A stretch of 64,000 bases of DNA. Origin: Maribellus maritimus (GTDB lineage: Bacteria; Bacteroidota; Bacteroidia; Bacteroidales; Prolixibacteraceae). Below, one piece after another: positions 1-64,000 of the stretch. The stretch lies in NCBI RefSeq assembly GCF_022267315.1, contig NZ_JAIKLE010000013.1, positions 1 to 64,000 of the forward strand, written 5' to 3'. The notes beneath the pieces are model-generated. The model had not been told where the DNA came from. It saw nothing but the letters and a program-made list of their open reading frames with translations, and searched no databases. How positions within the stretch are numbered: the first letter of the stretch is position 1; each line of letters starts with the position of its first letter. The translations under genes were made by a program, and so were the position numbers.

Positions 1-187
1 AATAGAAATGCAACCCGAAACCATAATGTCAATAACCGGAAACAAACACTACCTAAAAAATTTCAATGCGGCATTTTGTATTTAAAATGGTATAAATTTC
101 TCGCAGGAAAAAGTTTTTGAGGCATGGAGTAATCCGAAACATTTAAAAAACTGGTGGGGCCCCAATGGATTTACAAATACATTTCAC

Positions 188-499
188 GTGTTTGACTTTC
201 GCCCGGGTGGAAAATGGAGCTTTATTATGCATGGACCCGACGGTACCGATTACGCAAATGAGTCGGTTTTTGTAAAAATTGAAAGACCATCAATGATTGT
301 GTTTAATCATGTAGTATTGCCGCATTTTCAAATTGCAGCCTCTTTTGAAAAATTGTCGGCTGCAAAAACCAAAGTGAGTTTCAGAATGCTTTTTAAAACG
401 CCCGAAGAATGTAGCCAGGTGAAAAAATATGCTGAAGGTAAAAATGAAGAAAATATGGATCGGCTGGAAGAAGAATTAAAAAATGTAATGATTGAATAA
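188..499 (+). CDS. SRPBCC/AHSA1-domain protein, 5' end disrupted
   Basis: The product matches the AHSA1 (Hsp90-ATPase-activator-like) branch of the SRPBCC fold, a small hydrophobic-cavity family of mostly unknown ligands. Recognisable blocks are FDFRPGGKWSFIMHGPDG and the C-terminal acidic helix. The only usable start is a GTG at 188, but family-like sequence continues in the same frame upstream, with EKVFEAW at 110-130 and LKNWWGPNGF further on. That upstream part is closed off by a TAA at 83-85, itself in frame with an ATG at 8. The annotated ORF therefore lacks the first helix and strand of the domain. It is either a decaying gene or one using a non-standard start. A VOC gene follows 21 bases downstream. 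Confidence 0.6.
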   Translation: MFDFRPGGKWSFIMHGPDGTDYANESVFVKIERPSMIVFNHVVLPHFQIAASFEKLSAAKTKVSFRMLFKTPEECSQVKKYAEGKNEENMDRLEEELKNVMIE

Positions 500-520
500 T
501 TTACTCTCAAAAATATAGTC

Positions 521-1360
521 ATGAAAAATCAAATATACCCGTGTCTTTGGTTCAACGGAAAAGCCAAAGAAGCAGCAGAATTTTACTGCTCAATTTTTAG
601 TAACACCAAGATTACTTCAGAAAGTCCGATGGTCGTCAACTTTGAATCAGCCGGACAAAAATTTATGTGTTTAAATGGAGGTCCTCAATTTATCTTTAAT
701 CCTTCCATTTCGTTTTATGTAGTTTTTGAGAATGAAAGTGAAATTGATGCAGCGTGGGAAAAACTGCTTGAAGACGGACAGGTTTTAATGCCTTACGACA
801 AATATGACTGGAGTGAAAAATATGGCTGGTTGCAGGACAAATTTGGTGTTAGCTGGCAACTGGCGTTGGGGAAAATAGAAGATGTTGGTCAAAAAATTAC
901 TCCAGTTTTAATGTTTACGAAGACTCAGGCAGGAAATGCTGAAAAGGCAATCGGATTTTACACATCCGTATTTGACAACTCTTCTGTAGTGGGAATTATG
1001 AGATATACAGCAGAAGATCCGGATACTGAAGGAACAATAAAACACGCACAATTTAAACTCAACAAACAGGTTTTTATGGCCATGGATAGTTCGCTTTCGC
1101 ATAATTTTAGTTTTAACGAAGCGATTTCCTTTGTGTGCGAATGTGACACACAAAAACAAATCGATTATTACTGGAAGAAACTTTCTGCTGTACCCGAAGC
1201 TGAGCAGTGTGGCTGGTTAAAAGACCAGTTTGGAATTTCATGGCAAATTATTCCGTCAGTCCTTGAAAAACTAATGAGTGATCCTGCCAGTTCGGAACGA
1301 GTTGTTCAGGCATTTTTAAAAATGAAAAAGTTTGATATTGTGGCACTGGAAAATGCTTAA
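521..1360 (+). CDS. Tandem PhnB-type VOC (glyoxalase-fold) protein
   Basis: A 279-aa protein made of two consecutive vicinal-oxygen-chelate modules of the PhnB/3-demethylubiquinone-methyltransferase-like type. Module one spans about residues 4-125 and opens with YPCLWFNGKAKEAAEFY. Module two spans about 128-250 and opens with ITPVLMFTKTQAGNAEKAI. Each contains the GWLKDQFGISWQ-like strand typical of this subfamily, at about residues 110 and 230. Such proteins usually lack demonstrated enzyme activity and often sit beside SRPBCC proteins and small regulators, as here. The ATG start follows the upstream gene by 21 bases, so co-transcription is likely. The substrate cannot be inferred. Confidence 0.9.
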   Translation: MKNQIYPCLWFNGKAKEAAEFYCSIFSNTKITSESPMVVNFESAGQKFMCLNGGPQFIFNPSISFYVVFENESEIDAAWEKLLEDGQVLMPYDKYDWSEKYGWLQDKFGVSWQLALGKIEDVGQKITPVLMFTKTQAGNAEKAIGFYTSVFDNSSVVGIMRYTAEDPDTEGTIKHAQFKLNKQVFMAMDSSLSHNFSFNEAISFVCECDTQKQIDYYWKKLSAVPEAEQCGWLKDQFGISWQIIPSVLEKLMSDPASSERVVQAFLKMKKFDIVALENA

Positions 1361-1385
1361 ACCAAATTTCAAAAGTTGAATTAGC

Positions 1386-1393
1386 TATATTTG
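1386..1393 (+). promoter_or_regulatory. Bacteroidota -7 promoter element (TATATTTG)
   Basis: An exact TAnnTTTG element lies 29 bases before the ATG of the Crp/Fnr gene. No convincing -33 TTTG at the usual spacing is visible, so this rests on the -7 box alone. Confidence 0.5.
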
Positions 1394-1421
1394 CATTCAG
1401 TAAAAACTTCTGAAACATTGA

Positions 1422-1982
1422 ATGCAAAAGCTAATTGATTATATAAACCAATATGCAAAGCTTGATGACGCTGCCATCCTTGAACTGGAATTAAGAGCGG
1501 AAATTGAAAAATTCAAAAAGAATGAGTTTATCCTCGAACAAGGAGAATATTGCAATAAAATCTGGTTTATAAAGTCGGGAATGGTCCGAAAATTTCATTT
1601 GCATGAAGGAAAAGAAATAACCGCCTGGATTCATGTTGTAAATGACATTATAACATCTTTGTATAGTTATTTTCATCAAACTCCGGCAATTGAATATTTA
1701 CAGGCCTGCGAAGAAACTGAACTTATTGGGATTTCAAGGGAAAACAGCAAAAAGCTAGCTCAATTTCCACAGTTTGTAACTTTTACAAATGTTTTAATGG
1801 GTGAACACTTTGTTAAAATTGATACGAATTCCAGGGAGTTTGGACTGATGTCGGCAAAAGAAAAATACGATTACCTGAAACAAATTTCGCCGGAAATGAT
1901 AAAACGTGCCAAACTGGGTCACATCGCATCATTAATGGGAGTAACACAAGAAACATTGAGCCGAATCAGAAAACAAACCTAA
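1422..1982 (+). CDS. Crp/Fnr family transcriptional regulator
   Basis: A 186-aa one-component regulator. Residues ~20-115 form a cyclic-nucleotide-binding-type beta barrel (FILEQGEYCNKIWFIKSGMV). The C-terminal helix-turn-helix includes IASLMGVTQETLSRIRKQ. No N-terminal cysteine cluster of the E. coli FNR type is present, so an iron-sulphur oxygen sensor is not supported. This is the common Bacteroidota cNBD subfamily, whose ligand is usually unknown. A perfect TTGAT-N4-ATCAA palindrome begins five bases after its stop codon and precedes the alpha/beta hydrolase gene, a plausible target for this or a related regulator. Confidence 0.9.
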   Translation: MQKLIDYINQYAKLDDAAILELELRAEIEKFKKNEFILEQGEYCNKIWFIKSGMVRKFHLHEGKEITAWIHVVNDIITSLYSYFHQTPAIEYLQACEETELIGISRENSKKLAQFPQFVTFTNVLMGEHFVKIDTNSREFGLMSAKEKYDYLKQISPEMIKRAKLGHIASLMGVTQETLSRIRKQT

Positions 1983-1986
1983 TTTT

Positions 1987-2000
1987 TTGATCTACATCAA
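1987..2000. promoter_or_regulatory. FNR-type box TTGATctacATCAA
   Basis: A perfect 5+4+5 palindrome identical to the classical FNR consensus, in the 65-base gap between a Crp/Fnr gene and the alpha/beta hydrolase gene. It is 47 bases before the hydrolase ATG. Site identity is seen directly; binding by the adjacent regulator is inference. Confidence 0.65.
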
Positions 2001-2047
2001 AAAAACTGCAATTATACATCCCGAACTTTGCCAAAAAATTAAAAACA

Positions 2048-2908
2048 ATGGCAAAGAATTTAGTATTCAAAACAGGAACAGGGAGAAAAGAAATCCTTAA
2101 TTATTACGACCAAATTTTAAATCGATGGCCACAAAACTGTAGAAAACAGTTTATAAAAACACGTTATGGTTTTACGTTTGTAATCGAGTGTGGAGTAAAA
2201 TCAAAACCGGCGTTGATTTTATTGCACGGAGCAGGCTCCAACTCAGCCATGTGGACTGCTGATGTAAATGAATACTCAAAAAATTACAGGGTATTTACCG
2301 TCGACATAATTGGTGAGTGTGGCAAAAGTGCGGAGAACCGGCCCGATTTTAAAAGTTCGCATTATTCCAACTGGTTGATTGACGTTTTTGAAGCTTTTCA
2401 ACTGGAGGATGCAAGTTTGGTAGGTTGTTCATTGGGTGGTTGGATTGCAATAAAATTTGCTACTCAACATCCGGAAAAAGTAAAACAACTGGCGCTGATT
2501 TCAACATCGGGAATTACCCAAATAAAACCATCTTTGATTTTTTGGCTGCTGGTAACTTCTGTTTCGGGGAAATGGGGGTTTAATAAAATGAATAAAATTG
2601 TTTACAACAACATACAACTCGATGAACAAACCATACAATTTACAAAACTCGTGAAACAGCATTTTATTCCGCGAACCGATGCACTTCCTCTGTTTACAGA
2701 TGCAGAACTGCAAAAAATTACAACACCTGTGTTTTTTATGGGTGGCGAAAACGATTGTTTTTTTAATTCAGAAAAAACAGCCAACCGTTTAAAAACCAAC
2801 ATCGAGCAAGCTGAATGTAAAATACTTGAAAATACAGGACATGTAATTACAGTTTCGGCAAACTACATTCTTACTTTTTTAAAACGTTGCGAAAATGAAA
2901 AAAATTAA
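2048..2908 (+). CDS. Alpha/beta hydrolase
   Basis: A 286-aa alpha/beta-hydrolase-fold protein. The oxyanion-hole region is LLHGAGSNSAMW. The nucleophile elbow is GCSLGG with Ser128, and the rest of the likely triad is Asp236 (in GGENDC) and His265 (in NTGHV). A cap region lies at about residues 160-215. There is no signal peptide, so it is cytoplasmic. The substrate (ester, epoxide or C-C bond) cannot be assigned. The next gene overlaps its end by 14 bases, implying translational coupling. The FNR-type box upstream suggests redox- or Crp-type control. Confidence 0.9.
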   Translation: MAKNLVFKTGTGRKEILNYYDQILNRWPQNCRKQFIKTRYGFTFVIECGVKSKPALILLHGAGSNSAMWTADVNEYSKNYRVFTVDIIGECGKSAENRPDFKSSHYSNWLIDVFEAFQLEDASLVGCSLGGWIAIKFATQHPEKVKQLALISTSGITQIKPSLIFWLLVTSVSGKWGFNKMNKIVYNNIQLDEQTIQFTKLVKQHFIPRTDALPLFTDAELQKITTPVFFMGGENDCFFNSEKTANRLKTNIEQAECKILENTGHVITVSANYILTFLKRCENEKN

Positions 2909-3212
2909 ATTCAGCGGAATTTTACAGGAATTTATCAACAAAGCAAACAATGGGAATAGTCAGGATATTGACTTCATTATAAAACACTTAACAACAGAAT
3001 CTTCATTACCAATGACACGTTATGTTGATTTTGCCCTGAGTTTGGTAAAAAATGAAGCTGGAATCCGGCAACTGGAATTTTATCTTTTCCACGGAAGTTT
3101 GATACAACGAAATTATTGCTCGTTATTTTTTAACCGCCGTGGCGACTGGCCCGTTGTAAAAAAAGCCTTTCAACTCGGATTAATCGATGAAATTCAAGCC
3201 TATTCAAGATAA
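2895..3212 (+). CDS. Conserved hypothetical protein, coupled to the hydrolase
   Basis: A 105-aa soluble, mostly helical protein that I do not recognise. It starts inside the last codons of the alpha/beta hydrolase (14-base overlap, different frame), so the two are probably translated together. Codon use resembles the neighbours, and motifs such as RNYCSLFFNRRGDWPVVKKA look like a real folded helical repeat. No catalytic or metal-binding motif is evident. Confidence 0.75.
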   Translation: MKKIKFSGILQEFINKANNGNSQDIDFIIKHLTTESSLPMTRYVDFALSLVKNEAGIRQLEFYLFHGSLIQRNYCSLFFNRRGDWPVVKKAFQLGLIDEIQAYSR

Positions 3213-3328
3213 AATGAATGTTAACCTGCAAACACTTAAGCAAACACAACAATAACACACTGAAAACCAGAAATTTTACAATTCATTAATTTTTGTTCGC
3301 AGAAAGAACATCGAATAAAAAAATGGTT

Positions 3329-3336
3329 TACATTTG
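3329..3336 (+). promoter_or_regulatory. Candidate -7 promoter element (TACATTTG)
   Basis: An exact TAnnTTTG match 59 bases before the ATG of the GNAT/ATP-grasp fusion gene, in an otherwise empty 180-base gap. No good -33 element is visible. Confidence 0.45.
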
Positions 3337-3394
3337 GTTCAGTTTTTTAGGTCAAAAAATAGGTTTTAACTTTTATATCGTTTAGACAAATCGC

Positions 3395-5350
3395 ATGAAG
3401 ATTACGATTCGAAAATCAGCGTCCAGCGACCTTGATTTTCTTGAAGAATTGGAACAAAAATGTTTTCCTCGTTTTCAACAAAGTACCCGGCGGGCTATCC
3501 GCTACAGTCTGTCAAGCCCTTTCCAAAATATAGTCGTTGCAGAAATCCTCAAAAACAAAAAATTCATACCAGTAGGCTCTGCTACGTTGTTTCTTTATCC
3601 AAAAACCTTACGTTTGTTTTCAATCGGCGTATTCCCTGAATACCAGGGACAGGGAATTGGCAAACAAATTATGGAAGCTATTTTAAATATGGCAACCACC
3701 GGCAAATTTGAACGAATTTCATTGGAAGCAAGAAAAGCGGACAAAAAATTAGTTGAATTTTATAAAAACGCAGGATTTACAATAACTGAAGAATTGCCTG
3801 ATTATTATTCAAAAAACGAAGACGGTCTGCGAATGGTTTTTAAACTCGAAGATCACCAGGAAAAACAAAGTATTTCAAATATTATTATTGTTCGCGATCC
3901 CAAAAGCTGGAATCTGGAAATTGAAGGAGTTAAAGTAATTTCATCGCGGAGTTACATTACTGACCCCGAATTTCAGTCGTTAAAAAATGTGCGGATTTTT
4001 AATCTTAGTAACTCGTACCAGTACCAAAAAATGGGGTATTATGTGTCGCTCCTTGCATCGGCGCGTGACCACCGGGTAATTCCTAACGTTACAACTTTAC
4101 GCGATTTTTCAAGTCTTTCGTTGGTAAGGTCCATTTCCGGTTATGTAGATGATAATATTCAAAAAAGTTTAAAACACGTTCAGCAAAATAAGATTAGCAT
4201 TTTTGTTTATTTCGGGCAGTCGGTAAATCCCAGATTCCGTTTGCTGGCACAAAAATTATATCATTTGTTTGAAGCCCCGTTAATCCAAATCGACTTTGTA
4301 AAAAACGAAAAATGGATTGTGCAGAAGGTCTCACCTTTAAGCCTGAAAAAGGTAAATCCGGAACATATGGAAAAGGTGCAGGAATTTGCAAAAAACTATT
4401 TTTCAAAAAAACGTTTTAACCGGCCTCGTTTTAAAAACTACAAATACGACCTGGCCATTCTGGTTAATCCGCAGGAAAAAAATCCCCCCTCCTGCCCCGA
4501 TGCTTTGCAAAACTTTAAAAAAGCTGCTGAAAAAATCGGTTTTTATGTTGAATTTATTACCAAAGACGATTTTAGCCAGTTGCCTGAATTTGATGCGCTT
4601 TTTATACGCGAAACCACAAATGTAAACGATCACACCTACCAGTTCTCACGTTCAGCGTATGCAGAGGGATTAGTAGTTATTGATGACCCCTGGTCGATTC
4701 TGAGGTGCTCCAACAAAATTTTTCAAAATGAACGCCTAAAACAAAATAAAATAAAAACACCTGCTACTGTTATTTTGGCAAAATCAACTTACCATAAATC
4801 AAAATCATTACATCTGAATTTTCCACTGGTTTTAAAACAGCCCGACAGCGCATTTTCACTGGGAGTAGAAAAAGTAAATAATAAAGAAGAATTGGATGCC
4901 TCGCTAAAAAAACTATTTAATTTATCGGACCTTGTTGTGGTGCAGGAATTTATGCCGTCGGAATTTGACTGGAGAATTGGTGTTTTGGATCAAAAACCAT
5001 TATACGCCTGCAAATATTACATGGCAAAAGACCACTGGCAAATTTACGACTGGAATACGGAAAGCAACGAAAATTATGGTGAATCAGAAACGCTGGCGAT
5101 TGAAGAGGTTCCTGAGATTGTAGTAAAAACTGCTGTAAAAGCTGCTTCGCTCATTGGTGACGGTTTGTACGGAGTTGATTTGAAAATGATAAATGGTGAA
5201 GTATATATTATCGAAATAAACGACAATCCAAACATCGATGAAGGAATTGAAGATTTGGTTCTGAAAGATGAAATTTATATCCGGGTTATGAAATCCCTCT
5301 TTAACCGGATTGAGATCAATCGTAACATCGCCCAGTTTGTAACGGTTTAA
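3395..5350 (+). CDS. GNAT acetyltransferase fused to a RimK-like ATP-grasp ligase
   Basis: A 651-aa cytoplasmic fusion. Residues 1-150 are a GNAT domain, with the acetyl-CoA loop around IGVFPEYQGQGIGKQ. Residues ~160-340 resemble the RLAN domain found at the N-terminus of RimK-like ligases. Residues ~360-640 form an ATP-grasp core: LVLKQPDSAFSLGVEKV in the nucleotide-binding lobe, VVQEFMPSEFDWRIGV, and the metal-binding strand IIEINDNPNID. ATP-grasp ligases join a carboxylate to an amine through an acyl phosphate, so this protein could both acetylate and ligate an amino-acid-like substrate. That combined activity is inference. cysQ and cysC follow in the same orientation. Confidence 0.88.
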   Translation: MKITIRKSASSDLDFLEELEQKCFPRFQQSTRRAIRYSLSSPFQNIVVAEILKNKKFIPVGSATLFLYPKTLRLFSIGVFPEYQGQGIGKQIMEAILNMATTGKFERISLEARKADKKLVEFYKNAGFTITEELPDYYSKNEDGLRMVFKLEDHQEKQSISNIIIVRDPKSWNLEIEGVKVISSRSYITDPEFQSLKNVRIFNLSNSYQYQKMGYYVSLLASARDHRVIPNVTTLRDFSSLSLVRSISGYVDDNIQKSLKHVQQNKISIFVYFGQSVNPRFRLLAQKLYHLFEAPLIQIDFVKNEKWIVQKVSPLSLKKVNPEHMEKVQEFAKNYFSKKRFNRPRFKNYKYDLAILVNPQEKNPPSCPDALQNFKKAAEKIGFYVEFITKDDFSQLPEFDALFIRETTNVNDHTYQFSRSAYAEGLVVIDDPWSILRCSNKIFQNERLKQNKIKTPATVILAKSTYHKSKSLHLNFPLVLKQPDSAFSLGVEKVNNKEELDASLKKLFNLSDLVVVQEFMPSEFDWRIGVLDQKPLYACKYYMAKDHWQIYDWNTESNENYGESETLAIEEVPEIVVKTAVKAASLIGDGLYGVDLKMINGEVYIIEINDNPNIDEGIEDLVLKDEIYIRVMKSLFNRIEINRNIAQFVTV

Positions 5351-5366
5351 AAAAAACAAAAATTAG

Positions 5367-5374
5367 TATCTTCG
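5367..5374 (+). promoter_or_regulatory. Candidate -7 element (TATCTTCG) with 5'-UTR hairpin
   Basis: A one-mismatch version of TAnnTTTG about 100 bases before cysQ. Just downstream, AATTTCA at 5379-5385 and TGAAATT at 5394-5400 could pair as a hairpin in the leader. Both are weak signals. Confidence 0.35.
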
Positions 5375-5471
5375 CCGCAATTTCAACAAATTTTGAAATT
5401 GTAATTGTTAAACGATTCTATTTGAATTCGTTGATAAATTATTTGTTTTTGAAAAATACCCCGGGGATAAA

Positions 5472-6266
5472 ATGGAAAACAAAACAAATCTGGAAATTGC
5501 GATAAAAGCCGCTGTTAAAGCAGGTGAAAAAATTTTGGAAATTTATAATGATTCGGATTTTTCGGTTGAAAAAAAAGCAGATAATTCACCCTTAACCATT
5601 GCCGATAAAAAAAGTCACGATATTATTCAGGAATATTTATCTAAGACTGAAATCCCTGTTTTAAGTGAAGAAGGGCGTAATATTGATTATTCAGAGCGAA
5701 AAGACTGGGAGCAATTCTGGATTGTTGATCCGTTGGACGGTACCAAAGAATTTATAAAAAAGAATGGTGAGTTTACGGTAAATATTGCTTTGGCGAAAAA
5801 CGGCAAGCCGGTAATGGGAATAATTTATGTTCCGGTTTCTAAAACATTATATTTTGGCGAGATTTCTTTAGGCGCGTTTATGTGTGAAAATATTAGTGGT
5901 GAAATTACGCTTGATTCAGTATTGAAAAAGAGTGAAAAATTACCAAAGCCCAAAAAAACGAAGAAATATTTTGTGGTTGGAAGTCGTTCACACATGAGTC
6001 CTGAAACTGAAGGATATATTAATGCGTTAAAACAAAAACATGCCGAAATTGATATTATTTCGAAAGGAAGTTCGTTAAAAATTTGTATGGTTGCTGAAGG
6101 TGTGGCGGACGAATATCCGCGTTTTGGACCAACCATGGAATGGGACACCGCTGCCGGACATGCTATTACAAACGCTGCAGGGAAAAAGCTTTGGCTGACT
6201 GATTTTTCGGAAGAATTAACATACAACAAAGAGAATTTATTAAACCCTTATTTTATAGTAAAATAA
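5472..6266 (+). CDS. cysQ: 3'(2'),5'-bisphosphate nucleotidase CysQ
   Basis: A 264-aa inositol-monophosphatase-superfamily enzyme that hydrolyses 3'-phosphoadenosine 5'-phosphate (PAP) to AMP. It carries the family metal-binding signature WIVDPLDGTKEFI, the upstream SEEG acidic motif (PVLSEEGRNID), and the C-terminal EWDTAAGHAI motif. Length is normal for CysQ. It is followed after 6 bases by cysC, so PAPS formation and removal of its toxic by-product PAP are paired. No sulfate adenylyltransferase (cysD/cysN) or PAPS reductase gene lies in this window. Confidence 0.93.
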   Translation: MENKTNLEIAIKAAVKAGEKILEIYNDSDFSVEKKADNSPLTIADKKSHDIIQEYLSKTEIPVLSEEGRNIDYSERKDWEQFWIVDPLDGTKEFIKKNGEFTVNIALAKNGKPVMGIIYVPVSKTLYFGEISLGAFMCENISGEITLDSVLKKSEKLPKPKKTKKYFVVGSRSHMSPETEGYINALKQKHAEIDIISKGSSLKICMVAEGVADEYPRFGPTMEWDTAAGHAITNAAGKKLWLTDFSEELTYNKENLLNPYFIVK

Positions 6267-6272
6267 ATAAAA

Positions 6273-6890
6273 ATGATTGAAGACAATATACATCCGGTGT
6301 TTGATAAAATTAAAGGCAGAAAATCAAAAGAAATCTATCTAAAACAACGAGCAAAAGTTATTTGGTTTACCGGTTTATCCGGTTCGGGAAAAACGACCAT
6401 TGCAAGTGCTCTTGAAAAAAGACTGTTTGAATTAAATTATTTCTGCCAGATTCTGGATGGAGATAATGTTCGTTCAGGAATCAATAAAAATCTCAAATTT
6501 ACTGCTGAAGATCGGATTGAAAACATCCGACGAATTGCCGAAGTTTCCAAGCTTTTTATGAACTGTGGAATTATCCTGATTTGTGCTTTTATAAGCCCAA
6601 CCAACGAAATTCGCGAAATGGCAAGAGAAATTATTGGCGATGAAGATTATCTGGAAGTTTTTATAAACACACCGCTTGAAGTTTGCGAAAACCGCGATCC
6701 GAAAGGATTATACAAAAAAGCCCGAACAGGTGAGATTAAAAATTTCACCGGAATTTCTGCTCCGTTTGAAGCACCAAACCATCCGTTTGTTGAAATTGAT
6801 AATTCAAATCCAAATATCGATAAAACGGTTACAGAGCTTTTAAGAGCAATTATTCCTGAAATAAAATTTGACCCTTTAAAAGAACTATAA
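6273..6890 (+). CDS. cysC: Adenylylsulfate kinase CysC
   Basis: A 205-aa APS kinase that phosphorylates adenosine 5'-phosphosulfate at the 3' position to give PAPS. The P-loop is GLSGSGKTT, followed by LDGDNVRSGINKNLKF, which contacts APS, and FINTPLEVCENRDPKGLYKKA, the lid segment. The length is standard and there is no fused sulfurylase domain. The start lies 6 bases after cysQ. PAPS can feed sulfation or assimilatory reduction; the window does not decide which. Confidence 0.95.
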   Translation: MIEDNIHPVFDKIKGRKSKEIYLKQRAKVIWFTGLSGSGKTTIASALEKRLFELNYFCQILDGDNVRSGINKNLKFTAEDRIENIRRIAEVSKLFMNCGIILICAFISPTNEIREMAREIIGDEDYLEVFINTPLEVCENRDPKGLYKKARTGEIKNFTGISAPFEAPNHPFVEIDNSNPNIDKTVTELLRAIIPEIKFDPLKEL

Positions 6891-7072
6891 CTCTTTTGCA
6901 TCTCTCTCATACTCATTGAAAAAAAAAAACACACAAACAGCTACTCCTCAATATATTAAATATAAGAATTGTGTTTCTTTCATTTTTAAAATAGACACCA
7001 TCTAAACAATCTTATGTTCTTTTTTGTTAACTTTTTTGATAAAATCGAAAAATAAAACTAAGACTTAAACAG

Positions 7073-8527
7073 ATGAAGATTGTTGTTTTAGGCGCAGGCA
7101 TTTCCGGTCATACTGCTGCCGCTTTCCTTAAGAAAAAACTCGGTAAAAAACACGATGTAATCGTAGTTTCTCCAAGTCAGTATTATCAGTGGATTCCTTC
7201 CAATATTTGGGTTGGAGTCGGAAGAATGACGGTTGATCAGGTGCGTTTTAAACTTGAAAAAGTATATAGACGTTGGGGAATCGTATTTAAGCAAGCCAAA
7301 GCCACGGCGATTTATCCTGAGGGTGATGAAAATACAAACATGGGATTTGTTGATATTGAATACACAGCTGCCGATAAAAAAGGCCAAACCGAAAAAGTAG
7401 AATACGATTTTCTCGTGAATGCAACCGGACCAAAACTAAACTTCGAAGCTACAGAAGGTTTGGGGCCGGGGAAAAAAACGGTCTCTGTTTGTTCTTACGA
7501 CCACGCTGCACACGCCTGGGAAGAATTGGAGAAAAGCATAAAATTAATGCAGGAAGGTAAAAAACAACGTTTCTTAATTGGAACCGGGCATCCAATGGCA
7601 ACCTGTCAGGGAGCTGCTTTTGAATATGCTCTGAACATCGCTTTTGAACTTAAAAGAAGAAAACTTTCGCATCTGGCGGAAATTACATGGATAAGCAACG
7701 AATTTGAAGTTGGTGATTTTGGAATGGGCGGTGCATTTGTAAAAAGAGGGGGTTACATTACTTCAACCAAAGTTTTTACTGAATCGGTTTTTGCAGAAAA
7801 CAATATCAAATGGATAAAACGTGCCGGAGTAAAAAAAGTGGAACAGGGAGTGGCACATTATGAAACGTTGGATGGAGAAGAAAAAACAACAGAATTCGAT
7901 TTTGCAATGCTTATTCCCGGGTTTGCCGGACAGGGAATAAAAGCTTACAACAAAACAGGTGAAGAGATTACCTCTACCCTGTTTGCAGCCAACGGTTTTA
8001 TGAAAGTTGATGCCGACTACAATCCAAAACCTTTTGAGGAATGGAGCATCAAAGACTGGCCTCAAACTTACCAAAACCCAACATATTCAAATATTTACGC
8101 CGCCGGAATTGCATTTGCGCCACCACATAGTATTTCAAAACCTATGAAAAGTGTAAATGGTACGGCCATATTTCCGGCGCCACCGCGAACCGGGATGCCA
8201 TCCGGAGTTATTGGTAAAATTATTGCTCAAAACATTGCACATGCTGTAAAAACAGGGAAAATAGAACACAAACATACGGCAAGTATGGGGAGAATGGGTG
8301 CAGCTTGTATTGTTTCTGCCGGATACAGTTTAACAAACGGACTTGGTGCTACGATGACTGTTTCTCCGGTTGTTCCCGACTGGGAAAAATATCCAGACTG
8401 GGGGCGAAACATAAAATCTACTGTCGGAGAGATTGGTTTGGCAGGACACTGGATTAAACTTTTCCTGCATTACATGTTTCTGCACAAAGCCAAAGGTTAT
8501 CCGTTCTGGTGGTTACTGCCTGAATAA
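7073..8527 (+). CDS. Sulfide:quinone-oxidoreductase-like flavoprotein
   Basis: A 484-aa FAD/NAD(P)-dependent pyridine-nucleotide-disulfide-family oxidoreductase. The N-terminal FAD-binding motif is VVLGAGISGHTAA. Three cysteines at residues 140, 178 and 412 (SVCSYD, ATCQGA, AACIVS) occupy places comparable to the three redox-active cysteines of sulfide:quinone oxidoreductases. The C-terminus is rich in aromatic and amphipathic segments (LFLHYMFLHKAKGYPFWW) that could insert into the inner-membrane leaflet. Predicted role: oxidising sulfide or a related thiol and passing electrons to quinone. A 52-aa ORF follows in the same orientation. Confidence 0.85.
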   Translation: MKIVVLGAGISGHTAAAFLKKKLGKKHDVIVVSPSQYYQWIPSNIWVGVGRMTVDQVRFKLEKVYRRWGIVFKQAKATAIYPEGDENTNMGFVDIEYTAADKKGQTEKVEYDFLVNATGPKLNFEATEGLGPGKKTVSVCSYDHAAHAWEELEKSIKLMQEGKKQRFLIGTGHPMATCQGAAFEYALNIAFELKRRKLSHLAEITWISNEFEVGDFGMGGAFVKRGGYITSTKVFTESVFAENNIKWIKRAGVKKVEQGVAHYETLDGEEKTTEFDFAMLIPGFAGQGIKAYNKTGEEITSTLFAANGFMKVDADYNPKPFEEWSIKDWPQTYQNPTYSNIYAAGIAFAPPHSISKPMKSVNGTAIFPAPPRTGMPSGVIGKIIAQNIAHAVKTGKIEHKHTASMGRMGAACIVSAGYSLTNGLGATMTVSPVVPDWEKYPDWGRNIKSTVGEIGLAGHWIKLFLHYMFLHKAKGYPFWWLLPE

Positions 8528-8569
8528 TAAAGTGATTGAATTGAATGAGTGAATTTAAAAAAGAAAAAA

Positions 8570-8728
8570 ATGAAAAATAAAATAACTTTCGCCAACAAGG
8601 ATGAATTTTACCCGCCAATTCCAACCAAAACGACAAAACGTTTGCGTACAAATATATTTGTTCAGATTTATAAATTTTTCAGGCTAAATCTGAAAATAAT
8701 GCTGATTGTTGTAAAGGGACATTCCTAA
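8570..8728 (+). CDS. Small protein downstream of the SQR-like gene
   Basis: A 52-aa ORF starting at ATG 8570 and ending with TAA at 8726-8728. It has a basic, proline-containing N-terminus (DEFYPPIPTKTTKRLRT) followed by a hydrophobic, membrane-compatible C-terminal half (RLNLKIMLIVVKG). The composition and the Pro-Pro-Ile-Pro start look like a genuine membrane-associated peptide rather than chance sequence. It lies 42 bases after the SQR-like gene in the same direction, suggesting a partner that anchors or modulates the oxidoreductase. I recognise only a general resemblance to small ORFs in this position in relatives, from memory. Confidence 0.65.
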   Translation: MKNKITFANKDEFYPPIPTKTTKRLRTNIFVQIYKFFRLNLKIMLIVVKGHS

Positions 8729-8731
8729 AAA

Positions 8732-9613
8732 TCAGCTAAAAATTTTCACCGAAGTCATTGTTAATGAACCGCCAACATATTTATCATTAAAAAATTCGAC
8801 TTCATCCTTTTTATCCTGTAAACCAAGAGTATAAATAAGCGGGTAATAATGGTCAGGTGTTGGAATTGCCAGCTTTGCCGCACTGCCGAGATTTTCGTAA
8901 TCGATTAATGCCTGATGTTCTGCTTTTCCAATTTTTTCTTTGAATATTTCATTCATCTCCTTTGCCCAGTCGAAACCAAAGTTGGGTGTATCCATATTTT
9001 GCCAGTCAACACGCCGAAGATTATGAACCATATTTCCACTGCCAATAATCAAGACGCCTTTTTTCCGAAGCGAAGCAAGTTCTGCTGCCAGCTTATAATG
9101 ATAGTCAGCGGGTTTATAAAAATCTATACTTAGTTGAATTACAGGAATATTAGCTTCAGGATACATATGTCGGACCACTGTCCATGTACCATGATCGAGC
9201 CCCCAATCATGATCCAACCCTACACTTGTAGTTTTTACAATAGACGACACTTCTTTTGCAAGCTCAGGTCTTCCCGGCGCAGGATATTGCACATCATAAA
9301 GTTCCTGCGGAAAACCACCAAAATCGTGAATCGTTTTTGGATTTGGCATTGCCGTAACATGGCTTCCGCGAGTCAGCCAGTGCGCTGAAATACACAAAAC
9401 GGCTTCCGGTTGCGGAATTTCTTTTGCAAGTTTTGACCAATATGCAGAAAACTCATTTTCTTCAATTCCATTCATTGGTGAACCATGCCCCATAAAAAGT
9501 ACAGGCATTTTATTATCTCTTTCGGCTAAATCGCCGGTTGCTTTTTGCAAATCTCTTAATCCTGACATTCCTGTTAATCCTCCAACTAAATATAAAAACT
9601 CTTTTCGTAGCAT
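8732..9613 (-). CDS. 4,5-DOPA-type extradiol dioxygenase (LigB family)
   Basis: A class III extradiol ring-cleavage dioxygenase related to YgiD/DODA, opening catechol-type rings using divalent metal. Conserved histidines are visible in LFMGHGSPMN, ISAHWLTRG, GLDHGTW, GSGNMVHNLR and PTPDHYYPL. The chosen start at 9613 gives 293 aa; an upstream in-frame ATG at 9652 would add 13 residues unlike the family. About 35 residues precede the first histidine block, with a weakly hydrophobic N-terminus. The gene converges on the small SQR-linked ORF with a 3-base gap. Confidence 0.9.
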   Translation of the reverse strand: MLRKEFLYLVGGLTGMSGLRDLQKATGDLAERDNKMPVLFMGHGSPMNGIEENEFSAYWSKLAKEIPQPEAVLCISAHWLTRGSHVTAMPNPKTIHDFGGFPQELYDVQYPAPGRPELAKEVSSIVKTTSVGLDHDWGLDHGTWTVVRHMYPEANIPVIQLSIDFYKPADYHYKLAAELASLRKKGVLIIGSGNMVHNLRRVDWQNMDTPNFGFDWAKEMNEIFKEKIGKAEHQALIDYENLGSAAKLAIPTPDHYYPLIYTLGLQDKKDEVEFFNDKYVGGSLTMTSVKIFS

Positions 9614-9699
9614 AAAATACCGATAAAGTGGATTAAAAAAGGATCTGACCAAGCGATCAAATCCTTTCTAATGGCGTATATACCTTATTAAACCAACAA

Positions 9700-10311
9700 T
9701 TAAATGGCCTCAGCCGTTGCAACCAAATTAAATTCAATTTCAAAATCATCATAAATCATTTTATCGCCAAGACCACTAAAAAATTTACCCGATCCGTATT
9801 TTACATCATATTTTGTTCTATCAATCTCCGCAGTACCATTTGCCGTAACCGTACCATCATTTACCTCAACTGTTGCAGGAAACGAAAGCTCGTGAGTGAT
9901 ACCTTTGATGGTAAGCTTTCCGGTTACAATATATTCTCCGTCAGCTGCACCAGCTTTAAATCCCGTTGCTTCAAAAACGGCGTGAGGATGATTTTCTACA
10001 GAAAAGAAATCATCTGACTTTAAGTGCCCAACCAATTTTTGATTCATATCACCTGAAAGATCGGTACAAGCGATACTGTTCATATCCATTTTAATATTTG
10101 CCAACTCCAGGCTTTCTCCACTAACATGTACTTCTCCATTATTCACCGAAACTGTACCTGTGTGTTCTCCTGTCACTTTTTTACCGGTCCAGGTTACTTT
10201 ACTCTTCATGGGATCAACCTTGTATACAGCCTTTCCATCGTCTACACCTTTTGCCATTACTCCTACCGAGAGAAATAATACGCTTAATAATACTAAACTT
10301 AACTTTTTCAT
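9700..10311 (-). CDS. YceI family periplasmic lipid-binding protein
   Basis: A 203-aa secreted protein with a clear signal peptide (residues 1-20, cleavage after VMA) and a YceI lipocalin-like barrel, seen in VDPMKSKVTWTGKKVTGEH and the C-terminal KMIYDDFEIEFNLVA. YceI proteins bind long-chain isoprenoid or quinone-like lipids in the periplasm. A TAAGTTTG promoter element lies 29 bases upstream. It is followed by the dioxygenase gene 86 bases downstream on the same strand. Confidence 0.93.
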   Translation of the reverse strand: MKKLSLVLLSVLFLSVGVMAKGVDDGKAVYKVDPMKSKVTWTGKKVTGEHTGTVSVNNGEVHVSGESLELANIKMDMNSIACTDLSGDMNQKLVGHLKSDDFFSVENHPHAVFEATGFKAGAADGEYIVTGKLTIKGITHELSFPATVEVNDGTVTANGTAEIDRTKYDVKYGSGKFFSGLGDKMIYDDFEIEFNLVATAEAI

Positions 10312-10339
10312 TTTTCTGATTTTTTAATTATTAACACTG

Positions 10340-10347
10340 CAAACTTA
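10340..10347 (-). promoter_or_regulatory. Bacteroidota -7 promoter element for yceI (TAAGTTTG)
   Basis: On the minus strand this reads TAAGTTTG, an exact TAnnTTTG match, 29 bases before the YceI ATG. A run of T followed by TTTG lies about 15 bases further upstream, short of the usual 19-base spacing. Confidence 0.5.
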
Positions 10348-10383
10348 CATTGTCATAAACATCAAAAAAATAAACTAGTTTAA

Positions 10384-10408
10384 TAAAAAGACAAATTAGT
10401 CTTTTTTT
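10384..10408 (-). terminator. Intrinsic terminator overlapping the stop codon of the Crp/Fnr gene
   Basis: Read on the minus strand, an A-rich arm ending AAAGAC, a short loop and the complementary GTCTTT arm form an 8-bp stem running into T residues. The stop codon of the upstream Crp/Fnr gene (10396-10398) lies in the loop. Confidence 0.55.
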
Positions 10409-10971
10409 CTTGCGCGTTTTGACAAAATTTTGCTTAAAAATACGGGAGTAACTCCTAAATAGGATGAAATATGGTACTGGGGAAGCCGATTTATTAATTC
10501 AGCATGGTTATTTACTAAATCTTCGTAGTTTTCTTCGGCGGTTTTTGCAAGAATAGAAATCAGCCTTTTTTGCTGAAATATGTATGAACGTTTCAAATAA
10601 CGAACAAACGAAGCAAAATTATTGGTGAGTTTATTCATGTTCTCGTCAGTAACTGAATATACGACACTTTTCTCTACTGCATCAAGAAAATAAGAAGTTT
10701 CGGCGGGTGTAGCCAAATCACCAATCCATTGGTTTTCGCGGGCAAACAAAATATTAAATTCTTTGCCGGAAGAGTCAATAACATACATTCGCAATAAACC
10801 TTTTTCAATAAAATAATGACGAGTATTTGTTTCGCCACTACCAAAAATGAGTTGTTTTTTTTCAAATATTTCTTTTCGAAATGAAATCTGAATCAACTCC
10901 TTCTCTGCGATTGAGAGTTCCCGCTCAAGATTTTTTTCATAAAATTTTTCTATGGCAACAAAATTTTCCAT
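10396..10971 (-). CDS. Crp/Fnr family transcriptional regulator
   Basis: A 191-aa cyclic-nucleotide-binding-fold regulator of the Bacteroidota type. The sensory barrel covers residues ~30-120 (YFIEKGLLRMYVIDSSGKEF). The C-terminal helix-turn-helix is INRLPQYHISSYLGVTPVFL-like, ending LSKILSKRARKKD. No iron-sulphur cysteine motif is seen. It lies upstream of yceI on the same strand but is separated from it by a terminator hairpin and a promoter element, so the two are probably independent units. Confidence 0.9.
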   Translation of the reverse strand: MENFVAIEKFYEKNLERELSIAEKELIQISFRKEIFEKKQLIFGSGETNTRHYFIEKGLLRMYVIDSSGKEFNILFARENQWIGDLATPAETSYFLDAVEKSVVYSVTDENMNKLTNNFASFVRYLKRSYIFQQKRLISILAKTAEENYEDLVNNHAELINRLPQYHISSYLGVTPVFLSKILSKRARKKD

Positions 10972-11157
10972 ATCCTTTCAGCGCTTATACAGGTAAAAAT
11001 AAGAAGTTTTAGTTGAAACAGATGCCTGAAAAAGAAAAAGCCTTATAAACCAATAAATTTAAAATAGAGTAGCAAAATAATTTAAAACTGGATTTCATTT
11101 TTTCACAAATAACTACAAACCTTTCAACAGAGTATAGGATAGCCAGAACCAAATTAT

Positions 11158-11165
11158 TATATTTG
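11158..11165 (+). promoter_or_regulatory. Bacteroidota -7 promoter element (TATATTTG)
   Basis: An exact TAnnTTTG match 59 bases before the DUF1080 gene, placing the likely transcription start about 50 bases ahead of the glycan-degradation cluster. Confidence 0.55.
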
Positions 11166-11223
11166 ACAGCACAGATCAATTAAAATTTTTATTCATTTCC
11201 TTTAAGGATTAAAAAAACTAATC

Positions 11224-11961
11224 ATGAAAAAGAACATTTTAACAGTAGTTATTTTTGCTGCGGGGATTTTGCTTTCTGCAACAACAATGGCACAAAAACC
11301 AAACACACTTACGAGAGCCGAAAAAAATGACGGCTGGGTACTACTTTTTAACGGTAAAGATTTCGATGGCTGGCGCCAATGCAACGGAACGGAAATGCCT
11401 GCCAATTGGGAAATTGAAGATAACACAATGAAAGTATTTACCGGAGAAGGAAAAAATCCCGGTCAGGGAGCTGGCGGCGATATCCTTTTTGAAGACAAAA
11501 AATTTAAAAACTTTGAATTGTCAATTGATTGGAAAGCGGGAAAAATGGCGAACTCAGGAATCTTCTACTATGTCCGCGAAGTTCCGGGTAAACCTATTTA
11601 TTTTGCAGCTCCGGAAGTTCAGGTGCTTGATAATAAAGACGCTACCGATAATAAAATAGATAGTCATCTTGCCGGTTCGCTTTATGACATGATTGCAGCA
11701 GATCCATCAACTATAAATCCTGCAGGAGAGTGGAATACCTGCGTAATTAAAGTAGACGACGGTGAAGCAACCATCAGCATGAACGGCACCGAAGTAGTAA
11801 AATATACACACTGGACACCTGAATGGGATGAACTGGTACAAAACAGTAAATTCAAAAATTTCCCCGGTTTTACCGAAGGTATTGCCAAAGAAGGTTATAT
11901 TGGTTTGCAGGATCACGGATATACAGTTTGGTTCCGTAATATAAAAATTCGCGAACTTTAA
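11224..11961 (+). CDS. DUF1080 (3-keto-disaccharide hydrolase-like) secreted protein
   Basis: A 245-aa exported protein. Residues 1-23 form a signal peptide ending TMA-Q. The rest is a concanavalin-like beta-sandwich of the DUF1080/PF06439 family, with the characteristic WVLLFNGKDFDGWRQ at the start and GYIGLQDHGYTVWFRNIKIREL at the end. Members are linked to hydrolysis of 3-keto-glycosides and are frequent in Bacteroidota sugar loci. It is the first gene of a same-strand run with GH92, GH29 and GH92, 86 bases upstream of the first mannosidase. Its exact substrate is unknown. Confidence 0.9.
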   Translation: MKKNILTVVIFAAGILLSATTMAQKPNTLTRAEKNDGWVLLFNGKDFDGWRQCNGTEMPANWEIEDNTMKVFTGEGKNPGQGAGGDILFEDKKFKNFELSIDWKAGKMANSGIFYYVREVPGKPIYFAAPEVQVLDNKDATDNKIDSHLAGSLYDMIAADPSTINPAGEWNTCVIKVDDGEATISMNGTEVVKYTHWTPEWDELVQNSKFKNFPGFTEGIAKEGYIGLQDHGYTVWFRNIKIREL

Positions 11962-12047
11962 ACGGGCATAAACGACCAAATTTTAAAACTAATTCTACAT
12001 TCTGCTATCCATTTATTTAAAAAAAATTTGTTTTAAAATTTGTTATT

Positions 12048-14297
12048 ATGAAATTATTAAACAGCAGGCTTTTTAGTCTGCTACCTCTTTTTTTGTTCTT
12101 TTCCTGCGGGAATGAACAGCAGGTGCAACAATCGACGGATTACACTCAGTTTGTAGACCCGTTGATTGGAAGTGGTTACCACGGTCACGTATTTGTAGGA
12201 GCGAGTGTTCCTTTTGGTGCGGTTCAACTTGGACCAAACAACGAAACACAAGGTTGGGACTGGTGTTCCGGCTATCACTATTCCGATTCGGTTTTAATCG
12301 GATTTGCTCATACACATTTAAGTGGCACAGGAATTGGAGATTTAGGTGACCTTGTTTTTATGCCTGTTTCCAACGCTTTCAATCCTGAAGAAGCAAAAGA
12401 AACACCTTTCCCCTGGAAGTCAAAATATTCACACGACAATGAAAAAGCAAAAGCCGGTTATTATTCGCTTCACATCGATCGATATAATGTCGACGCCGAA
12501 TTAACAGCTACCAAACGGGTTGGTTTCCATAAATACAATTTTAATGCTGATGGAAATTCAAAAATTATAATTGATTTGAAATACGGAACCGGTTGGGATA
12601 AAATAACAAAAGGGGCCATTCAACAGGCAAATAACAATTCTGTTAAAGGGTTTCGTTTTTCGAGTGGATGGGCACAAGACCAGCAGTTATTTTATTACAC
12701 ACGGTTTTCAAAAGACATAAAAAAATTTGAAATACTTGAATCCGATGAAGAAACAGGCGATATGACTGCCATTATCGAATTTGAAGGAAATGGCGAGCTG
12801 ATGGTAAAGACTGGAATTTCTCCCGTAAATATGAGGGGCGCCGAAAATAATATGCTTGCTGAGATCGACGAGGAAATCGGTTTATGGAATTTTGATGCAG
12901 TGAAAGAAATGGCACAAACGATGTGGAATAATGAATTGGGGAAAATTGATATTGAATCAACCAATCTTTCAAACAAAAAAATATTTTACACATCACTCTA
13001 TCACACAATGATTGCGCCGTCGTTATTTAATGATGTAAACGGAGACTATCGGGGGGCAGATCGACAAGCCCATGAAAATCCGGGCTACGACACGTACACA
13101 ACTTTTTCGTTGTGGGATACCTATCGTGCAGCTCATCCGCTTTATACGCTTACGCAACCCAATCGTGTTAACGACTTTGTAAATACAATGCTTGATATAT
13201 ACAACCAACAGGGCAAACTTCCGGTTTGGCATCTCCACGGTAACGAAACCAATACTATGGTTGGATATCATGCAGTTCCGGTTATTGCAGACGCCTACTT
13301 GAAAGGATTTCGGGGTTTTGACGCTGAAAAAGCGTTGGACGCAATGAAAGCTTTTTCGATGCGGGACGAACGTGGACTGGATTTCATAAAAAAACAGGAA
13401 TATATTCCTGCAGAGTCACAGGTAGAGTCTGTTGCGCGTGCGATGGAATATGCGATCGACGATTGGTGCATTGCTGCTATGGCAAATGCTATGGGAAAAA
13501 CAGAAGATGCTGAACTTTATACAAAACGATCAAAATATTATCGGCATTATTTTGATAAAGACATTCATTTTGTTCGTGGTAAAATGGGCGACGGAAGCTG
13601 GAGAACTCCTTTTGACCCTATTTCGTCGCAACATCGCAACGACGATTTTTGCGAGGGAAATGCCTGGCAGTACACCTGGCTGGTGCCACATGACCCGGAA
13701 GGGCTAATTCAACTATTTGGAAGTGAGGAAGCTTTTATCAATAAACTGGATAGCCTTTTTACCATTGATTCAGAACAAGTAGAAGGTGCTTCTTCTGATA
13801 TTTCCGGATTAATCGGTCAATATGCGCATGGAAACGAACCAAGTCATCATACAACTTATATGTATGCTTATGCAGGACAACAATGGAAAACCGCTGAATT
13901 GGTTCGCGAAATTTGCAGTACCATGTATACTGATCAAAATGACGGTTTGTGCGGCAATGAGGATTGTGGACAAATGTCGGCGTGGTATGTTTTTTCATCG
14001 ATGGGAATGTACCCGGTAAACCCGGCAGCTGGAGCATATGTATTTGGCAGCCCGGTGTTTGACACAATAACTATTAATTTACCTGAAAATAAATCATTTA
14101 CCATTATTGCTGAAAACAACAGTCCTGAAAATATTTATATCCAATCGGCAATGCTCAATGGGAAGGAATACAAAAAGACATTTATCACCCATAAAGATAT
14201 ATTAAACGGAGGCACACTCAAATTTGTGATGGGGAACCAACCGCATGAGGAATACGGAGCTGCATTGGAAAATCGTCCAGAATCAAATGTTTACTAA
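12048..14297 (+). CDS. GH92 exo-alpha-mannosidase, lipoprotein
   Basis: A 749-aa GH92 enzyme, a calcium-dependent inverting alpha-mannosidase family. The N-terminus is a lipoprotein signal peptide with lipobox FFSC. The N-terminal beta-sandwich begins YTQFVDPLIGSGYHGH and the (alpha/alpha)6 domain follows from about residue 300. Likely general acid is Glu536 in FCEGNAWQYTW. The base region is CGNEDCGQMSAWYV, and the substrate motif GNEPSHHTTYMY is present. It resembles members acting on alpha-1,2-mannose. The downstream fucosidase start overlaps its end by 11 bases. Confidence 0.93.
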   Translation: MKLLNSRLFSLLPLFLFFSCGNEQQVQQSTDYTQFVDPLIGSGYHGHVFVGASVPFGAVQLGPNNETQGWDWCSGYHYSDSVLIGFAHTHLSGTGIGDLGDLVFMPVSNAFNPEEAKETPFPWKSKYSHDNEKAKAGYYSLHIDRYNVDAELTATKRVGFHKYNFNADGNSKIIIDLKYGTGWDKITKGAIQQANNNSVKGFRFSSGWAQDQQLFYYTRFSKDIKKFEILESDEETGDMTAIIEFEGNGELMVKTGISPVNMRGAENNMLAEIDEEIGLWNFDAVKEMAQTMWNNELGKIDIESTNLSNKKIFYTSLYHTMIAPSLFNDVNGDYRGADRQAHENPGYDTYTTFSLWDTYRAAHPLYTLTQPNRVNDFVNTMLDIYNQQGKLPVWHLHGNETNTMVGYHAVPVIADAYLKGFRGFDAEKALDAMKAFSMRDERGLDFIKKQEYIPAESQVESVARAMEYAIDDWCIAAMANAMGKTEDAELYTKRSKYYRHYFDKDIHFVRGKMGDGSWRTPFDPISSQHRNDDFCEGNAWQYTWLVPHDPEGLIQLFGSEEAFINKLDSLFTIDSEQVEGASSDISGLIGQYAHGNEPSHHTTYMYAYAGQQWKTAELVREICSTMYTDQNDGLCGNEDCGQMSAWYVFSSMGMYPVNPAAGAYVFGSPVFDTITINLPENKSFTIIAENNSPENIYIQSAMLNGKEYKKTFITHKDILNGGTLKFVMGNQPHEEYGAALENRPESNVY

Positions 14298-16371
14298 AAA
14301 AAGAGATAAAATTTATCTACTGCTGTTTTCAATATTTCTTGCTTCTGTCCTATTCAGCTGTAGGGAAACAAATTCTCCACGGCCATACGGGGCCATACCG
14401 TCAGAAGCTCAAATAAGATGGCACGAAATGGAGTACTACAGTTTAATTTGTTATGGACTGAATACGTACACCGAAGAAGAATGGGCCTACGGAAATGTTG
14501 ATCCAAAATTGTTTGATCCGAATGATCTAAACACCGACCAGTGGGCAAAAACAGCTTACGAGGCTGGCATGAAAGGACTAATTTTAGTTTGTAAACACCA
14601 TGACGGTTTTTGTCTTTGGCCAAGCAAGTACACCGATTATTCGGTAAAAGCAACCCCATGGAAAGACGGACAGGGAGATGTATTGGGAGAGTTGAAAAAA
14701 TCGTGTAAAAAATACGGGTTACATCTGGGAGTTTACCTGTCACCATGGGACAGGAATCACGCTAAATACGGGTACTCCGAATATGTAGAATACTATTACA
14801 ACCAACTGGAAGAGTTAATGACCAATTATGGTGAAGTGTTTGAGTTTTGGATTGACGGAGCAAACGGTGGCACAGGGTATTACGGAGGTGCAAACGAAAG
14901 GCGTAATATCGATCGCAGAACCTATTATGGTTATGATTCTATTTTCTCAATTGTGCACAAATACCAGCCCGATGCAGTAATTTTTAGCGATGCAGGTCCC
15001 GGGGTACGCTGGGTTGGAAACGAAGCCGGGATAGGAAATGAAACCAATTGGAACACTTTTGATCCGGAGGGAAAATTTCCGGGAGAAAGTGAAAGTTTTG
15101 GAAAAAGGCTTGGTACAGGCGATAAAGGTGGGCCTCAATGGATTCCCGCAGAGGTAAATACAACTCTACTTTGGCCTAAAGCCTGGTATTTTCACACCGG
15201 CCATCAGCCACGAAGCCTATCCAACTTAATGGATTTATATTATACATCCATTGCACGCGGATCAACTCTGAACCTTGGTATTGCCATTGCTCCAAGTGGC
15301 CGTATACAGCACAGCGATGTCCGGGCTTTATTAAAGTTTAAAAAGCAGGTTGACCTTGAATTCAGTGAAAACCTTATTGTTGAAGCAACGCTTTCTGCCA
15401 GCAATACAAGGGGAAATTCAAAGAATTTTAGTATACAGAAATCCGTTGATAATAACACCAAAACTTACTGGGCTAGTGAAGACAGTGTAAAGGAGGCTAC
15501 CATCGAGATTAATTTTGCAGTAGCTACGCGTTTTAACCGTCTGCTTTTGCAAGAATATATTCGTTTGGGACAACGTGTTAAAGCTTTTACTTTTGAAGTG
15601 GAACAAAATGGTAAATTTGAAAAAATTGCGCAGGGAACTACCGTCGGGTATAAACGAATATTACAAATGGATGAAATAACAACAACCAAAGCGAGATTAA
15701 CTCTAAAAACCGATGCTCCATGTATCACGATTTCGGAATTGGGACTTTTCAATGCGCCTGTTTTAATCGATGATCCCGTTTTACACGTGTCCTTAAACAA
15801 CACAGTTACTTTTGAAGAAATAGAGGGAGCAACCGTCTTTTATTCCTTAAAACCGAAACCGGAAGTAGAAGACTTTATTGCATACTCCTCTCCACTTATA
15901 CTCCCCGGTGGAGGAGAAATACATTATTTTGCAAAAGCCGATTCTGGAGATTATTCAACAGATATTATTGACGAAGAAATTGGTATTTCCAGGGAGTTGT
16001 GGAAAACTGTTCCGGCAAATCTGATGAAAAATGCAATCGATAATAAAGCGAGAACTTTTGCTGACTCCAAATCCGGAGAGATTATAATTGACTTTGGAAG
16101 AAATGAAACGTTCGAAGGTTTTTCCTATCTTCCACGACAAGACGGAAAAAAAGAAGGCATAATATACGAATATGAGTTATATTGCAGTCGGGACAGTAAA
16201 AATTGGGGTTCTCCGTTGGCAACAGGAATATTTAGCAACATTGAAAACAACCCTGGTTTGCAAAAGTTAAAGCTAAAAAATAAGGTTACCGGAAGATTCA
16301 TCAAGCTGATTTCAAAATCGGATGTTAAAAACAGCGACCTTGCAACTTTTGCTGAAATAAAGGTTTATTAA
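14287..16371 (+). CDS. GH29 alpha-L-fucosidase with C-terminal binding domains, lipoprotein
   Basis: A 694-aa retaining alpha-L-fucosidase. The start at ATG 14287 gives a proper lipoprotein signal peptide (lipobox LFSC); a further upstream ATG at 14245 would spoil it. The GH29 barrel covers residues ~25-360, including KHHDGFCLWPSKYTDYSVK, and the catalytic nucleophile is probably Asp190 in FEFWIDGANG. Two discoidin-like (F5/8 type C) regions follow at about residues 370-490 and 590-690, separated by a chitobiase/HEX-C-like segment (TFEEIEGATVFYSLKP). It overlaps the GH92 gene by 11 bases, implying coupled translation and a shared glycan target. Confidence 0.93.
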   Translation: MFTKKRDKIYLLLFSIFLASVLFSCRETNSPRPYGAIPSEAQIRWHEMEYYSLICYGLNTYTEEEWAYGNVDPKLFDPNDLNTDQWAKTAYEAGMKGLILVCKHHDGFCLWPSKYTDYSVKATPWKDGQGDVLGELKKSCKKYGLHLGVYLSPWDRNHAKYGYSEYVEYYYNQLEELMTNYGEVFEFWIDGANGGTGYYGGANERRNIDRRTYYGYDSIFSIVHKYQPDAVIFSDAGPGVRWVGNEAGIGNETNWNTFDPEGKFPGESESFGKRLGTGDKGGPQWIPAEVNTTLLWPKAWYFHTGHQPRSLSNLMDLYYTSIARGSTLNLGIAIAPSGRIQHSDVRALLKFKKQVDLEFSENLIVEATLSASNTRGNSKNFSIQKSVDNNTKTYWASEDSVKEATIEINFAVATRFNRLLLQEYIRLGQRVKAFTFEVEQNGKFEKIAQGTTVGYKRILQMDEITTTKARLTLKTDAPCITISELGLFNAPVLIDDPVLHVSLNNTVTFEEIEGATVFYSLKPKPEVEDFIAYSSPLILPGGGEIHYFAKADSGDYSTDIIDEEIGISRELWKTVPANLMKNAIDNKARTFADSKSGEIIIDFGRNETFEGFSYLPRQDGKKEGIIYEYELYCSRDSKNWGSPLATGIFSNIENNPGLQKLKLKNKVTGRFIKLISKSDVKNSDLATFAEIKVY

Positions 16372-16487
16372 AAAATCAGGGAGGCAGACAACTCCTTTTC
16401 TGTTGCATCTGGCAGTAAAAAAAGAAAAAAGATAATCTTTGGAAATAAAAAAAATCAATTCGAATTAATAACTAAAAAAATATAAAG

Positions 16488-18800
16488 ATGAAATACACAG
16501 CATTAATTATCACCTTACTATTTCTGTTTGGGTGTAAAAACAGTGGTAATGACACCTCGCATACCGTTGCCACTTATGGCAATGAGAATTTAACGGACCT
16601 GGTCAATCCGCTAATGGGAACTGATTCCGAGTTTTTATTATCAAACGGAAACACTTACCCTGCCATTGCGCGACCATGGGGAATGAATTTCTGGACACCC
16701 CAAACCGGAGAAATGGGTAATGGTTGGGGCTACACTTACGATGCGTATAAAATCAGAGGTATCAAACAAACCCATCAACCCAGTCCGTGGATAAACGATT
16801 ACGCAGCGTTTTCGTTTATGCCGATCACGGGAGAATTAAAAGTGAATGAAGACGAACGGGCTTCCTGGTTTTCACACAAGGCAGAAACAGCCAAACCTTT
16901 TTACTACAAAGTTTATCTGGCAGATTATGATGTGACTGCCGAGGTAACACCAACCGAACGCGCAGCAATATTCAGATTCACATTCCCCGAAAATGAAAAC
17001 TCATATCTGTTACTTGATGCATTTAACGGTGGTTCATCGGTAAAAATCATTCCTGAAGAACGAAAAATTATCGGCTACTGCCAAAATAACCACGGAGGAG
17101 TACCGGCCAATTTTCATAACTATTTTGTTGCAGTTTTCGACAAAGATTTTGAAGTCACTAAAACATGGAAAGAGGAAAATCTGGGTAATGCCAAAGAAGC
17201 AAAAGGAGATCACACCGGTGCAGTTGTTGGCTTTAAAACCCAAAAAGGTGAAAAGATAAATGTAAAGGTAGCTTCTTCATTTATTAGTCCGGAACAGGCA
17301 GAATTAAATTTAAGCCGTGAAATTGGCAGCAAATCATTTGAAAATATTTATTCAGAAGGTGAAGCCATCTGGGAAAAAGAACTTTCAAAAATAAAAGTTG
17401 AAGGAGGTACTGATGAACAACGCAGGACGTTTTACTCCAGCCTTTACCGCACCTTGCTTTTCCCGCGCAAATTTTTTGAAATTAATGCCAGTAACGAAAT
17501 TGTACATTACAGTCCGTATAATGGCGAAGTCATACCGGGCTACATGTTTACCGACAACGGTTTCTGGGATACTTTCCGCGCGGTTTTCCCGTTTTTCACG
17601 CTAATGTATCCCGAGCTGAATTCACAAATAATGGCAGGCCTGGTTAACACTTATAAAGAAAGTGGTTGGTTACCGGAATGGGCAAGCCCCGGTCACAGGG
17701 ATTGTATGATTGGTTCCAATTCTGCATCGTTAATTGCCGATTCGTATTTAAAAGGAATCAGAGGGTATGATATTGAAACGCTTTATGAAGCAATTGTAAA
17801 AAATACGGAGGACTGGATGGAGGATGTAAAATCAGTGGGAAGGTTTGGTGCTGATTATTACAATAAACTCGGGTATATTCCTTACGACGTAAAAATTAAC
17901 GAAAACACAGCACGCACCCTGGAATATGCTTATGCCGATTATTGTATATGGAAACTGGCTCAGGAGCTGGATCGCCCACAGGAAGAAATTGACCTGTTCA
18001 AAAAACGCGCCCGGAATTTCCGTAACGTTTTCGATTCGGAGTATAATCTTATGCGAGGGAAAAATGAAGACGGAGTTTTCCAGTCACCATTTAGCCCTTA
18101 CAAATGGGGAGATGCCTTTACTGAAGGAAACAGCTGGCATTATACGTGGAGTGTTTTTCAGGATATTGAAGGGCTCAAACAATTAATGGGCGGCGATGCC
18201 GGTTTTGTAGCTATGCTTGATTCAGTGTTTGTTGTTCCTCCTATTTTTGACGATTCCTACTACGGCTTTCCAATACACGAAATACGTGAAATGCAAATTG
18301 CCGGTATGGGAAACTATGCGCACGGTAATCAACCAATTCAGCATATGATTTATCTGTACAATTATACCAACCAGCCATGGAAAGCTCAAAAACATGTACG
18401 CGAGGTTCTTACTAAATTATATACTCCACAGGCCGATGGTTACTGTGGCGACGAAGACAACGGACAAACTTCGGCATGGTATGTTTTTAGCTCAATGGGA
18501 TTTTATCCTGTTTGCCCTGGAACCGATCAGTATGTTTTTGGAGCTCCTTTGTTTAACAAAGTCACACTTCAGATGGAAAATGGAAATGAGTTTGTTATTC
18601 GCGCCGACAACAACTCAAAAGAAAACCTCTACATTGATGATGTAAAACTTAACGGGGAAGTATGGAACAAAAACTATATTACACACGAATTATTACAAAA
18701 TGGCGGAGAGCTTGACTTTAATATGGCATCCTCGCCCAATAAAAATCGTGGAGCAGGGAAGGAAAGCTATCCCTATTCGATGACAAATGAAGAAGAGTAA
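16488..18800 (+). CDS. GH92 exo-alpha-mannosidase, lipoprotein
   Basis: A 770-aa GH92 enzyme with lipobox LFGC at about residue 15. The N-terminal domain opens LVNPLMGTDSEFLLSNGNTY. The likely general acid is Glu546 in FTEGNSWHYTW, and the base region is CGDEDNGQTSAWYV. The substrate-loop motif reads GNQPIQHMIYLY, where the first GH92 in the locus has GNEPSHHTTYMY. The two paralogues therefore probably cleave different linkages. It is last in the run and is followed by an intrinsic terminator. Confidence 0.93.
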   Translation: MKYTALIITLLFLFGCKNSGNDTSHTVATYGNENLTDLVNPLMGTDSEFLLSNGNTYPAIARPWGMNFWTPQTGEMGNGWGYTYDAYKIRGIKQTHQPSPWINDYAAFSFMPITGELKVNEDERASWFSHKAETAKPFYYKVYLADYDVTAEVTPTERAAIFRFTFPENENSYLLLDAFNGGSSVKIIPEERKIIGYCQNNHGGVPANFHNYFVAVFDKDFEVTKTWKEENLGNAKEAKGDHTGAVVGFKTQKGEKINVKVASSFISPEQAELNLSREIGSKSFENIYSEGEAIWEKELSKIKVEGGTDEQRRTFYSSLYRTLLFPRKFFEINASNEIVHYSPYNGEVIPGYMFTDNGFWDTFRAVFPFFTLMYPELNSQIMAGLVNTYKESGWLPEWASPGHRDCMIGSNSASLIADSYLKGIRGYDIETLYEAIVKNTEDWMEDVKSVGRFGADYYNKLGYIPYDVKINENTARTLEYAYADYCIWKLAQELDRPQEEIDLFKKRARNFRNVFDSEYNLMRGKNEDGVFQSPFSPYKWGDAFTEGNSWHYTWSVFQDIEGLKQLMGGDAGFVAMLDSVFVVPPIFDDSYYGFPIHEIREMQIAGMGNYAHGNQPIQHMIYLYNYTNQPWKAQKHVREVLTKLYTPQADGYCGDEDNGQTSAWYVFSSMGFYPVCPGTDQYVFGAPLFNKVTLQMENGNEFVIRADNNSKENLYIDDVKLNGEVWNKNYITHELLQNGGELDFNMASSPNKNRGAGKESYPYSMTNEEE

Positions 18801-18838
18801 AAAACTCTCCTGCCTTCGTCTGTGAAAAAATTATAAAA

Positions 18839-18879
18839 GATCCATCTTTATTTAAGAATAAAAAAAGATGGATTTTTTT
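18839..18879 (+). terminator. Intrinsic terminator after the glycan-degradation cluster
   Basis: A 9-bp stem (TCCATCTTT at 18841-18849 with AAAGATGGA at 18864-18872) is followed immediately by a run of seven T. It lies 40 bases after the stop of the second GH92 gene. Confidence 0.8.
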
Positions 18880-18969
18880 CAAACAAAACACTTTTTCAGG
18901 AAAAAAGAAAACAGGAATAAGTGAAATCACCTACTCCTGTCTTTCTACCTAATAATCAACTTATACATT

Positions 18970-19686
18970 TTAAAACAAAAATCCGATATTCACTGAAGCC
19001 GATTTATTTCTAACATCATCATTATCTGCTATTTTACTTAAACCCATATCATAATTTACTGAAAGCTGTAATGCATTACTTTTACACACCGGAAATTCGA
19101 AACCAAGCTCAAACGACCATCCCAAATCAATATCGTTTAAATTGTCTAAATCGCTTGTTTGCCCCTTGAATTTTTGTTCGGCATTTATTAAATAAGCGCA
19201 GTACGGCCCTGTAGCAAAAAACAAACGTTGCCCATTTTTGAAACCGGCTTTTTCACTGGCTGAAAACTCCGCTTTAAGCGGTAAGGCCAGATAACTCAAG
19301 TTGTTTTGAAGTTTCGAGTCTTCACCCAAAACATCAGTTTTAGCTCCAATCGTTTTATATTCGATTCCCGATTTAAAAGCCAACCAGTTACTTGCCTCAT
19401 ACCTGCCGATAATTCCTGCATCAAAGCCGGTTCGCAAACCATCATTGTCAAAAACATTTCCAATATCAGATTGAGTAGAAGTATTTACTCCAAGCTTTAT
19501 TCCCCATTGAAACTGGGCAAATAAATTGGGGCTAAAACTCAATAATACCATAACTAGCACCAAAAATTTTTTCCGGTTATTGTTTCCGCTTTTTTGAGAT
19601 TTGTTTAATAAAAATCCTTCTTCTGATGAAGAAACCAGCCGGGTCCTCAATTCGTACTGGTCTGATTTTCTAATTTTCTGTTTCAT
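18970..19686 (-). CDS. PorT-like outer-membrane beta-barrel protein with extended N-terminus
   Basis: A 238-aa predicted small barrel of the outer-membrane protein beta-barrel/PorT type. The mature part begins QFQWGIKLGVNTSTQSDIG and ends with an aromatic terminal strand (ASVNIGFLF). Alternating strands such as FELGFEFPVCKSNALQLSV support the fold. Unusually, about 38 hydrophilic residues precede the hydrophobic signal core (FLVLVMVLLSFSPNLFA), and no later ATG would leave a complete signal peptide. A motif shared with the TetR promoter lies just upstream, suggesting control by that TetR. Confidence 0.8.
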   Translation of the reverse strand: MKQKIRKSDQYELRTRLVSSSEEGFLLNKSQKSGNNNRKKFLVLVMVLLSFSPNLFAQFQWGIKLGVNTSTQSDIGNVFDNDGLRTGFDAGIIGRYEASNWLAFKSGIEYKTIGAKTDVLGEDSKLQNNLSYLALPLKAEFSASEKAGFKNGQRLFFATGPYCAYLINAEQKFKGQTSDLDNLNDIDLGWSFELGFEFPVCKSNALQLSVNYDMGLSKIADNDDVRNKSASVNIGFLF

Positions 19687-19718
19687 TGTTTAACTGTTTA
19701 TATTTCAAAATCTAATCA

Positions 19719-19734
19719 TTTCGACGATTTTAGT
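19719..19734 (-). promoter_or_regulatory. Putative TetR operator, copy A
   Basis: Plus-strand TTTCGACGATTTTAGT matches copy B at 20348-20363 in 15 of 16 positions. Copy A lies 33 bases upstream of the barrel gene. Nearby TTCGAC (19720-19725) and GTCGAA (19741-19746) also form an inverted repeat. Confidence 0.5.
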
Positions 19735-19762
19735 CATTTAGTCGAATTTATAGCAAAATTTT

Positions 19763-20338
19763 TTAGGCACAAATACCATGAAATAAAATTTCCAACATGT
19801 CGTCAATTTCTTTTCTAAAATTTGTTTCCAAATCTTTTCCAACAATTAAGGGCACCTCTAATCCTTTCATTGCAATTAATACTGTCTTCGCTGTTAATTC
19901 GGCATTTAAACCTTTAAACTCTCCACCATCAATTCCATCTTTTATGATCTGAGTTATTGAATTAACTTCGCTTTCATCATAACGAATCCTGATTTTTTCT
20001 ATAAAATCATAATTTGAAAGATATTCATCTTTTAACGCAACATAGAAATTTCCCCAATTTTTAAATCCTTCCATGCGTACAACAATATAAGAACGTAATT
20101 TTTCTTTAGCTGAACTACTCTCCGCTACTTTAGCGACAATTTCTGAGCGTAATACACTTGCCTCTTTTTCTACTACAGCCTGAAAAACTTCTTCTTTACT
20201 TTTAAAATAGTAATACAAAGAACTCTTTCCCTTACGCGCTGCATACGCAATTTCATCCATTGTGGTTTTTCTGAAACCGAAACGCATAAAAATGTCCTGC
20301 GCAACTGTAATTATATTCTCTTTAACTTCTGATTTCAT
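19763..20338 (-). CDS. TetR/AcrR family transcriptional regulator
   Basis: A 191-aa TetR-family repressor. The N-terminal helix-turn-helix (residues ~8-55) contains AQDIFMRFGFRKTTMDEIA and KGKSSLYYYFKSKEEVF. The C-terminal ligand-binding half is helical and not diagnostic. It precedes the barrel gene on the same strand and diverges from the second TetR gene. The motif upstream of its own start recurs before the barrel gene, so the likely regulon is itself plus that barrel protein. Confidence 0.93.
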   Translation of the reverse strand: MKSEVKENIITVAQDIFMRFGFRKTTMDEIAYAARKGKSSLYYYFKSKEEVFQAVVEKEASVLRSEIVAKVAESSSAKEKLRSYIVVRMEGFKNWGNFYVALKDEYLSNYDFIEKIRIRYDESEVNSITQIIKDGIDGGEFKGLNAELTAKTVLIAMKGLEVPLIVGKDLETNFRKEIDDMLEILFHGICA

Positions 20339-20347
20339 ATTACGACT

Positions 20348-20363
20348 TTTCGACTATTTTAGT
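20348..20363 (-). promoter_or_regulatory. Putative TetR operator, copy B
   Basis: Plus-strand TTTCGACTATTTTAGT, one mismatch from copy A. On the minus strand it includes the small palindrome ACTA-AAA-TAGT. It sits immediately downstream of the TACTTTTG -7 element, where a repressor would block initiation. Confidence 0.5.
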
Positions 20364-20364
20364 T

Positions 20365-20372
20365 CAAAAGTA
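20365..20372 (-). promoter_or_regulatory. Bacteroidota -7 promoter element for the minus-strand TetR (TACTTTTG)
   Basis: Minus-strand TACTTTTG, an exact TAnnTTTG match, 26 bases before the TetR ATG and abutting operator copy B. Confidence 0.5.
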
Positions 20373-20516
20373 CAACTTTTATTGAAAAACAGAACAGGTA
20401 TTTCTATTTTTTTTAAAATATAAACTGAATGTTAATATAAAATCTAAATGCTAAAACTCAATATTAATTTCCCCTTAAATTGCAACAAATTTCCTTTCAC
20501 ATAAAAAATTTGTTTA

Positions 20517-20524
20517 TACATTTG
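20517..20524 (+). promoter_or_regulatory. Bacteroidota -7 promoter element of the export operon (TACATTTG)
   Basis: An exact TAnnTTTG match; the predicted start of transcription falls just before the palindrome at 20534-20551. Confidence 0.55.
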
Positions 20525-20533
20525 CCTCCAAAT

Positions 20534-20551
20534 AATGAATGAACATTCATT
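20534..20551. promoter_or_regulatory. Palindromic operator of the export-operon TetR
   Basis: AATGAATG-AA-CATTCATT, a perfect 8-bp inverted repeat with a 2-base centre. It lies between the -7 element and the TetR start codon, the usual place for autorepression. An ATG at 20535 falls inside the palindrome and is in frame, but is unlikely to be the real start. Confidence 0.7.
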
Positions 20552-20567
20552 TATTAATAAAATAAAA

Positions 20568-21161
20568 ATGGCACGAATTACAGATCAAAACAGGATTGAA
20601 AGGTTAAAGCAATCAACAATGAAATTGGTTGTGGAACGAGGATTTGGTGGCGCCTCCGCATCATTAATTGCCAAGGATGCAAACGTAGCATCCGGATATT
20701 TTTATATGCACTACAAAGGTAAATATGAAATGGTAAATGCGCTGCTTCATGATGTTTACCAGGAGGTTGTTGAAAAATTTGAAGAACTAACCAGTCTTGA
20801 TTCTACATTCACAGGCATTGTTGAAAATATGATTCGCCACTTTTTTAAGATGGCAAATACTGCCCCGAATAAACTCAAATTTCTTTATGTGCTAATGAAC
20901 GATTACAGTTTTGTCATAGATGAAAAGCTACATGACGAGATATTTAAAATTCTGAATATTTTGGTGTACGATGGTCACTCATCCGGACAGTTGGACAAAA
21001 AAATTAGCCAATCTGACTTGTACCTGATTGTTGTAATCAACACCATCCAGTATATAAACCAACATTACAAAAACTCGAATAAAAGGGTCATTTTAAGGAA
21101 AGAAGATGAAGACCACCTTATTTATTTAACAAATAAAATTTTAAAAGAGCCAGGAAAATGA
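20568..21161 (+). CDS. TetR/AcrR family regulator of the export operon
   Basis: A 197-aa TetR-family repressor. The start at ATG 20568 (MARITDQNRIERLK) is preferred because the upstream in-frame ATG lies inside the operator palindrome. The DNA-binding region includes GFGGASASLIAKDANVASGY and FYMHYKGKYEMV. Its stop overlaps the TolC gene start by 4 bases (ATGA), so it is the first gene of the efflux operon. The expected model is substrate-relieved autorepression of the whole operon. Confidence 0.92.
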   Translation: MARITDQNRIERLKQSTMKLVVERGFGGASASLIAKDANVASGYFYMHYKGKYEMVNALLHDVYQEVVEKFEELTSLDSTFTGIVENMIRHFFKMANTAPNKLKFLYVLMNDYSFVIDEKLHDEIFKILNILVYDGHSSGQLDKKISQSDLYLIVVINTIQYINQHYKNSNKRVILRKEDEDHLIYLTNKILKEPGK

Positions 21162-22684
21162 AAAAAAGAAAACAAACCATTTGTACCTTCTTTTTGGTGT
21201 TTTGCGGTGTTATCGTTTCATCCGGGCAGGAAAATAATCAAATGCTCACTTTTGAAGAAGCATTTCAAATGATGACCGAGCAAAATCCCGGAATACAACG
21301 CGCGAAACAACAAATCAAACAAAAAGAATACGAATTAAAGGCAAAAAAAGGATTGTACATGCCCCAGGTTTCGGTGAGTGCCAAAGCTGTCTCCATGTCA
21401 GACATGCTTCATCTCGATTTAACCCCAGTGAAAGAAGCAATTACGCCTCTGTACAATACTCTCGGCACATATGGTGTATTCAGCGGTGTCCCCAATCCCG
21501 ATCCGGTTACCAACGCAGTTGTTCCGGTTTTACCTGATGACATGAGCACCGGTGCAGTAAGAGAAAAATTACTTGAGGCCGGAAATGAAATTAACAATGC
21601 AAACTGGGATAAAGTAATTCAGGAAAAGAATTTTGCAACAGTTTCAGCAGATATGATATGGCCTTTATTTACAGGGGGAAAAATAAAGGGCGCCAATGAT
21701 GCAGCCAATGCTGAACTCGCGATAAGCAAAGAAGAACTGCGACAAACTGAGGGAAATCTGCTTACGGAACTTGCTACCCGTTATTACGGACTTACTCTTG
21801 GCATGCAGGTATTGAAAGTAAGGCAACAAATGATGAATATTGCTGAACAACATTACGTTGACGCACAAAAATTATTTGACAATGGAATGATTGCCAAAGT
21901 AGAGCTTTTACATGCCAGGGTTTCAAAAAATGAAGCAGAACGGCAACTAAAAGAAGCAAAACGAAATATTGAAGTTGTTCGCTCGGGACTGGAAGCGACG
22001 CTTTCGATTGACTCGATGTTTACTATTTTGCCTGCAAGCCACTTGTTTATCAATAAAGAATTACAGGGTATTTCCTACTGGGTAAACAAAGCATATGAGA
22101 CAAATCCGCAACTAAAAAAAATTAATAAAAAAAGGGAGTTGGTGAACATAAACAATAAGGTGAACAAAGGAGAGTATTTGCCAACTATAGCTATGATTGG
22201 AAGCTATAATCTGGCCGAAAAAAATCTTTCGCCCTATATGCCCGACTGGATGATGGGCGTAGGTTTAAAATGGTCGGTTTTTGAAGGTTTAGGGAGAAAA
22301 AATAAAATAAAGGCAGATAAAACATTGGAAAGCCAGGTGAACTTTGCCGAACAAAAAGCATATTCCGATATAAAAGCTTACATAACCAAACTTCACGAAA
22401 CCTTACAGATGCAAATGGAACAACGCAATGAACTGGAAAGTACGCTTGAGCTGGCACAAGAATACGCTGAAAGTACACAAAAAGCGTTTAAAGAAGGGCT
22501 GGCAACATCAACGTCAGTAATAGAAGCTTACACTAAAGTGACTCAGGTGAAAGCACTTCGTTTAAAAGTATTTTATAATTACGATGTTACACTTGCACAA
22601 CTCATTCAAACAGCCGGTGTTCCGGAACAATATACTGCTTTTTGCAAAGGAAATAACACTATTACAGAATCATTAATCAATTAA
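21158..22684 (+). CDS. TolC family outer-membrane efflux protein
   Basis: A 508-aa outer-membrane efflux channel. Residues 1-25 are a signal peptide. Two OEP repeats of long amphipathic helices run through the rest (QQMMNIAEQHYVDAQKLFD in the first; TLELAQEYAESTQKAFKEG in the second). An insertion at about residues 95-135, rich in Pro and Gly, probably forms part of the barrel loops. It forms the outer-membrane exit for the HlyD adaptor and permeases encoded next. Confidence 0.93.
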   Translation: MKKRKQTICTFFLVFCGVIVSSGQENNQMLTFEEAFQMMTEQNPGIQRAKQQIKQKEYELKAKKGLYMPQVSVSAKAVSMSDMLHLDLTPVKEAITPLYNTLGTYGVFSGVPNPDPVTNAVVPVLPDDMSTGAVREKLLEAGNEINNANWDKVIQEKNFATVSADMIWPLFTGGKIKGANDAANAELAISKEELRQTEGNLLTELATRYYGLTLGMQVLKVRQQMMNIAEQHYVDAQKLFDNGMIAKVELLHARVSKNEAERQLKEAKRNIEVVRSGLEATLSIDSMFTILPASHLFINKELQGISYWVNKAYETNPQLKKINKKRELVNINNKVNKGEYLPTIAMIGSYNLAEKNLSPYMPDWMMGVGLKWSVFEGLGRKNKIKADKTLESQVNFAEQKAYSDIKAYITKLHETLQMQMEQRNELESTLELAQEYAESTQKAFKEGLATSTSVIEAYTKVTQVKALRLKVFYNYDVTLAQLIQTAGVPEQYTAFCKGNNTITESLIN

Positions 22685-22698
22685 AGAATCGATAAATC

Positions 22699-23679
22699 AT
22701 GAATAAAAAAACGATAGCTACCATTCTTGTTGTCACAGCAGTTTTAGCATTTATTATTTACACTTTTACTGTTGTTTTGGAAAAAGAGCCAGTTGTTTTA
22801 CAGGGAGAAGTTGAGGCTAAACAATTGAAAATAGCATCAAAAGTTCCGGGAAGAATTTTAGATATTGCGGTAAAAAAAGGACAAAAAGTCAATGAAGGAG
22901 ATTTTATCTTTTCTATTGACAGTCCTGAAATTAATGCAAAAATGGCAGAAGCAACGGCGGCTCGTTCAGCAGCAAGCGCCCAAAGTAGGAAAGCACAGAA
23001 CGGAGCCCAGCAGGAAGATATTACAGCAGCATACAGTACATATGTAAAAGCTGAAGCTGCGGCTCAATTTGCCGAAAAAACGTTTGAACGCATTCAGAAT
23101 CTGTTTGAAGAAGGTGTAGTACCAGCACAAAAACGCGATGAAGTAGAGACTAAAATGAAAGCTGCCCGAGAAACGGCCAATGCAGCAAAAGCAATATGGC
23201 AAAAAGCAGAAAAGGGAGCACGCGAAGAAGACAAAGATGCTGCAGCTGCTCTTGTAAAAAGAGCTGATGCTGCCATTGAACAAGTACAGGCTTATCTTGA
23301 CGAAACATCTGTCAACGCAATTTCAGGTGGTGAAGTTTCCGGCATAAACGTTGAAGAAGGAGAACTGGTTCCAACAGGGTTTCCGGTGGTTACCTTACTG
23401 GATCTCGAGGATATCTGGGTAACATTTTACATTCGCGAAGACTATTTGTCGCAATTTAATATGGGGAATACATTTAAAGCTAAAATTCCCGGTTTGAATA
23501 ATAATGAATATGAATTTGAAGTAAGTTATATTAGTCCTACAGGTGATTTTGCCCGTTGGAATGCCACCAAAACATCCGGCGAATTTGATTTAAAGTCATT
23601 TGAAATTGAGGCCCGCCCGGTTTCAAAAATCGTTGGTCTGCGTCCGGGTATGACCGCCGTTGTAACTTTAAGTGAATAA
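22699..23679 (+). CDS. HlyD-type periplasmic adaptor (membrane fusion protein)
   Basis: A 326-aa adaptor. One N-terminal membrane anchor (residues ~5-26) leads into the first lipoyl half (ASKVPGRILDIAVKKGQKV), then a long alpha-hairpin of Ala/Glu/Lys-rich coiled coil (residues ~75-195). The second lipoyl half follows (ISGGEVSGINVEEGELVP), then a beta-barrel domain. It resembles the YhiI/YbhG adaptors that pair with ABC-2 permeases. The start is 14 bases after tolC and the end is 3 bases before the first permease. Confidence 0.93.
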   Translation: MNKKTIATILVVTAVLAFIIYTFTVVLEKEPVVLQGEVEAKQLKIASKVPGRILDIAVKKGQKVNEGDFIFSIDSPEINAKMAEATAARSAASAQSRKAQNGAQQEDITAAYSTYVKAEAAAQFAEKTFERIQNLFEEGVVPAQKRDEVETKMKAARETANAAKAIWQKAEKGAREEDKDAAAALVKRADAAIEQVQAYLDETSVNAISGGEVSGINVEEGELVPTGFPVVTLLDLEDIWVTFYIREDYLSQFNMGNTFKAKIPGLNNNEYEFEVSYISPTGDFARWNATKTSGEFDLKSFEIEARPVSKIVGLRPGMTAVVTLSE

Positions 23680-23682
23680 ATC

Positions 23683-24858
23683 ATGAAAACGAAAAAATCC
23701 CTTTTTGCCGTAACAAAACGGGAATTAAGGCGGATTTTTCACAATCCGGCTTACCGTTTTCTCTTATTGTTAGGTCCAATCATCGGTATTGGCTTACTAT
23801 TTTTTATTTTCCATAAGGGGGTAGTAAAAGAGCTGCCTGTTGCAGTTGTTGACCGAGATAATTCGACCTTATCGATAAAAATAGCAAATGCTCTCGATGC
23901 ATCTTCCGACGCCGATGTAACCGTGCAAACACCTGATATTTTTAAAGCCAGGGAAATGCTCAAACAAGGTTTGGTTGAAGCAATAGTAGTTATTCCTTTC
24001 GAAACAGAAAAATCAGTTTTCCAGGGAATTCGGGCTGAGATTCCGGTTTACATAAATGGTACCAATGTTTTAAAAGCAGGCATTCTTCAACGTTCCGTTC
24101 TGACCACAATAAAAACCATTTCAGGTAGTGTACAACTTCAGAAATTAATGATGACAGGCAAAAACGAAGAGGAAGCAATGGCTCGGATTATTCCTGTAAA
24201 TATCCAGCGACATGTCCTCTTTAATCCATTTACCAATTATTCATATTTCCTCAACTCTGCACTGATGTATGTGATGTTATTTCTATTTGTGCTGCTAAGT
24301 TCAATCTATACGCTGGGAAATGAATTAAAAAGAGGTACAGGTTTAGATCTTTTGGAAACAAGCAGAAACAGTGTTCGTTTGGCAATTGTTGGCAAACTCT
24401 TGCCTTATACCGTTATTTTTTCTGTTTTTGCTCTTTCCATCAATATTCTGTTATACAAAATCGAAGGAATGCCTTTAAACGGAAATTACCTCATAATCTT
24501 CGGTGCTCAGTTCGTAACCATTTTAACCTACCAGCTGATGGCTCTTATTTTTGTTGGAACAACTATAAACCTGCGTTTGGCCCTGTCAATCGCCAGTGCT
24601 TATTCCATGATGGGAATCACTTTTTCCGGTCTTACATTTCCGTTGGAAGCCATGCCAAAATTTGCACAAATTTTTGCTTCACTTTTCCCGTTTACATGGT
24701 GGCAAAAACTATTTATTTCGCAGTCACTCCGCGGCGCACCACTCAAAGAAGCTCTCCCCTACATCTGCTATATCCTTGTTTTTCTGCTGGTTTCTCTCTG
24801 TTTCATGCCTTTTTATAAGCATTACCTGGAAAACCCAAAATATTGGGGTAAAAGCTAA
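23683..24858 (+). CDS. ABC-2 type transporter permease
   Basis: A 391-aa inner-membrane permease of the YhhJ/YbhR type. One N-terminal helix (FLLLLGPIIGIGLLFFIF) is followed by a large periplasmic domain (residues ~45-180, DRDNSTLSIKIANALDAS), then five or six transmembrane helices. The periplasmic domain is the part expected to dock with the adaptor. A second permease follows 44 bases later. No ATP-binding partner is encoded in the operon. Confidence 0.92.
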   Translation: MKTKKSLFAVTKRELRRIFHNPAYRFLLLLGPIIGIGLLFFIFHKGVVKELPVAVVDRDNSTLSIKIANALDASSDADVTVQTPDIFKAREMLKQGLVEAIVVIPFETEKSVFQGIRAEIPVYINGTNVLKAGILQRSVLTTIKTISGSVQLQKLMMTGKNEEEAMARIIPVNIQRHVLFNPFTNYSYFLNSALMYVMLFLFVLLSSIYTLGNELKRGTGLDLLETSRNSVRLAIVGKLLPYTVIFSVFALSINILLYKIEGMPLNGNYLIIFGAQFVTILTYQLMALIFVGTTINLRLALSIASAYSMMGITFSGLTFPLEAMPKFAQIFASLFPFTWWQKLFISQSLRGAPLKEALPYICYILVFLLVSLCFMPFYKHYLENPKYWGKS

Positions 24859-24902
24859 AAAAGTTGCTGAAAATAAAAACGGACATTATAAAAAATTAAG
24901 CA

Positions 24903-26102
24903 ATGAAAACAATTCAAAATAAAATCAACGGATTCCAACTTACAGCCATTCATTTTTCCAAAGAATTAAAAACCATATTTACCGACAGTGGAGCTTTGCT
25001 CATCCTCATTGGAGCCGTGGTAATTTATCCCATTATTTATTCCATTGGTTATTATAATGAAGTGATGACAGACACAAAAATAGCGGTGGTTGACCAGGAT
25101 CATTCTGAGGCCAGTCGAAAATATACAGTGATGATTGATGCGTCAAGTGAGTTGGAAGTTGTTTACAAACCGTTGGATTTAGTCAGTGCCGAAAATCTGT
25201 TTATGGTAAACAAAGTAAGCGGTGTAATTCTGATTCCCAAAAACTTTGAAAAAAATGTACTATCCGGCAAGCAGGCAAACGTTGCTGTTTACGCGGATGC
25301 CAGTTATTTTCTAAAGTACAGGAATACCATTTTGGCAAGTACATATTCCAATGCTTATTTTAGTGGCGGAATCTCCTTATTACACTACATGGCAGAAGGC
25401 CAATCTTTTCAACAAGCCAAAATAAGTAGCGATCCGCTGCCGGCATACACACATATTTTATACAATCCGTCATCAGGTTACGGGAGTTTTGTAATGCCAG
25501 GCGTAATTCTCGTTATTTTTCAACAAACGCTGTTAATCGGAATCGGATTACTGGGAGGCTCATTTTCTGAATCAAAAGCATCACCCTTTATCCTGCCCAA
25601 ACAAAAAAGAAGAAAAGAAATAATTCCGTATCTGACAGGAAAAACAGGTGCATATATTTTCATTTCACTCTTTAATATTGCTTATGCTATTATTTTGGTT
25701 CATCATTGGTTCAAATATCCTGACAAAGCAAGTATTCCGGATGTTTTAATGCTTATGTTTCCTTTTCTTTTGAGTACTATTTTTCTTGGAATTGGAGTAT
25801 CCACTTTATTCAAACACCGAGAGTCGGCGCTTATTTTTATGGTTTTTCTGTCACCAATAGCATTATTTTTAAGTGGATTATCGTGGCCTGCATCTTCCAT
25901 TCCGCAATGGCTGGTTTCGCTTTCAAAACTAATGCCGAGCACAACGGTAATTCCGGCTTACCTCAGGTTAAGAACAATGGGAGTCAGTCTTACGGATATA
26001 AAATCAGAGATGGTATTTATGTATATCCAAGCTGTTGTTTACCTTATTCTAACACTTGTCTACTTCTTTGTAAGAGTAGACAAGAAAAGTAGAAAGGCTT
26101 AA
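24903..26102 (+). CDS. ABC-2 type transporter permease
   Basis: A 399-aa paralogue of the preceding permease with the same plan: an N-terminal helix (LLILIGAVVIYPIIY), a periplasmic domain starting AVVDQDHSEASRKYTVM, and a C-terminal bundle of five or six helices ending VYLILTLVYFFVRVDKKSRK. The pair probably forms a heterodimer. It is the last gene of the export operon. The ATPase that would power it is not encoded nearby. Confidence 0.92.
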   Translation: MKTIQNKINGFQLTAIHFSKELKTIFTDSGALLILIGAVVIYPIIYSIGYYNEVMTDTKIAVVDQDHSEASRKYTVMIDASSELEVVYKPLDLVSAENLFMVNKVSGVILIPKNFEKNVLSGKQANVAVYADASYFLKYRNTILASTYSNAYFSGGISLLHYMAEGQSFQQAKISSDPLPAYTHILYNPSSGYGSFVMPGVILVIFQQTLLIGIGLLGGSFSESKASPFILPKQKRRKEIIPYLTGKTGAYIFISLFNIAYAIILVHHWFKYPDKASIPDVLMLMFPFLLSTIFLGIGVSTLFKHRESALIFMVFLSPIALFLSGLSWPASSIPQWLVSLSKLMPSTTVIPAYLRLRTMGVSLTDIKSEMVFMYIQAVVYLILTLVYFFVRVDKKSRKA

Positions 26103-26181
26103 AAAAAATAGAATCATATTACACAAATATTGAAAAAAGTTAATACTTTTCCAGCATAAAAAAGTCTAAACTACACTTAAA

Positions 26182-27762
26182 ATGCATCAATCTACATCAT
26201 CTCAGGAAAGAAACATAAGTTCACACATAAGTATAATAATATTTTTGATATCTGCATTCTGGGCTGCAACCCCAAATTTATCAGTAGCGCAAAAAACGAA
26301 AATAAAATTGCATTTCGAGGTTTTTGTTCCGGAAGCACAAAGTCATAGCTACGAAGTTGATTTTTATGTTAGTGGTATAAATAGAGATACTATCGTTTTG
26401 AAAATGCCGAAGTGGATGCCCGGTTATTATCAAATTTTAGATTATGCCAACAACATTTCAGAAATAAATGCGACTACGGTAAAAGGTAAAAAAATTCCCA
26501 TTCAAAAGCTAAACGAAAATAGCTGGTATATTACAAATCAAAAAAATAAAGCATTCACTGTTCATTATAAAATAAAGGCTGAAAGGTCTTTTGTTGCACT
26601 TAGTTTTGTCGATGCGGAACATGCTTACCTTGCACCGGCCAATACTTTTCTATATATTGAAAATTTGATACAATGCCCGGCTTCCGTAAAAATAAATCCT
26701 GCAAACGGATGGAGTGATATAGCAACAGGATTGGATACAATTAATGGAAAGAGCAATGAATTCTCAGCTCCTGACTTCGACATTCTTTACGATTGCCCAA
26801 TTTTAATTGGAAACCTGGAAGAGTTGCCTTCATTTACGGTTCAGGGAATAGAACATCGCTTTATTGGTTATAAACTTGGCGACTTTGATAAAATTTCTTT
26901 TATGCAGAAATTAAAAAAAGTAGTTGAGGCAGCAACTGATTTGATGGGCGATATTCCGTATAAAAAATATACTTTTATAGCCATTGGCCCCGGACAGGGT
27001 GGAATTGAACACCTAAATAACACAACCATTAGTTTTGACGGAAATTCATTAAGAACGACTGAAGCTATAAACCGTACTTTATCGTTTATCGGACACGAAT
27101 ATTTTCACCATTATAACGTAAAACGTATCCGGCCTTTTGAATTGGGGCCATTTGATTATGACAAAATAAACCGTACCAATCAACTTTGGATTAGTGAGGG
27201 ATTAACCGTATACTACCAAAATATGCTAATGAAACATGCAGGGTTAGCAGATAAAAATACGCTTCTCTCCTGGTTCGAAAACGAAATTAATGCTGTAGAA
27301 AACGACAACGGACGATTTTTCCAATCGTTAGCCCAGTCGAGTTATTATACCTGGGAAGATGGTCCCTTTGGCGCCAGCCGGGGCGAAGAAGACCATTCAA
27401 TCACCTATTACCAAAAAGGACCGGTAGTTGGTTTGTTGCTCGATTTTGCAATTCGAAATGCAAGCCAAAATAAAAAATCACTTGATGATGTAATGAGACT
27501 GGTTTACCGCGAGTATTACCAAAAGCAAAAGCGCGGTTTTACAGAAGCTGAATTTCAACAGGTATGTGAAAGCATCGCGGGGAGTCCACTTACTGCGTTT
27601 TTTGAATACATCTATACCACAAAAGAACTTAATTATAAAAAATACCTGGGATATGCCGGGCTTGAGCTAATAAAAACCCCGGAAAACTCTTTTAAAATCA
27701 GCCAGGTAACTAATCCTTCCAAAAACCAGAAAACCATTTTAAAATCGTGGCTTGGGGAATAA
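26182..27762 (+). CDS. M61 family (glycyl aminopeptidase-like) metallopeptidase with abbreviated PDZ
   Basis: A 526-aa exported zinc peptidase of the M61 family. A signal peptide ends near SVAQ, followed by the N-terminal beta domain. The zinc site is HEYFH (His305, Glu306, His309) in HEYFHHYNVKRIRP, with Glu339 of WISEGLTVYY as third ligand; GGIEHLNNTT precedes them. Family members usually end in a PDZ domain. Here the chain goes from YAGLELIKTPEN straight to SFKISQVTNPSKNQKTILKS, which resembles the last lines of full-length homologues, so about 70 internal PDZ residues appear to be missing. Catalytic residues are intact. Confidence 0.85.
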   Translation: MHQSTSSQERNISSHISIIIFLISAFWAATPNLSVAQKTKIKLHFEVFVPEAQSHSYEVDFYVSGINRDTIVLKMPKWMPGYYQILDYANNISEINATTVKGKKIPIQKLNENSWYITNQKNKAFTVHYKIKAERSFVALSFVDAEHAYLAPANTFLYIENLIQCPASVKINPANGWSDIATGLDTINGKSNEFSAPDFDILYDCPILIGNLEELPSFTVQGIEHRFIGYKLGDFDKISFMQKLKKVVEAATDLMGDIPYKKYTFIAIGPGQGGIEHLNNTTISFDGNSLRTTEAINRTLSFIGHEYFHHYNVKRIRPFELGPFDYDKINRTNQLWISEGLTVYYQNMLMKHAGLADKNTLLSWFENEINAVENDNGRFFQSLAQSSYYTWEDGPFGASRGEEDHSITYYQKGPVVGLLLDFAIRNASQNKKSLDDVMRLVYREYYQKQKRGFTEAEFQQVCESIAGSPLTAFFEYIYTTKELNYKKYLGYAGLELIKTPENSFKISQVTNPSKNQKTILKSWLGE

Positions 27763-27864
27763 ATCCTTCAGATAAGATGAAATAAAACAAATAGTCCGAC
27801 AATGCTCTCCTCCAATCAGCCTTTTCGTGGAGAAATTGCCGATACCCCCTCTGTTGGCTAATTT

Positions 27865-28059
27865 TTATTGCTTTACAATTTTCTGGTTCAACATAATTTG
27901 TCCTGCTCCATCAATAAGTATAATAGTATAAATACCAAGCAGAGCACTAAAATCAACGATTGTTTTTATGTTGTCTGTTTGCAGCCTGAAAACAGAACTC
28001 CCGCTTATATTATAAATATTCATAAACAGACTTTTGCCGGTATTATTTTTACTTTTCAA
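27865..28059 (-). pseudogene. Remnant of a T9SS C-terminal sorting domain
   Basis: Read on the minus strand, this gives MNIYNISGSSVFR, IVDFSALLGIYTIILID and a terminal MLNQKIVKQ. That is the pattern of a type A type IX secretion C-terminal domain. It has no ATG start and lies directly after the broken sulfatase in another frame. The two were probably once one secreted protein. Confidence 0.6.
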
Positions 28060-28069
28060 TCATCCAATC

Positions 28070-29437
28070 TTAGGGAGCCGTGAATCCGGATTTCCCGACA
28101 TTATATCTGGAAATCTGATGGTCTGATTTTGTGTCTGAAAACGTTTCAACAGCTTGCAGAAGTTCTTTTAAAAGTTTTGGGTTCTCTTCTTTAACATCGT
28201 TGCTTTCAATATTCAAGGAATCAAAATAAAAAAGCATATTTAATGCTCCGCATCGGGATACTCTGTCCTGGGCATCGCGCTCCAGAACCAACTTCCAGTT
28301 ATTGTAATTCACCGCGAATCGTTCTCTTTTTTCAACGTTTTGATCTAAATATGCAAACCACTTGCGCTCAACATTCTTACCATTCCCTCTCATATTCTCT
28401 AAAACATTTATACTATCAAACTCATTATCATTTGTTGTTTTACCCTGAGTAATAGCCTTTAACGTAGGAAAAATGTCGATGTACCCCATTTAAGTATGTA
28501 TAATTTTGCCTCCGCTAACACCGCCGGCGGGCCAGTGAGCTGCGGCAACAACACGAATGCCTCCTTCGTAAACAGTTAATTTATTTCCCTTCATTGGTGA
28601 GTTATCGCCTACATTTTTAACATCTCCATTGTCGCTAAAAAATAAAGGTATTATCTCTGTCTCCGCGTTTTTCGACAGCATCGATTATTCGGCCAATTGC
28701 CTGATCCATACAATCCACCATCTCCGCATAAATGCGTTGTTTTCCTTCGCGATGCGGATATTTGGCAATGTCCTCCTCTTTCGCCTGATAAGGTGAATGC
28801 GGGGCAGTAAAAGGTACATAAAGAAAATAAGGTTCTTTGTCGGGAACACTGTTGATGAAACCAACTGCCTCATCTGCAATAATATCTATTACGTATCCAT
28901 CCGCATGAATAGTCTGCGAATTTCTGTGCCAATCAGCTTCTCCTTCCCTTACCTTTGTAAAATAGTCTATTGCTCCGTTGTAACAGCCGGCAAAATAGGT
29001 AAAGCCCTGACTGTTGGGATGCCACTTCTTTCTTAAATGTCCCAAATGCCATTTGCCAATGCATGCCCGGTGCTCATAGCCTGCCTCGGCAAGCATTTCC
29101 GGCAATATAATTTCATTCGGATCCAATCCAAAACCGCGATATGGCGGTATCACCGATCGCATCAATCCATAGCGGATCGGATAGCGTCCTGTCATCAATC
29201 CTGCACGCGTTGGAGTACACATCGGGCAGGCTAAAAATTTTCAAGTCTTACTCCACTATACGCCAGCTTGTCTATGTTTGGTGTGTTAATGTCGCTGTTA
29301 TGAAACCCAACATCAGCATATTTCAAATCGTCGTCCAGAATAATTAAAACATTTGGTTGTTTCACCTTTTGAGCACTCCCGCTAAAGCTACAACTTTGAA
29401 GAAAAACTGCTGTTACTAAAAGCAAAATAACTTTCAT
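28070..29437 (-). pseudogene. Sulfatase (arylsulfatase family) pseudogene
   Basis: A formylglycine-dependent sulfatase broken into four pieces. Piece 1 (29437 down to 29231) has a lipoprotein signal (LQSC) and the metal motif ILDDDLKYADVGF. Piece 2 (29222-28635) has the sulfatase signature CTPTRAGLMTGR and GKWHLGH. Piece 3 (28681-28490) has FFSDNGDV. Piece 4 is 28489-28070. Lesions: a one-base loss near 29231, a length change in a run of six T near 28637-28642, an in-frame TAA at 28490-28492, and an early TAA at 28070-28072 before DWMIEK. It cannot make an active enzyme as it stands. Confidence 0.85.
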
Positions 29438-29570
29438 CGATATTCTATTATTAAACATGGCACCCAAGACATATTCCACTATATATCAATATATTACACG
29501 AAAATCCAGAAACATAAATCAAGTACTGAACCTCTCTGTAAAAAATTTCAATGAATTAACAGCGACTTTT

Positions 29571-30074
29571 TTACTTTCTATTTCGAAGCTGATTCCATAT
29601 ATCTTTTATCCCCTTTTCACCATCAAAATAATCCGCTTGCACATTTTTGTCAAAAATTTCGAATGACGGTGCCAACAATATTTTATCGGAATCAGGGTAC
29701 TCAGCTATGTCATAGCCGTTATAGGTTCTTATGTCTAAGTAAACACACGACTCTGAAGTATGATTATACAGTTGATGAGCCCCTGTTTCTCCCTTTTCAA
29801 AAAAAATCAAATCTCCGCTGTTTACAATCTCCAATCCATCGGGAGTTCTTAATGTTGCTGAGCCGGAAATAATCATAAAAAGTTCTTCTGCAAATCGGTG
29901 AAAATGGTAGGGAGCGGAATATTGATCGGGATTCAATTTTCTCAAATCAAAATTCAGATTTTCAGGTTTTATGCCATTTTTTTCCCGCGAACTATCTGTA
30001 AATATCTTGTAATTATCAATCTTATTTGGATTTTCCAGATATTCTCTTTGATTTGCTTTTAAAATTTTTGCCAT
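29571..30074 (-). CDS. Cupin domain protein
   Basis: A 167-aa single-domain cupin. The first metal motif is YHFHRFAEELFMIISGSATL (His, His, Glu) and the second is GETGAHQLYNHT (His). Length and fold match small cupin_2 proteins, which are often isomerases, dioxygenases or sugar-binding proteins; no specific function is assignable. It appears intact although it lies between two patches of degraded genes. Confidence 0.9.
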   Translation of the reverse strand: MAKILKANQREYLENPNKIDNYKIFTDSSREKNGIKPENLNFDLRKLNPDQYSAPYHFHRFAEELFMIISGSATLRTPDGLEIVNSGDLIFFEKGETGAHQLYNHTSESCVYLDIRTYNGYDIAEYPDSDKILLAPSFEIFDKNVQADYFDGEKGIKDIWNQLRNRK

Positions 30075-30164
30075 GGTTTCCTATTTAAACTTCATGGATT
30101 TTTATTTCGAGATTTTTTGATATTCACAACACACCTAAAAATTTTACTGTTTAACAAGGTAATC

Positions 30165-30575
30165 TTATAAAGCAGCTTTTTGGTAATACTGAATATTATC
30201 AAAATGTTTCCCTTCCGCTGTAAAAAAGCGTTGAATAACTTTCATTTTTACCTCACTTTCAATTATCCTTGACGCAAAAGCTATCACCTTTTCGCCTTTG
30301 AAAGTATAAGAATTCAAAATAAATTCCGATTCAAACTCACTCATCACTTCGTCTGCTACCTGCGGATTTTCGTACTTTTTCCTCTGCCCGTCCGGGACAG
30401 TTTGGTATTCAACCTCGAACTCTTTTCCTTCCTCATCCATCCAATTTATAAAAACTTCGAAACCATTATTCTTGCTTTGTCTGAATTCATAAGTTGCTTT
30501 TAAAGGAGGAGTTCCCCGCTCGTACTACGACTTATCGGGGATTAAATCCCATTTTCCCAGAAAATTATTTTTCAT
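30165..30575 (-). pseudogene. Small beta-rich (lipocalin-like) protein interrupted by TAG
   Basis: The ATG at 30575 opens a frame reading MKNNFLGKWDLIPDKS, then TAG at 30525-30527, then in the same frame YERGTPPLKATYEF and on to FFTAEGKHFDNIQYYQKAAL. Reading through the stop gives a coherent 136-residue, mainly beta protein of unknown function. The part after the stop can be started only at an internal ATG (30440). The stop replaces one codon without a frameshift. The broken gene overlaps the end of the upstream GNAT gene in the same frame. Confidence 0.6.
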
Positions 30576-31079
30576 TTGTATTTCTTTCCATTCGTGCCTC
30601 AATATACTATAATAAATTGTATCTCGCCTTCTCTTATGTGTCATTAAAGTATGACTTCTCAAACCCCCTTCTTCAACAGCACCTATTCGCTTCAATGCGT
30701 TTCTTGCCGGTTTATTCAAAATATCAGTCTTAAATTCAACACGCTCACAATTTAGTTCATCGAAACAATATTTCAGAAGCAAATATTTAACCGCTTCATT
30801 TACACCTTTTCCCTGAAACTCTCTGCCAAGCCATGTCCAACCAATTTCAATCCGCTTATCCCGTTTTGAAATATTTCCAATGCTGGTTGAGCCGGCAACG
30901 GAATTTGTCTGTTTGTCAACGATTAAAAAGACGATCCTCTTTTTAATTTTTGTTTCCTTTACACCAGCCTCAATCCAATTTTTGAGTTCATCCTGGTCTG
31001 ACAAATCATTTGTAAAATAAGTCCATAGACCAGTATCTCCGCTTATTTCTTTCAGGATATCATAATCTCCTTGTTTCAA
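30525..31079 (-). CDS. GNAT family N-acetyltransferase with eroded ends
   Basis: A RimJ/RimL-type GNAT: residues include IGWTWLGREFQGKGVN at the acetyl-CoA loop, CERVEFKTDILNKPARNALK, and RRRDTIYYSILRHEWKEI at the natural C-terminus. Family sequence (TLLRPLKQGDYDIL) extends upstream of the first possible TTG start at 31079 to about 31112, where the expected ATG reads ATA. At the other end HEWKEI runs through CAA where a stop would fit, directly into the ATG of the next gene and on to TAG at 30525. Start and stop both look mutated, so this is probably a decaying gene. Confidence 0.6.
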   Translation of the reverse strand: MKQGDYDILKEISGDTGLWTYFTNDLSDQDELKNWIEAGVKETKIKKRIVFLIVDKQTNSVAGSTSIGNISKRDKRIEIGWTWLGREFQGKGVNEAVKYLLLKYCFDELNCERVEFKTDILNKPARNALKRIGAVEEGGLRSHTLMTHKRRRDTIYYSILRHEWKEIQMKNNFLGKWDLIPDKS

Positions 31080-31127
31080 TGGTCGTAATAATGTCTGATT
31101 TGTCTCCGGTATCTTGTTAATAGTCTA

Positions 31128-31495
31128 TCATTTGCTGTCCGTTCAGAAAAATAACAATCCAGCGCAGTTTTTTGCAACTGCCATCAAAAACTCGGATTCT
31201 CTCCATTTTACGCCGCCTTATCTACCTGAAATTGAGTCTGTAACGATTTTTTTTTAAAAAAAACTTGTCATGGCATATATCCTGCCTATTTTACCGGATA
31301 AATAATCCATTATTTTTTACTTCTTTTTGTTGCTTTTTTTGCTGGCAGCTCATCACTCCATTATGGGTTTTAACTTCTTAAAAACAGATATTATTCACAA
31401 AAACGATAATAAATAAACAAACATTGGGGCCGGCCAGATTGAACTTTTATACATCGGGGATTTGTGATTCGGAGTGGCAACTTTATCAAATAAAA
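31128..31495. other. Gene-free stretch
   Basis: About 370 bases between the eroded GNAT gene and the thioredoxin terminator. It is AT-rich with homopolymer runs. I see no coding sequence, RNA gene or clear promoter here. It may be residue of deleted genes. Confidence 0.5.
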
Positions 31496-31532
31496 CAAAA
31501 AACCGCCTTTCCACAACGGAAAGACGGTATAC
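31496..31532 (-). terminator. Intrinsic terminator after the redox operon
   Basis: On the minus strand, ACCGTCTTTCC pairs with GGAAAGGCGGT across a 5-base loop (one G-U pair) and is followed by TTTTTTG. It lies about 25 bases past the thioredoxin stop codon. Confidence 0.8.
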
Positions 31533-31557
31533 TTTTATGATTAATTGATTCTTTTTA

Positions 31558-31980
31558 TCAGCTTGCCATCAGTGCATTTACTTCTTTCATGATGGCGCGT
31601 TTGGTTTTCACCCCAACAAAACGGTGTATTTCCACTCCGTCTTTTAGAACCACCAGAGTCGGAATATTACGTACTTTAAATTTTTTTGCCAGCGGTTGTT
31701 GCTGGTCAACGTTTACTTTGGCAACCGTAACATTATCTTCGCTGTCAGCAATATCGTTTAAAACCGGAGCAATAATTTTACATGGTCCGCACCAGGGAGC
31801 CCAAAAATCAACAAGTACTACTCCTCTGCGGGTTACCGTTTTAAAATTTTTATTCCCCAAAACTTTAATTTTTTTGCTATTGGCTACCGGTTTTGCATTT
31901 TTCATCCGAAAATAGTTAAACGTTATTAGCCCCACCAGAGCAGCAATAACAGCAACGATAATGATTAATGTTGTCGACAT
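31558..31980 (-). CDS. Membrane-anchored thioredoxin
   Basis: A 140-aa thioredoxin with one N-terminal transmembrane helix (residues ~4-22) and a complete thioredoxin domain carrying WAPWCGPCKIIAPVL and the cis-Pro segment RNIPTLVVLKDG. The redox domain would face either the periplasm or the cytosol depending on topology; positive residues after the helix suggest the cytosol, which is inference. It is the last gene of the five-gene redox operon, 10 bases after the OsmC gene, and is followed by a strong terminator. Confidence 0.93.
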   Translation of the reverse strand: MSTTLIIIVAVIAALVGLITFNYFRMKNAKPVANSKKIKVLGNKNFKTVTRRGVVLVDFWAPWCGPCKIIAPVLNDIADSEDNVTVAKVNVDQQQPLAKKFKVRNIPTLVVLKDGVEIHRFVGVKTKRAIMKEVNALMAS

Positions 31981-31990
31981 ATTTTTATTT

Positions 31991-32410
31991 TTAATTCAGA
32001 ATTACAATTTCAGAAGTCATTTCAATGGCCTTTTTATACATTGCGCTTACTCCGCAGTATCTCTCTTCTGAAAGACTTACTGCCTTCTGTAATTTTTCCA
32101 TCGGCAAATTTTCGCCCTTGAACTCATAAATAACCTTCATCCTTTCAAATTGTTTGGGATGTTCTTCAGTAACATCGCCTTCAACCCGAACATTAAATTC
32201 TTCGGGTTCAATACGCATTTTTTTCAGGATAGAAATCACATCCATTGCAGTACAACCTGCAAGGCCAACCATCAATAATGGTTTTGGCCGGGGGCCGCGA
32301 TTTTCTCCTCCCACCTGTTTACCAGCATCTATCGTAATTTTATGTCCGCTCACATCGGCTTCAAAGGCCATGTTTTCCAGCCAGTTTATTTTAATTTCCT
32401 GCTTTGCCAT
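31991..32410 (-). CDS. OsmC family peroxiredoxin-like protein
   Basis: A 139-aa OsmC/Ohr-fold protein. The two redox cysteines are in GLAGCTAMDVISILKK and EERYCGVSAMYKK. The family reduces organic hydroperoxides or acts on thiols. The ATG at 32410 is preferred to one 11 codons upstream because family members start near MAKQEIKINW. It sits between thioredoxin reductase and thioredoxin, which would supply its electrons. Confidence 0.92.
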   Translation of the reverse strand: MAKQEIKINWLENMAFEADVSGHKITIDAGKQVGGENRGPRPKPLLMVGLAGCTAMDVISILKKMRIEPEEFNVRVEGDVTEEHPKQFERMKVIYEFKGENLPMEKLQKAVSLSEERYCGVSAMYKKAIEMTSEIVILN

Positions 32411-32483
32411 ATCTTTTTTTCCTTTCGAATCTTCAGCGCACAAAAGTACACCGTTCTTTATAAAACTAAAATTTGATTGACTA

Positions 32484-33404
32484 TTAATTCCTTAAATATT
32501 CTGAAACGCTTAATGCAGCGATGGTTCCATCGGCTACAGCTGTAGTCACCTGCCGATAACGTTTTGTAATACAATCGCCGGCAGCAAAAACACCGTCAAC
32601 ACTGGTTTTCATACCGGAATCGACAACAATTTCGCCACGTTCATTTAAATCTACCAGGCCTTTTATACTTTCGGTATTCGGCTGATAACCCACAAAAATA
32701 AATGTGCCGTCGGTAGTTAATTCTGAAGTTTTGCCACTAGGCAAATGCTCAATTGCTACTTTCTGCAACAGACCATTTCCATAAAATCCGCGCAGTTCCG
32801 ATTCCATGATAAATTCAATTTTCGGATTCTTTTTTGCTTCCTGAACTGCGTGTTCAAATGCCTGAAAATGATCAAACTGGTGGACAATGGTAACTTTTGT
32901 TGCGTAAGTTGTTAAAGCCACCGCTTCTTCCAAAGCAGAATTTCCGCCGCCAACGACCACTACTTCCTTTCCGGTAAAAAAATCGCCGTCGCAGGTTGCG
33001 CAATACGAAATCCCCTTTCCTTTGAATTCGCCTTCACCCTCAATGTTTAAAGAACGCGGTCGCCCTCCAGGTGTTAAAATCACCGATTTTCCTTTAAACG
33101 ATCTCCCGTCCTCCAGTTCAATTTCCTTTACTTCACCTTCAAGCTTGTATTTTGTAATTTTTATATTCGACTTTATTTTGCAGCCAAAACTTTTGGCTTG
33201 CTGTTTCATCGTGTTGGCGAGCATATAACCTTTGGTAGCCGGAACGCCCGGATAATTGGCAATTTCTTCGGTTAATACCATTTGTCCTCCAACTGCACCT
33301 TCGTTTAAAATAAGCGTTGAAAGTTTGGCGCGTGAAGCATAAATCCCGGCAGTTAAACCGGCAGCTCCTGCTCCAACTATTATCACATCAAAAACTTCAT
33401 CCAT
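32484..33404 (-). CDS. trxB: Thioredoxin reductase
   Basis: A 306-aa FAD/NADPH thioredoxin-disulfide reductase. FAD motif: VIIVGAGAAGLTAG. Redox-active pair: YCATCDGDFF. NADPH motif: VVVVGGGNSALEEA. C-terminal FAD contact: VFAAGDCITKRYRQ. The ATG at 33404 (MDEVFDVIIV) is chosen over one four codons upstream. It reduces thioredoxins with NADPH; the operon supplies one canonical thioredoxin and one atypical thioredoxin-like partner. A candidate MITE sits immediately upstream, between it and the atypical thioredoxin gene. Confidence 0.95.
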   Translation of the reverse strand: MDEVFDVIIVGAGAAGLTAGIYASRAKLSTLILNEGAVGGQMVLTEEIANYPGVPATKGYMLANTMKQQAKSFGCKIKSNIKITKYKLEGEVKEIELEDGRSFKGKSVILTPGGRPRSLNIEGEGEFKGKGISYCATCDGDFFTGKEVVVVGGGNSALEEAVALTTYATKVTIVHQFDHFQAFEHAVQEAKKNPKIEFIMESELRGFYGNGLLQKVAIEHLPSGKTSELTTDGTFIFVGYQPNTESIKGLVDLNERGEIVVDSGMKTSVDGVFAAGDCITKRYRQVTTAVADGTIAALSVSEYLRN

Positions 33405-33419
33405 CGTGTAAAACATTAA

Positions 33420-33533
33420 ATAAGGCTGTCCTGAAAACTTTGTATCTACCCAATTAAAAACATCAAAAACAACTAAACTAAATCAAAAACCAACAAAGCC
33501 TCACTCCCTTCCAATGAACCAGAACAGCCTTAT
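33420..33533. mobile_element. Candidate MITE (114 bp, terminal inverted repeats)
   Basis: The ends are perfect 10-bp inverted repeats, ATAAGGCTGT at 33420-33429 and ACAGCCTTAT at 33524-33533. Pairing extends a few bases inward with one mismatch (CTG/CAG). The AAGGCTGTCCTGAAAA end resembles IS terminal repeats that I recall from Bacteroidota. The interior is A-rich and encodes nothing. It lies in the 137-base gap inside the redox operon. A long-range hairpin that is not mobile is the alternative. Confidence 0.4.
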
Positions 33534-33541
33534 GATAATTT

Positions 33542-33892
33542 TTATTCTCCAAATTTTTCATCAAGAATGCCGGTTACCTGCTGCATATTCTGTATGCTGC
33601 TGGTTGCATGAGCTACTTCACCATTTTTATAATACATGGTAAACGGCAACCCCATAAAACCACGACATTCAGGAGCGTTGCGAATTACAGCTGCTTCAGG
33701 ATTGTCAAATGCCATTACTGCAAATTTCACGTTTTCACGCTCGTCTTCCAGCTCTTCCATTACATCGTAAACCGGCAAACACATTGGCCCCATCCGACCA
33801 CAGCATACCATTACATTTTCATTTTCGTTGATAAAACTTTCCAATTCTGCTGCGGTTTCAAATTCATGTAAACCTGTTTGTAATAATTTCAT
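33542..33892 (-). CDS. Atypical thioredoxin-fold protein
   Basis: A 116-aa thioredoxin-like protein. The fold is suggested by the C-terminal cis-Pro segment FMGLPFTMYYKNGEV. In place of a normal CxxC it has VCCGRMGPMCLP, with cysteines at 30, 31 and 38. GPMC aligns with GPC of the canonical motif, so the resolving cysteine may be kept and the first one displaced. A further cysteine lies in NAPECRGF. Located between the NifX-like gene and trxB, it could be a dedicated TrxB substrate or a thiol/metal handler. Function is inference. Confidence 0.75.
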   Translation of the reverse strand: MKLLQTGLHEFETAAELESFINENENVMVCCGRMGPMCLPVYDVMEELEDERENVKFAVMAFDNPEAAVIRNAPECRGFMGLPFTMYYKNGEVAHATSSIQNMQQVTGILDEKFGE

Positions 33893-33911
33893 GATTTTAA
33901 ATCTTTAATAA

Positions 33912-34265
33912 TTAATATTCTGTTTGTGTTATTTCTGCTATAATTCTTTTGTCCGATTCTAATCTTCCCTCCAAATATTTGTCGATTAAGTGCTTTGGAT
34001 TTCCCAACGGAACGCCGACAAACAAATTCACTTTGCGGGAAGCAAACAGCGATATAATTTTCCGATTCACCCGAAAAGTGATAACATCGGTAACGCCTTT
34101 TTCTTTCAGCCAGCCGGGTAATTCCATAATGTCGGTTTCAGTAGGAATTTCCAAAACATAACTCCTTAAAACCTTCTTTTCAATCTCGAAAACTTTGTAG
34201 TGGTTACACGTCCCGAAAAATTCGCTTAACTGATCATTTGTTACCGGTATGGCTACTTTTTTCAT
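33912..34265 (-). CDS. NifX/NifB-type dinitrogenase-cofactor-binding-like protein
   Basis: A 117-aa protein of the PF02579 fold used by NifX, NafY and the NifB C-terminus. The start VAIPVTNDQLSEFFGTCNHY (Lys-Lys before it) is typical, as is the C-terminal strand and helix (VGVPLGNPKHLIDKYLEG). No nitrogenase genes are seen here. Stand-alone members bind metal clusters or act in redox operons of anaerobes. It is first in the five-gene redox unit, with a TAACTTTG promoter element 20 bases upstream. Confidence 0.8.
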   Translation of the reverse strand: MKKVAIPVTNDQLSEFFGTCNHYKVFEIEKKVLRSYVLEIPTETDIMELPGWLKEKGVTDVITFRVNRKIISLFASRKVNLFVGVPLGNPKHLIDKYLEGRLESDKRIIAEITQTEY

Positions 34266-34284
34266 TTGTTTAATTTTTCTGATA

Positions 34285-34292
34285 CAAAGTTA
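34285..34292 (-). promoter_or_regulatory. -7 promoter element of the redox operon (TAACTTTG)
   Basis: Minus-strand TAACTTTG, an exact TAnnTTTG match, 20 bases before the ATG of the first gene of the operon. Confidence 0.6.
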
Positions 34293-34477
34293 ACTGGGCT
34301 CCAAATGAAAAACGATAAAAACACGGTGGAAGAAAACGGGTTAAAAACTGAAATTTTATGGTTTTTTTCCTACGAAACGAAAGTTCTCAGAATAAATAAT
34401 CTGAAAAACAAAGCAATACATCACTCAAAAATTGTCCATTAATCAGCGAAAATCATCCATTTCTCCATATACGAGGT

Positions 34478-34493
34478 TTGCAAATCTTTGCAA
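34478..34493. promoter_or_regulatory. Palindrome TTGCAAA-tc-TTTGCAA upstream of the AhpD-like gene
   Basis: A perfect 7+2+7 inverted repeat, 35 bases before the AhpD-like start codon, in a position suited to an operator. The cognate regulator is unknown; the AraC gene is the closest same-strand candidate. Confidence 0.45.
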
Positions 34494-34527
34494 TGTCAAT
34501 TTTGACCAGAATTTAAAAATGTAAAAA

Positions 34528-35082
34528 ATGCAAAGAATTGAAGCACTAAATCCGACAACAACAACAGGAAAATCAAAAGAATTATTTGAAGGAATTGAAG
34601 CCAGGCTGGGGATGGTTCCGAACATGATGCGAACCATGGGAAATTCTCCCGCAGTGTTAGGCGCTTACTTAAATTTTAGTGAGCAACTTGGAAAAAGTAC
34701 AATCGGTTCCCGATTGGGTGAACTGATTGCCATTTCGGTAGCAAACGCAAATGGTTGTGAGTATTGTAATGCAGCTCATTCGTTTATCGGTGAAAAACTG
34801 GTAGGGATCGACAAAAAAACACTTGAATTGGCAAAAGAAGGAAAATCAGCAGATCCAAAAACCGAAGCTGCACTTCGTTTTTCAAGAAAATTAGTGGCTG
34901 CCAAAGGCCGTGTTAGCAACGATGATATTAACGAAGTTAAAAATGCAGGATATTCCGACGCCGCAGTAACAGAAATTATTGCCCACACCGCTTTGAACAT
35001 TTTCACAAACTATTTTAATAACGCAATTGAAGTGGAAGTAGACTTTCCAAAATCGTCGTTAGTTGAAACTGCGGCAGCTTAA
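34528..35082 (+). CDS. Carboxymuconolactone decarboxylase/AhpD-like protein
   Basis: A 184-aa helical AhpD-like protein. The redox motif CEYCNAAHSFIG (CxxC plus histidine three residues on) is that of alkylhydroperoxidase AhpD-fold enzymes, which use the pair to reduce peroxides or peroxiredoxins. The N-terminal FEGIEARLGMVPNMMRTMGN is also typical. Gene context (redox operon next door, regulators downstream) fits peroxide defence. A strong hairpin follows, so it is likely monocistronic. Confidence 0.92.
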   Translation: MQRIEALNPTTTTGKSKELFEGIEARLGMVPNMMRTMGNSPAVLGAYLNFSEQLGKSTIGSRLGELIAISVANANGCEYCNAAHSFIGEKLVGIDKKTLELAKEGKSADPKTEAALRFSRKLVAAKGRVSNDDINEVKNAGYSDAAVTEIIAHTALNIFTNYFNNAIEVEVDFPKSSLVETAAA

Positions 35083-35090
35083 ATAAAATC

Positions 35091-35120
35091 AGAGAAAGGC
35101 AAATAGAACTGCCTTTCTCT
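35091..35120 (+). terminator. Hairpin terminator after the AhpD-like gene
   Basis: AGAGAAAGGCA pairs perfectly with TGCCTTTCTCT (11 bp) across an 8-base loop, 8 bases after the stop codon. The trailing T run is short (TCATTT). Confidence 0.6.
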
Positions 35121-35206
35121 TCATTTACTCAATCTAATATCAAAATTATGAAAACAAACGTCCATTACCCCTATTTAATGAAGAAACAACTCTTCTAAAA
35201 GCTCAA

Positions 35207-35359
35207 ATGGATGAAAATGACCAGGAATCAAAAAAAAACAGAAAATGGTTCAGGGCGTATGGAAACAAAATGTGGGCGTTTAATGAACACGAATTAATGA
35301 GAAAACGTTATGCCAGTATCGCTGATTTCGAAATAAACAAAATCAACAGACACCAGTAA
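35207..35359 (+). CDS. Small hypothetical protein, possibly frameshifted at its start
   Basis: A 50-aa ORF (MDENDQESKKNRKWFRAYGN, then KMWAFNEHELMRKRYASIAD). It is basic, helical and plausible as a protein. In-frame codons continue upstream as RPLPLFNEETTLLKAQ without a start, while an ATG at 35148 lies in a frame that would join this one if one base were missing near 35158. The original gene may have been about 70 aa. It precedes the AraC gene by 9 bases. Confidence 0.4.
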   Translation: MDENDQESKKNRKWFRAYGNKMWAFNEHELMRKRYASIADFEINKINRHQ

Positions 35360-35368
35360 TCTAAAAAA

Positions 35369-36256
35369 ATGATACAAAAAAGTAACCACACGCTTATTAA
35401 CCACCAAACCGGGAACCTTGCTTTTAAACTTTATTCTGTTGACGGTACTAACCCGTTCGACCATATTCAACGTTTAAATTATTATTCGCTGATATGGATA
35501 CATCAGGGAGAAGGAACATTACAAGCCGACTTCAGCGAATACAACATTAAGGAAGGTTTATTGCTTGCTTTTTCTCCTTACCAACCGTTTTTGTTGTCGG
35601 CAGAAAAAGAGATAACAGCCACAGTTATTCATTTTCATTCCGATTTTTTCTGCATTCACAAACACCATAAAGAAATTGCCTGTCATGGTGTTTTATTTAA
35701 TAATATTTATGATCCTCCTTTTGTAAAAATTCAGGAAGAAACAAAAAATAAACTGCAAATTCTGGTTAGCCAAATAAAAGAAGAATTACAACAAACTGAA
35801 CTGGCACAGTACGAGTCGCTTGTTTCTTATTTAAAAATTTTTCTTATCACAGCCTCTCGGCATAAAGCTGCACAGTACCCGGATTTAATTAAAAATGAAA
35901 ACATACAAACAAATGAACCTTTTGTGTTACAAAGCCTGAAAAACAGTATTGAAGAATACTATAAAACCAAACATAGCCCCAGCGACTACGCGGAAATACT
36001 AACCATAAGCCCGAAAGCCCTGGCTAAAATCACAAAAAAGCATTTTAATAAAACATTAACCGAAATCATTTCCGACAGAATAATTATTGAAGCAAAAAGG
36101 GAATTGTATCTAACCAATAAAACGGTTAAAGAAATTGCCTTCGAATTAGGGTATGACGACGAATACTATTTTAGCCGTTTTTTTAAAAAAAATGCAACTG
36201 TTTCACCACAAACATACAGAGAAACAGTCGGCTTTAACAAGTCAGCTCTAGTTTAA
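35369..36256 (+). CDS. AraC family transcriptional regulator
   Basis: A 295-aa regulator with an N-terminal cupin-like sensing domain (residues ~30-150, LIWIHQGEGTLQADFSE) and a C-terminal double helix-turn-helix (residues ~190-290). The HTH part contains ILTISPKALAKITKKHFNKT and VKEIAFELGYDDEYYFSRFF, the AraC signature. Ligand and targets are unknown. The palindrome before the AhpD-like gene is the nearest unexplained operator. Confidence 0.93.
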   Translation: MIQKSNHTLINHQTGNLAFKLYSVDGTNPFDHIQRLNYYSLIWIHQGEGTLQADFSEYNIKEGLLLAFSPYQPFLLSAEKEITATVIHFHSDFFCIHKHHKEIACHGVLFNNIYDPPFVKIQEETKNKLQILVSQIKEELQQTELAQYESLVSYLKIFLITASRHKAAQYPDLIKNENIQTNEPFVLQSLKNSIEEYYKTKHSPSDYAEILTISPKALAKITKKHFNKTLTEIISDRIIIEAKRELYLTNKTVKEIAFELGYDDEYYFSRFFKKNATVSPQTYRETVGFNKSALV

Positions 36257-36293
36257 AAAAAGGGCATTTATACCAATATATTAAAGGTTTTCA

Positions 36294-36301
36294 TAATTTT
36301 G
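36294..36301 (+). promoter_or_regulatory. -7 promoter element (TAATTTTG)
   Basis: An exact TAnnTTTG match 25 bases before the Crp/Fnr start codon at 36326. Confidence 0.55.
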
Positions 36302-36325
36302 CACTAGGTAAACAAAACCGGAATT

Positions 36326-37000
36326 ATGGAGGACTCTGAAAATATAACCACACCGAATCCGATTAAAGAAATGGATTTGGTTCAAAGCAGGGTTTTGAAC
36401 GAAAACAAAACCCGGGTTTCTTATCTGAAAGGTGAAAATATTTTTAAACAAGGTGCCTTTGCGCCTTATGTAATTTATGTTGTTGAAGGGCTGGTTAAAG
36501 TCTACCTGCAAACCGGCGTTGAAAAGCAGATTAACATTAGCCTTGCCAAAGCCGGCGACTTTCTCGCTTTTTCTTCCATTTTTGGTGAAAACATCCATAC
36601 CTATTCAACACAGGCCCTAACCGACTGCGAGATATGTATGATTGAAAAAGAGACATTGAAAGATTTACTGTTAGAAAACCCGAAATTTGCGCTTGAAATA
36701 ACATCAAAGAACTATCGAAACGAAAGGCATCTTTTTGAAATAATAAAAAATGTTTCCTATAAACAAATGCGCGGAAAACTGGCTTCCTCCCTACTCTATC
36801 TTTCACAAGAAGAATTTTTAAAAGAAAATGTTTTTAAATTTCTTACCCGGCAGGAAATTGCCGATTTTGCTTCTATTTCTACCGAAAGCGCCATCAAATT
36901 TTTAAAGGAATTTGAAAAAGAAAAAATCATACAACTAAAAGGTAAAGATATTTCGATTCTTAATCAGGAAAAGCTGGAATCGATAAGTAAAAACGGATGA
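36326..37000 (+). CDS. Crp/Fnr family transcriptional regulator
   Basis: A 224-aa Crp/Fnr protein with the full-length Crp_2 helix-turn-helix. The cNBD covers residues ~30-125 (FAPYVIYVVEGLVKVYLQTG). The DNA-binding domain is at ~160-215 (LTRQEIADFASISTESAIKF). Two cysteines (TDCEICMIEK) are not arranged as an FNR cluster. It is the third Crp/Fnr paralogue in the window and the longest. arfB starts 1 base after its stop, so the two are probably co-transcribed. Confidence 0.93.
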   Translation: MEDSENITTPNPIKEMDLVQSRVLNENKTRVSYLKGENIFKQGAFAPYVIYVVEGLVKVYLQTGVEKQINISLAKAGDFLAFSSIFGENIHTYSTQALTDCEICMIEKETLKDLLLENPKFALEITSKNYRNERHLFEIIKNVSYKQMRGKLASSLLYLSQEEFLKENVFKFLTRQEIADFASISTESAIKFLKEFEKEKIIQLKGKDISILNQEKLESISKNG

Positions 37001-37001
37001 T

Positions 37002-37418
37002 ATGATTTTTTCGGAAGAAATAATAAAACGCCTCGAAAATGAATGCACTTATTCAGCCACGCGGAGTAGCGGCCCCGGCGGACAAAATGTAAACAAAGTA
37101 AATACCCGGGTTGAACTTCGTTTCCCGGTAAATGAATCTTCTGTATTTTCAGAGAAAGAAAAAGACCTCATCCGCCAAAAACTGGGCAACCGGATAAACT
37201 CGGAAAGCGAATTGTTACTTTTCTCAGAGTCGGAGCGTTCACAACTGGCCAACAGGAAAAAGGTATTCGAACGCTTTATCTTACTGGTAAAAAATGCTTT
37301 AACTCCAAAAAAGAAAAGAATAAAAACCAGTCCAACTGCAGGGTCGAAACAAAAACGGCTTGAAAAGAAAAAAATAAATGCACAAAAAAAACAGCTCAGA
37401 AAACCACCGGAAATATAA
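37002..37418 (+). CDS. arfB: Alternative ribosome-rescue factor ArfB (ICT1-like)
   Basis: A 138-aa peptidyl-tRNA hydrolase of the ArfB/YaeJ/ICT1 type. The catalytic GGQ is at residues 26-28 in SSGPGGQNVNKVNTRVELRF. The basic C-terminal tail (KKKRIKTSPTAGSKQKRLEK) enters the empty mRNA channel of stalled ribosomes. Length and layout match family members. It releases stalled peptides on non-stop mRNAs, here coupled to a Crp/Fnr gene. Confidence 0.95.
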   Translation: MIFSEEIIKRLENECTYSATRSSGPGGQNVNKVNTRVELRFPVNESSVFSEKEKDLIRQKLGNRINSESELLLFSESERSQLANRKKVFERFILLVKNALTPKKKRIKTSPTAGSKQKRLEKKKINAQKKQLRKPPEI

Positions 37419-37491
37419 ATATTGCTCCATTTTTTTATTTATTACCCGGAATTTGGTTTCTTTACGACGTTAAACGGGGCAGTTACTATTT

Positions 37492-38013
37492 ATGAGTTAT
37501 TTTTTTAACAAAGTTAGAGATCTGATAATCCGGATTATCGATTGGTTTTATTTCCCTTTTTTTAAATTTATCCCCATCGAAATTTTCAGGTATGCAGCTA
37601 CGGGTGGAGCAAACACCTTGTTTGATATCTTCCTGTATTTTGTTTTTTATCATTTTGTTTTACAAATGCAAATTGTCGATCTGGGATTTGTTGCCATTAG
37701 TCCGCACATTGCAGCATTTTTAATGGTTTTCCCCATAACTTTTACTACCGGGTTTTTATTGGCAAAATATATAACTTTCACAGCCTCTGAATTACGTGGT
37801 CGTATTCAGCTTTTTAGATATGGTGTTTCAGTAGCCGGATCTGTTTTATTAAATTATATTTTTCTGAAACTATTTGTGGAAGTGGCCGGAATGTATGCAA
37901 CTTTAGCTAAAGGAGTAACCACTTTTATTGTAGTTGTGTACAGCTACATTATCCAACGCTACTTTTCTTTTAAAACCAACAAAATTCTGGCTGCTGAAAA
38001 TGTACCCGATTGA
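37492..38013 (+). CDS. GtrA family membrane protein
   Basis: A 173-aa inner-membrane protein with four predicted helices. The GtrA-like opening is FRYAATGGANTLFDIFLYF and the C-terminal helix ends QRYFSFK. GtrA proteins are implicated in moving undecaprenyl-linked sugars across the membrane. No glycosyltransferase partner is adjacent, so its role here is unassigned. Confidence 0.9.
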   Translation: MSYFFNKVRDLIIRIIDWFYFPFFKFIPIEIFRYAATGGANTLFDIFLYFVFYHFVLQMQIVDLGFVAISPHIAAFLMVFPITFTTGFLLAKYITFTASELRGRIQLFRYGVSVAGSVLLNYIFLKLFVEVAGMYATLAKGVTTFIVVVYSYIIQRYFSFKTNKILAAENVPD

Positions 38014-38089
38014 CATTTTTACTATTTTTAATCTGAACATTTTTAGGTTTAATTTATTTACATAATCAATAAATACAGCAGTAAAATAA

Positions 38090-38908
38090 ATGAATGAAGT
38101 GAGACAAAAATATTATCCAACAATTCTGCAATCCATTCATTTACTTATCCTCTACATGTTTATTCAAACCATTGTAGATTTTCCGCTTGCTCTAGTCGAT
38201 TATTACAAGGACACGGAATACCTCTACAATCCGGTAAAAAAGATTGTACTTGGCGTTGGCTCTACACTTTTTATACTGATTTACGGTTTTAAAAAGTCCA
38301 AAGCACCTTTCCTGAAAGTATTTCCGCTAAAAATGTTTAACCCGCTGATTCTTATTCCTATTGCTACTTTTTTCTGGGGAATACAAAATCTCCTGAATGA
38401 CGTGAATGCATGGGTAGAAAAAATGATTCCTGCACCCGTGTGGTTTTGGGAAATGTTCAGTAAAATTTTCGACAGTGATTTTGGCTGGTGGGGAGCGTTC
38501 ATAAAGGTAGCTGTGGTGGCCCCTGTGGTAGAAGAACTTATCTTTAGAGGAATAATTTTACAGGGATTGCGACGCAATTACAATGCCTTTGTGGCTGTTT
38601 TTATGTCAGCGCTATTGTTTTCCTTATACCATTTAAATCCGTGGCAGATGCCCGCAACATTTATTTTAGGCCTTCTTTTGGGATGGATTATGATTCGGAC
38701 AAATAACATTGTCCTTTCAATTCTGGGCCATTCTATAAACAATTTACTGGTGCTGCTCACAATAACCTACTGGGAAAAAATAAGCGCCCACGCGATATAT
38801 TTGCTCGAAAAACAAGAATTTATGTATCTCAGCGGCCTTGTGGTTGCGCTTTCGGTGATTCTCATTTTCCTGCTCAGTATAAAATGGAGAAAAGATAACC
38901 GAAAATAA
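38090..38908 (+). CDS. CPBP family intramembrane glutamic endopeptidase
   Basis: A 272-aa, eight-helix-type membrane protein. The CPBP/Abi motifs are all present: EELIFRGIILQGLRR (EExxxR), FSLYHLNPWQ (FxxxH) and LGHSINN (HxxxN). The family cleaves within membranes or modifies membrane proteins. No bacteriocin genes are near to suggest an immunity role. DUF456 follows 73 bases later. Confidence 0.93.
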   Translation: MNEVRQKYYPTILQSIHLLILYMFIQTIVDFPLALVDYYKDTEYLYNPVKKIVLGVGSTLFILIYGFKKSKAPFLKVFPLKMFNPLILIPIATFFWGIQNLLNDVNAWVEKMIPAPVWFWEMFSKIFDSDFGWWGAFIKVAVVAPVVEELIFRGIILQGLRRNYNAFVAVFMSALLFSLYHLNPWQMPATFILGLLLGWIMIRTNNIVLSILGHSINNLLVLLTITYWEKISAHAIYLLEKQEFMYLSGLVVALSVILIFLLSIKWRKDNRK

Positions 38909-38981
38909 TCCGGTGTTTACCGAAATAAAAATGACAGTACAATTCAAAAAAATATTTTTACCGGAAATTTAATTTACAATT

Positions 38982-39467
38982 ATGGATTATGTTTTAATTG
39001 GGTTGGGAGTCATTTTGATAATCAGTGGAATTCTTGGTTGTGTACTCCCTATTATTCCCGGACCTCCTTTAAGCTATATCGGCCTACTCCTCCTTCATTT
39101 TACAGAAAGATACCAGTTTTCATCCCGTTTTCTGGTAATATGGGCCATTATAACTGCTGTCGTTTATGCACTCGACTATATTATCCCCGCCTGGGGAACA
39201 AAAAAATTTGGTGGAAGTAAACGCGGTGTTTGGGGCAGTATCATAGGGCTGGTTATTGGTTTGTTCTTTTTCCCGCCATTCGGAATTATTATCGGCCCGT
39301 TTGTTGGCGCAGTGGTTGGTGAGTTAACTGCTGGAAAAGACTCAGGTGCAGCGTTAAAATCCGGCTTCGGCTCTTTCCTTGGTTTTTTAGCGGGAACACT
39401 GCTAAAACTTATCACCTCCGGAATGATGACATGGTATTTTTTTCGAGAACTGGTGGTTTCGATCTAA
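38982..39467 (+). CDS. DUF456 family membrane protein
   Basis: A 161-aa protein with three or four transmembrane helices. It shows the family pattern of a Gly/Pro-rich first hairpin (GCVLPIIPGPPLSYIGLLLL) and two similar glycine-rich helical hairpins (GSIIGLVIGLFFFPPFG and FGSFLGFLAGTLLKLI). The function of the family is unknown. Its stop runs straight into a bidirectional terminator. Confidence 0.9.
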   Translation: MDYVLIGLGVILIISGILGCVLPIIPGPPLSYIGLLLLHFTERYQFSSRFLVIWAIITAVVYALDYIIPAWGTKKFGGSKRGVWGSIIGLVIGLFFFPPFGIIIGPFVGAVVGELTAGKDSGAALKSGFGSFLGFLAGTLLKLITSGMMTWYFFRELVVSI

Positions 39468-39506
39468 AAAAGGATTTCGCGAATCTACCTCCGGAAACCC
39501 TTTTTT
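39466..39506. terminator. Bidirectional terminator between DUF456 and the Usp gene
   Basis: AAAAAAGG (39466-39473) pairs with CCTTTTTT (39499-39506); after one mismatch TTTC pairs with GAAA. A/T tracts at both ends suit termination of both converging genes. Confidence 0.7.
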
Positions 39507-39531
39507 CATTACTGACCAAATAAACAACCAA

Positions 39532-40371
39532 CTATTTTTGATGATATATTAGTACCGGCGTATCAATATCGTTTAGTATTTCCTTGGTTGTGCTTCTGCC
39601 AAAAATTTCTTTAAAAAAATTCTTATTCTGTTTTAATAAAACAACCAAATCGGCATACGATTTTTGCGTAAATCTGCGGATGCCTTTTGCCGGGCTACCG
39701 GCTTTTTCCTGTTCTACCTTCATATCGTTCAAATCAATCTTTTTATTCACCACTTCCTGGAGCCCGTTCCTTTTAAGCTCAGCATCAAACTCTTTTGATT
39801 TTAGTGCATGAAATACAGTTACCGACGCAGTAAACTTTTTGGCCAGTCGCGCAATTCGTTTGAGTATTTTTACATCTTGTTTCTGATAATCGGAAGCATA
39901 AACTATGGATTTAATTTTGTGATACTCCTCATCAAGCGGGAAAGTATATACCGGCAAATCCAAATCGTCAATCATCTCAAAAACTACAACATCCATTCTG
40001 TTTTTTGTTGTGAAGGGCACAATTACCATTTCCACATCATCTCTTTCGTGAAGCATTTTTGCAACGACCGAAACAGAACCCGGTACAACAGTAAAATGAA
40101 CCGGATAATCATAATCTAACGAAACTTTTTTTACATGAAGTAATTTTTGCAAAATACGTGTCCGCTCTTTAACCAGTAAATCATTCTCACCCTCTGCAAC
40201 ATTACTTAGTGAATTGTATTTTGTAATGGTGGGATCCCAATTGACATTTTTAGATTCGGTTGCATGTAAAAATTCCAGTTCACGATTTAAATCGCGAGCT
40301 AACTTTATTGAATAGTCAGCTATTTTTTCTACATTTTCAAAAGAATAAATTATTGAGACTATTTTTTTCAT
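39532..40371 (-). CDS. Universal stress protein (tandem UspA-like)
   Basis: A 279-aa two-domain Usp-like protein. The start at ATG 40371 (MKKIVSIIYSFENVEKIADY) matches family length; an upstream ATG would add 30 unlikely residues. Domain 1 covers ~1-140 and domain 2 ~145-275 (IVYASDYQKQDVKILKRIAR). The C-terminus, YADLVVLLKQNKNFFKEIF followed by LNDIDTPVLIY, is closely mirrored by the second Usp gene at 61105. The ATP-binding G-2x-G-9x-G loop is not clear in either domain. Confidence 0.88.
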   Translation of the reverse strand: MKKIVSIIYSFENVEKIADYSIKLARDLNRELEFLHATESKNVNWDPTITKYNSLSNVAEGENDLLVKERTRILQKLLHVKKVSLDYDYPVHFTVVPGSVSVVAKMLHERDDVEMVIVPFTTKNRMDVVVFEMIDDLDLPVYTFPLDEEYHKIKSIVYASDYQKQDVKILKRIARLAKKFTASVTVFHALKSKEFDAELKRNGLQEVVNKKIDLNDMKVEQEKAGSPAKGIRRFTQKSYADLVVLLKQNKNFFKEIFGRSTTKEILNDIDTPVLIYHQK

Positions 40372-40630
40372 GGTTGTTTTATTAAATCGTTCTACTCTAT
40401 CTGTTTCAATTGCAAATTTCGTTCTATTACAGGTTGTAATCTTCAAATAAAAATCCAACAAAACACAACAAGCAGTTTTTCAATACTTTATAAACAAGTA
40501 TCCGCAAAATCGGGAAAATATAACCTTTTTAAGTAGTGTAGATTTCTTGTTGACCTGTGGATGTAATGCCACAAAATTATGAGCAAACGATTGTGTTTTT
40601 ATGTAAATAAGAATAGTGTGAGAAACAAAA
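40372..40630. other. Gene-free stretch upstream of the Usp gene
   Basis: About 260 bases of AT-rich sequence with no ORF I trust, bounded on the right by the hairpin at 40631-40658. It presumably holds the Usp promoter, but I see no TAnnTTTG element. Confidence 0.4.
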
Positions 40631-40658
40631 ATGGGAAGCTAAAATTTCAGCTTCCCAT
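40625..40658 (-). terminator. Intrinsic terminator after the OmpA-barrel-DUF1328 unit
   Basis: A perfect 10-bp stem ATGGGAAGCT/AGCTTCCCAT with an 8-base loop. On the minus strand it is followed by TTTTTG. It lies about 40 bases past the DUF1328 stop codon. Confidence 0.8.
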
Positions 40659-40699
40659 CAACCAAACTTATAAAATTTGATTATGAAAAATACCTTTTC

Positions 40700-40867
40700 C
40701 TATTTAAAACCGCGTATTCCACCTGCTATAACAGAGAGAAGCAGCAAAATAATAAATATGAAAAAAACGATTTTTGCTATACTTGCAGCGCCTGCTGCTA
40801 TTCCACCAAAACCAAATATGGCTGCAATAATTGCAATGATGAAAAAGATAATGGCTAAACGTAACAT
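40700..40867 (-). CDS. DUF1328 family small membrane protein
   Basis: A 55-aa, two-helix membrane protein read from ATG 40867 to TAG 40700. The sequence [20 protein letters not shown], then [17 protein letters not shown] and a final AGGIRGFK, is the DUF1328/YtjA pattern: two hydrophobic helices joined by a glycine/alanine turn. The family is stress-associated and of unknown mechanism. It lies 18 bases downstream of a barrel gene on the same strand. A plus-strand ORF over the same bases is a shadow. Confidence 0.9.
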
Positions 40868-40885
40868 AACTATAAATTTTTCGGG

Positions 40886-41518
40886 TTAAAATTTCATTCC
40901 AACGTACACCTGGATTACCGAATTTTTCGCATCACCCAAAATATCATAAGAGGCATCATCATCTTTTGCCACCTGATTGAGCCCCAGGTTGTAATTAAAT
41001 CCTAAAATTAAAGGCTCAAGGTCAAAGCCAAGTCCGGCAGTCAATCCATAATCCAATGAGTGAAAGTGTTCCCGGTTAAGTTCGTCGTTTGATTCAATGT
41101 TCCAGAAGTCGAGAACTTCGGCATTGGTATCCACATTCGCATTTATAAGGTAACCCACATACGGACCAAATTGAAATTCAAAATCTTCAGAAAGATTAAA
41201 TACCAGTTTTACCGGCAAATCAATATAGTTGAGATTGAATTTTGTTTCTCCATCGGCAAATGCACTTTCGTCGTAATTTAATTTTATGCCCTTACCCGAA
41301 TACATAAGTTCGGGTTGAATGGCAAAACTCTCGCTCAACGGGATTTTTGTATATACACCGGCATGAAAGCCGGTTTTCAGATTTTTATCATTGTTCCCAT
41401 CGGTGGTTAAACTCGACAGATTAAGTCCTCCTTTAATCCCACTTTGCGATTCCTGAGCATATAATGCTGTACCACTTATCAAAATGATTGATAACGTAAT
41501 TATAACTATTTTTTTCAT
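40886..41518 (-). CDS. PorT-like outer-membrane beta-barrel protein
   Basis: A 210-aa exported barrel. The signal peptide covers residues 1-21 (ending LYAQ). The mature part starts SQSGIKGGLNLSSLTTDG and ends with a barrel-closing strand (VIQVYVGMKF). It is clearly a paralogue of the barrel at 18970-19686 (shared GGLN/GVN, FGPYVGYLINA and YNLGL motifs). Its normal signal peptide contrasts with that paralogue. It follows the OmpA gene by 48 bases on the minus strand. Confidence 0.9.
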   Translation of the reverse strand: MKKIVIITLSIILISGTALYAQESQSGIKGGLNLSSLTTDGNNDKNLKTGFHAGVYTKIPLSESFAIQPELMYSGKGIKLNYDESAFADGETKFNLNYIDLPVKLVFNLSEDFEFQFGPYVGYLINANVDTNAEVLDFWNIESNDELNREHFHSLDYGLTAGLGFDLEPLILGFNYNLGLNQVAKDDDASYDILGDAKNSVIQVYVGMKF

Positions 41519-41566
41519 ATTCTCTGTTGTTGTTTTAATGTGTTTGTTTTTACTTGAAATGTTCTT

Positions 41567-42253
41567 TTACGAGTTATCAAGGTCTCCCCTTTCAGCAGCA
41601 CGTTTTAATTTTTCATTGGCAAAAATGGCTACTTCAACTCTTCTGTTCAGGCTTCTGCCCTGTTCCGTTTCATTGTCGGCAACCGGCATCTCTTCACCGT
41701 ATCCAACTTCTGATATTCTGTTTCCGGCAACGCCTTTACTTTTTAACAGATCGGCAACAGAGGCTGCACGTTCTTCCGAAAGATCCTGGTTATAACTGTC
41801 GCTTCCTTTACTATCGGTATGACCTTCGATAATAATCTTTGTATCATCATATTTAATAAGCGTTTGTGCCATTTCCGTAATGTTGGTTGTTGAAGTAGAT
41901 GTTAGTTCCGACGAATCGAAACCAAAAAGAATCCCGGAGTCAAAAGTAATTTTGATTCCCTCTCCAATTCTTTCAATTTGGGCACCTTCCAAATCCCGGG
42001 CAAGTTCCTCTGCCTGTTTATCCATATAATTTCCGATTAATGCACCGGCTGTACCGCCGATTACAGCCCCCAGAATAGCTCCTTTGGCTGTGTTGTCTGA
42101 TTTTGAGCCAATAACTCCACCTATTGCACCACCGGCACCGGCACCAATTGCTCCGCCTTTTAAGGTTCTGGTTGTATTACACGAAACGAATAAAAAAACA
42201 ACCGATAAAAAAACCGGCAGAATAACTTTGTTTGTTTTTTTGCATTTTTTCAT
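41567..42253 (-). CDS. OmpA-family lipoprotein with glycine-zipper segment
   Basis: A 228-aa lipoprotein (lipobox FVSC). Residues ~30-80 form a glycine-zipper segment (GAIGAGAGGAIGGVIGSKSD) able to insert in or span membranes. Residues ~110-220 form an OmpA peptidoglycan-binding domain (IIIEGHTDSKGSDSYNQDLS, NRRVEVAIFANEKLK). It likely tethers the outer membrane to peptidoglycan. It heads a three-gene minus-strand unit with a barrel gene and DUF1328. Confidence 0.92.
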   Translation of the reverse strand: MKKCKKTNKVILPVFLSVVFLFVSCNTTRTLKGGAIGAGAGGAIGGVIGSKSDNTAKGAILGAVIGGTAGALIGNYMDKQAEELARDLEGAQIERIGEGIKITFDSGILFGFDSSELTSTSTTNITEMAQTLIKYDDTKIIIEGHTDSKGSDSYNQDLSEERAASVADLLKSKGVAGNRISEVGYGEEMPVADNETEQGRSLNRRVEVAIFANEKLKRAAERGDLDNS

Positions 42254-42579
42254 ATCATTTAAATTTTGAAAATCTGCTAAATACCAGCGAACAATTATGC
42301 CAACTCAAGAAACACATTTAACCTCCAAATCCTACGAACTGAAAACCAACATATTAAATTCAAAAACCAATATATTCCTTGTTGTATTTTCTGGTGTGGA
42401 CTTGGTAAAACGAATCCACACATTGAGGTTAATAGTCTACAAGAATGAAACAAATGAAGCGCATTCTCGGAAAATAACTAAAAACCTAAAAAACAGACAT
42501 TTAAAAACAAAAAATACAAACAATTGATATTGTGGTCGGGAATTTGGCTGAGCAATCCCAAAACATTAAAAAAATTATT
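42254..42579. other. Divergent intergenic stretch
   Basis: About 325 bases between two outward-facing envelope genes. A TGGCAT with downstream TTCGC lies at 42286-42302 on the minus strand. A 76-codon ORF on the plus strand (42297-42527) is compositionally unlike a protein. Otherwise nothing specific. Confidence 0.4.
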
Positions 42580-43071
42580 ATGAAAAAAATCGTTTTAGTT
42601 ACGCTGATGATTTTAAGTACGGGAGTTGTAATGGCTCAATATGATTTTGCAATCGGGCTCCGCTCAGGGGGGACTTCCGGTATTACACTGAAAAAAAACA
42701 ACGGAGCCTCAGCATTTGAAGGTATTGTGGGTTTCTGGCACGACGGCGTAAGTTTAACCGGACTATGGGAGAAAAATCAAATGGCTTTTAACGAACCCGG
42801 GTTAAATTGGTTTTATGGTGTTGGAGGCCATGTTGCATTTTATGGCGATGATTTTGACGGAAGATATGGAGCATCGTGGTACAACCATCCGCACGGTATT
42901 GATGACGGAGACTTTGGGATTGGTATTGACGGTGTAATCGGTCTGGAATATAAAATACCGGATGTTCCCATTGCATTTGATATTGGACTAAAACCATACA
43001 TCGAAATTGTTAGTGAAGGAGGAGTTTTCTTCTCGCCTGACCCGGGAATAGGAATTAAAATCGCTTTTTAA
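42580..43071 (+). CDS. Small predicted outer-membrane protein
   Basis: A 163-aa exported protein. The start at ATG 42580 gives a clean signal peptide (MKKIVLVTLMILSTGVVMAQ); an earlier ATG at 42532 would put 16 unlikely residues before it. The mature part has short alternating strands (YDFAIGLRSGGTSGITLKK, VPIAFDIGLKPYIEIVSEG) consistent with a small barrel. No specific family is recognised. A terminator follows. Confidence 0.85.
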   Translation: MKKIVLVTLMILSTGVVMAQYDFAIGLRSGGTSGITLKKNNGASAFEGIVGFWHDGVSLTGLWEKNQMAFNEPGLNWFYGVGGHVAFYGDDFDGRYGASWYNHPHGIDDGDFGIGIDGVIGLEYKIPDVPIAFDIGLKPYIEIVSEGGVFFSPDPGIGIKIAF

Positions 43072-43394
43072 GCGATGAGCAATGGTTATATTAACCATAT
43101 AATTACAAAGCGAGGGGGTTCCATTGAGCCCCCTTTTTTCTTAAAAAAAGTTTCTTCTTAAGGGTTATTCGGGATATTCAAAAAGTCATAATATCTGTTC
43201 GAGATTAAAATACAATATTTCTCCTGAACTACTCCGAAACCTTTTAGCCACAATGCCGCACCAACTACTTGTATCCACATATAATCAACCCGTTAACAAC
43301 TACATTTTGATTAAAATAAAAGAGATTAAAAAAACACTCCGAAGGATTTTTTCGTTGCCTGTCAAATAAAGATTCACGAGAATAAAAAGGAATA
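43072..43394. other. Gene-free stretch with terminator
   Basis: About 320 bases between converging genes. It holds the terminator at 43112-43140 and a small ATGGTTA/TAACCAT hairpin at 43083-43099. I see no gene in the remainder. Confidence 0.5.
43112..43140 (+). terminator. Intrinsic terminator
   Basis: GGGGGTT pairs with AGCCCCC (one G-U pair) over a short loop and runs straight into six T, 40 bases after the stop of the small outer-membrane protein gene. Confidence 0.8.
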
Positions 43395-46300
43395 TTATTC
43401 CGAATTAAGTTTGAATATTACATCAAAGCCGCTGTCGTTGGAAGAGTTGTTAAGCTGAAGAAAAAGAAATTTAAAAAGTTCATATTCCAGCTTAACTTCA
43501 TATTTCGCCATTTCTTTTTCATCGGTTTCGCCAAAACGTTGTTCATAGCTCACAAAAAGATCATTTGTAATGTATTTTCCCACTACTACAGTTGCGTTAT
43601 CAAAATCACCGTCACTTTTAATTTCTATATAATCCACATCCAGGTTTTCACCTAAAAAATTATTTAACTGCGATGATAAAATTGCTGCAGCAGCTGTTCC
43701 GGCCAGACTTCCGGCCCCAGCCACATTTTGTTGCTGGTCTATACTAAGTTCATCCATACTTTTCCCAAACAAAATGTATGAAAGTGCATCCCCCTCGCTC
43801 ACATTGCCGCCATCCAAACTGAAATTTACATTTGGTTCTTCAGCTGTACCTGAAACCTGAACTGTCAGTTTTTGTTGCGCCCTTTCTGAATTTCGAAATG
43901 TATAGGAAGCGGTTATATCAATACGGGGCATCAATTCTTCCCCGCCCTGAAAACCAATTGTTCCGTCGTCGATAATAAAAGTTTTCCCCAGTAAATCATA
44001 TTGCCCCCGCACCACATCAACCGAACCAAATAGTTCGAAAAAATCTTTGTTTTTTCTTAGCTCCACATCCCCCGATATTTCTATGTGCATATCTTTATTT
44101 TTAATCCAGGAGTTTTTGGGGATTTTTAAATTAAGTGTTCCGGTAAAATTGTCGAGATAAGAAAAATCAAAACTATCGGTTTGAATGGTGTCGCCAACAA
44201 ATTTGATCGAATCTTCATAGAGCTGCATATTCTTCATCTCACGCACCAAAATCGGATCGGGTATTTCCGGGGCGTTCATTCTGCCCATCATATTAAAAAT
44301 AGCCGGCAAGTAAATTTCTGATTCAGGGATGTTCAGATCGCCGCTAAAAACCACCTCCCCTTTTTTCCCCTGCAGATTTGCATCTCCCGACAGCTGCATA
44401 TTAAATTGCCTGTGATCTACCGGATTAAAATCATTAAATTCTACATTTATTTCCGACTGGCTAATATCACCTTTATAAAATGCTGTGTTAAAATCGATGG
44501 TTCCACTTGCTTTCATATTCCCATCTTTACTTTTTATATAAAACGAATCGAGCTTAACCGCTTCAGAGAAAAATTCAATATTTAAAGAAAGCTCTTCATA
44601 ATCAATTCCATATTCGGGCACCTCCAGCGAGGCATCTACCAAATGAAAATTTCCTTTTGGGTCGGGGGCTTCGAGTGTTCCTTTTACATCAACATTTCCT
44701 TCTACATAACCTTCAATATTTTTTGCGATTTTAATGTTTTGTAAAACGGCCAGAGGAAACTGTTCCACAATCAGATTTGCATCAAGAGAATCTTTAGGAT
44801 TAAGGTTGAATTTCATACTATCCAACTCTGCCAGCACGGGAAATACACCATTTAGTTTTAATCGACCTTCCCTGGTTGGAATAATGTTTATATCAGTGCT
44901 CAATTTCCGTTCTTTCAACCCAATATTACCACTAAAATCGGTAAACCTGTATTCATTCAAAGTTGCATTGTCAACCGAAAAGCTCCCCGTCAACAGGGGT
45001 GATTTTGCCGTGCCCTTTAAATCTGCTTTTAAGTTTAATATTCCGGAAGCAGCAAAATCTATCTCAAACATTTCCAAAAGTCGCTGTATATTGATATTTG
45101 CTACTTCCATACGAAAATCTTCTTTGCCATCCCGGGATATCAGACCATCCGCCATAATATATTGAGCAGAATCGGAAAGGTTAGAAGTAAGCTTAAAATT
45201 TGAAATTTTGTATTGGGAAGAATCCAATTCAAAAACGGCCGGTGGATTTTGAAGTTCAAAATGCTGGTTTTTGTAATCTACTGCCCAGTCTTCAACGCTT
45301 ATCTTTTGCGATTTTCCCAAATTGACTCCAGCCGTCAAATTTGTTTTCACATTGTCGCCTGAAACTCTTCCGTCAACAAAAAGAGAATCAGTTAAATAGT
45401 CAACATCAAAATTTACTGAATCGAGAAGTAATTTTCCTGCTCTGAATTTGTTTGCTATAATACTGGCATTAAGAGTGGTATCTCGTTGAGTTAGCTGTCC
45501 GTTGACTGTAACTGCTATTTTTTCAGTTGTTAAACCATCATATTGAACGTTTTGTAAGGTTAACATTGTTTCTACATTTAAAGAATCAGTTATTCCCTTT
45601 AAACGGGCATTAACTTCCCCTTCTGCAAAAACCTGTTCTGTAGGAATAAACCGGGCAAATTCCTCAAGACCTGTAAAGCTGGCTTTTAATATCAAGTCAG
45701 AATTTCCTTCCATATTATAATTCCCCGATGCATTTAGTTTAACGGTTTGTGTTTCTGTCCACAACGAATCGATTTGAATATTTTCAGATTGATATCGGGC
45801 TTGAGCAACCAAAGTATCGAGAACCACTTCCTGAAACCGGGACTTTGATAAATTTAAATTTGAGTTGGCCCGGATTTTTTTAGGATCAAAACTTTCACCT
45901 TCAATCTGTGCAATTAAATTTATATCCGACTGAAGACTGTCGTTCCCGGTAATTTCGGCCAAATTAAATTTCCGGGTTATCAGTTTTAACCGGTAAGAGG
46001 GTGTTCCCTGTAAATCTTTTATTTCAGGGGTAATATTTATCGTTCCAAAATTTCCCTCTCCTTCTACTTTTCCATCCAGATTTCCGTTTTTGAGGTGCAG
46101 AGAAGCCAATAATTTATCTACCGGTTTTTCTTTTATGATACAATCTTTGAAATCTCCATTTAGTGAAATAACAGCAGTTTCAGGGTCTGTTCCTTTCCCT
46201 TTAATCTGAAGCCGGCCATTTACAAGATAATCCAACTGAGGGTCGCCCAACCAGTGCGCAAGATCTATCTTTTGAAATGTTCCTTCAACATCGTATTGCA

Positions 46301-47267
46301 GGAGTATCGTTTTGGTATCATTTAAAAACTGAGCAAAATTTTCTGAATTTATCAAAAGATCAATCTGTTGATCTTTGTCAGCCAAAATAATTTTTGCTTC
46401 CAGATGCCCTTCTTTCACACTGGTTGAGATATTTAAAGTTGGCGAGGCCGGAAGTGTCAGCCCCGGAAGGAAAAATTCAAATTCGTTCAGATGTAAAGGT
46501 GCACTTTCAATATCGGCTGTCGCGTTTAACAACGTATCCTGAACATAGTCGGCGCTCGCTTCCAACTTATTATTGGCCGTTTTTAAATAAAAATCCTCCA
46601 TTTTAATTTTGTTGGAATTTCGTTCAGCATTAAATGAAAGTTTTTCCAGAGTGAGCGTTGGCTCTGCGGTGGAAAATGAAAGATTATTCAACATCAAATT
46701 TTGGCTTTCTGACGAATAATTTAAGTCCAACCTTGTATTCAAATGATTTATTCTTTGAGGAATTATTGTGTCCAACGCGTCGATTTTCACATTCCCTTCT
46801 TCGATTTCAAAATTTGAAATCACTATATTAAAACTGTCCGAAGACTTTTCGGTGCTTTTATCACCTGCCGTCTGTTCAACCAGATTTTGTACACTCCAAG
46901 TTGAATCTTTATTTTGTTTTAGGTAAAAATACGGATTTGAAATATGTGCGCTGTGAACAAGTAGCTTATTCTTCAAAAGAGGCCTTAACTCATATCTGGC
47001 ATCAAATTGTTGAATAAAAGCTATCGTATCACTTTCATTCAGCCATAAAATATTTTCTAAAGAAAGGCTTGTAAAAAAATTCCCATCTAATTTACCAATT
47101 GTAATATCACCCTTTAAAACGTCGGATACTTTTTCCTGTGCGACAGATGCAATCTTCTTTTTCACAGGCTGAGTTTGCAGTAACACACCGGCAATAACAA
47201 TTAAAAGAATGATTCCCGCAACTAACCATCCCAAAATAAGCAGCCCATATTTGAAAAAATTCTTCAT
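43395..47267 (-). CDS. tamB: Translocation/assembly module TamB (AsmA-like)
   Basis: A 1290-aa protein with one N-terminal inner-membrane helix (YGLLILGWLVAGIILLIVIA) and a very long repetitive beta domain forming a lipid-carrying groove. It ends in the conserved DUF490/TamB domain (about residues 950-1290), including GTIGFQGGEELMPRIDITAS, YILFGKSMDEL and a final aromatic strand. The start is ATG 47267, 4 bases after the TamA stop; an in-frame ATG further upstream lies inside tamA. TamB acts with TamA in outer-membrane protein insertion and lipid transfer. Confidence 0.93.
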   Translation of the reverse strand: MKNFFKYGLLILGWLVAGIILLIVIAGVLLQTQPVKKKIASVAQEKVSDVLKGDITIGKLDGNFFTSLSLENILWLNESDTIAFIQQFDARYELRPLLKNKLLVHSAHISNPYFYLKQNKDSTWSVQNLVEQTAGDKSTEKSSDSFNIVISNFEIEEGNVKIDALDTIIPQRINHLNTRLDLNYSSESQNLMLNNLSFSTAEPTLTLEKLSFNAERNSNKIKMEDFYLKTANNKLEASADYVQDTLLNATADIESAPLHLNEFEFFLPGLTLPASPTLNISTSVKEGHLEAKIILADKDQQIDLLINSENFAQFLNDTKTILLQYDVEGTFQKIDLAHWLGDPQLDYLVNGRLQIKGKGTDPETAVISLNGDFKDCIIKEKPVDKLLASLHLKNGNLDGKVEGEGNFGTINITPEIKDLQGTPSYRLKLITRKFNLAEITGNDSLQSDINLIAQIEGESFDPKKIRANSNLNLSKSRFQEVVLDTLVAQARYQSENIQIDSLWTETQTVKLNASGNYNMEGNSDLILKASFTGLEEFARFIPTEQVFAEGEVNARLKGITDSLNVETMLTLQNVQYDGLTTEKIAVTVNGQLTQRDTTLNASIIANKFRAGKLLLDSVNFDVDYLTDSLFVDGRVSGDNVKTNLTAGVNLGKSQKISVEDWAVDYKNQHFELQNPPAVFELDSSQYKISNFKLTSNLSDSAQYIMADGLISRDGKEDFRMEVANINIQRLLEMFEIDFAASGILNLKADLKGTAKSPLLTGSFSVDNATLNEYRFTDFSGNIGLKERKLSTDINIIPTREGRLKLNGVFPVLAELDSMKFNLNPKDSLDANLIVEQFPLAVLQNIKIAKNIEGYVEGNVDVKGTLEAPDPKGNFHLVDASLEVPEYGIDYEELSLNIEFFSEAVKLDSFYIKSKDGNMKASGTIDFNTAFYKGDISQSEINVEFNDFNPVDHRQFNMQLSGDANLQGKKGEVVFSGDLNIPESEIYLPAIFNMMGRMNAPEIPDPILVREMKNMQLYEDSIKFVGDTIQTDSFDFSYLDNFTGTLNLKIPKNSWIKNKDMHIEISGDVELRKNKDFFELFGSVDVVRGQYDLLGKTFIIDDGTIGFQGGEELMPRIDITASYTFRNSERAQQKLTVQVSGTAEEPNVNFSLDGGNVSEGDALSYILFGKSMDELSIDQQQNVAGAGSLAGTAAAAILSSQLNNFLGENLDVDYIEIKSDGDFDNATVVVGKYITNDLFVSYEQRFGETDEKEMAKYEVKLEYELFKFLFLQLNNSSNDSGFDVIFKLNSE

Positions 47268-47271
47268 TTGT

Positions 47272-49098
47272 TTAAAAAGCCTGTCCAACACTAATAAAAA
47301 ACTGGGGGCTTCTTTTTTGATTCCAAACCGGTAGCCCCACATCAAAGCGAACCGGCCCGATTGGTGTTTCAACCCTTATTCCGCCGCCGGCAGCATATCC
47401 TAAATCATTTAACTTATACTGGTACGACCCCGTCCAAACATTTCCACCTTCAAAAAAAGCAACTCCGCTAATTCTCCAAAACAAAGGATAACGCAACTCG
47501 ATATTTGTTTCGATGATACTTTTACCACCAAGCGGTGAACCACTTTCTCGTCTTGGTCCCAATTCTGATCGATTCCAACCGCGAATAGAATTACTCCCTC
47601 CCGAATAGAAACGGTCTTCAACCGGAATAAAACCGTTCTCGTTGGAAGAATTTATTCCTCCCGCCATAACCCGCAACGCAAGTATCCAGTCCCCGATTTT
47701 CTGGTAGGTTCTAATATCGCCCCATAAACGAGTGTAACTAAAATCGCCACCAAAAACATAACCGTTAAACTTAAATCCAAACGACATACTCACGCCGCTT
47801 TCCGGAGAAAATTTAGGTCTGGCTGTAGAAAAGACGGTACTTAACAGCATACCCGATTTATTGTATGGAAACTTCTCACTTTCAGTATCCTCAAAATCCG
47901 GATCTCCGGCTTCTATTTCCTGTTCAACATTTTCAAGATAATAGGTAAGCGTCGAATTCAGCCGGCTGTTAAAATTGTATGTGAGCGGCACATTAACTCC
48001 ATAAGTCCGTGTATTGTAACCAGGCTCCGAGTTGCTTGAAATAAATGGATTTAGAGAAACCGATCCGTTTTTATTCAAAATTTGCGGTTGTGTCCATTTT
48101 AAGCTTATATAATAGGGTTCAAGAGCAGAGTGTTTTGCATACAGGTTAATACGCCGGGCAGTGCCGAAAAAGCCAAGGTAACTAAAATCAACAAACGTCC
48201 GGAACTTATCTTCTGTCCCGTAACCGACACCAAATTTTGTATCCACACGCGGTGCCTCTTCTACATATAACTTCACCGGAATGGGGCTTTGCCGGGTTTG
48301 CGGATCTTTTTGCGGCAAAACGGAAACAACACGGAACAATTGAAGATGATAAAGAGACTGACGGGTTTCAGTTAACAACGACTTATTATATAATTCTCCT
48401 TCTTCATACTCAAACTGTTTTCGAATAAATGTTTCTGAAACATGTTTGTTTCCTGCAACTGTAGTTTCTCCAAAGTTACATACCGGACCGGGTGTAATTT
48501 TATATCTTATTGATGTTGTTTTTTTGTTAGGTTTCAAACCAAGCTCATAACTAACACTCACATACGCATGCCCCAAATCTCTGAAAATATTCTCGACATA
48601 CGCTACATCTTCCTGAAGAGCCTCATCGCGAAACCGTTTTCCCTCTTTTAGCTGTAATTTTTTTATCGCCTTTTCTTTTAAAGAATCGACATTTATTTGT
48701 TGCTTGTTTTCAACCATTATCAGATAAACTGAATCAACCTGAACGGGCTCTCCTTCTTCAATGATAAACTTTAGCTTTACGATTTGTTTTTTGTCGTTAA
48801 CATCAGGTGGTTCGGCTGAAACTGTTACATCGATGAAACCTTCGCGCTGGTATATCTTTTTAAGTCTTTCCAGATCCAGCTCAATAAGTTCCTTGTTGTA
48901 AAGCGGGGGTTCATCGCTTGTAATTAATTTCTGAAAACCGGAAACCTCTTTTAACGCCATCCTCTCCAGCAAAAAACTCTCTTCCAGTGATTTATCGCCT
49001 TTAAAAGAAATCTTTCTGATTTCATAGTTTTCCTGTCCCTGCATTTGAACAATACAGCCCAAAAAAACAAAAATTAAAAAAAGTAAGCGACGAAGCAT
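47272..49098 (-). CDS. tamA: BamA/TamA family outer-membrane protein (Omp85)
   Basis: A 608-aa Omp85 protein: signal peptide (residues 1-22), POTRA domains (~25-270, including CNFGETTVAGNKHVSETFIR), and a 16-strand barrel. The signature loop RGWNRSELGPR (VRGF/Y-like) is followed by GGKSIIETNIELRYPLFW, with the terminal strand SPQFFISVGQAF. Position and size suit the TamA role, paired with TamB next door. A TAGTTTTG promoter element lies 15 bases before the start. Confidence 0.92.
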   Translation of the reverse strand: MLRRLLFLIFVFLGCIVQMQGQENYEIRKISFKGDKSLEESFLLERMALKEVSGFQKLITSDEPPLYNKELIELDLERLKKIYQREGFIDVTVSAEPPDVNDKKQIVKLKFIIEEGEPVQVDSVYLIMVENKQQINVDSLKEKAIKKLQLKEGKRFRDEALQEDVAYVENIFRDLGHAYVSVSYELGLKPNKKTTSIRYKITPGPVCNFGETTVAGNKHVSETFIRKQFEYEEGELYNKSLLTETRQSLYHLQLFRVVSVLPQKDPQTRQSPIPVKLYVEEAPRVDTKFGVGYGTEDKFRTFVDFSYLGFFGTARRINLYAKHSALEPYYISLKWTQPQILNKNGSVSLNPFISSNSEPGYNTRTYGVNVPLTYNFNSRLNSTLTYYLENVEQEIEAGDPDFEDTESEKFPYNKSGMLLSTVFSTARPKFSPESGVSMSFGFKFNGYVFGGDFSYTRLWGDIRTYQKIGDWILALRVMAGGINSSNENGFIPVEDRFYSGGSNSIRGWNRSELGPRRESGSPLGGKSIIETNIELRYPLFWRISGVAFFEGGNVWTGSYQYKLNDLGYAAGGGIRVETPIGPVRFDVGLPVWNQKRSPQFFISVGQAF

Positions 49099-49112
49099 AT
49101 TGATATTTATTT

Positions 49113-49120
49113 CAAAACTA
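49113..49120 (-). promoter_or_regulatory. -7 promoter element of tamAB (TAGTTTTG)
   Basis: Minus-strand TAGTTTTG, an exact TAnnTTTG match 15 bases before the tamA ATG. The leader would be very short. Confidence 0.5.
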
Positions 49121-49252
49121 TTCCCGTGTGTTACAGAAATAAAATTCAGTTTCTATTTAACTTAAAATTGAAGACTTTGTTTTAACCGGAGTTTTTTTTC
49201 AAATTTCGGCATTTAAACACTTTTTTCAAAAAAACCACAAAATACAAAGTAT

Positions 49253-49504
49253 TTAATGATTCCGAAGTGCGTGTATCAAATCGTTTTTGTTCATTTTACT
49301 TCTTCCTGAAATACCTATTTTGGCTGCTTTTTTATAAAGTTCTTCTTTTGTCCATTTTTCATATTTTTTACTTTTTCCGCCTTTTGTTCCGGAGTCCGGT
49401 GTATTGGCAATTCTGGCTGCTTTTTCTTTACTGTAGCCTTTATCTCTTAATGCCTCATATTGTTTTTCATTTTTAACCTGAGGGATACTATTTTTCTGTG
49501 GCAT
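49253..49504 (-). CDS. Small basic protein with ChaB-like and Rho-N/SAP-like parts
   Basis: An 83-aa lysine-rich protein. The N-terminal half (YEALRDKGYSKEKAARIANT) has a helix pattern common in small stress-linked proteins. The C-terminal half (WTKEELYKKAAKIGISGRSK, then MNKNDLIHALRNH) resembles the Rho N-terminal/SAP nucleic-acid-binding helix-extended-loop-helix. It is probably a DNA- or RNA-associated protein made under stress. The role is inference. Confidence 0.8.
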   Translation of the reverse strand: MPQKNSIPQVKNEKQYEALRDKGYSKEKAARIANTPDSGTKGGKSKKYEKWTKEELYKKAAKIGISGRSKMNKNDLIHALRNH

Positions 49505-49888
49505 AACTGTAATGTTTAAATTCGACGTAAACTAACAATGAAAAAATATTGCCAAAAATATGTAAGCAAACAACATGCTTGAATTCTTTGAATAACGGGA
49601 ACTCCAGACCACATACAACTGTGGAATTTACGAAACTGATTTTCGTATTATGTAGATAAAATTCCCCATTCATATTTCACAATTCTCCTTAACAAATTAA
49701 ACCTTCTCAAAGAAGTTTTCAATATAAGTCTTATCAACATTTTCTTAAACTACCTTACCAAACATTGGCAAATTAATTTACCATCACCCCTGAAGTAACT
49801 CCCAAAAACCGCATCTGGTTATCTCCCCGGGAACTTCCGCTGAATGCCTGGCACAATTCTTTCTTTATTTCAAACAAAGTTTCAGCAT
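49505..49888. other. Divergent intergenic stretch
   Basis: About 384 bases between the small basic protein gene and the AI-2E transporter gene. TGGCAC at 49849-49854 followed 5 bases on by TTTCT resembles the -24 half of a sigma-54 promoter, but the -12 GC is lacking. I reject a minus-strand 61-codon ORF here. Confidence 0.4.
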
Positions 49889-50980
49889 ATGGAAAATCAA
49901 CGACTTATCCGTTTTACGTTAGTTTTATTTATCATCACTATTCTGCTTGCAGGGATTATTACTGCAAAAAGTATATTAATTCCTTTGGCAATAAGCGTGT
50001 TTTTCTCCTATCTTTTTTATCCTGTTTCATGGAAAATAGAAAAACTGGGAATTCACAGGGCGATTGCCATTTTGTTTGTAATACTGGTTGCGATACTAAT
50101 TATTGGAAGTGTAGCTCTTTTTTTATCGGCAAAACTTTCGAATATGACTATCGACCTTGCAGAGCTAAAAGAAAATTTTGAAACGAAAGCAGATTCATTA
50201 AAACTGATTTTAGAAAGTAAACTTGGCATGAATGCCGGAGCCATGGACCATTATGTGGACCGGTTCTCAAACAATTTTTTCTCTTCCTGGGAGACACAAC
50301 TGGGGAATTTATTTGCAGCAACCACAACAACTATCTTTCAAATTGCAATCCTACCAGTTTTTACTTTTTTTCTTCTTTTTTACAGAACGAAATCGGCCCA
50401 TTTTATATTTCGTGTTGTTGGAAGGAAAAAAAGAGAAAAGACGCTACATATTTTGCGAGAGGTATCTACCGTAACAACCCGATACTTAGGAGGTCTGTTT
50501 ATTGTTGTTGCCATTCTCGCCATTTTAAACTCAACCGGGCTTTATATAATTGGAGTAAAACATGCCCTGATTTTTGGGATATTAGCTGCACTTCTAAATC
50601 TGATTCCATACGCAGGAACATTTCTCGGCTTTTTAATTCCATTTAGTTATGTACTGTTCACTGTTCCTGACCCCTTTTCAACCCTGCTTAAGGTTGCTGT
50701 ATTATTTATCGTTGTCCAGTTTACTGAGAACAATCTACTGACCCCCAACATTGTAGGTAACAGCATTAAAATAAATCCGTTGGCAATCATCCTCAGCCTT
50801 TTGGTTGCCAACATGATATGGGGAATAGCAGGAATGCTGATAGTTGTCCCTACACTCGCCATATTAAAAGTAATCATGCGAAATATCGATGAGTTAAAGC
50901 CCTATGCTTTTTTGATTAGTGACAGGGGAGTTGACAAGTATCGTGTTAGTTTCAAAAAATTGTGGAAAAGAAAAAAATAA
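49889..50980 (+). CDS. AI-2E family (PerM-like) transporter
   Basis: A 363-aa membrane protein with about eight helices. The typical N-terminal pair is LVLFIITILLAGIITAKSIL and LAISVFFSYLFYPV. A soluble helical loop lies around residues 90-135. The C-terminal conserved block is FTENNLLTPNIVGNSIKINP. Family members export autoinducer-2 or act as cation/proton antiporters; which applies is unknown. The start at ATG 49889 is preferred to one 15 codons upstream. The YihY gene follows after 8 bases. Confidence 0.92.
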   Translation: MENQRLIRFTLVLFIITILLAGIITAKSILIPLAISVFFSYLFYPVSWKIEKLGIHRAIAILFVILVAILIIGSVALFLSAKLSNMTIDLAELKENFETKADSLKLILESKLGMNAGAMDHYVDRFSNNFFSSWETQLGNLFAATTTTIFQIAILPVFTFFLLFYRTKSAHFIFRVVGRKKREKTLHILREVSTVTTRYLGGLFIVVAILAILNSTGLYIIGVKHALIFGILAALLNLIPYAGTFLGFLIPFSYVLFTVPDPFSTLLKVAVLFIVVQFTENNLLTPNIVGNSIKINPLAIILSLLVANMIWGIAGMLIVVPTLAILKVIMRNIDELKPYAFLISDRGVDKYRVSFKKLWKRKK

Positions 50981-50988
50981 TTTTAGTT

Positions 50989-51909
50989 ATGAAAGGCAGA
51001 AAAACAGGAAAAATAATTCGCGACAGCTTTTTGATCTTAAAAAAAGCATTGGTAAATTTTGGTTCAAACAATCCGGTTGGTATGGCAGGTACAACAGCAT
51101 ACTTTGCAATATTCTCAATCGCTCCAATACTAATAATCATTATTTCTGTTTTCGGAATTTTTGCCGGTGACATTACCATTCGCCAAAAATTATTTGATGA
51201 AGTAAATGTATTAATCGGTAGTGAAAGCAGCCAGCTTTTGGAGAATGCCATTGAAAATTATCAGATTGCGGAAAACAGCGGAATAGGTGCTGTTATTGGT
51301 GGAGTTATATTTCTTGTTTCGGCCACTACACTATTTAGCATTATGCAAAATTATATCAATTATATATGGCGGGTCAAAGTAAAATCGAAATTAAAGCAGA
51401 ATATTCTTAAACTTGTCAAAGATCGTATTTTCTCCTTTGGGATGATTCTGAGTTTGGGTTTTATTTTGCTCGTTTCACTAGTTGTTGACGCTTCAATTGC
51501 TTTTCTTCGCGATATTTTAAGTCAGTATTTCACAGCTGATTTTGTTGTATTTGCCCAGGTTATAAATGTTTTCATTTCGCTGGCAATTATTACCCTGGTA
51601 TTTTCCTTTATTTACCGTTTTTTGCCTGATGTCAATGTAAAATGGCGCTCAAGCTGGTTTGGTGCTATATTTACAGCCGTATTCTTTTTTATTGGAAAAT
51701 ATATCATCGGTTTTATTATTGGAAACAGCAAATTAGGAGCTGTTTATGGCGCAGCCAGTTCGTTTGTGGTTATTCTAATCTGGATTTATTTTGTTTCACT
51801 TATCTTCTATTTTGGAGTGGAAATAACCCATCAGTATTCAAAGTTTTATAACCATAAAAATAAACCGCTAAATTTTGCTATTCCTTTTGAAATAACTCCG
51901 GTAAAATAA
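50989..51909 (+). CDS. YihY/BrkB family inner-membrane protein
   Basis: A 306-aa protein with six transmembrane helices. Family blocks are visible: AGTTAYFAIFSIAPILIIII in helix 1, SATTLFSIMQNYINYIWRV, and GAVYGAASSFVVILIWIYFV. The ATG at 50989 is chosen over a GTG at 50962 inside the preceding gene. The family was once misread as RNase BN; its function is an uncharacterised envelope one. It is probably co-transcribed with the AI-2E transporter. Confidence 0.93.
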   Translation: MKGRKTGKIIRDSFLILKKALVNFGSNNPVGMAGTTAYFAIFSIAPILIIIISVFGIFAGDITIRQKLFDEVNVLIGSESSQLLENAIENYQIAENSGIGAVIGGVIFLVSATTLFSIMQNYINYIWRVKVKSKLKQNILKLVKDRIFSFGMILSLGFILLVSLVVDASIAFLRDILSQYFTADFVVFAQVINVFISLAIITLVFSFIYRFLPDVNVKWRSSWFGAIFTAVFFFIGKYIIGFIIGNSKLGAVYGAASSFVVILIWIYFVSLIFYFGVEITHQYSKFYNHKNKPLNFAIPFEITPVK

Positions 51910-51918
51910 TTGAAAACA

Positions 51919-51950
51919 TAAAAAAAACGGACCATCGTTCGAAAGTCCGT
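51919..51950 (-). terminator. Intrinsic terminator between YihY and the lmo0937-type gene
   Basis: ACGGAC (51927-51932) pairs with GTCCGT (51945-51950). On the minus strand the stem is followed by a run of T, so it serves the minus-strand stress genes best. Confidence 0.65.
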
Positions 51951-51973
51951 GTAACTTTTGCTCTTTTGTTTGG

Positions 51974-52120
51974 TCATCTGCCCCTGATTATTGAAATCAA
52001 AATTGAGATAACCGCCAGCACCAGTAGTATATGAATTAAACCACCGACGGTGTAAACAAAAAATCCAAAAATCCATCCAATTACCAAAATAACGGCAATA
52101 AGGTAAAGCAGCGATCTCAT
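51974..52120 (-). CDS. lmo0937-type small membrane protein
   Basis: A 48-aa two-helix membrane peptide read from ATG 52120 to TGA 51974. The sequence MRSLLYLIAVILVIGWIFGF followed by FVYTVGGLIHILLVLAVI and a short basic tail (IIRGR) is the lmo0937 family pattern. The family has no known mechanism but is common in stress loci. It follows the CsbD gene with a 2-base gap, so the two are co-transcribed. Confidence 0.9.
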   Translation of the reverse strand: MRSLLYLIAVILVIGWIFGFFVYTVGGLIHILLVLAVISILISIIRGR

Positions 52121-52122
52121 GA

Positions 52123-52308
52123 CTATAACTTATTTAATTCATCTATTAATTCTTCACGCGCTTTGCCGGTCTTTTTTTGCAAACGACCGAGTAATTCGTC
52201 TTCTTTTCCTTCTACATAAGTGAGATCATCATCGGTTATATCCGCATATTTCTGCTTCAATTTACCTTTTACTACATTCCAGTTTCCTTTTACCTGTAAT
52301 TTATTCAT
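52123..52308 (-). CDS. CsbD family stress protein
   Basis: A 61-aa CsbD-like protein: the motif [20 protein letters not shown] is followed by [19 protein letters not shown]. CsbD proteins are small, charged, disordered-to-helical stress proteins of unknown function, induced by general stress responses in many bacteria. It is the middle gene of a three-gene unit of tiny stress or membrane proteins. Confidence 0.94.
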
Positions 52309-52353
52309 GACTTTAATTTTTAATTGTTAAACATTATTCTAATATCTTTTTTA

Positions 52354-52557
52354 CTATTTTCCTTTTCTGATCAACAGGATTAGAATACCGATTACAGTAA
52401 CGACCCCGCTTACAATAACAGGAGTCCAGTTGGCTTCACTTACGGCAACATCAATCCCCAGTAAACTAAACGTCTCCGAGTTGTTGACTGCCTGAATGCC
52501 AAATAAAATGGTACCTATCAATCCCAATACCGTTAAAATAGTTCCAAATGCTTTCAT
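52354..52557 (-). CDS. Small two-helix membrane protein
   Basis: A 67-aa membrane protein with two helices (FGTILTVLGLIGTILFGI and PVIVSGVVTVIGILILLI) and a short polar loop between them, ending in a basic tail (RKGK). The ATG at 52557 is chosen; others lie 2 and 9 codons upstream. No family name is recognised. It precedes CsbD by 45 bases and is probably the first gene of the unit. Confidence 0.82.
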   Translation of the reverse strand: MKAFGTILTVLGLIGTILFGIQAVNNSETFSLLGIDVAVSEANWTPVIVSGVVTVIGILILLIRKGK

Positions 52558-52977
52558 AATCATAATTTTAAAGTTATACACCAATGCTTATGTGAAAACT
52601 GTGCCAGCATAACCAAAACCGCGCAAACAGCTAGTATTGAATAGATAAAACAAAAAAACCAAAGAATTATTCTGAGAAAAGAATGGATAAAATCCTCCAC
52701 AACATGCGACTTTATTTCTACGGTTTGATATGGGCTAAAAAAACAAAAGTTTATTTATAAACTATAGACAAATTACACAATATGTAGAATATATTCACAT
52801 TTATAATTGTTTGCCGCAATCTAAGAAAAGACTCAAATCACTGACAATAAATAAATTATATTAAAACGAAAAATATTGGAATATTTTTTTCAAAAAGCTT
52901 CTTAAAATCAACTTAAAACAAAGGAAAAAACAAAAACATAAGTTAGCAAGTATATAAACATTTTAAAAATTACAATT
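52558..52977. other. Divergent intergenic stretch
   Basis: About 420 bases of AT-rich sequence between two outward-facing stress units. On the minus strand, TGGCAC (plus 52601-52606) lies about 45 bases before the small membrane protein. I see no gene, RNA or good -7 element. Confidence 0.45.
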
Positions 52978-53250
52978 ATGAAAAAGGGAACAAGAAACGC
53001 ATTATTAGGATTTATTGCAGGCGCAGCAGCAGGAACACTAACCGGAATATTGGTAGCACCTGACAAAGGAGAAAAAACCAGAAAAAAAATTGGTAAAAAG
53101 GTAAAAGACACTTCAAAAGAAGTAACCGAAACTTTGGGAGAAAAAGTGGATTACGTAAAAGAAAAGCTTAATGAAGTTATTGATGAAATGCGCACTAAAA
53201 AAGAAGAAGTAGAAAAAGAAGTAAAAGAAAAAGCGAAGGCAGGCGCGTAA
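52978..53250 (+). CDS. YtxH domain protein
   Basis: A 90-aa protein. The N-terminal membrane-associated glycine/alanine helix (ALLGFIAGAAAGTLTGILVA) is followed by PDKGEKTRKKIGKK and a long charged amphipathic helix to the C-terminus (VTETLGEKVDYVKEKLNEVI). This is the YtxH/general-stress arrangement. It is first of three closely spaced genes with a holin-like membrane protein and a small coiled-coil protein. Confidence 0.92.
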   Translation: MKKGTRNALLGFIAGAAAGTLTGILVAPDKGEKTRKKIGKKVKDTSKEVTETLGEKVDYVKEKLNEVIDEMRTKKEEVEKEVKEKAKAGA

Positions 53251-53261
53251 TCAATTAATAA

Positions 53262-53285
53262 ATTTAGTGTGTTACTCCACTAAAT
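53262..53285 (+). other. Short hairpin after the YtxH gene
   Basis: ATTTAGTG and CACTAAAT form an 8-bp stem between the YtxH and holin-like genes. There is no T run, so it is more likely an mRNA-processing or attenuating hairpin than a full terminator. Confidence 0.35.
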
Positions 53286-53294
53286 CTTAAAATA

Positions 53295-53660
53295 ATGAGC
53301 AATAAATTAACGAACAATATAGCAGAGCTTAATGATTCTGTTAAACAATATATTCAGGTAAAGTTTGACTTGTTTAAGCTTCTGCTGTTAAAAAAAACAT
53401 CCACTTTTGTGAGCTATTTACTTAGCTACCTGGTTATTATTCTATTTTCAGTAATAATAATCATGTTTCTCGGAGCCGCATTTGCCATTTGGTATGGACA
53501 AAAATTTAACAATTATGTTGAGGGTGTTTTAATCGCAACCGGTTTTTTAGTTTTGATAGCTGTTTTGTTCATCATCTTCAGAAAGAAAATTTTAACCAAA
53601 GCCCTACTCAGCAATTTCTCAGAAGTTTTATTCGATGATGAAAACCAGGAAAAAGAATAA
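53295..53660 (+). CDS. Holin-superfamily-like (DUF1469-type) membrane protein
   Basis: A 121-aa protein with an N-terminal amphipathic helix (NIAELNDSVKQYIQVKFDLF), two transmembrane hairpin helices (YLVIILFSVIIIMFLGAAFA and GVLIATGFLVLIAVLFII), and an acidic tail. This matches the phage holin superfamily III/DUF1469 pattern that commonly accompanies YtxH genes in Bacteroidota. No lysis genes are nearby, so a phage role is unlikely. Confidence 0.85.
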   Translation: MSNKLTNNIAELNDSVKQYIQVKFDLFKLLLLKKTSTFVSYLLSYLVIILFSVIIIMFLGAAFAIWYGQKFNNYVEGVLIATGFLVLIAVLFIIFRKKILTKALLSNFSEVLFDDENQEKE

Positions 53661-53661
53661 T

Positions 53662-53886
53662 ATGAAAAGAATAAAAAACATGAGGGAACTGGTTTTAATG
53701 CAGGAAAAATTAAAATTCCAGGAAAAATTTGTGGAAAAAGAATTGGTTGAATCTTCTGCAAACATCCTGGATAATTTATCGGACAAAATAAAAGACCTGG
53801 CGTACGATTTGGGAACAAACCTAACGATGCAAATCATTTCATCATTTCGAAAAAAGAAGTCTTCGAAAGATTCAGCAGATTCCTAA
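53662..53886 (+). CDS. Small coiled-coil protein downstream of the holin-like gene
   Basis: A 74-aa charged helical protein (MKRIKNMRELVLMQEKLKFQ, then NILDNLSDKIKDLAYDLGTN). It starts 1 base after the stop of the preceding gene; an upstream ATG at 53635 would overlap it. I recognise no named family. Tight spacing indicates a three-gene unit, YtxH - holin-like - this protein, perhaps assembling at the inner membrane. Confidence 0.78.
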   Translation: MKRIKNMRELVLMQEKLKFQEKFVEKELVESSANILDNLSDKIKDLAYDLGTNLTMQIISSFRKKKSSKDSADS

Positions 53887-54118
53887 CTACCGGGATTTAA
53901 AAAGATTCTTACACTGAATTCAAAGAAAAATCCGTGTTGAGACCGAAGGAAGGATATTTTTCTGCATTTACCCTGAAAAATTGTTTACTGATCAGTCCGG
54001 TGGCAGGAATGAGCCAGGTTTTGTTTACGATAACATTAAACTGAATCTGATATCAGATTGTTTTAGTCACAGAGCATAAAAATTTTGTATATTCTACTCA
54101 TTCATAAAACAATGTTTA

Positions 54119-56560
54119 ATGCCAACTGAATATCGGAAATTCGACAAGAGGCTTCTTAATGTTTCGGAAGCCATCGAAAAATTATTATCTGAAGAAGAAA
54201 ATACGTCTGAATTAGAACAAATTGAAAGTTGGCTAAACACCCAGCTTGGCAAAATAAAACTTCAAAGAATAAAGGAAAGTAATATTTTAAAAGACCAAAG
54301 TTACGACAGAAACCTTTGGCAGGATGGAATAATGATTTTAAATTCGGCTATGGAAATCATCCATTATTCCGGCTTTAAAAATTATTTCTCAAGCAGCACA
54401 TTTAATTATTCACGCAAATTTAAATTTACTGAATTTATTCACGATACAGACAGAGAGAGTTTCGAGGAAGCATTCTCTCATGCACTCTCCCACTTAAAAA
54501 ATGAAACCATTGAAATTGACCTAAAAACCGGAGTAGGAAACCTGAACCGGTGTGAACTGGAAATTGACATTGAATCGAGTAATATAAACAGCGACAGATA
54601 TATTTTATATTTCCGATTTATGGAAAGCAATGATATACAGGCTTTCGACTACCAGTCAATCGTTTTTGAAAATCTGCCCGACATGGACGTTTATCTTTAC
54701 GATAAAGACTACCGATATATATTATGTGGCGGCAGAGAAAAAGAAAAATTTAACTTAAACAATTCTGACTTTATAGGAAAAAAAATGTTCGATGTTTTTG
54801 ATAAACAAACGCAACGAAGAGTTTTTCCATTTTATAACAAAGCTTTAAACGGCGAATATACGGAAGGCGAAGTAAGATACCGGGAAAATGTCTATTACAT
54901 TGTAGCCGCCCCTGTAAAAAATCACCAAAGCAAAACCATTGCAGGAATATTAATTTCGCAAAATGTTACCAACGATAAATTGCTCGAAGAAAACCTGATA
55001 AAAAGTAAGGAGCAGGCTCAAAAAGCTGACAAAGCAAAATCGATTTTTATTGCCAACATGAGTCATGAAATCAGGACACCTCTAAACTCAATATTGGGTT
55101 TTACCGAGCAACTGGAAAAAACAGAACTAAACCAGAAGCAGGAAAAACTGATTAACCTTATAAAAAATGCTTCCGACCATCTTCTTTACCTGGTAACTGA
55201 AATTGTTTTTCTATTCAAACTTGGTATGGACAAGGTGTATCTGGAAAATATACCTTTCTCGGTAAACGACATTTTTGTTGAATTGGAAGAAGTCTTTAGC
55301 CAACAAACAGAAAAAAAGAGTCTTGATTTTGAAATAATAAAAGATAAAAAGCTTCCACAGGTTTTAAGAGGGGATCCGTTCCGGTTAAAACAGATTTTAA
55401 TGAACCTGCTGGTTAACGCAATAAAATATACCGATAAAGGGAAGATTACTTTGATTTGCGAGGTTCAAAAGGAAACAAAAGGCAGAGCCGAGGTTTTGTT
55501 TAAGGTATCGGATACAGGAATTGGAATAAGCGATAAGGATTTACCTTACATTTTTGATGTTTTTGAACAGGGAAATAAACGAACCGAAAAAATACGGGGT
55601 GGCGCAGGTCTTGGTCTTGGAATTTGTAATCGACTGGTAAACCTGTTAAAAGGAGACATTTGGGTTGAAAGTAAACTAAATCTTGGAAGCACATTCTTTG
55701 TATCGCTACCCTTTAAAAAAGCATCAGTTGATCAACTCAAAGAACGGGAACAGCAATTTGATCTGGCTGAAAAGCTGTTAAAAGGCAAAAAAATACTTTT
55801 GGCAGATGACGACGACCACAATCTTATTCTGGCTGAGATGCTGCTAAAAAACTGGAGAACCGATTACACGTTGGTAAAAAACGGAATGGAAGCGATAACA
55901 AAATTAAGCAGCGAAAAATTCGACTTAGTTCTTCTCGATATCCACATGCCGGAAAAGGATGGTGTTCAGGTTGTAAAAAACATGCATTCTGACAATACCG
56001 CAATCAATTACAAAACGCCTGCCGTGGCTTTAACGGCCAACGCCTTAAAAAGCGACATTCATAAATACCTGAAAGCCGGTTTTGACGATTATGTAATAAA
56101 ACCTTTTAAAGAAAACGAGTTATACAATAAATTATGTAATATTTTAGGAATTAAATCGGAAGAAATAAAAAAAACCAATCAAGAAAAACCACCTATGGAA
56201 GAAAAGTCAATTTATACCGAGGACAAGTTTAATGTTCAGGAACTAAAAAAGGCTGCCGGAAACGACAATAGTTTTTATAATATGATGCTAGACAATTTTA
56301 TAAAAAATGCCGGCACCATGTTAAAGGCTTTTAACTCCTCTTTAAAAATTAAAAATTGGCAGGAAATTGGAGAAAAGGCACACAAAGCAATTCCTTCATT
56401 TAAATTTTTTGGGTTAACCAACCTAGCATCAAATTTTGAAAAAATAGAAGATTTGGCCTTACGCAAAAAACACTTTGAAGAGCTTCCTGAACTAACAAAC
56501 CAGACTATCCTCGAGATTGAAAAAGTTATAAAGAAAGCAGAAACAGCAAAAACCGAATAA
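54119..56560 (+). CDS. Hybrid sensor histidine kinase with receiver and HPt domains
   Basis: An 813-aa cytosolic-looking hybrid kinase without evident transmembrane helices. An N-terminal charged helix is followed by two PAS-like regions (~60-170 and ~180-295, VFENLPDMDVYLYDKDYRY). The HisKA domain has His316 (FIANMSHEIRTPLNSILGF). The HATPase domain covers ~420-535 (LMNLLVNAIKYTDKGK; GLGLGICNRL). The receiver domain has Asp607 (LLDIHMPEKDG), and the C-terminal HPt has His755 (KAHKAIPSFKFFG). It can thus carry out a full His-Asp-His relay, passing phosphate to a separate receiver such as the two encoded next. Confidence 0.94.
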   Translation: MPTEYRKFDKRLLNVSEAIEKLLSEEENTSELEQIESWLNTQLGKIKLQRIKESNILKDQSYDRNLWQDGIMILNSAMEIIHYSGFKNYFSSSTFNYSRKFKFTEFIHDTDRESFEEAFSHALSHLKNETIEIDLKTGVGNLNRCELEIDIESSNINSDRYILYFRFMESNDIQAFDYQSIVFENLPDMDVYLYDKDYRYILCGGREKEKFNLNNSDFIGKKMFDVFDKQTQRRVFPFYNKALNGEYTEGEVRYRENVYYIVAAPVKNHQSKTIAGILISQNVTNDKLLEENLIKSKEQAQKADKAKSIFIANMSHEIRTPLNSILGFTEQLEKTELNQKQEKLINLIKNASDHLLYLVTEIVFLFKLGMDKVYLENIPFSVNDIFVELEEVFSQQTEKKSLDFEIIKDKKLPQVLRGDPFRLKQILMNLLVNAIKYTDKGKITLICEVQKETKGRAEVLFKVSDTGIGISDKDLPYIFDVFEQGNKRTEKIRGGAGLGLGICNRLVNLLKGDIWVESKLNLGSTFFVSLPFKKASVDQLKEREQQFDLAEKLLKGKKILLADDDDHNLILAEMLLKNWRTDYTLVKNGMEAITKLSSEKFDLVLLDIHMPEKDGVQVVKNMHSDNTAINYKTPAVALTANALKSDIHKYLKAGFDDYVIKPFKENELYNKLCNILGIKSEEIKKTNQEKPPMEEKSIYTEDKFNVQELKKAAGNDNSFYNMMLDNFIKNAGTMLKAFNSSLKIKNWQEIGEKAHKAIPSFKFFGLTNLASNFEKIEDLALRKKHFEELPELTNQTILEIEKVIKKAETAKTE

Positions 56561-56643
56561 ATACGATTCATGAAAATAAACATTAAAGAATGAATGGCTG
56601 TAGTATAAAAAGATATAAAAACAATAACCCAATTTAAAATCGC

Positions 56644-58011
56644 ATGAGCAAAGTTCTAATTATTGATGATGACAATTTTATTTGCGAGATTTTGAAGAAA
56701 CACCTTCAAAATCATAAATATGATGTACAAATAGCATACACCGGAAAAAGTGCGGAGCAAACCATAAAAAAATCAAATTTTGATTTAATACTTTGTGATT
56801 TTCGTCTTCCCGACACCAGTGGACTTGAATTGTTACAAAAAATACGAGCAATCAAACAAGAAATTCCGGTTGTTATTATGACGGCTTATGCTGACGTTCG
56901 AATGGCTGTAAAACTGATGAAAATGGGTGCCAGCGACTATATTACAAAACCAATTCAACAAGAAGAATTGCTTTCTTTAATCAAAAAGCTGGTAAAAAAA
57001 GAAAAACAGCCAAAACCACAGCCTACCCATTCTACATATATAAACGGTGATTTTATTATTGGCGACAGCGAAAAAATAAAACTCGTAATAAAACTCGCCC
57101 GCCGGGTTGCACCAACCAATATGTCGGTGATAATTGGTGGAGAGACCGGGATCGGGAAAGAGTACATCGCCCGGTTTATCCATGAAAATAGCCTGCGGAA
57201 GGACAAGCCTTTTGTTGCCATAGATTGCGGAGCGATACCAAAAGATTTAGCAAACAGCGTTCTTTTTGGCCATGTAAAAGGTTCGTTTACAGGAGCCATC
57301 TCAGATAAAGACGGTATGTTTCAGAAAGCACATGGCGGTACTTTATTTTTAGATGAGATCGGAAACTTAAGTTACGATATTCAGCTAAAATTGTTAAGGG
57401 CCATACAGGAGCGGGTAGTTTCGCGTTTGGGAGACGACAAACTTTTTCAAAACGACATAAGGATAATTGCAGCAAGCAACGACAATTTGCTAAGTGAAGT
57501 ACACAATAATACGTTCAGGGAAGATTTATACCACCGGCTAAATGAATTTAAAATTGAAATTCCTCCCCTGCGGGAACGGCCGGAAGATATTGAAGTATTT
57601 GTAAAACACTTTATCTCAATGGCAAATAATGAGTTAAACAGAGAAGTTAAAGGAGTAACCCCTGACGCCAAAAAAATTATTATGGAATATTCGTGGTACG
57701 GAAATTTGCGCGAATTAAAAAATGTTATAAAACGTGCTGTTTTAATGGCCGACGGGGAAATGCTCGACCAATTTTGTTTTCCGGAGGAAATAACTTTTCC
57801 TCAAAATTACGACAGGCCAAACGGAGCTGAAACAATTGAGGTAAAAGCATCAGACTCTAAACTAAAAAATGCTTCTTATGAAATAGAAAAACAACTCATT
57901 ATAAAAACCATCAGAGAAGCCGGATTTAACAAATCCAAAGCTGCAAGAATTTTAAATATTGACAGAAAAACACTTTATAATAAATTAAAATTATACGATA
58001 TAAAACTATAG
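56644..58011 (+). CDS. Sigma-54-dependent response regulator (NtrC family)
   Basis: A 455-aa NtrC-family activator. Receiver: residues ~1-120, phospho-acceptor Asp52 (LILCDFRLPDTSG). AAA+ domain: ~145-375, with Walker A GETGIGKEYIARFI, the sigma-54-contacting loop GSFTGAISDK (GAFTGA-like, Ser for Ala), Walker B GTLFLDEIGN, and the arginine-finger region. C-terminal Fis-type helix-turn-helix: NKSKAARILNIDRKTLYNKL. It activates RpoN promoters when phosphorylated, probably by the kinase 83 bases upstream. Confidence 0.95.
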   Translation: MSKVLIIDDDNFICEILKKHLQNHKYDVQIAYTGKSAEQTIKKSNFDLILCDFRLPDTSGLELLQKIRAIKQEIPVVIMTAYADVRMAVKLMKMGASDYITKPIQQEELLSLIKKLVKKEKQPKPQPTHSTYINGDFIIGDSEKIKLVIKLARRVAPTNMSVIIGGETGIGKEYIARFIHENSLRKDKPFVAIDCGAIPKDLANSVLFGHVKGSFTGAISDKDGMFQKAHGGTLFLDEIGNLSYDIQLKLLRAIQERVVSRLGDDKLFQNDIRIIAASNDNLLSEVHNNTFREDLYHRLNEFKIEIPPLRERPEDIEVFVKHFISMANNELNREVKGVTPDAKKIIMEYSWYGNLRELKNVIKRAVLMADGEMLDQFCFPEEITFPQNYDRPNGAETIEVKASDSKLKNASYEIEKQLIIKTIREAGFNKSKAARILNIDRKTLYNKLKLYDIKL

Positions 58012-58090
58012 TTCAGTTTACAAAATTGTGTTTCAAGATGTATTGTTTTTGGAACAGAAATTGAACTTAAACATTTTAAACGTGAGAACA

Positions 58091-58501
58091 ATGAGTATAA
58101 GTACAGATTATAAAAAGATAATTTTTATAGATGATGATACTGAGTTGGTAAGTATTTATAACTCAATTTTGGAAAGGAAAAATCTTTCAGATTATCTGCT
58201 GCATTTCGAAAATGCAAAGGACGGGCTCGAATATTTGAAAGGAATTAAAAACAAAGAAAAACTCCCCGACTATATTCTTCTGGATTTGTATATGCCTGAA
58301 ATGGATGGATTTAAATTTTTGGAATACTTTGAAAGAATTAGCAAACTGAAGGATTCAATAGAGATATATGTTTGTACCTCATCAAGAAAAAAGGATGACC
58401 GAAACAGAGTAATGAAATACCCCTTTGTAAGTGCATATCTTGAAAAACCACTCCCCAGTGATTTTATTGAGTTGTTGATTCGGGACCACACTGTGTATTG
58501 A
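58091..58501 (+). CDS. Single-domain response regulator
   Basis: A 136-aa stand-alone receiver. The acidic pocket is FIDDDTEL, the phospho-acceptor is Asp65 in ILLDLYMPEMDG, the threonine/serine is in YVCTSSRK, and the conserved lysine is in AYLEKPLPSDF. The start at ATG 58091 is preferred to one at 58028 in the same frame. Without an output domain it may act as a phosphate shuttle or sink, or bind a target protein. It follows the NtrC-type gene by 79 bases. Confidence 0.92.
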   Translation: MSISTDYKKIIFIDDDTELVSIYNSILERKNLSDYLLHFENAKDGLEYLKGIKNKEKLPDYILLDLYMPEMDGFKFLEYFERISKLKDSIEIYVCTSSRKKDDRNRVMKYPFVSAYLEKPLPSDFIELLIRDHTVY

Positions 58502-58589
58502 AATTTTTCCACACTTTGTGAAAGGAATGCTACATGACAAAAAACGTACAAGCAAAACCCAGCTGAAGTTTTTCAACAATTATTTCAGT

Positions 58590-59540
58590 CTATTGATCTT
58601 TTTCGCGGTCTTTCCGCTTTTTTGAAAAGAGATTGAGTAACCAGCTGCTTTCAATTGCATCAGCAGCTTCTGCTACGTTATCAATACCATAATTTACTTT
58701 TACGATTGCCGTATCAATATTATCTGCCATTACTGAATCATAAACAAGTCTTTGAATTATACCATTCCCCGAATTAAGATTTCTCCCCAGGGTTAAAAGT
58801 TCCTCAGAAAACAAATCTGCTTTTACGGTTATACTGTCAATGTTTACCAGCAATTCACCAATTTGATGGCTATATGTTGTGTCGTTTATAAAACGACCTA
58901 AATCACCTTCTCCGTTGTTAATCTTTCCGGATATATCATTCAGGTTTTTAGTAAAAGTGAGCAATTCATCGCCTGTTTGATTTAGCTTCTTTGAGATTGT
59001 ATTTTCATTTAGCAAAATGGCCAAATCTCCATTCCCGTTATTAATTTTCTCACTAATCTCCACTAAATTTTTCGCTACAAGTCGCCCGTCTTCGATTACC
59101 CCTTTCGCCTCTTTTAGAATTTCGTCCATGTCGATAGAATTTGCACTATTCAACATATCATTATCGTTTATACTACCGGCGCTTGAACTCCCGGGTTGTA
59201 TTTCAACAATTTTGCTCCCCATTAAGCCATCGCTGACAATTTTGACTCTTGAATCCTTTCGTATAAATTCTTTAACATCTTTTTCTATAAGCATTTCCAC
59301 AAGTACGGTTGAATCGCTTACAATATTAATTTCCGAAACGGTTCCGATGGTGATACCTGAATACCGAACCTTATTTCCCTCAACTAAGCCTTTTACATTG
59401 TTAAAGTAGCTTTTAACCATTACTGTTGAAGAAAACAGATTTTGTTTACTCCCTAAAAAATAAATGGTAATAATAAAAAGGAATAGTCCGGCAGCAACCA
59501 GCATCCCTAACCGCAATGTTTTATTTTTCGAATTTGCCAT
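58590..59540 (-). CDS. mlaD: MlaD family MCE-domain protein
   Basis: A 316-aa protein with one N-terminal anchor (RLGMLVAAGLFLFIITIYFL) and an MCE domain at ~40-115 (VRYSGITIGTVSEINIVSDS). A long helical C-terminal region follows with a repeated pattern (ISEKINNGNGDLAILLNENT; ISGKINNGEGDLGRFIND), which would form the lipid tunnel or needle. It is the substrate-binding part of an Mla-type phospholipid transporter and is encoded 12 bases after the ATPase gene. Confidence 0.93.
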   Translation of the reverse strand: MANSKNKTLRLGMLVAAGLFLFIITIYFLGSKQNLFSSTVMVKSYFNNVKGLVEGNKVRYSGITIGTVSEINIVSDSTVLVEMLIEKDVKEFIRKDSRVKIVSDGLMGSKIVEIQPGSSSAGSINDNDMLNSANSIDMDEILKEAKGVIEDGRLVAKNLVEISEKINNGNGDLAILLNENTISKKLNQTGDELLTFTKNLNDISGKINNGEGDLGRFINDTTYSHQIGELLVNIDSITVKADLFSEELLTLGRNLNSGNGIIQRLVYDSVMADNIDTAIVKVNYGIDNVAEAADAIESSWLLNLFSKKRKDREKDQ

Positions 59541-59552
59541 GTCTTCTATATT

Positions 59553-60281
59553 TTAGTTAAAATAAGCAGCAACCTCACGGTCGTCACTTTTTCGCAATTC
59601 ATCAAAACTACCTTCGGCATAAAATTTTCCGTCCTTAAGGAGTTTCAATTTGTCAGCTGTTATTTCAGCACATTTCATATCATGCGTAATAATTAGCGAA
59701 GAAGTATTGTATTTCTCTCTGATTCGCATTATAAGCTCACTTATTTCTCCCGACGTTACAGGGTCGAGTCCGGTAGTGGGTTCATCATATAAAATAATTT
59801 CCGGTTTAAGAATTAAAGTTCTTGCAAGCCCGATTCGTTTTTTCATTCCTCCCGACAATTCGGCAGGCATTTTGTGTTTTGCCTCAAGCAAACCGACGCT
59901 TTCCAATGCCTCGTCAACCATATCATTTACTTCCGATTTATTTTTGGAAAGCTGGGTACGCCGAACGGGAAACTCAAGATTTTCTTTTACCGTCATCGAA
60001 TCGTATAAAGCACCGCCCTGAAAGAGGTATCCTACTCTTTTTCTTATTTCATCAATCTGGTCGACCTCCATTTCTGTAATATCATTGTCAAAAACATTTA
60101 TTTTACCCGAATCGCATTCAATTAACCGTACAATACATTTGGTAAGCACTGATTTACCTGTTCCCGATTTTCCAAGAATAGCAATGTTTTCTCCCTTATG
60201 AAGCTTCATATTCACTCCTCTCAGAATAACATTACTCCCAAAAGCCTTTTCTAAATCCTGTATTTCAATTACATTTTTCAT
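59553..60281 (-). CDS. mlaF: Mla-type ABC transporter ATP-binding protein
   Basis: A 242-aa ABC ATPase. Walker A: GKSGTGKSVLTK. Q-loop: YLFQGGALYDSMTV. Signature: LSGGMKKRIGLARTLI. Walker B: ILYDEPTTGLDP. H-loop: IITHDMKCA. The GALYDSMTV segment after the Q-loop is typical of MlaF. It powers the MlaE permease encoded just upstream, with an 11-base gap. Confidence 0.94.
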   Translation of the reverse strand: MKNVIEIQDLEKAFGSNVILRGVNMKLHKGENIAILGKSGTGKSVLTKCIVRLIECDSGKINVFDNDITEMEVDQIDEIRKRVGYLFQGGALYDSMTVKENLEFPVRRTQLSKNKSEVNDMVDEALESVGLLEAKHKMPAELSGGMKKRIGLARTLILKPEIILYDEPTTGLDPVTSGEISELIMRIREKYNTSSLIITHDMKCAEITADKLKLLKDGKFYAEGSFDELRKSDDREVAAYFN

Positions 60282-60292
60282 ATCTGTATTTC

Positions 60293-61075
60293 TTATGCAA
60301 ATAATAATTCAGAAAACTGAACGGTAATCAAATCAATAATAAAAATTACCAATGACGCGCTTACAACTGCTGAATTTGCTGAGAGTCCAACCGATTCCGT
60401 TCCTCTGCTCGCGGTATACCCTTTATAAGAACCTATTAATCCGATAAAAAATCCGAAAAAAACTGATTTTATGGTCGCCGGAATAACATCGTAAAAGCTC
60501 AGCGAATCAAAAGCCTGCGAAAGAAATAAAACAATCGACACCTTTTCATACATTCTTACAGCCAAAAATGATCCCAATAGTCCAACGGCATCAGCAATAA
60601 AAACCAGTATCGGCACAAGAAGAGTTGTGGCCATAACACGTGTGGCAACTACAAAATTTAAGGGTTTTGTTCCCGAAACTTCCATCGCATCCAATTGTTC
60701 TGTAACTTTCATAGCCCCAAGCTCTGCACCAATTCCGGAACTTATTTTTCCTGCGCACAACAAAGCCGTAATCACCGGGCCAATCTCTCTGATTATTGAA
60801 ATAGCTATCATTCCGGGTAACATCGACTGGGCTCCAAAATCAACCAAAACCGGACGCGACTGAAGTGTTAAAACCAGCCCCATAATAAAACCAGTTATAG
60901 CAATCAACGGAAAGGTCTTATTTCCAATAATGTATCCTTGCTTAACAAGTTCCTTAAATTCAAACGGAGCAATAAAAAATTGCTTAATTGTATTTAATGT
61001 AAAAAGAACTATGTTTCCCAGCTCAACCAGAAAATCTTCTACCGAAATTTTTATTTGATTCGTTAATTTTTTCAT
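60293..61075 (-). CDS. mlaE: MlaE family ABC transporter permease
   Basis: A 260-aa permease with about five membrane helices. The MlaE signatures are present: LVKQGYIIGNKTFPLIAITG, GLVLTLQSRPVLVDFGAQ, ELGAMKVTEQLDAMEVSG (the cytoplasmic coupling helix), and the C-terminal GTESVGLSANSAVV. Together with MlaF and MlaD it forms a trans-envelope lipid transporter. No MlaB, MlaC or MlaA gene is adjacent, as is common in Bacteroidota. Confidence 0.94.
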   Translation of the reverse strand: MKKLTNQIKISVEDFLVELGNIVLFTLNTIKQFFIAPFEFKELVKQGYIIGNKTFPLIAITGFIMGLVLTLQSRPVLVDFGAQSMLPGMIAISIIREIGPVITALLCAGKISSGIGAELGAMKVTEQLDAMEVSGTKPLNFVVATRVMATTLLVPILVFIADAVGLLGSFLAVRMYEKVSIVLFLSQAFDSLSFYDVIPATIKSVFFGFFIGLIGSYKGYTASRGTESVGLSANSAVVSASLVIFIIDLITVQFSELLFA

Positions 61076-61104
61076 CTTACAGAATTAAAACCCGAAAAGG
61101 TGAA

Positions 61105-61929
61105 TTACTTTTTGTAAATGAGTATCGGCAGCTCACTCTTCTTCAGCATTTTTACGATAGTTCCTTTAGCAAACAGATCCCTGAAAATATTTTTATCTCG
61201 CTTGAGCAATACCAGCAAATCGGCAAAAGCAGCCTTCGAAAAATCCGTTATTCCTTTGGTAATACTGTTTTTCTTTTTACTGTGGACCTCAATATTCTGG
61301 TAAGCTATCTTCTTTCCGATTAACTCTTTTAAGCCGGAATCAATAAGTTGTTGTTTGAATTTTTCACCTTTAAACACATGTAAAATGTTGATTTTTGCCT
61401 TGAAATGAGTTGCAAAAACAGAAAGTGCTTTTATTGTATCAACATCCTGTTTTTTATAGTCTGAAGCATAAACAATGGTTTTTATTTGCCGAAACTCTGT
61501 ACCCACGGGAAAACACCATACCGGTAATTTCATTATATCCAAAATATGAAAGATTGATTTTATATGAAGCTGTTTTCCTGCTTCCGAAACAGGAAAAAGT
61601 ACCAATTCACAGTGATTCCGGGAAGCAATTGTTTTAAACATCTTGTCAAAAGCCCCCGAATAAATGGAATAGACGGCTGTAATGTCCTTCTCATTCCAAT
61701 TCTGACTCTCAACCAGTTTGCCGATTTCTATCTTTTTCTCTTCAATAATCTTTTGTTCCAGTTCTTCTTTGGAAATGTTGTTGTCTTCCCGCAAAGATTC
61801 GACAACTTCGGGGTCGACATTGTACACATAATGAATATTTAATCCTAAACGTTCGGCTACCTGAACCGAATAATTTACGATGTCAAAACCTTTTTCAAGC
61901 GGTGAGATATAAACTATTATATTTTTCAT
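61105..61929 (-). CDS. Universal stress protein (tandem UspA-like)
   Basis: A 274-aa paralogue of the Usp protein at 39532-40371. Both share the N-terminal pattern (YISPLEKGFDIVNYSVQVAE), the second-domain start (IVYASDYKKQDVDTIKALSV) and the unusual C-terminus (FADLLVLLKRDKNIFRDLF then LPILIYKK). The GxxG ATP loop is not obvious, so nucleotide binding is uncertain. It begins the Usp-MlaE-MlaF-MlaD run (30-base gap to mlaE), linking stress response and lipid transport. Confidence 0.9.
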   Translation of the reverse strand: MKNIIVYISPLEKGFDIVNYSVQVAERLGLNIHYVYNVDPEVVESLREDNNISKEELEQKIIEEKKIEIGKLVESQNWNEKDITAVYSIYSGAFDKMFKTIASRNHCELVLFPVSEAGKQLHIKSIFHILDIMKLPVWCFPVGTEFRQIKTIVYASDYKKQDVDTIKALSVFATHFKAKINILHVFKGEKFKQQLIDSGLKELIGKKIAYQNIEVHSKKKNSITKGITDFSKAAFADLLVLLKRDKNIFRDLFAKGTIVKMLKKSELPILIYKK

Positions 61930-62044
61930 TTTTGAGAGATTTTTGATTCAAATAAATTTTGTCTTTCTATTTGATATACTTTTCCCCTGCCGTTTCCAGC
62001 CGCCGGGACGTATCAATAAAGTTTTCTAAAACTATTTGGTATTT

Positions 62045-62374
62045 CTAATGGTGCACATCAAATTGTTTCTGAGCGACTTTATTCATAAATTTTGATGTTA
62101 TTTCAGAACCGTTTACTCCGTATGAATCGACAACTAAGCCTCTTTTCCCTGAACTTGTCTGAACCGCATAAACAATACTCATATCAGCTGGATTAGTATT
62201 CCCTTCAAACCGATGAAATTCATGAAGTTCAACTTCGCCTGCAATATATCCCTCTTCTTTTCCTTCAACCAGCAAACCATTTTCGTTTATTCTGAAATTA
62301 TGAGTATATCCCTGTTCTTTTAGTATTTCTATGGCTTCAACAAGTGTGTCGTAACTATTATTTTTCTTTTTCAT
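62045..62374 (-). CDS. Small conserved stress-type protein
   Basis: A 109-aa soluble protein. The start at ATG 62374 (MKKKNNSYDTLVEAIEILKE) is preferred over one 23 codons upstream. The central pattern VELHEFHRFEGNTNPADMSI and the ending GKRGLVVDSYGVNG match a short Bacteroidota family that databases often name phosphoribosylpyrophosphate synthetase, although it has none of that enzyme's domain. Its function is unknown. It is transcribed alone. Confidence 0.85.
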   Translation of the reverse strand: MKKKNNSYDTLVEAIEILKEQGYTHNFRINENGLLVEGKEEGYIAGEVELHEFHRFEGNTNPADMSIVYAVQTSSGKRGLVVDSYGVNGSEITSKFMNKVAQKQFDVHH

Positions 62375-62872
62375 CTCTTTCGCTTTAGCATTTATATCTA
62401 TATTGAAAATATCTTGCCAAGTCGACAAAAAACATATAAACAATTAAATAACAAAACCTTACACCACAAACACACATTAAAAAACAAATTTTTGTGTAGA
62501 ATAATTGTCACTCTTTGGGTACTGAAATTCACATATTTATTGCTGTACATTATATTGGTAGGCCCATTTTATAAAAGAATAGCAACAAATGGTTCTGTTT
62601 CGCAAATAGTCCAGACGTACACCTATTTAAGCAACCATTTTCAATGTATGGTTTGTTTTGAACACAATTCTCTACATATTGAGTACATAAATCCACATTC
62701 CAACAAAAAGCTTCTTTTTGTGAATTCTTTAGGCATAGCAGCAAACAAAAACACTAAACAACTAATAACAAACAACTTACAATCAAACACAAAATCAAAA
62801 TCCACTTTTGGCACCATTTTTAATCATTGTAAGAGTGAAAACAATTAATGTGAAATTTTAAAACGAAGTATT
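62375..62872. other. Divergent intergenic stretch
   Basis: About 500 AT-rich bases between the small stress-type protein gene and the coiled-coil lipoprotein gene. It holds TGGCAC at 62809-62814 before the lipoprotein and TGGCAA (minus strand, 62414-62419) before the small protein. A 144-codon plus-strand ORF spanning it is compositionally unlike a protein. Confidence 0.45.
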
Positions 62873-63319
62873 ATGAATATGAAAAGGAAAATGACAATCG
62901 TACTGGCAATTGTAACTCTGATAGGGAGTGGAATTCTATTTTCATGTCAGAACAGCCAAAAGCAGGATAATAGTTTGGACGACACGCTGGACAAAGCCGA
63001 AGTAAAATTTGAGAAGTTTAAGGAAGATATCGAAGACCTGTCTGAAGACGATCCTAAATTTGTGGATAAACTCGAGAAAAAACTCATTGAATTTGAAAAC
63101 AACATGGAAGAGTTAGGAGAAAATGTAGACGAAGCAGGTGACCAAACTGCTCAAAAATTCAACGACTCTATGGAAAATGTCCGTCAGGAAGCCCGTGAGC
63201 TAAAAAACAAAGTTTCACAGTGGTCAGATAAAACCGGCGACAACATGGAAGAACTTGGCAATGAGATAAAAGAAGATTTTGAAAACTTCAAGGAATCGTT
63301 ACGCGACATTACGACCTAA
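62873..63319 (+). CDS. Coiled-coil lipoprotein
   Basis: A 148-aa predicted lipoprotein: the signal peptide ends in lipobox LFSC at about residue 25. The mature part is a continuous acidic heptad-rich helix (LDKAEVKFEKFKEDIEDLSE; MENVRQEARELKNKVSQWSD). Such long amphipathic lipoproteins can span or stiffen the periplasm or bind membranes. No named family is certain. It is followed by a strong terminator and then mscS. Confidence 0.85.
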   Translation: MNMKRKMTIVLAIVTLIGSGILFSCQNSQKQDNSLDDTLDKAEVKFEKFKEDIEDLSEDDPKFVDKLEKKLIEFENNMEELGENVDEAGDQTAQKFNDSMENVRQEARELKNKVSQWSDKTGDNMEELGNEIKEDFENFKESLRDITT

Positions 63320-63338
63320 AATCAACGTTAAACTTTAC

Positions 63339-63367
63339 ATCAGGTTGTTACAGACCTGATTTTTTTT
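63339..63367 (+). terminator. Intrinsic terminator after the coiled-coil lipoprotein gene
   Basis: ATCAGGT pairs with ACCTGAT (7 bp) and is followed directly by TTTTTTT, 20 bases past the stop codon. Confidence 0.85.
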
Positions 63368-63377
63368 CAATTAAAGA

Positions 63378-64000
63378 ATGAATTATTTAGATAACGCATA
63401 TCAGATAATTACGGAAAAAGTAGGAGGTTGGGTAGAGCAAATTGTTTCAATGCTACCCAACTTTGTTATTGCTATTCTCATTCTAATTTTTTTCTATTTA
63501 CTGGCGCGTCTGGCAGCGGCTTTGGTTTCAAAAACCTTATCGCGCTTTTCCGGAAATGTTGCAATAATAAAACTGGTAGTTTCTTTAACCCGGATAGCCA
63601 TAATGGCAGCCGCACTCTTTATCGCACTTGGCATTCTGGAGCTTGAAAAAACGGTTACTTCACTTCTGGCCGGAGTCGGAATTGTTGGTTTAGCTATTGG
63701 ATTTGCATTTAAGGACACCATTGCCAATTTTTTGTCGGGAATTTATATCGCAATTAAGAGTACAGTAAATGTAGGCGATATTGTTGAGTTTGGCGACTAT
63801 TACGGAACAGTAAGTTCTATTGGTTTACGCGCTGTAAAAATACGAACATTCCAGGGCCAGGAAGTAGTTATTCCCAATCGTTTAATATTTGAAGATGTTT
63901 ATACTCATTTTACCATTTATAAGGAACGTCGGATTGATTTAAATGTGGGCGTAAGCTACGGCGAAGATTTACAACATGTGGAGGACATCACACTTTCTGC
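63378..64000 (+). CDS. MscS family mechanosensitive channel, 3' end cut by the window
   Basis: At least 207 residues of a small-conductance mechanosensitive channel. The ATG at 63378 opens MNYLDNAYQIITEKVGGWVE, followed by helices at ~25-45 and ~65-85. The pore-lining TM3 is LLAGVGIVGLAIGFAFKDT, followed by NFLSGIYIAI, the family signature. The beta domain begins VGDIVEFGDYYGTVSSIGLR and continues with VVIPNRLIFEDV. The gene runs off the right edge of the window. It would release solutes on hypo-osmotic shock. Confidence 0.94.
   Translation, partial: MNYLDNAYQIITEKVGGWVEQIVSMLPNFVIAILILIFFYLLARLAAALVSKTLSRFSGNVAIIKLVVSLTRIAIMAAALFIALGILELEKTVTSLLAGVGIVGLAIGFAFKDTIANFLSGIYIAIKSTVNVGDIVEFGDYYGTVSSIGLRAVKIRTFQGQEVVIPNRLIFEDVYTHFTIYKERRIDLNVGVSYGEDLQHVEDITLS

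Follow-up and report, generated by a model that had tools for sequence, protein, structure and literature searches.

GNAT N-acetyltransferases (PF13302), seven proteins carrying DUF2452 (PF10504) and ordinary bacterial pseudogenes are the described systems closest to a gene on the minus strand of the window, by which we mean the whole 64,000-nucleotide stretch of Maribellus maritimus DNA that was analysed. The first half of this gene resembles GNAT enzymes by a domain match (E 1.1e-19) and by a stand-alone relative at 50% identity, but it differs from them in that a second domain follows in the same frame and in that the gene is broken. RimL- and RimJ-type NCBIfam models were matched weakly by the GNAT half, below their cut-offs. 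Over their first ~135 residues the seven DUF2452 proteins can be aligned with the second half (22-32% identity), but in those proteins DUF2452 follows behind the aligned domain (according to Pfam for one and judged by eye for the others) and no GNAT domain stands in front. Bacterial pseudogenes formed by frameshift and nonsense mutations share with the locus its lesions, a raised dN/dS in one half and an intact sister orthologue; the difference is that the window's broken gene is itself a fusion, found in two species only. The fused gene is most probably an ordinary recent pseudogene, with a second pseudogene, a sulfatase, nearby in the same row.

The reading we consider very probable is that a GNAT and small-domain fusion, older than the split between two species, has become a pseudogene in the window through an insertion and a TAG codon, as part of the decay of an accessory gene row. 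The GNAT gene and the second-domain gene would have been fused before the window species and its sister species (G031) diverged. In the window lineage, the fused gene would then have been broken by the insertion of one base shortly behind its start codon, and codon 17 of its second half would have become a nonsense codon. A sulfatase in the same row decayed too, while the cupin gene that separates the two and, further upstream, the thioredoxin genes stayed intact. The common fusion, the window-specific lesions and the intact neighbours were observed directly; the fused gene would presumably make no working product, and the cause would be a loss of selection on the accessory row.

Window and G031, a member of the same genus (single contig), were compared by DNA alignment. 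Positions 30165-31121 (minus strand) of the window form a single frame with one internal stop only, and the same locus in G031 is one intact 321-codon ORF (L036:8410-9375), running from ATG to stop and holding the GNAT domain and a 136-residue second domain in frame. This is an intact orthologue in a close relative, as expected for a pseudogene, and no single window ORF spans more than 57% of its 321 aa. The GNAT half (Acetyltransf_3; 30588-31131, minus strand) matches PF13302 over residues 11-148 with 71.9 bits against a curated cut-off of 25.4, and is 93% identical to the GNAT half of G031, which there adjoins the second half. The second half (30165-30584, minus strand), broken by the TAG, is 91% identical to G031 and has stand-alone homologues in L053, L094 and L095. 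Upstream of the fused gene, a 65 bp stretch (31361-31425) has a 77% match to another contig of the same genome (G000:C99:56716-56781), and elsewhere this region has only short, weak matches.

The G031 ORF begins at an ATG six codons before the ATA at 31110-31112 (minus strand). The same ATG is present in the window (31129-31131, minus strand), where its frame ends at the fifth codon, after a one-base insertion relative to G031 at 31121 (minus strand; a short run of A and T leaves the exact place uncertain). The start of the stand-alone G051 GNAT coincides with that of the G031 ORF, MLDFQKI in the former corresponding to MINFNKI in the latter. The sequence-only reading had overlooked the insertion and placed the lesions at three single-base changes, namely the ATA where ATG was expected, a CAA replacing the stop after HEWKEI, and the TAG. 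All three codons are there, but only the TAG is new: the ATA was ruled out as a lost ATG, since G031 carries it too as an internal codon of an intact frame, and G031 likewise reads through the CAA in its 321-aa ORF. Because the ATG is conserved and ATA and CAA are common to G031, no start or stop codon was lost in the window lineage. A sister genome with the identical arrangement, named in that reading as what would speak against it, exists for ATA and CAA but not for TAG. The locus is a small, clean case of misreading from one genome, with an old fusion, an old 'lost start' and the true lesions elsewhere.

The in-frame TAG (30525-30527, minus strand) is codon 202 of the 321-codon frame, or codon 17 when the second half is counted by itself. 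Its polarity follows from the sense codon found at this place in both G031 and L094, and the possibility that TAG is read as sense under a different genetic code was set aside on the same ground. Together with the insertion near 31121 it makes up the lineage-specific disabling mutations expected of a pseudogene. The second half gave no Pfam or NCBIfam match and one weak match to PDB sequences (E 0.065). A single-sequence structure model predicts an all-beta domain of nine strands at weak confidence (pLDDT 58.7), and a check of this model for a lipocalin-like beta barrel fold returned no PDB match at E 0.001. Beyond the window's own genome, the second half is present in one of 60 relatives, namely G031. 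With the own genome counted it was found in 2/61 relatives, 1/393 genomes of the order (the own genome, G031 evidently not having been drawn), 10/395 of the class and 9/395 of the phylum, the class and phylum counts overlapping; elsewhere within the class it occurs as a stand-alone protein.

The position of the TAG allows another reading, gene fission, in which the TAG splits the fusion, the GNAT half survives as a single-domain enzyme with a non-ATG start and the second half is lost. The TAG falls ~17 residues past the old natural GNAT end, ATT (31119-31121) or TTG (31077-31079) as start could yield most of the GNAT half, a 184-codon frame is open from the TTG to the TAG, and the QGKG stretch, presumably the acetyl-CoA loop of a GNAT, is still present. 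A start at the TTG, however, would cost the protein 17 residues, among them an LRP stretch that G031 and G051 both retain. The pairwise dN/dS also argues against a surviving enzyme, as the GNAT half is less constrained (0.40) than the second half (0.12), and so does the polarisation of amino-acid changes by outgroups, which places eight changes of the GNAT half on the window side and two on the sister side (3 unpolarised). We regard fission as unlikely.

For decay of the whole fused gene, the selection data are as follows. The sulfatase has a dN/dS of 0.39, and the median over 123 ORFs with a value is 0.08; since 11 of these exceed 0.2, a raised dN/dS alone proves little. The second-half value resembles that of a live gene, so that the decay must be recent, and recent decay of the accessory row is the best reading. 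Sulfatase changes were distributed 16:3 between window and sister (24 unpolarised). Four control genes pooled (OsmC, TrxB, a Crp-like gene and a 117-aa gene without Pfam match at 1e-5) gave 5:5, three further control genes had no polarised changes, and the cupin gave 2:3 (4 unpolarised; one outgroup only). Second-half changes were 5:1 (5 unpolarised) with the two nearest homologues as outgroups and 1:3 with seven distant outgroups.

Controls and cupin (7:8) served as the reference set for Fisher tests. GNAT half and sulfatase together (24:5) differed from it with p = 0.019, and adding the second half polarised by its nearest homologues (29:6) gave p = 0.016, against p = 0.096 when the seven distant outgroups were used for the second half. 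Taken singly, the p-values were 0.21 for the GNAT half, 0.066 or 0.46 for the fused gene, depending on outgroup choice, and 0.030 for the sulfatase, for which relaxed selection is thus clearer than for the fused gene. Judged from these substitutions, relaxed selection on the fused gene by itself is likely rather than proven. It had been proposed on the strength of all three codons; the proposal stands as likely, resting on the TAG and on the lesions that had gone unnamed, not on ATA or CAA.

The sulfatase pseudogene (28049-29467, minus strand) lies two genes downstream of the fused gene, beyond the intact cupin gene, and had also been overlooked. Its reading frame is shifted twice, near 29231 and near 28638, and is interrupted by two in-frame stops, and its G031 orthologue is an intact 476-aa ORF (PF00884, E 5.2e-51). 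The intervening cupin gene (29571-30074, minus strand; 167 aa, PF07883) has no lesion and a dN/dS of 0.12; a partial match to it (G000:C111, 69% over 213 bp) lies elsewhere in this genome. The thioredoxin genes upstream of the fused gene are intact. In three other genus members the order of the thioredoxin genes is conserved, and in their three 20-kb stretches no match at E 1e-8 was found to the fused gene, the cupin or the sulfatase, which suggests that the row is accessory. Relatives of the sulfatase at 54-56% were found in 4 of 12 other genus members. The names thioredoxin, cupin, GNAT, sulfatase, OsmC, pyridine-nucleotide oxidoreductase, Crp-like and RF-1 domain were taken from Pfam, and the gene names TrxB and ArfB are those we presume to apply.

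Broken genes were also looked for along the contig. The scan was limited to ORFs in three colinear blocks (window contig 93-14299, 16488-77532 and 77580-144973), and 124 G031 ORFs of at least 100 codons were compared. Coverage by a single window-contig ORF was used as the measure, because lesion flagging does not see frameshifts near gene ends. It reached at least 93% for 116/124 ORFs; six of the eight ORFs below this value lie inside the window, where the sulfatase, at 0.41, and the fused gene, at 0.57, had the lowest coverages. A stretch of ~2.2 kb (14300-16487) is without counterpart in the colinear sequence of G031 and holds an alpha-L-fucosidase-like ORF (PF01120, 708 aa, 14245-16371).

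Lesion flagging marked 10 of the 124 ORFs, including the fused gene and the sulfatase. Three ORFs in the window (5472-6266, 39532-40461 and 42532-43071) differ at the 5' end with the remaining frame open, and a fourth with a 5'-end difference (contig 143594-144552) is open in the first part looked at. Another flagged ORF is antisense to an intact gene (33514-33871), and in one of 103 aa the frame is open when read from an inner start (49253-49504). Beyond the window, a 273-aa G031 ORF meets an in-frame stop at codon 254, which cuts ~20 residues (G000:C44:85227-86047), and a 231-aa G031 ORF has most of its middle missing and its frame damaged (G000:C44:77405-77669), clearly a third broken gene. 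Because of these last two, gene losses are not confined to the row of the fused gene and the sulfatase.

Assembly or base-calling errors in healthy genes could in principle mimic such lesions, and the assembly is a draft of 201 contigs. However, the fused gene and the sulfatase, both in one row, together carry six lesions that fall into two kinds, three nonsense codons and three indels (1, 1 and 5 bases), and the great majority of ORFs on the contig are well covered in the scan, so that we hold errors to be improbable, at roughly one chance in a score.

As to the origin of the fusion, both halves are known as separate proteins that end or start at the junction. The CAA at 30585-30587 (minus strand) marks the old junction: here the 50%-identical GNAT of G051 ends, a stand-alone protein of 184 aa from another family of the same order. 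L094, a locus in another genome of the class, encodes a stand-alone 134-aa protein whose first codon is the ATG adjoining the junction, and 80 of its 134 aligned residues are identical to the second half of G031. Since both halves occur as separate proteins, the fusion may most simply be taken as a derived state common to the two species, and because the junction CAA is also found in G031, it would predate both. That two separate genes are losing start and stop codons while a fusion is being born is barely credible and is refuted by the G031 sequence: the stand-alone homologues meeting at the junction do indicate that a fusion once occurred, but G031 has the same junction codon and ATA in an intact ORF. 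The sequence-only reading's two neighbouring genes are accordingly one already fused gene, intact in G031 and broken in the window. Its proposal of a newly forming GNAT fusion finds no support, since this frame is shared with G031, where it is intact; the fusion is so older and is being lost in the window.

Among 37 genus genomes, a full-length match to the fusion was found only in G031 and in the window's own genome (G000), and G035 has a match to the GNAT half alone. A scan of genome contigs gave one locus, with a GNAT half match at 26%. Among the few loci examined, the two genes lying adjacent but separate were seen neither in the short flanks of L046-L053 nor by eye around L092, L094 and L095; the flanks of L046-L053 gave two weak matches, the better of which (E 0.033) lies inside a 442-aa ORF. 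What the locus offers is thus a fusion found in two species only and being lost in one of them, with no wider biological surprise.

Across the fusion junction (30512-30803), window and G031 are ~98.5% identical against an average of 94%, and the two halves differ in synonymous divergence (0.079 and 0.287). Similarity this high occurs in about 8% of stretches of 260 columns, and the high identity at the junction may be due to chance or to local recombination.
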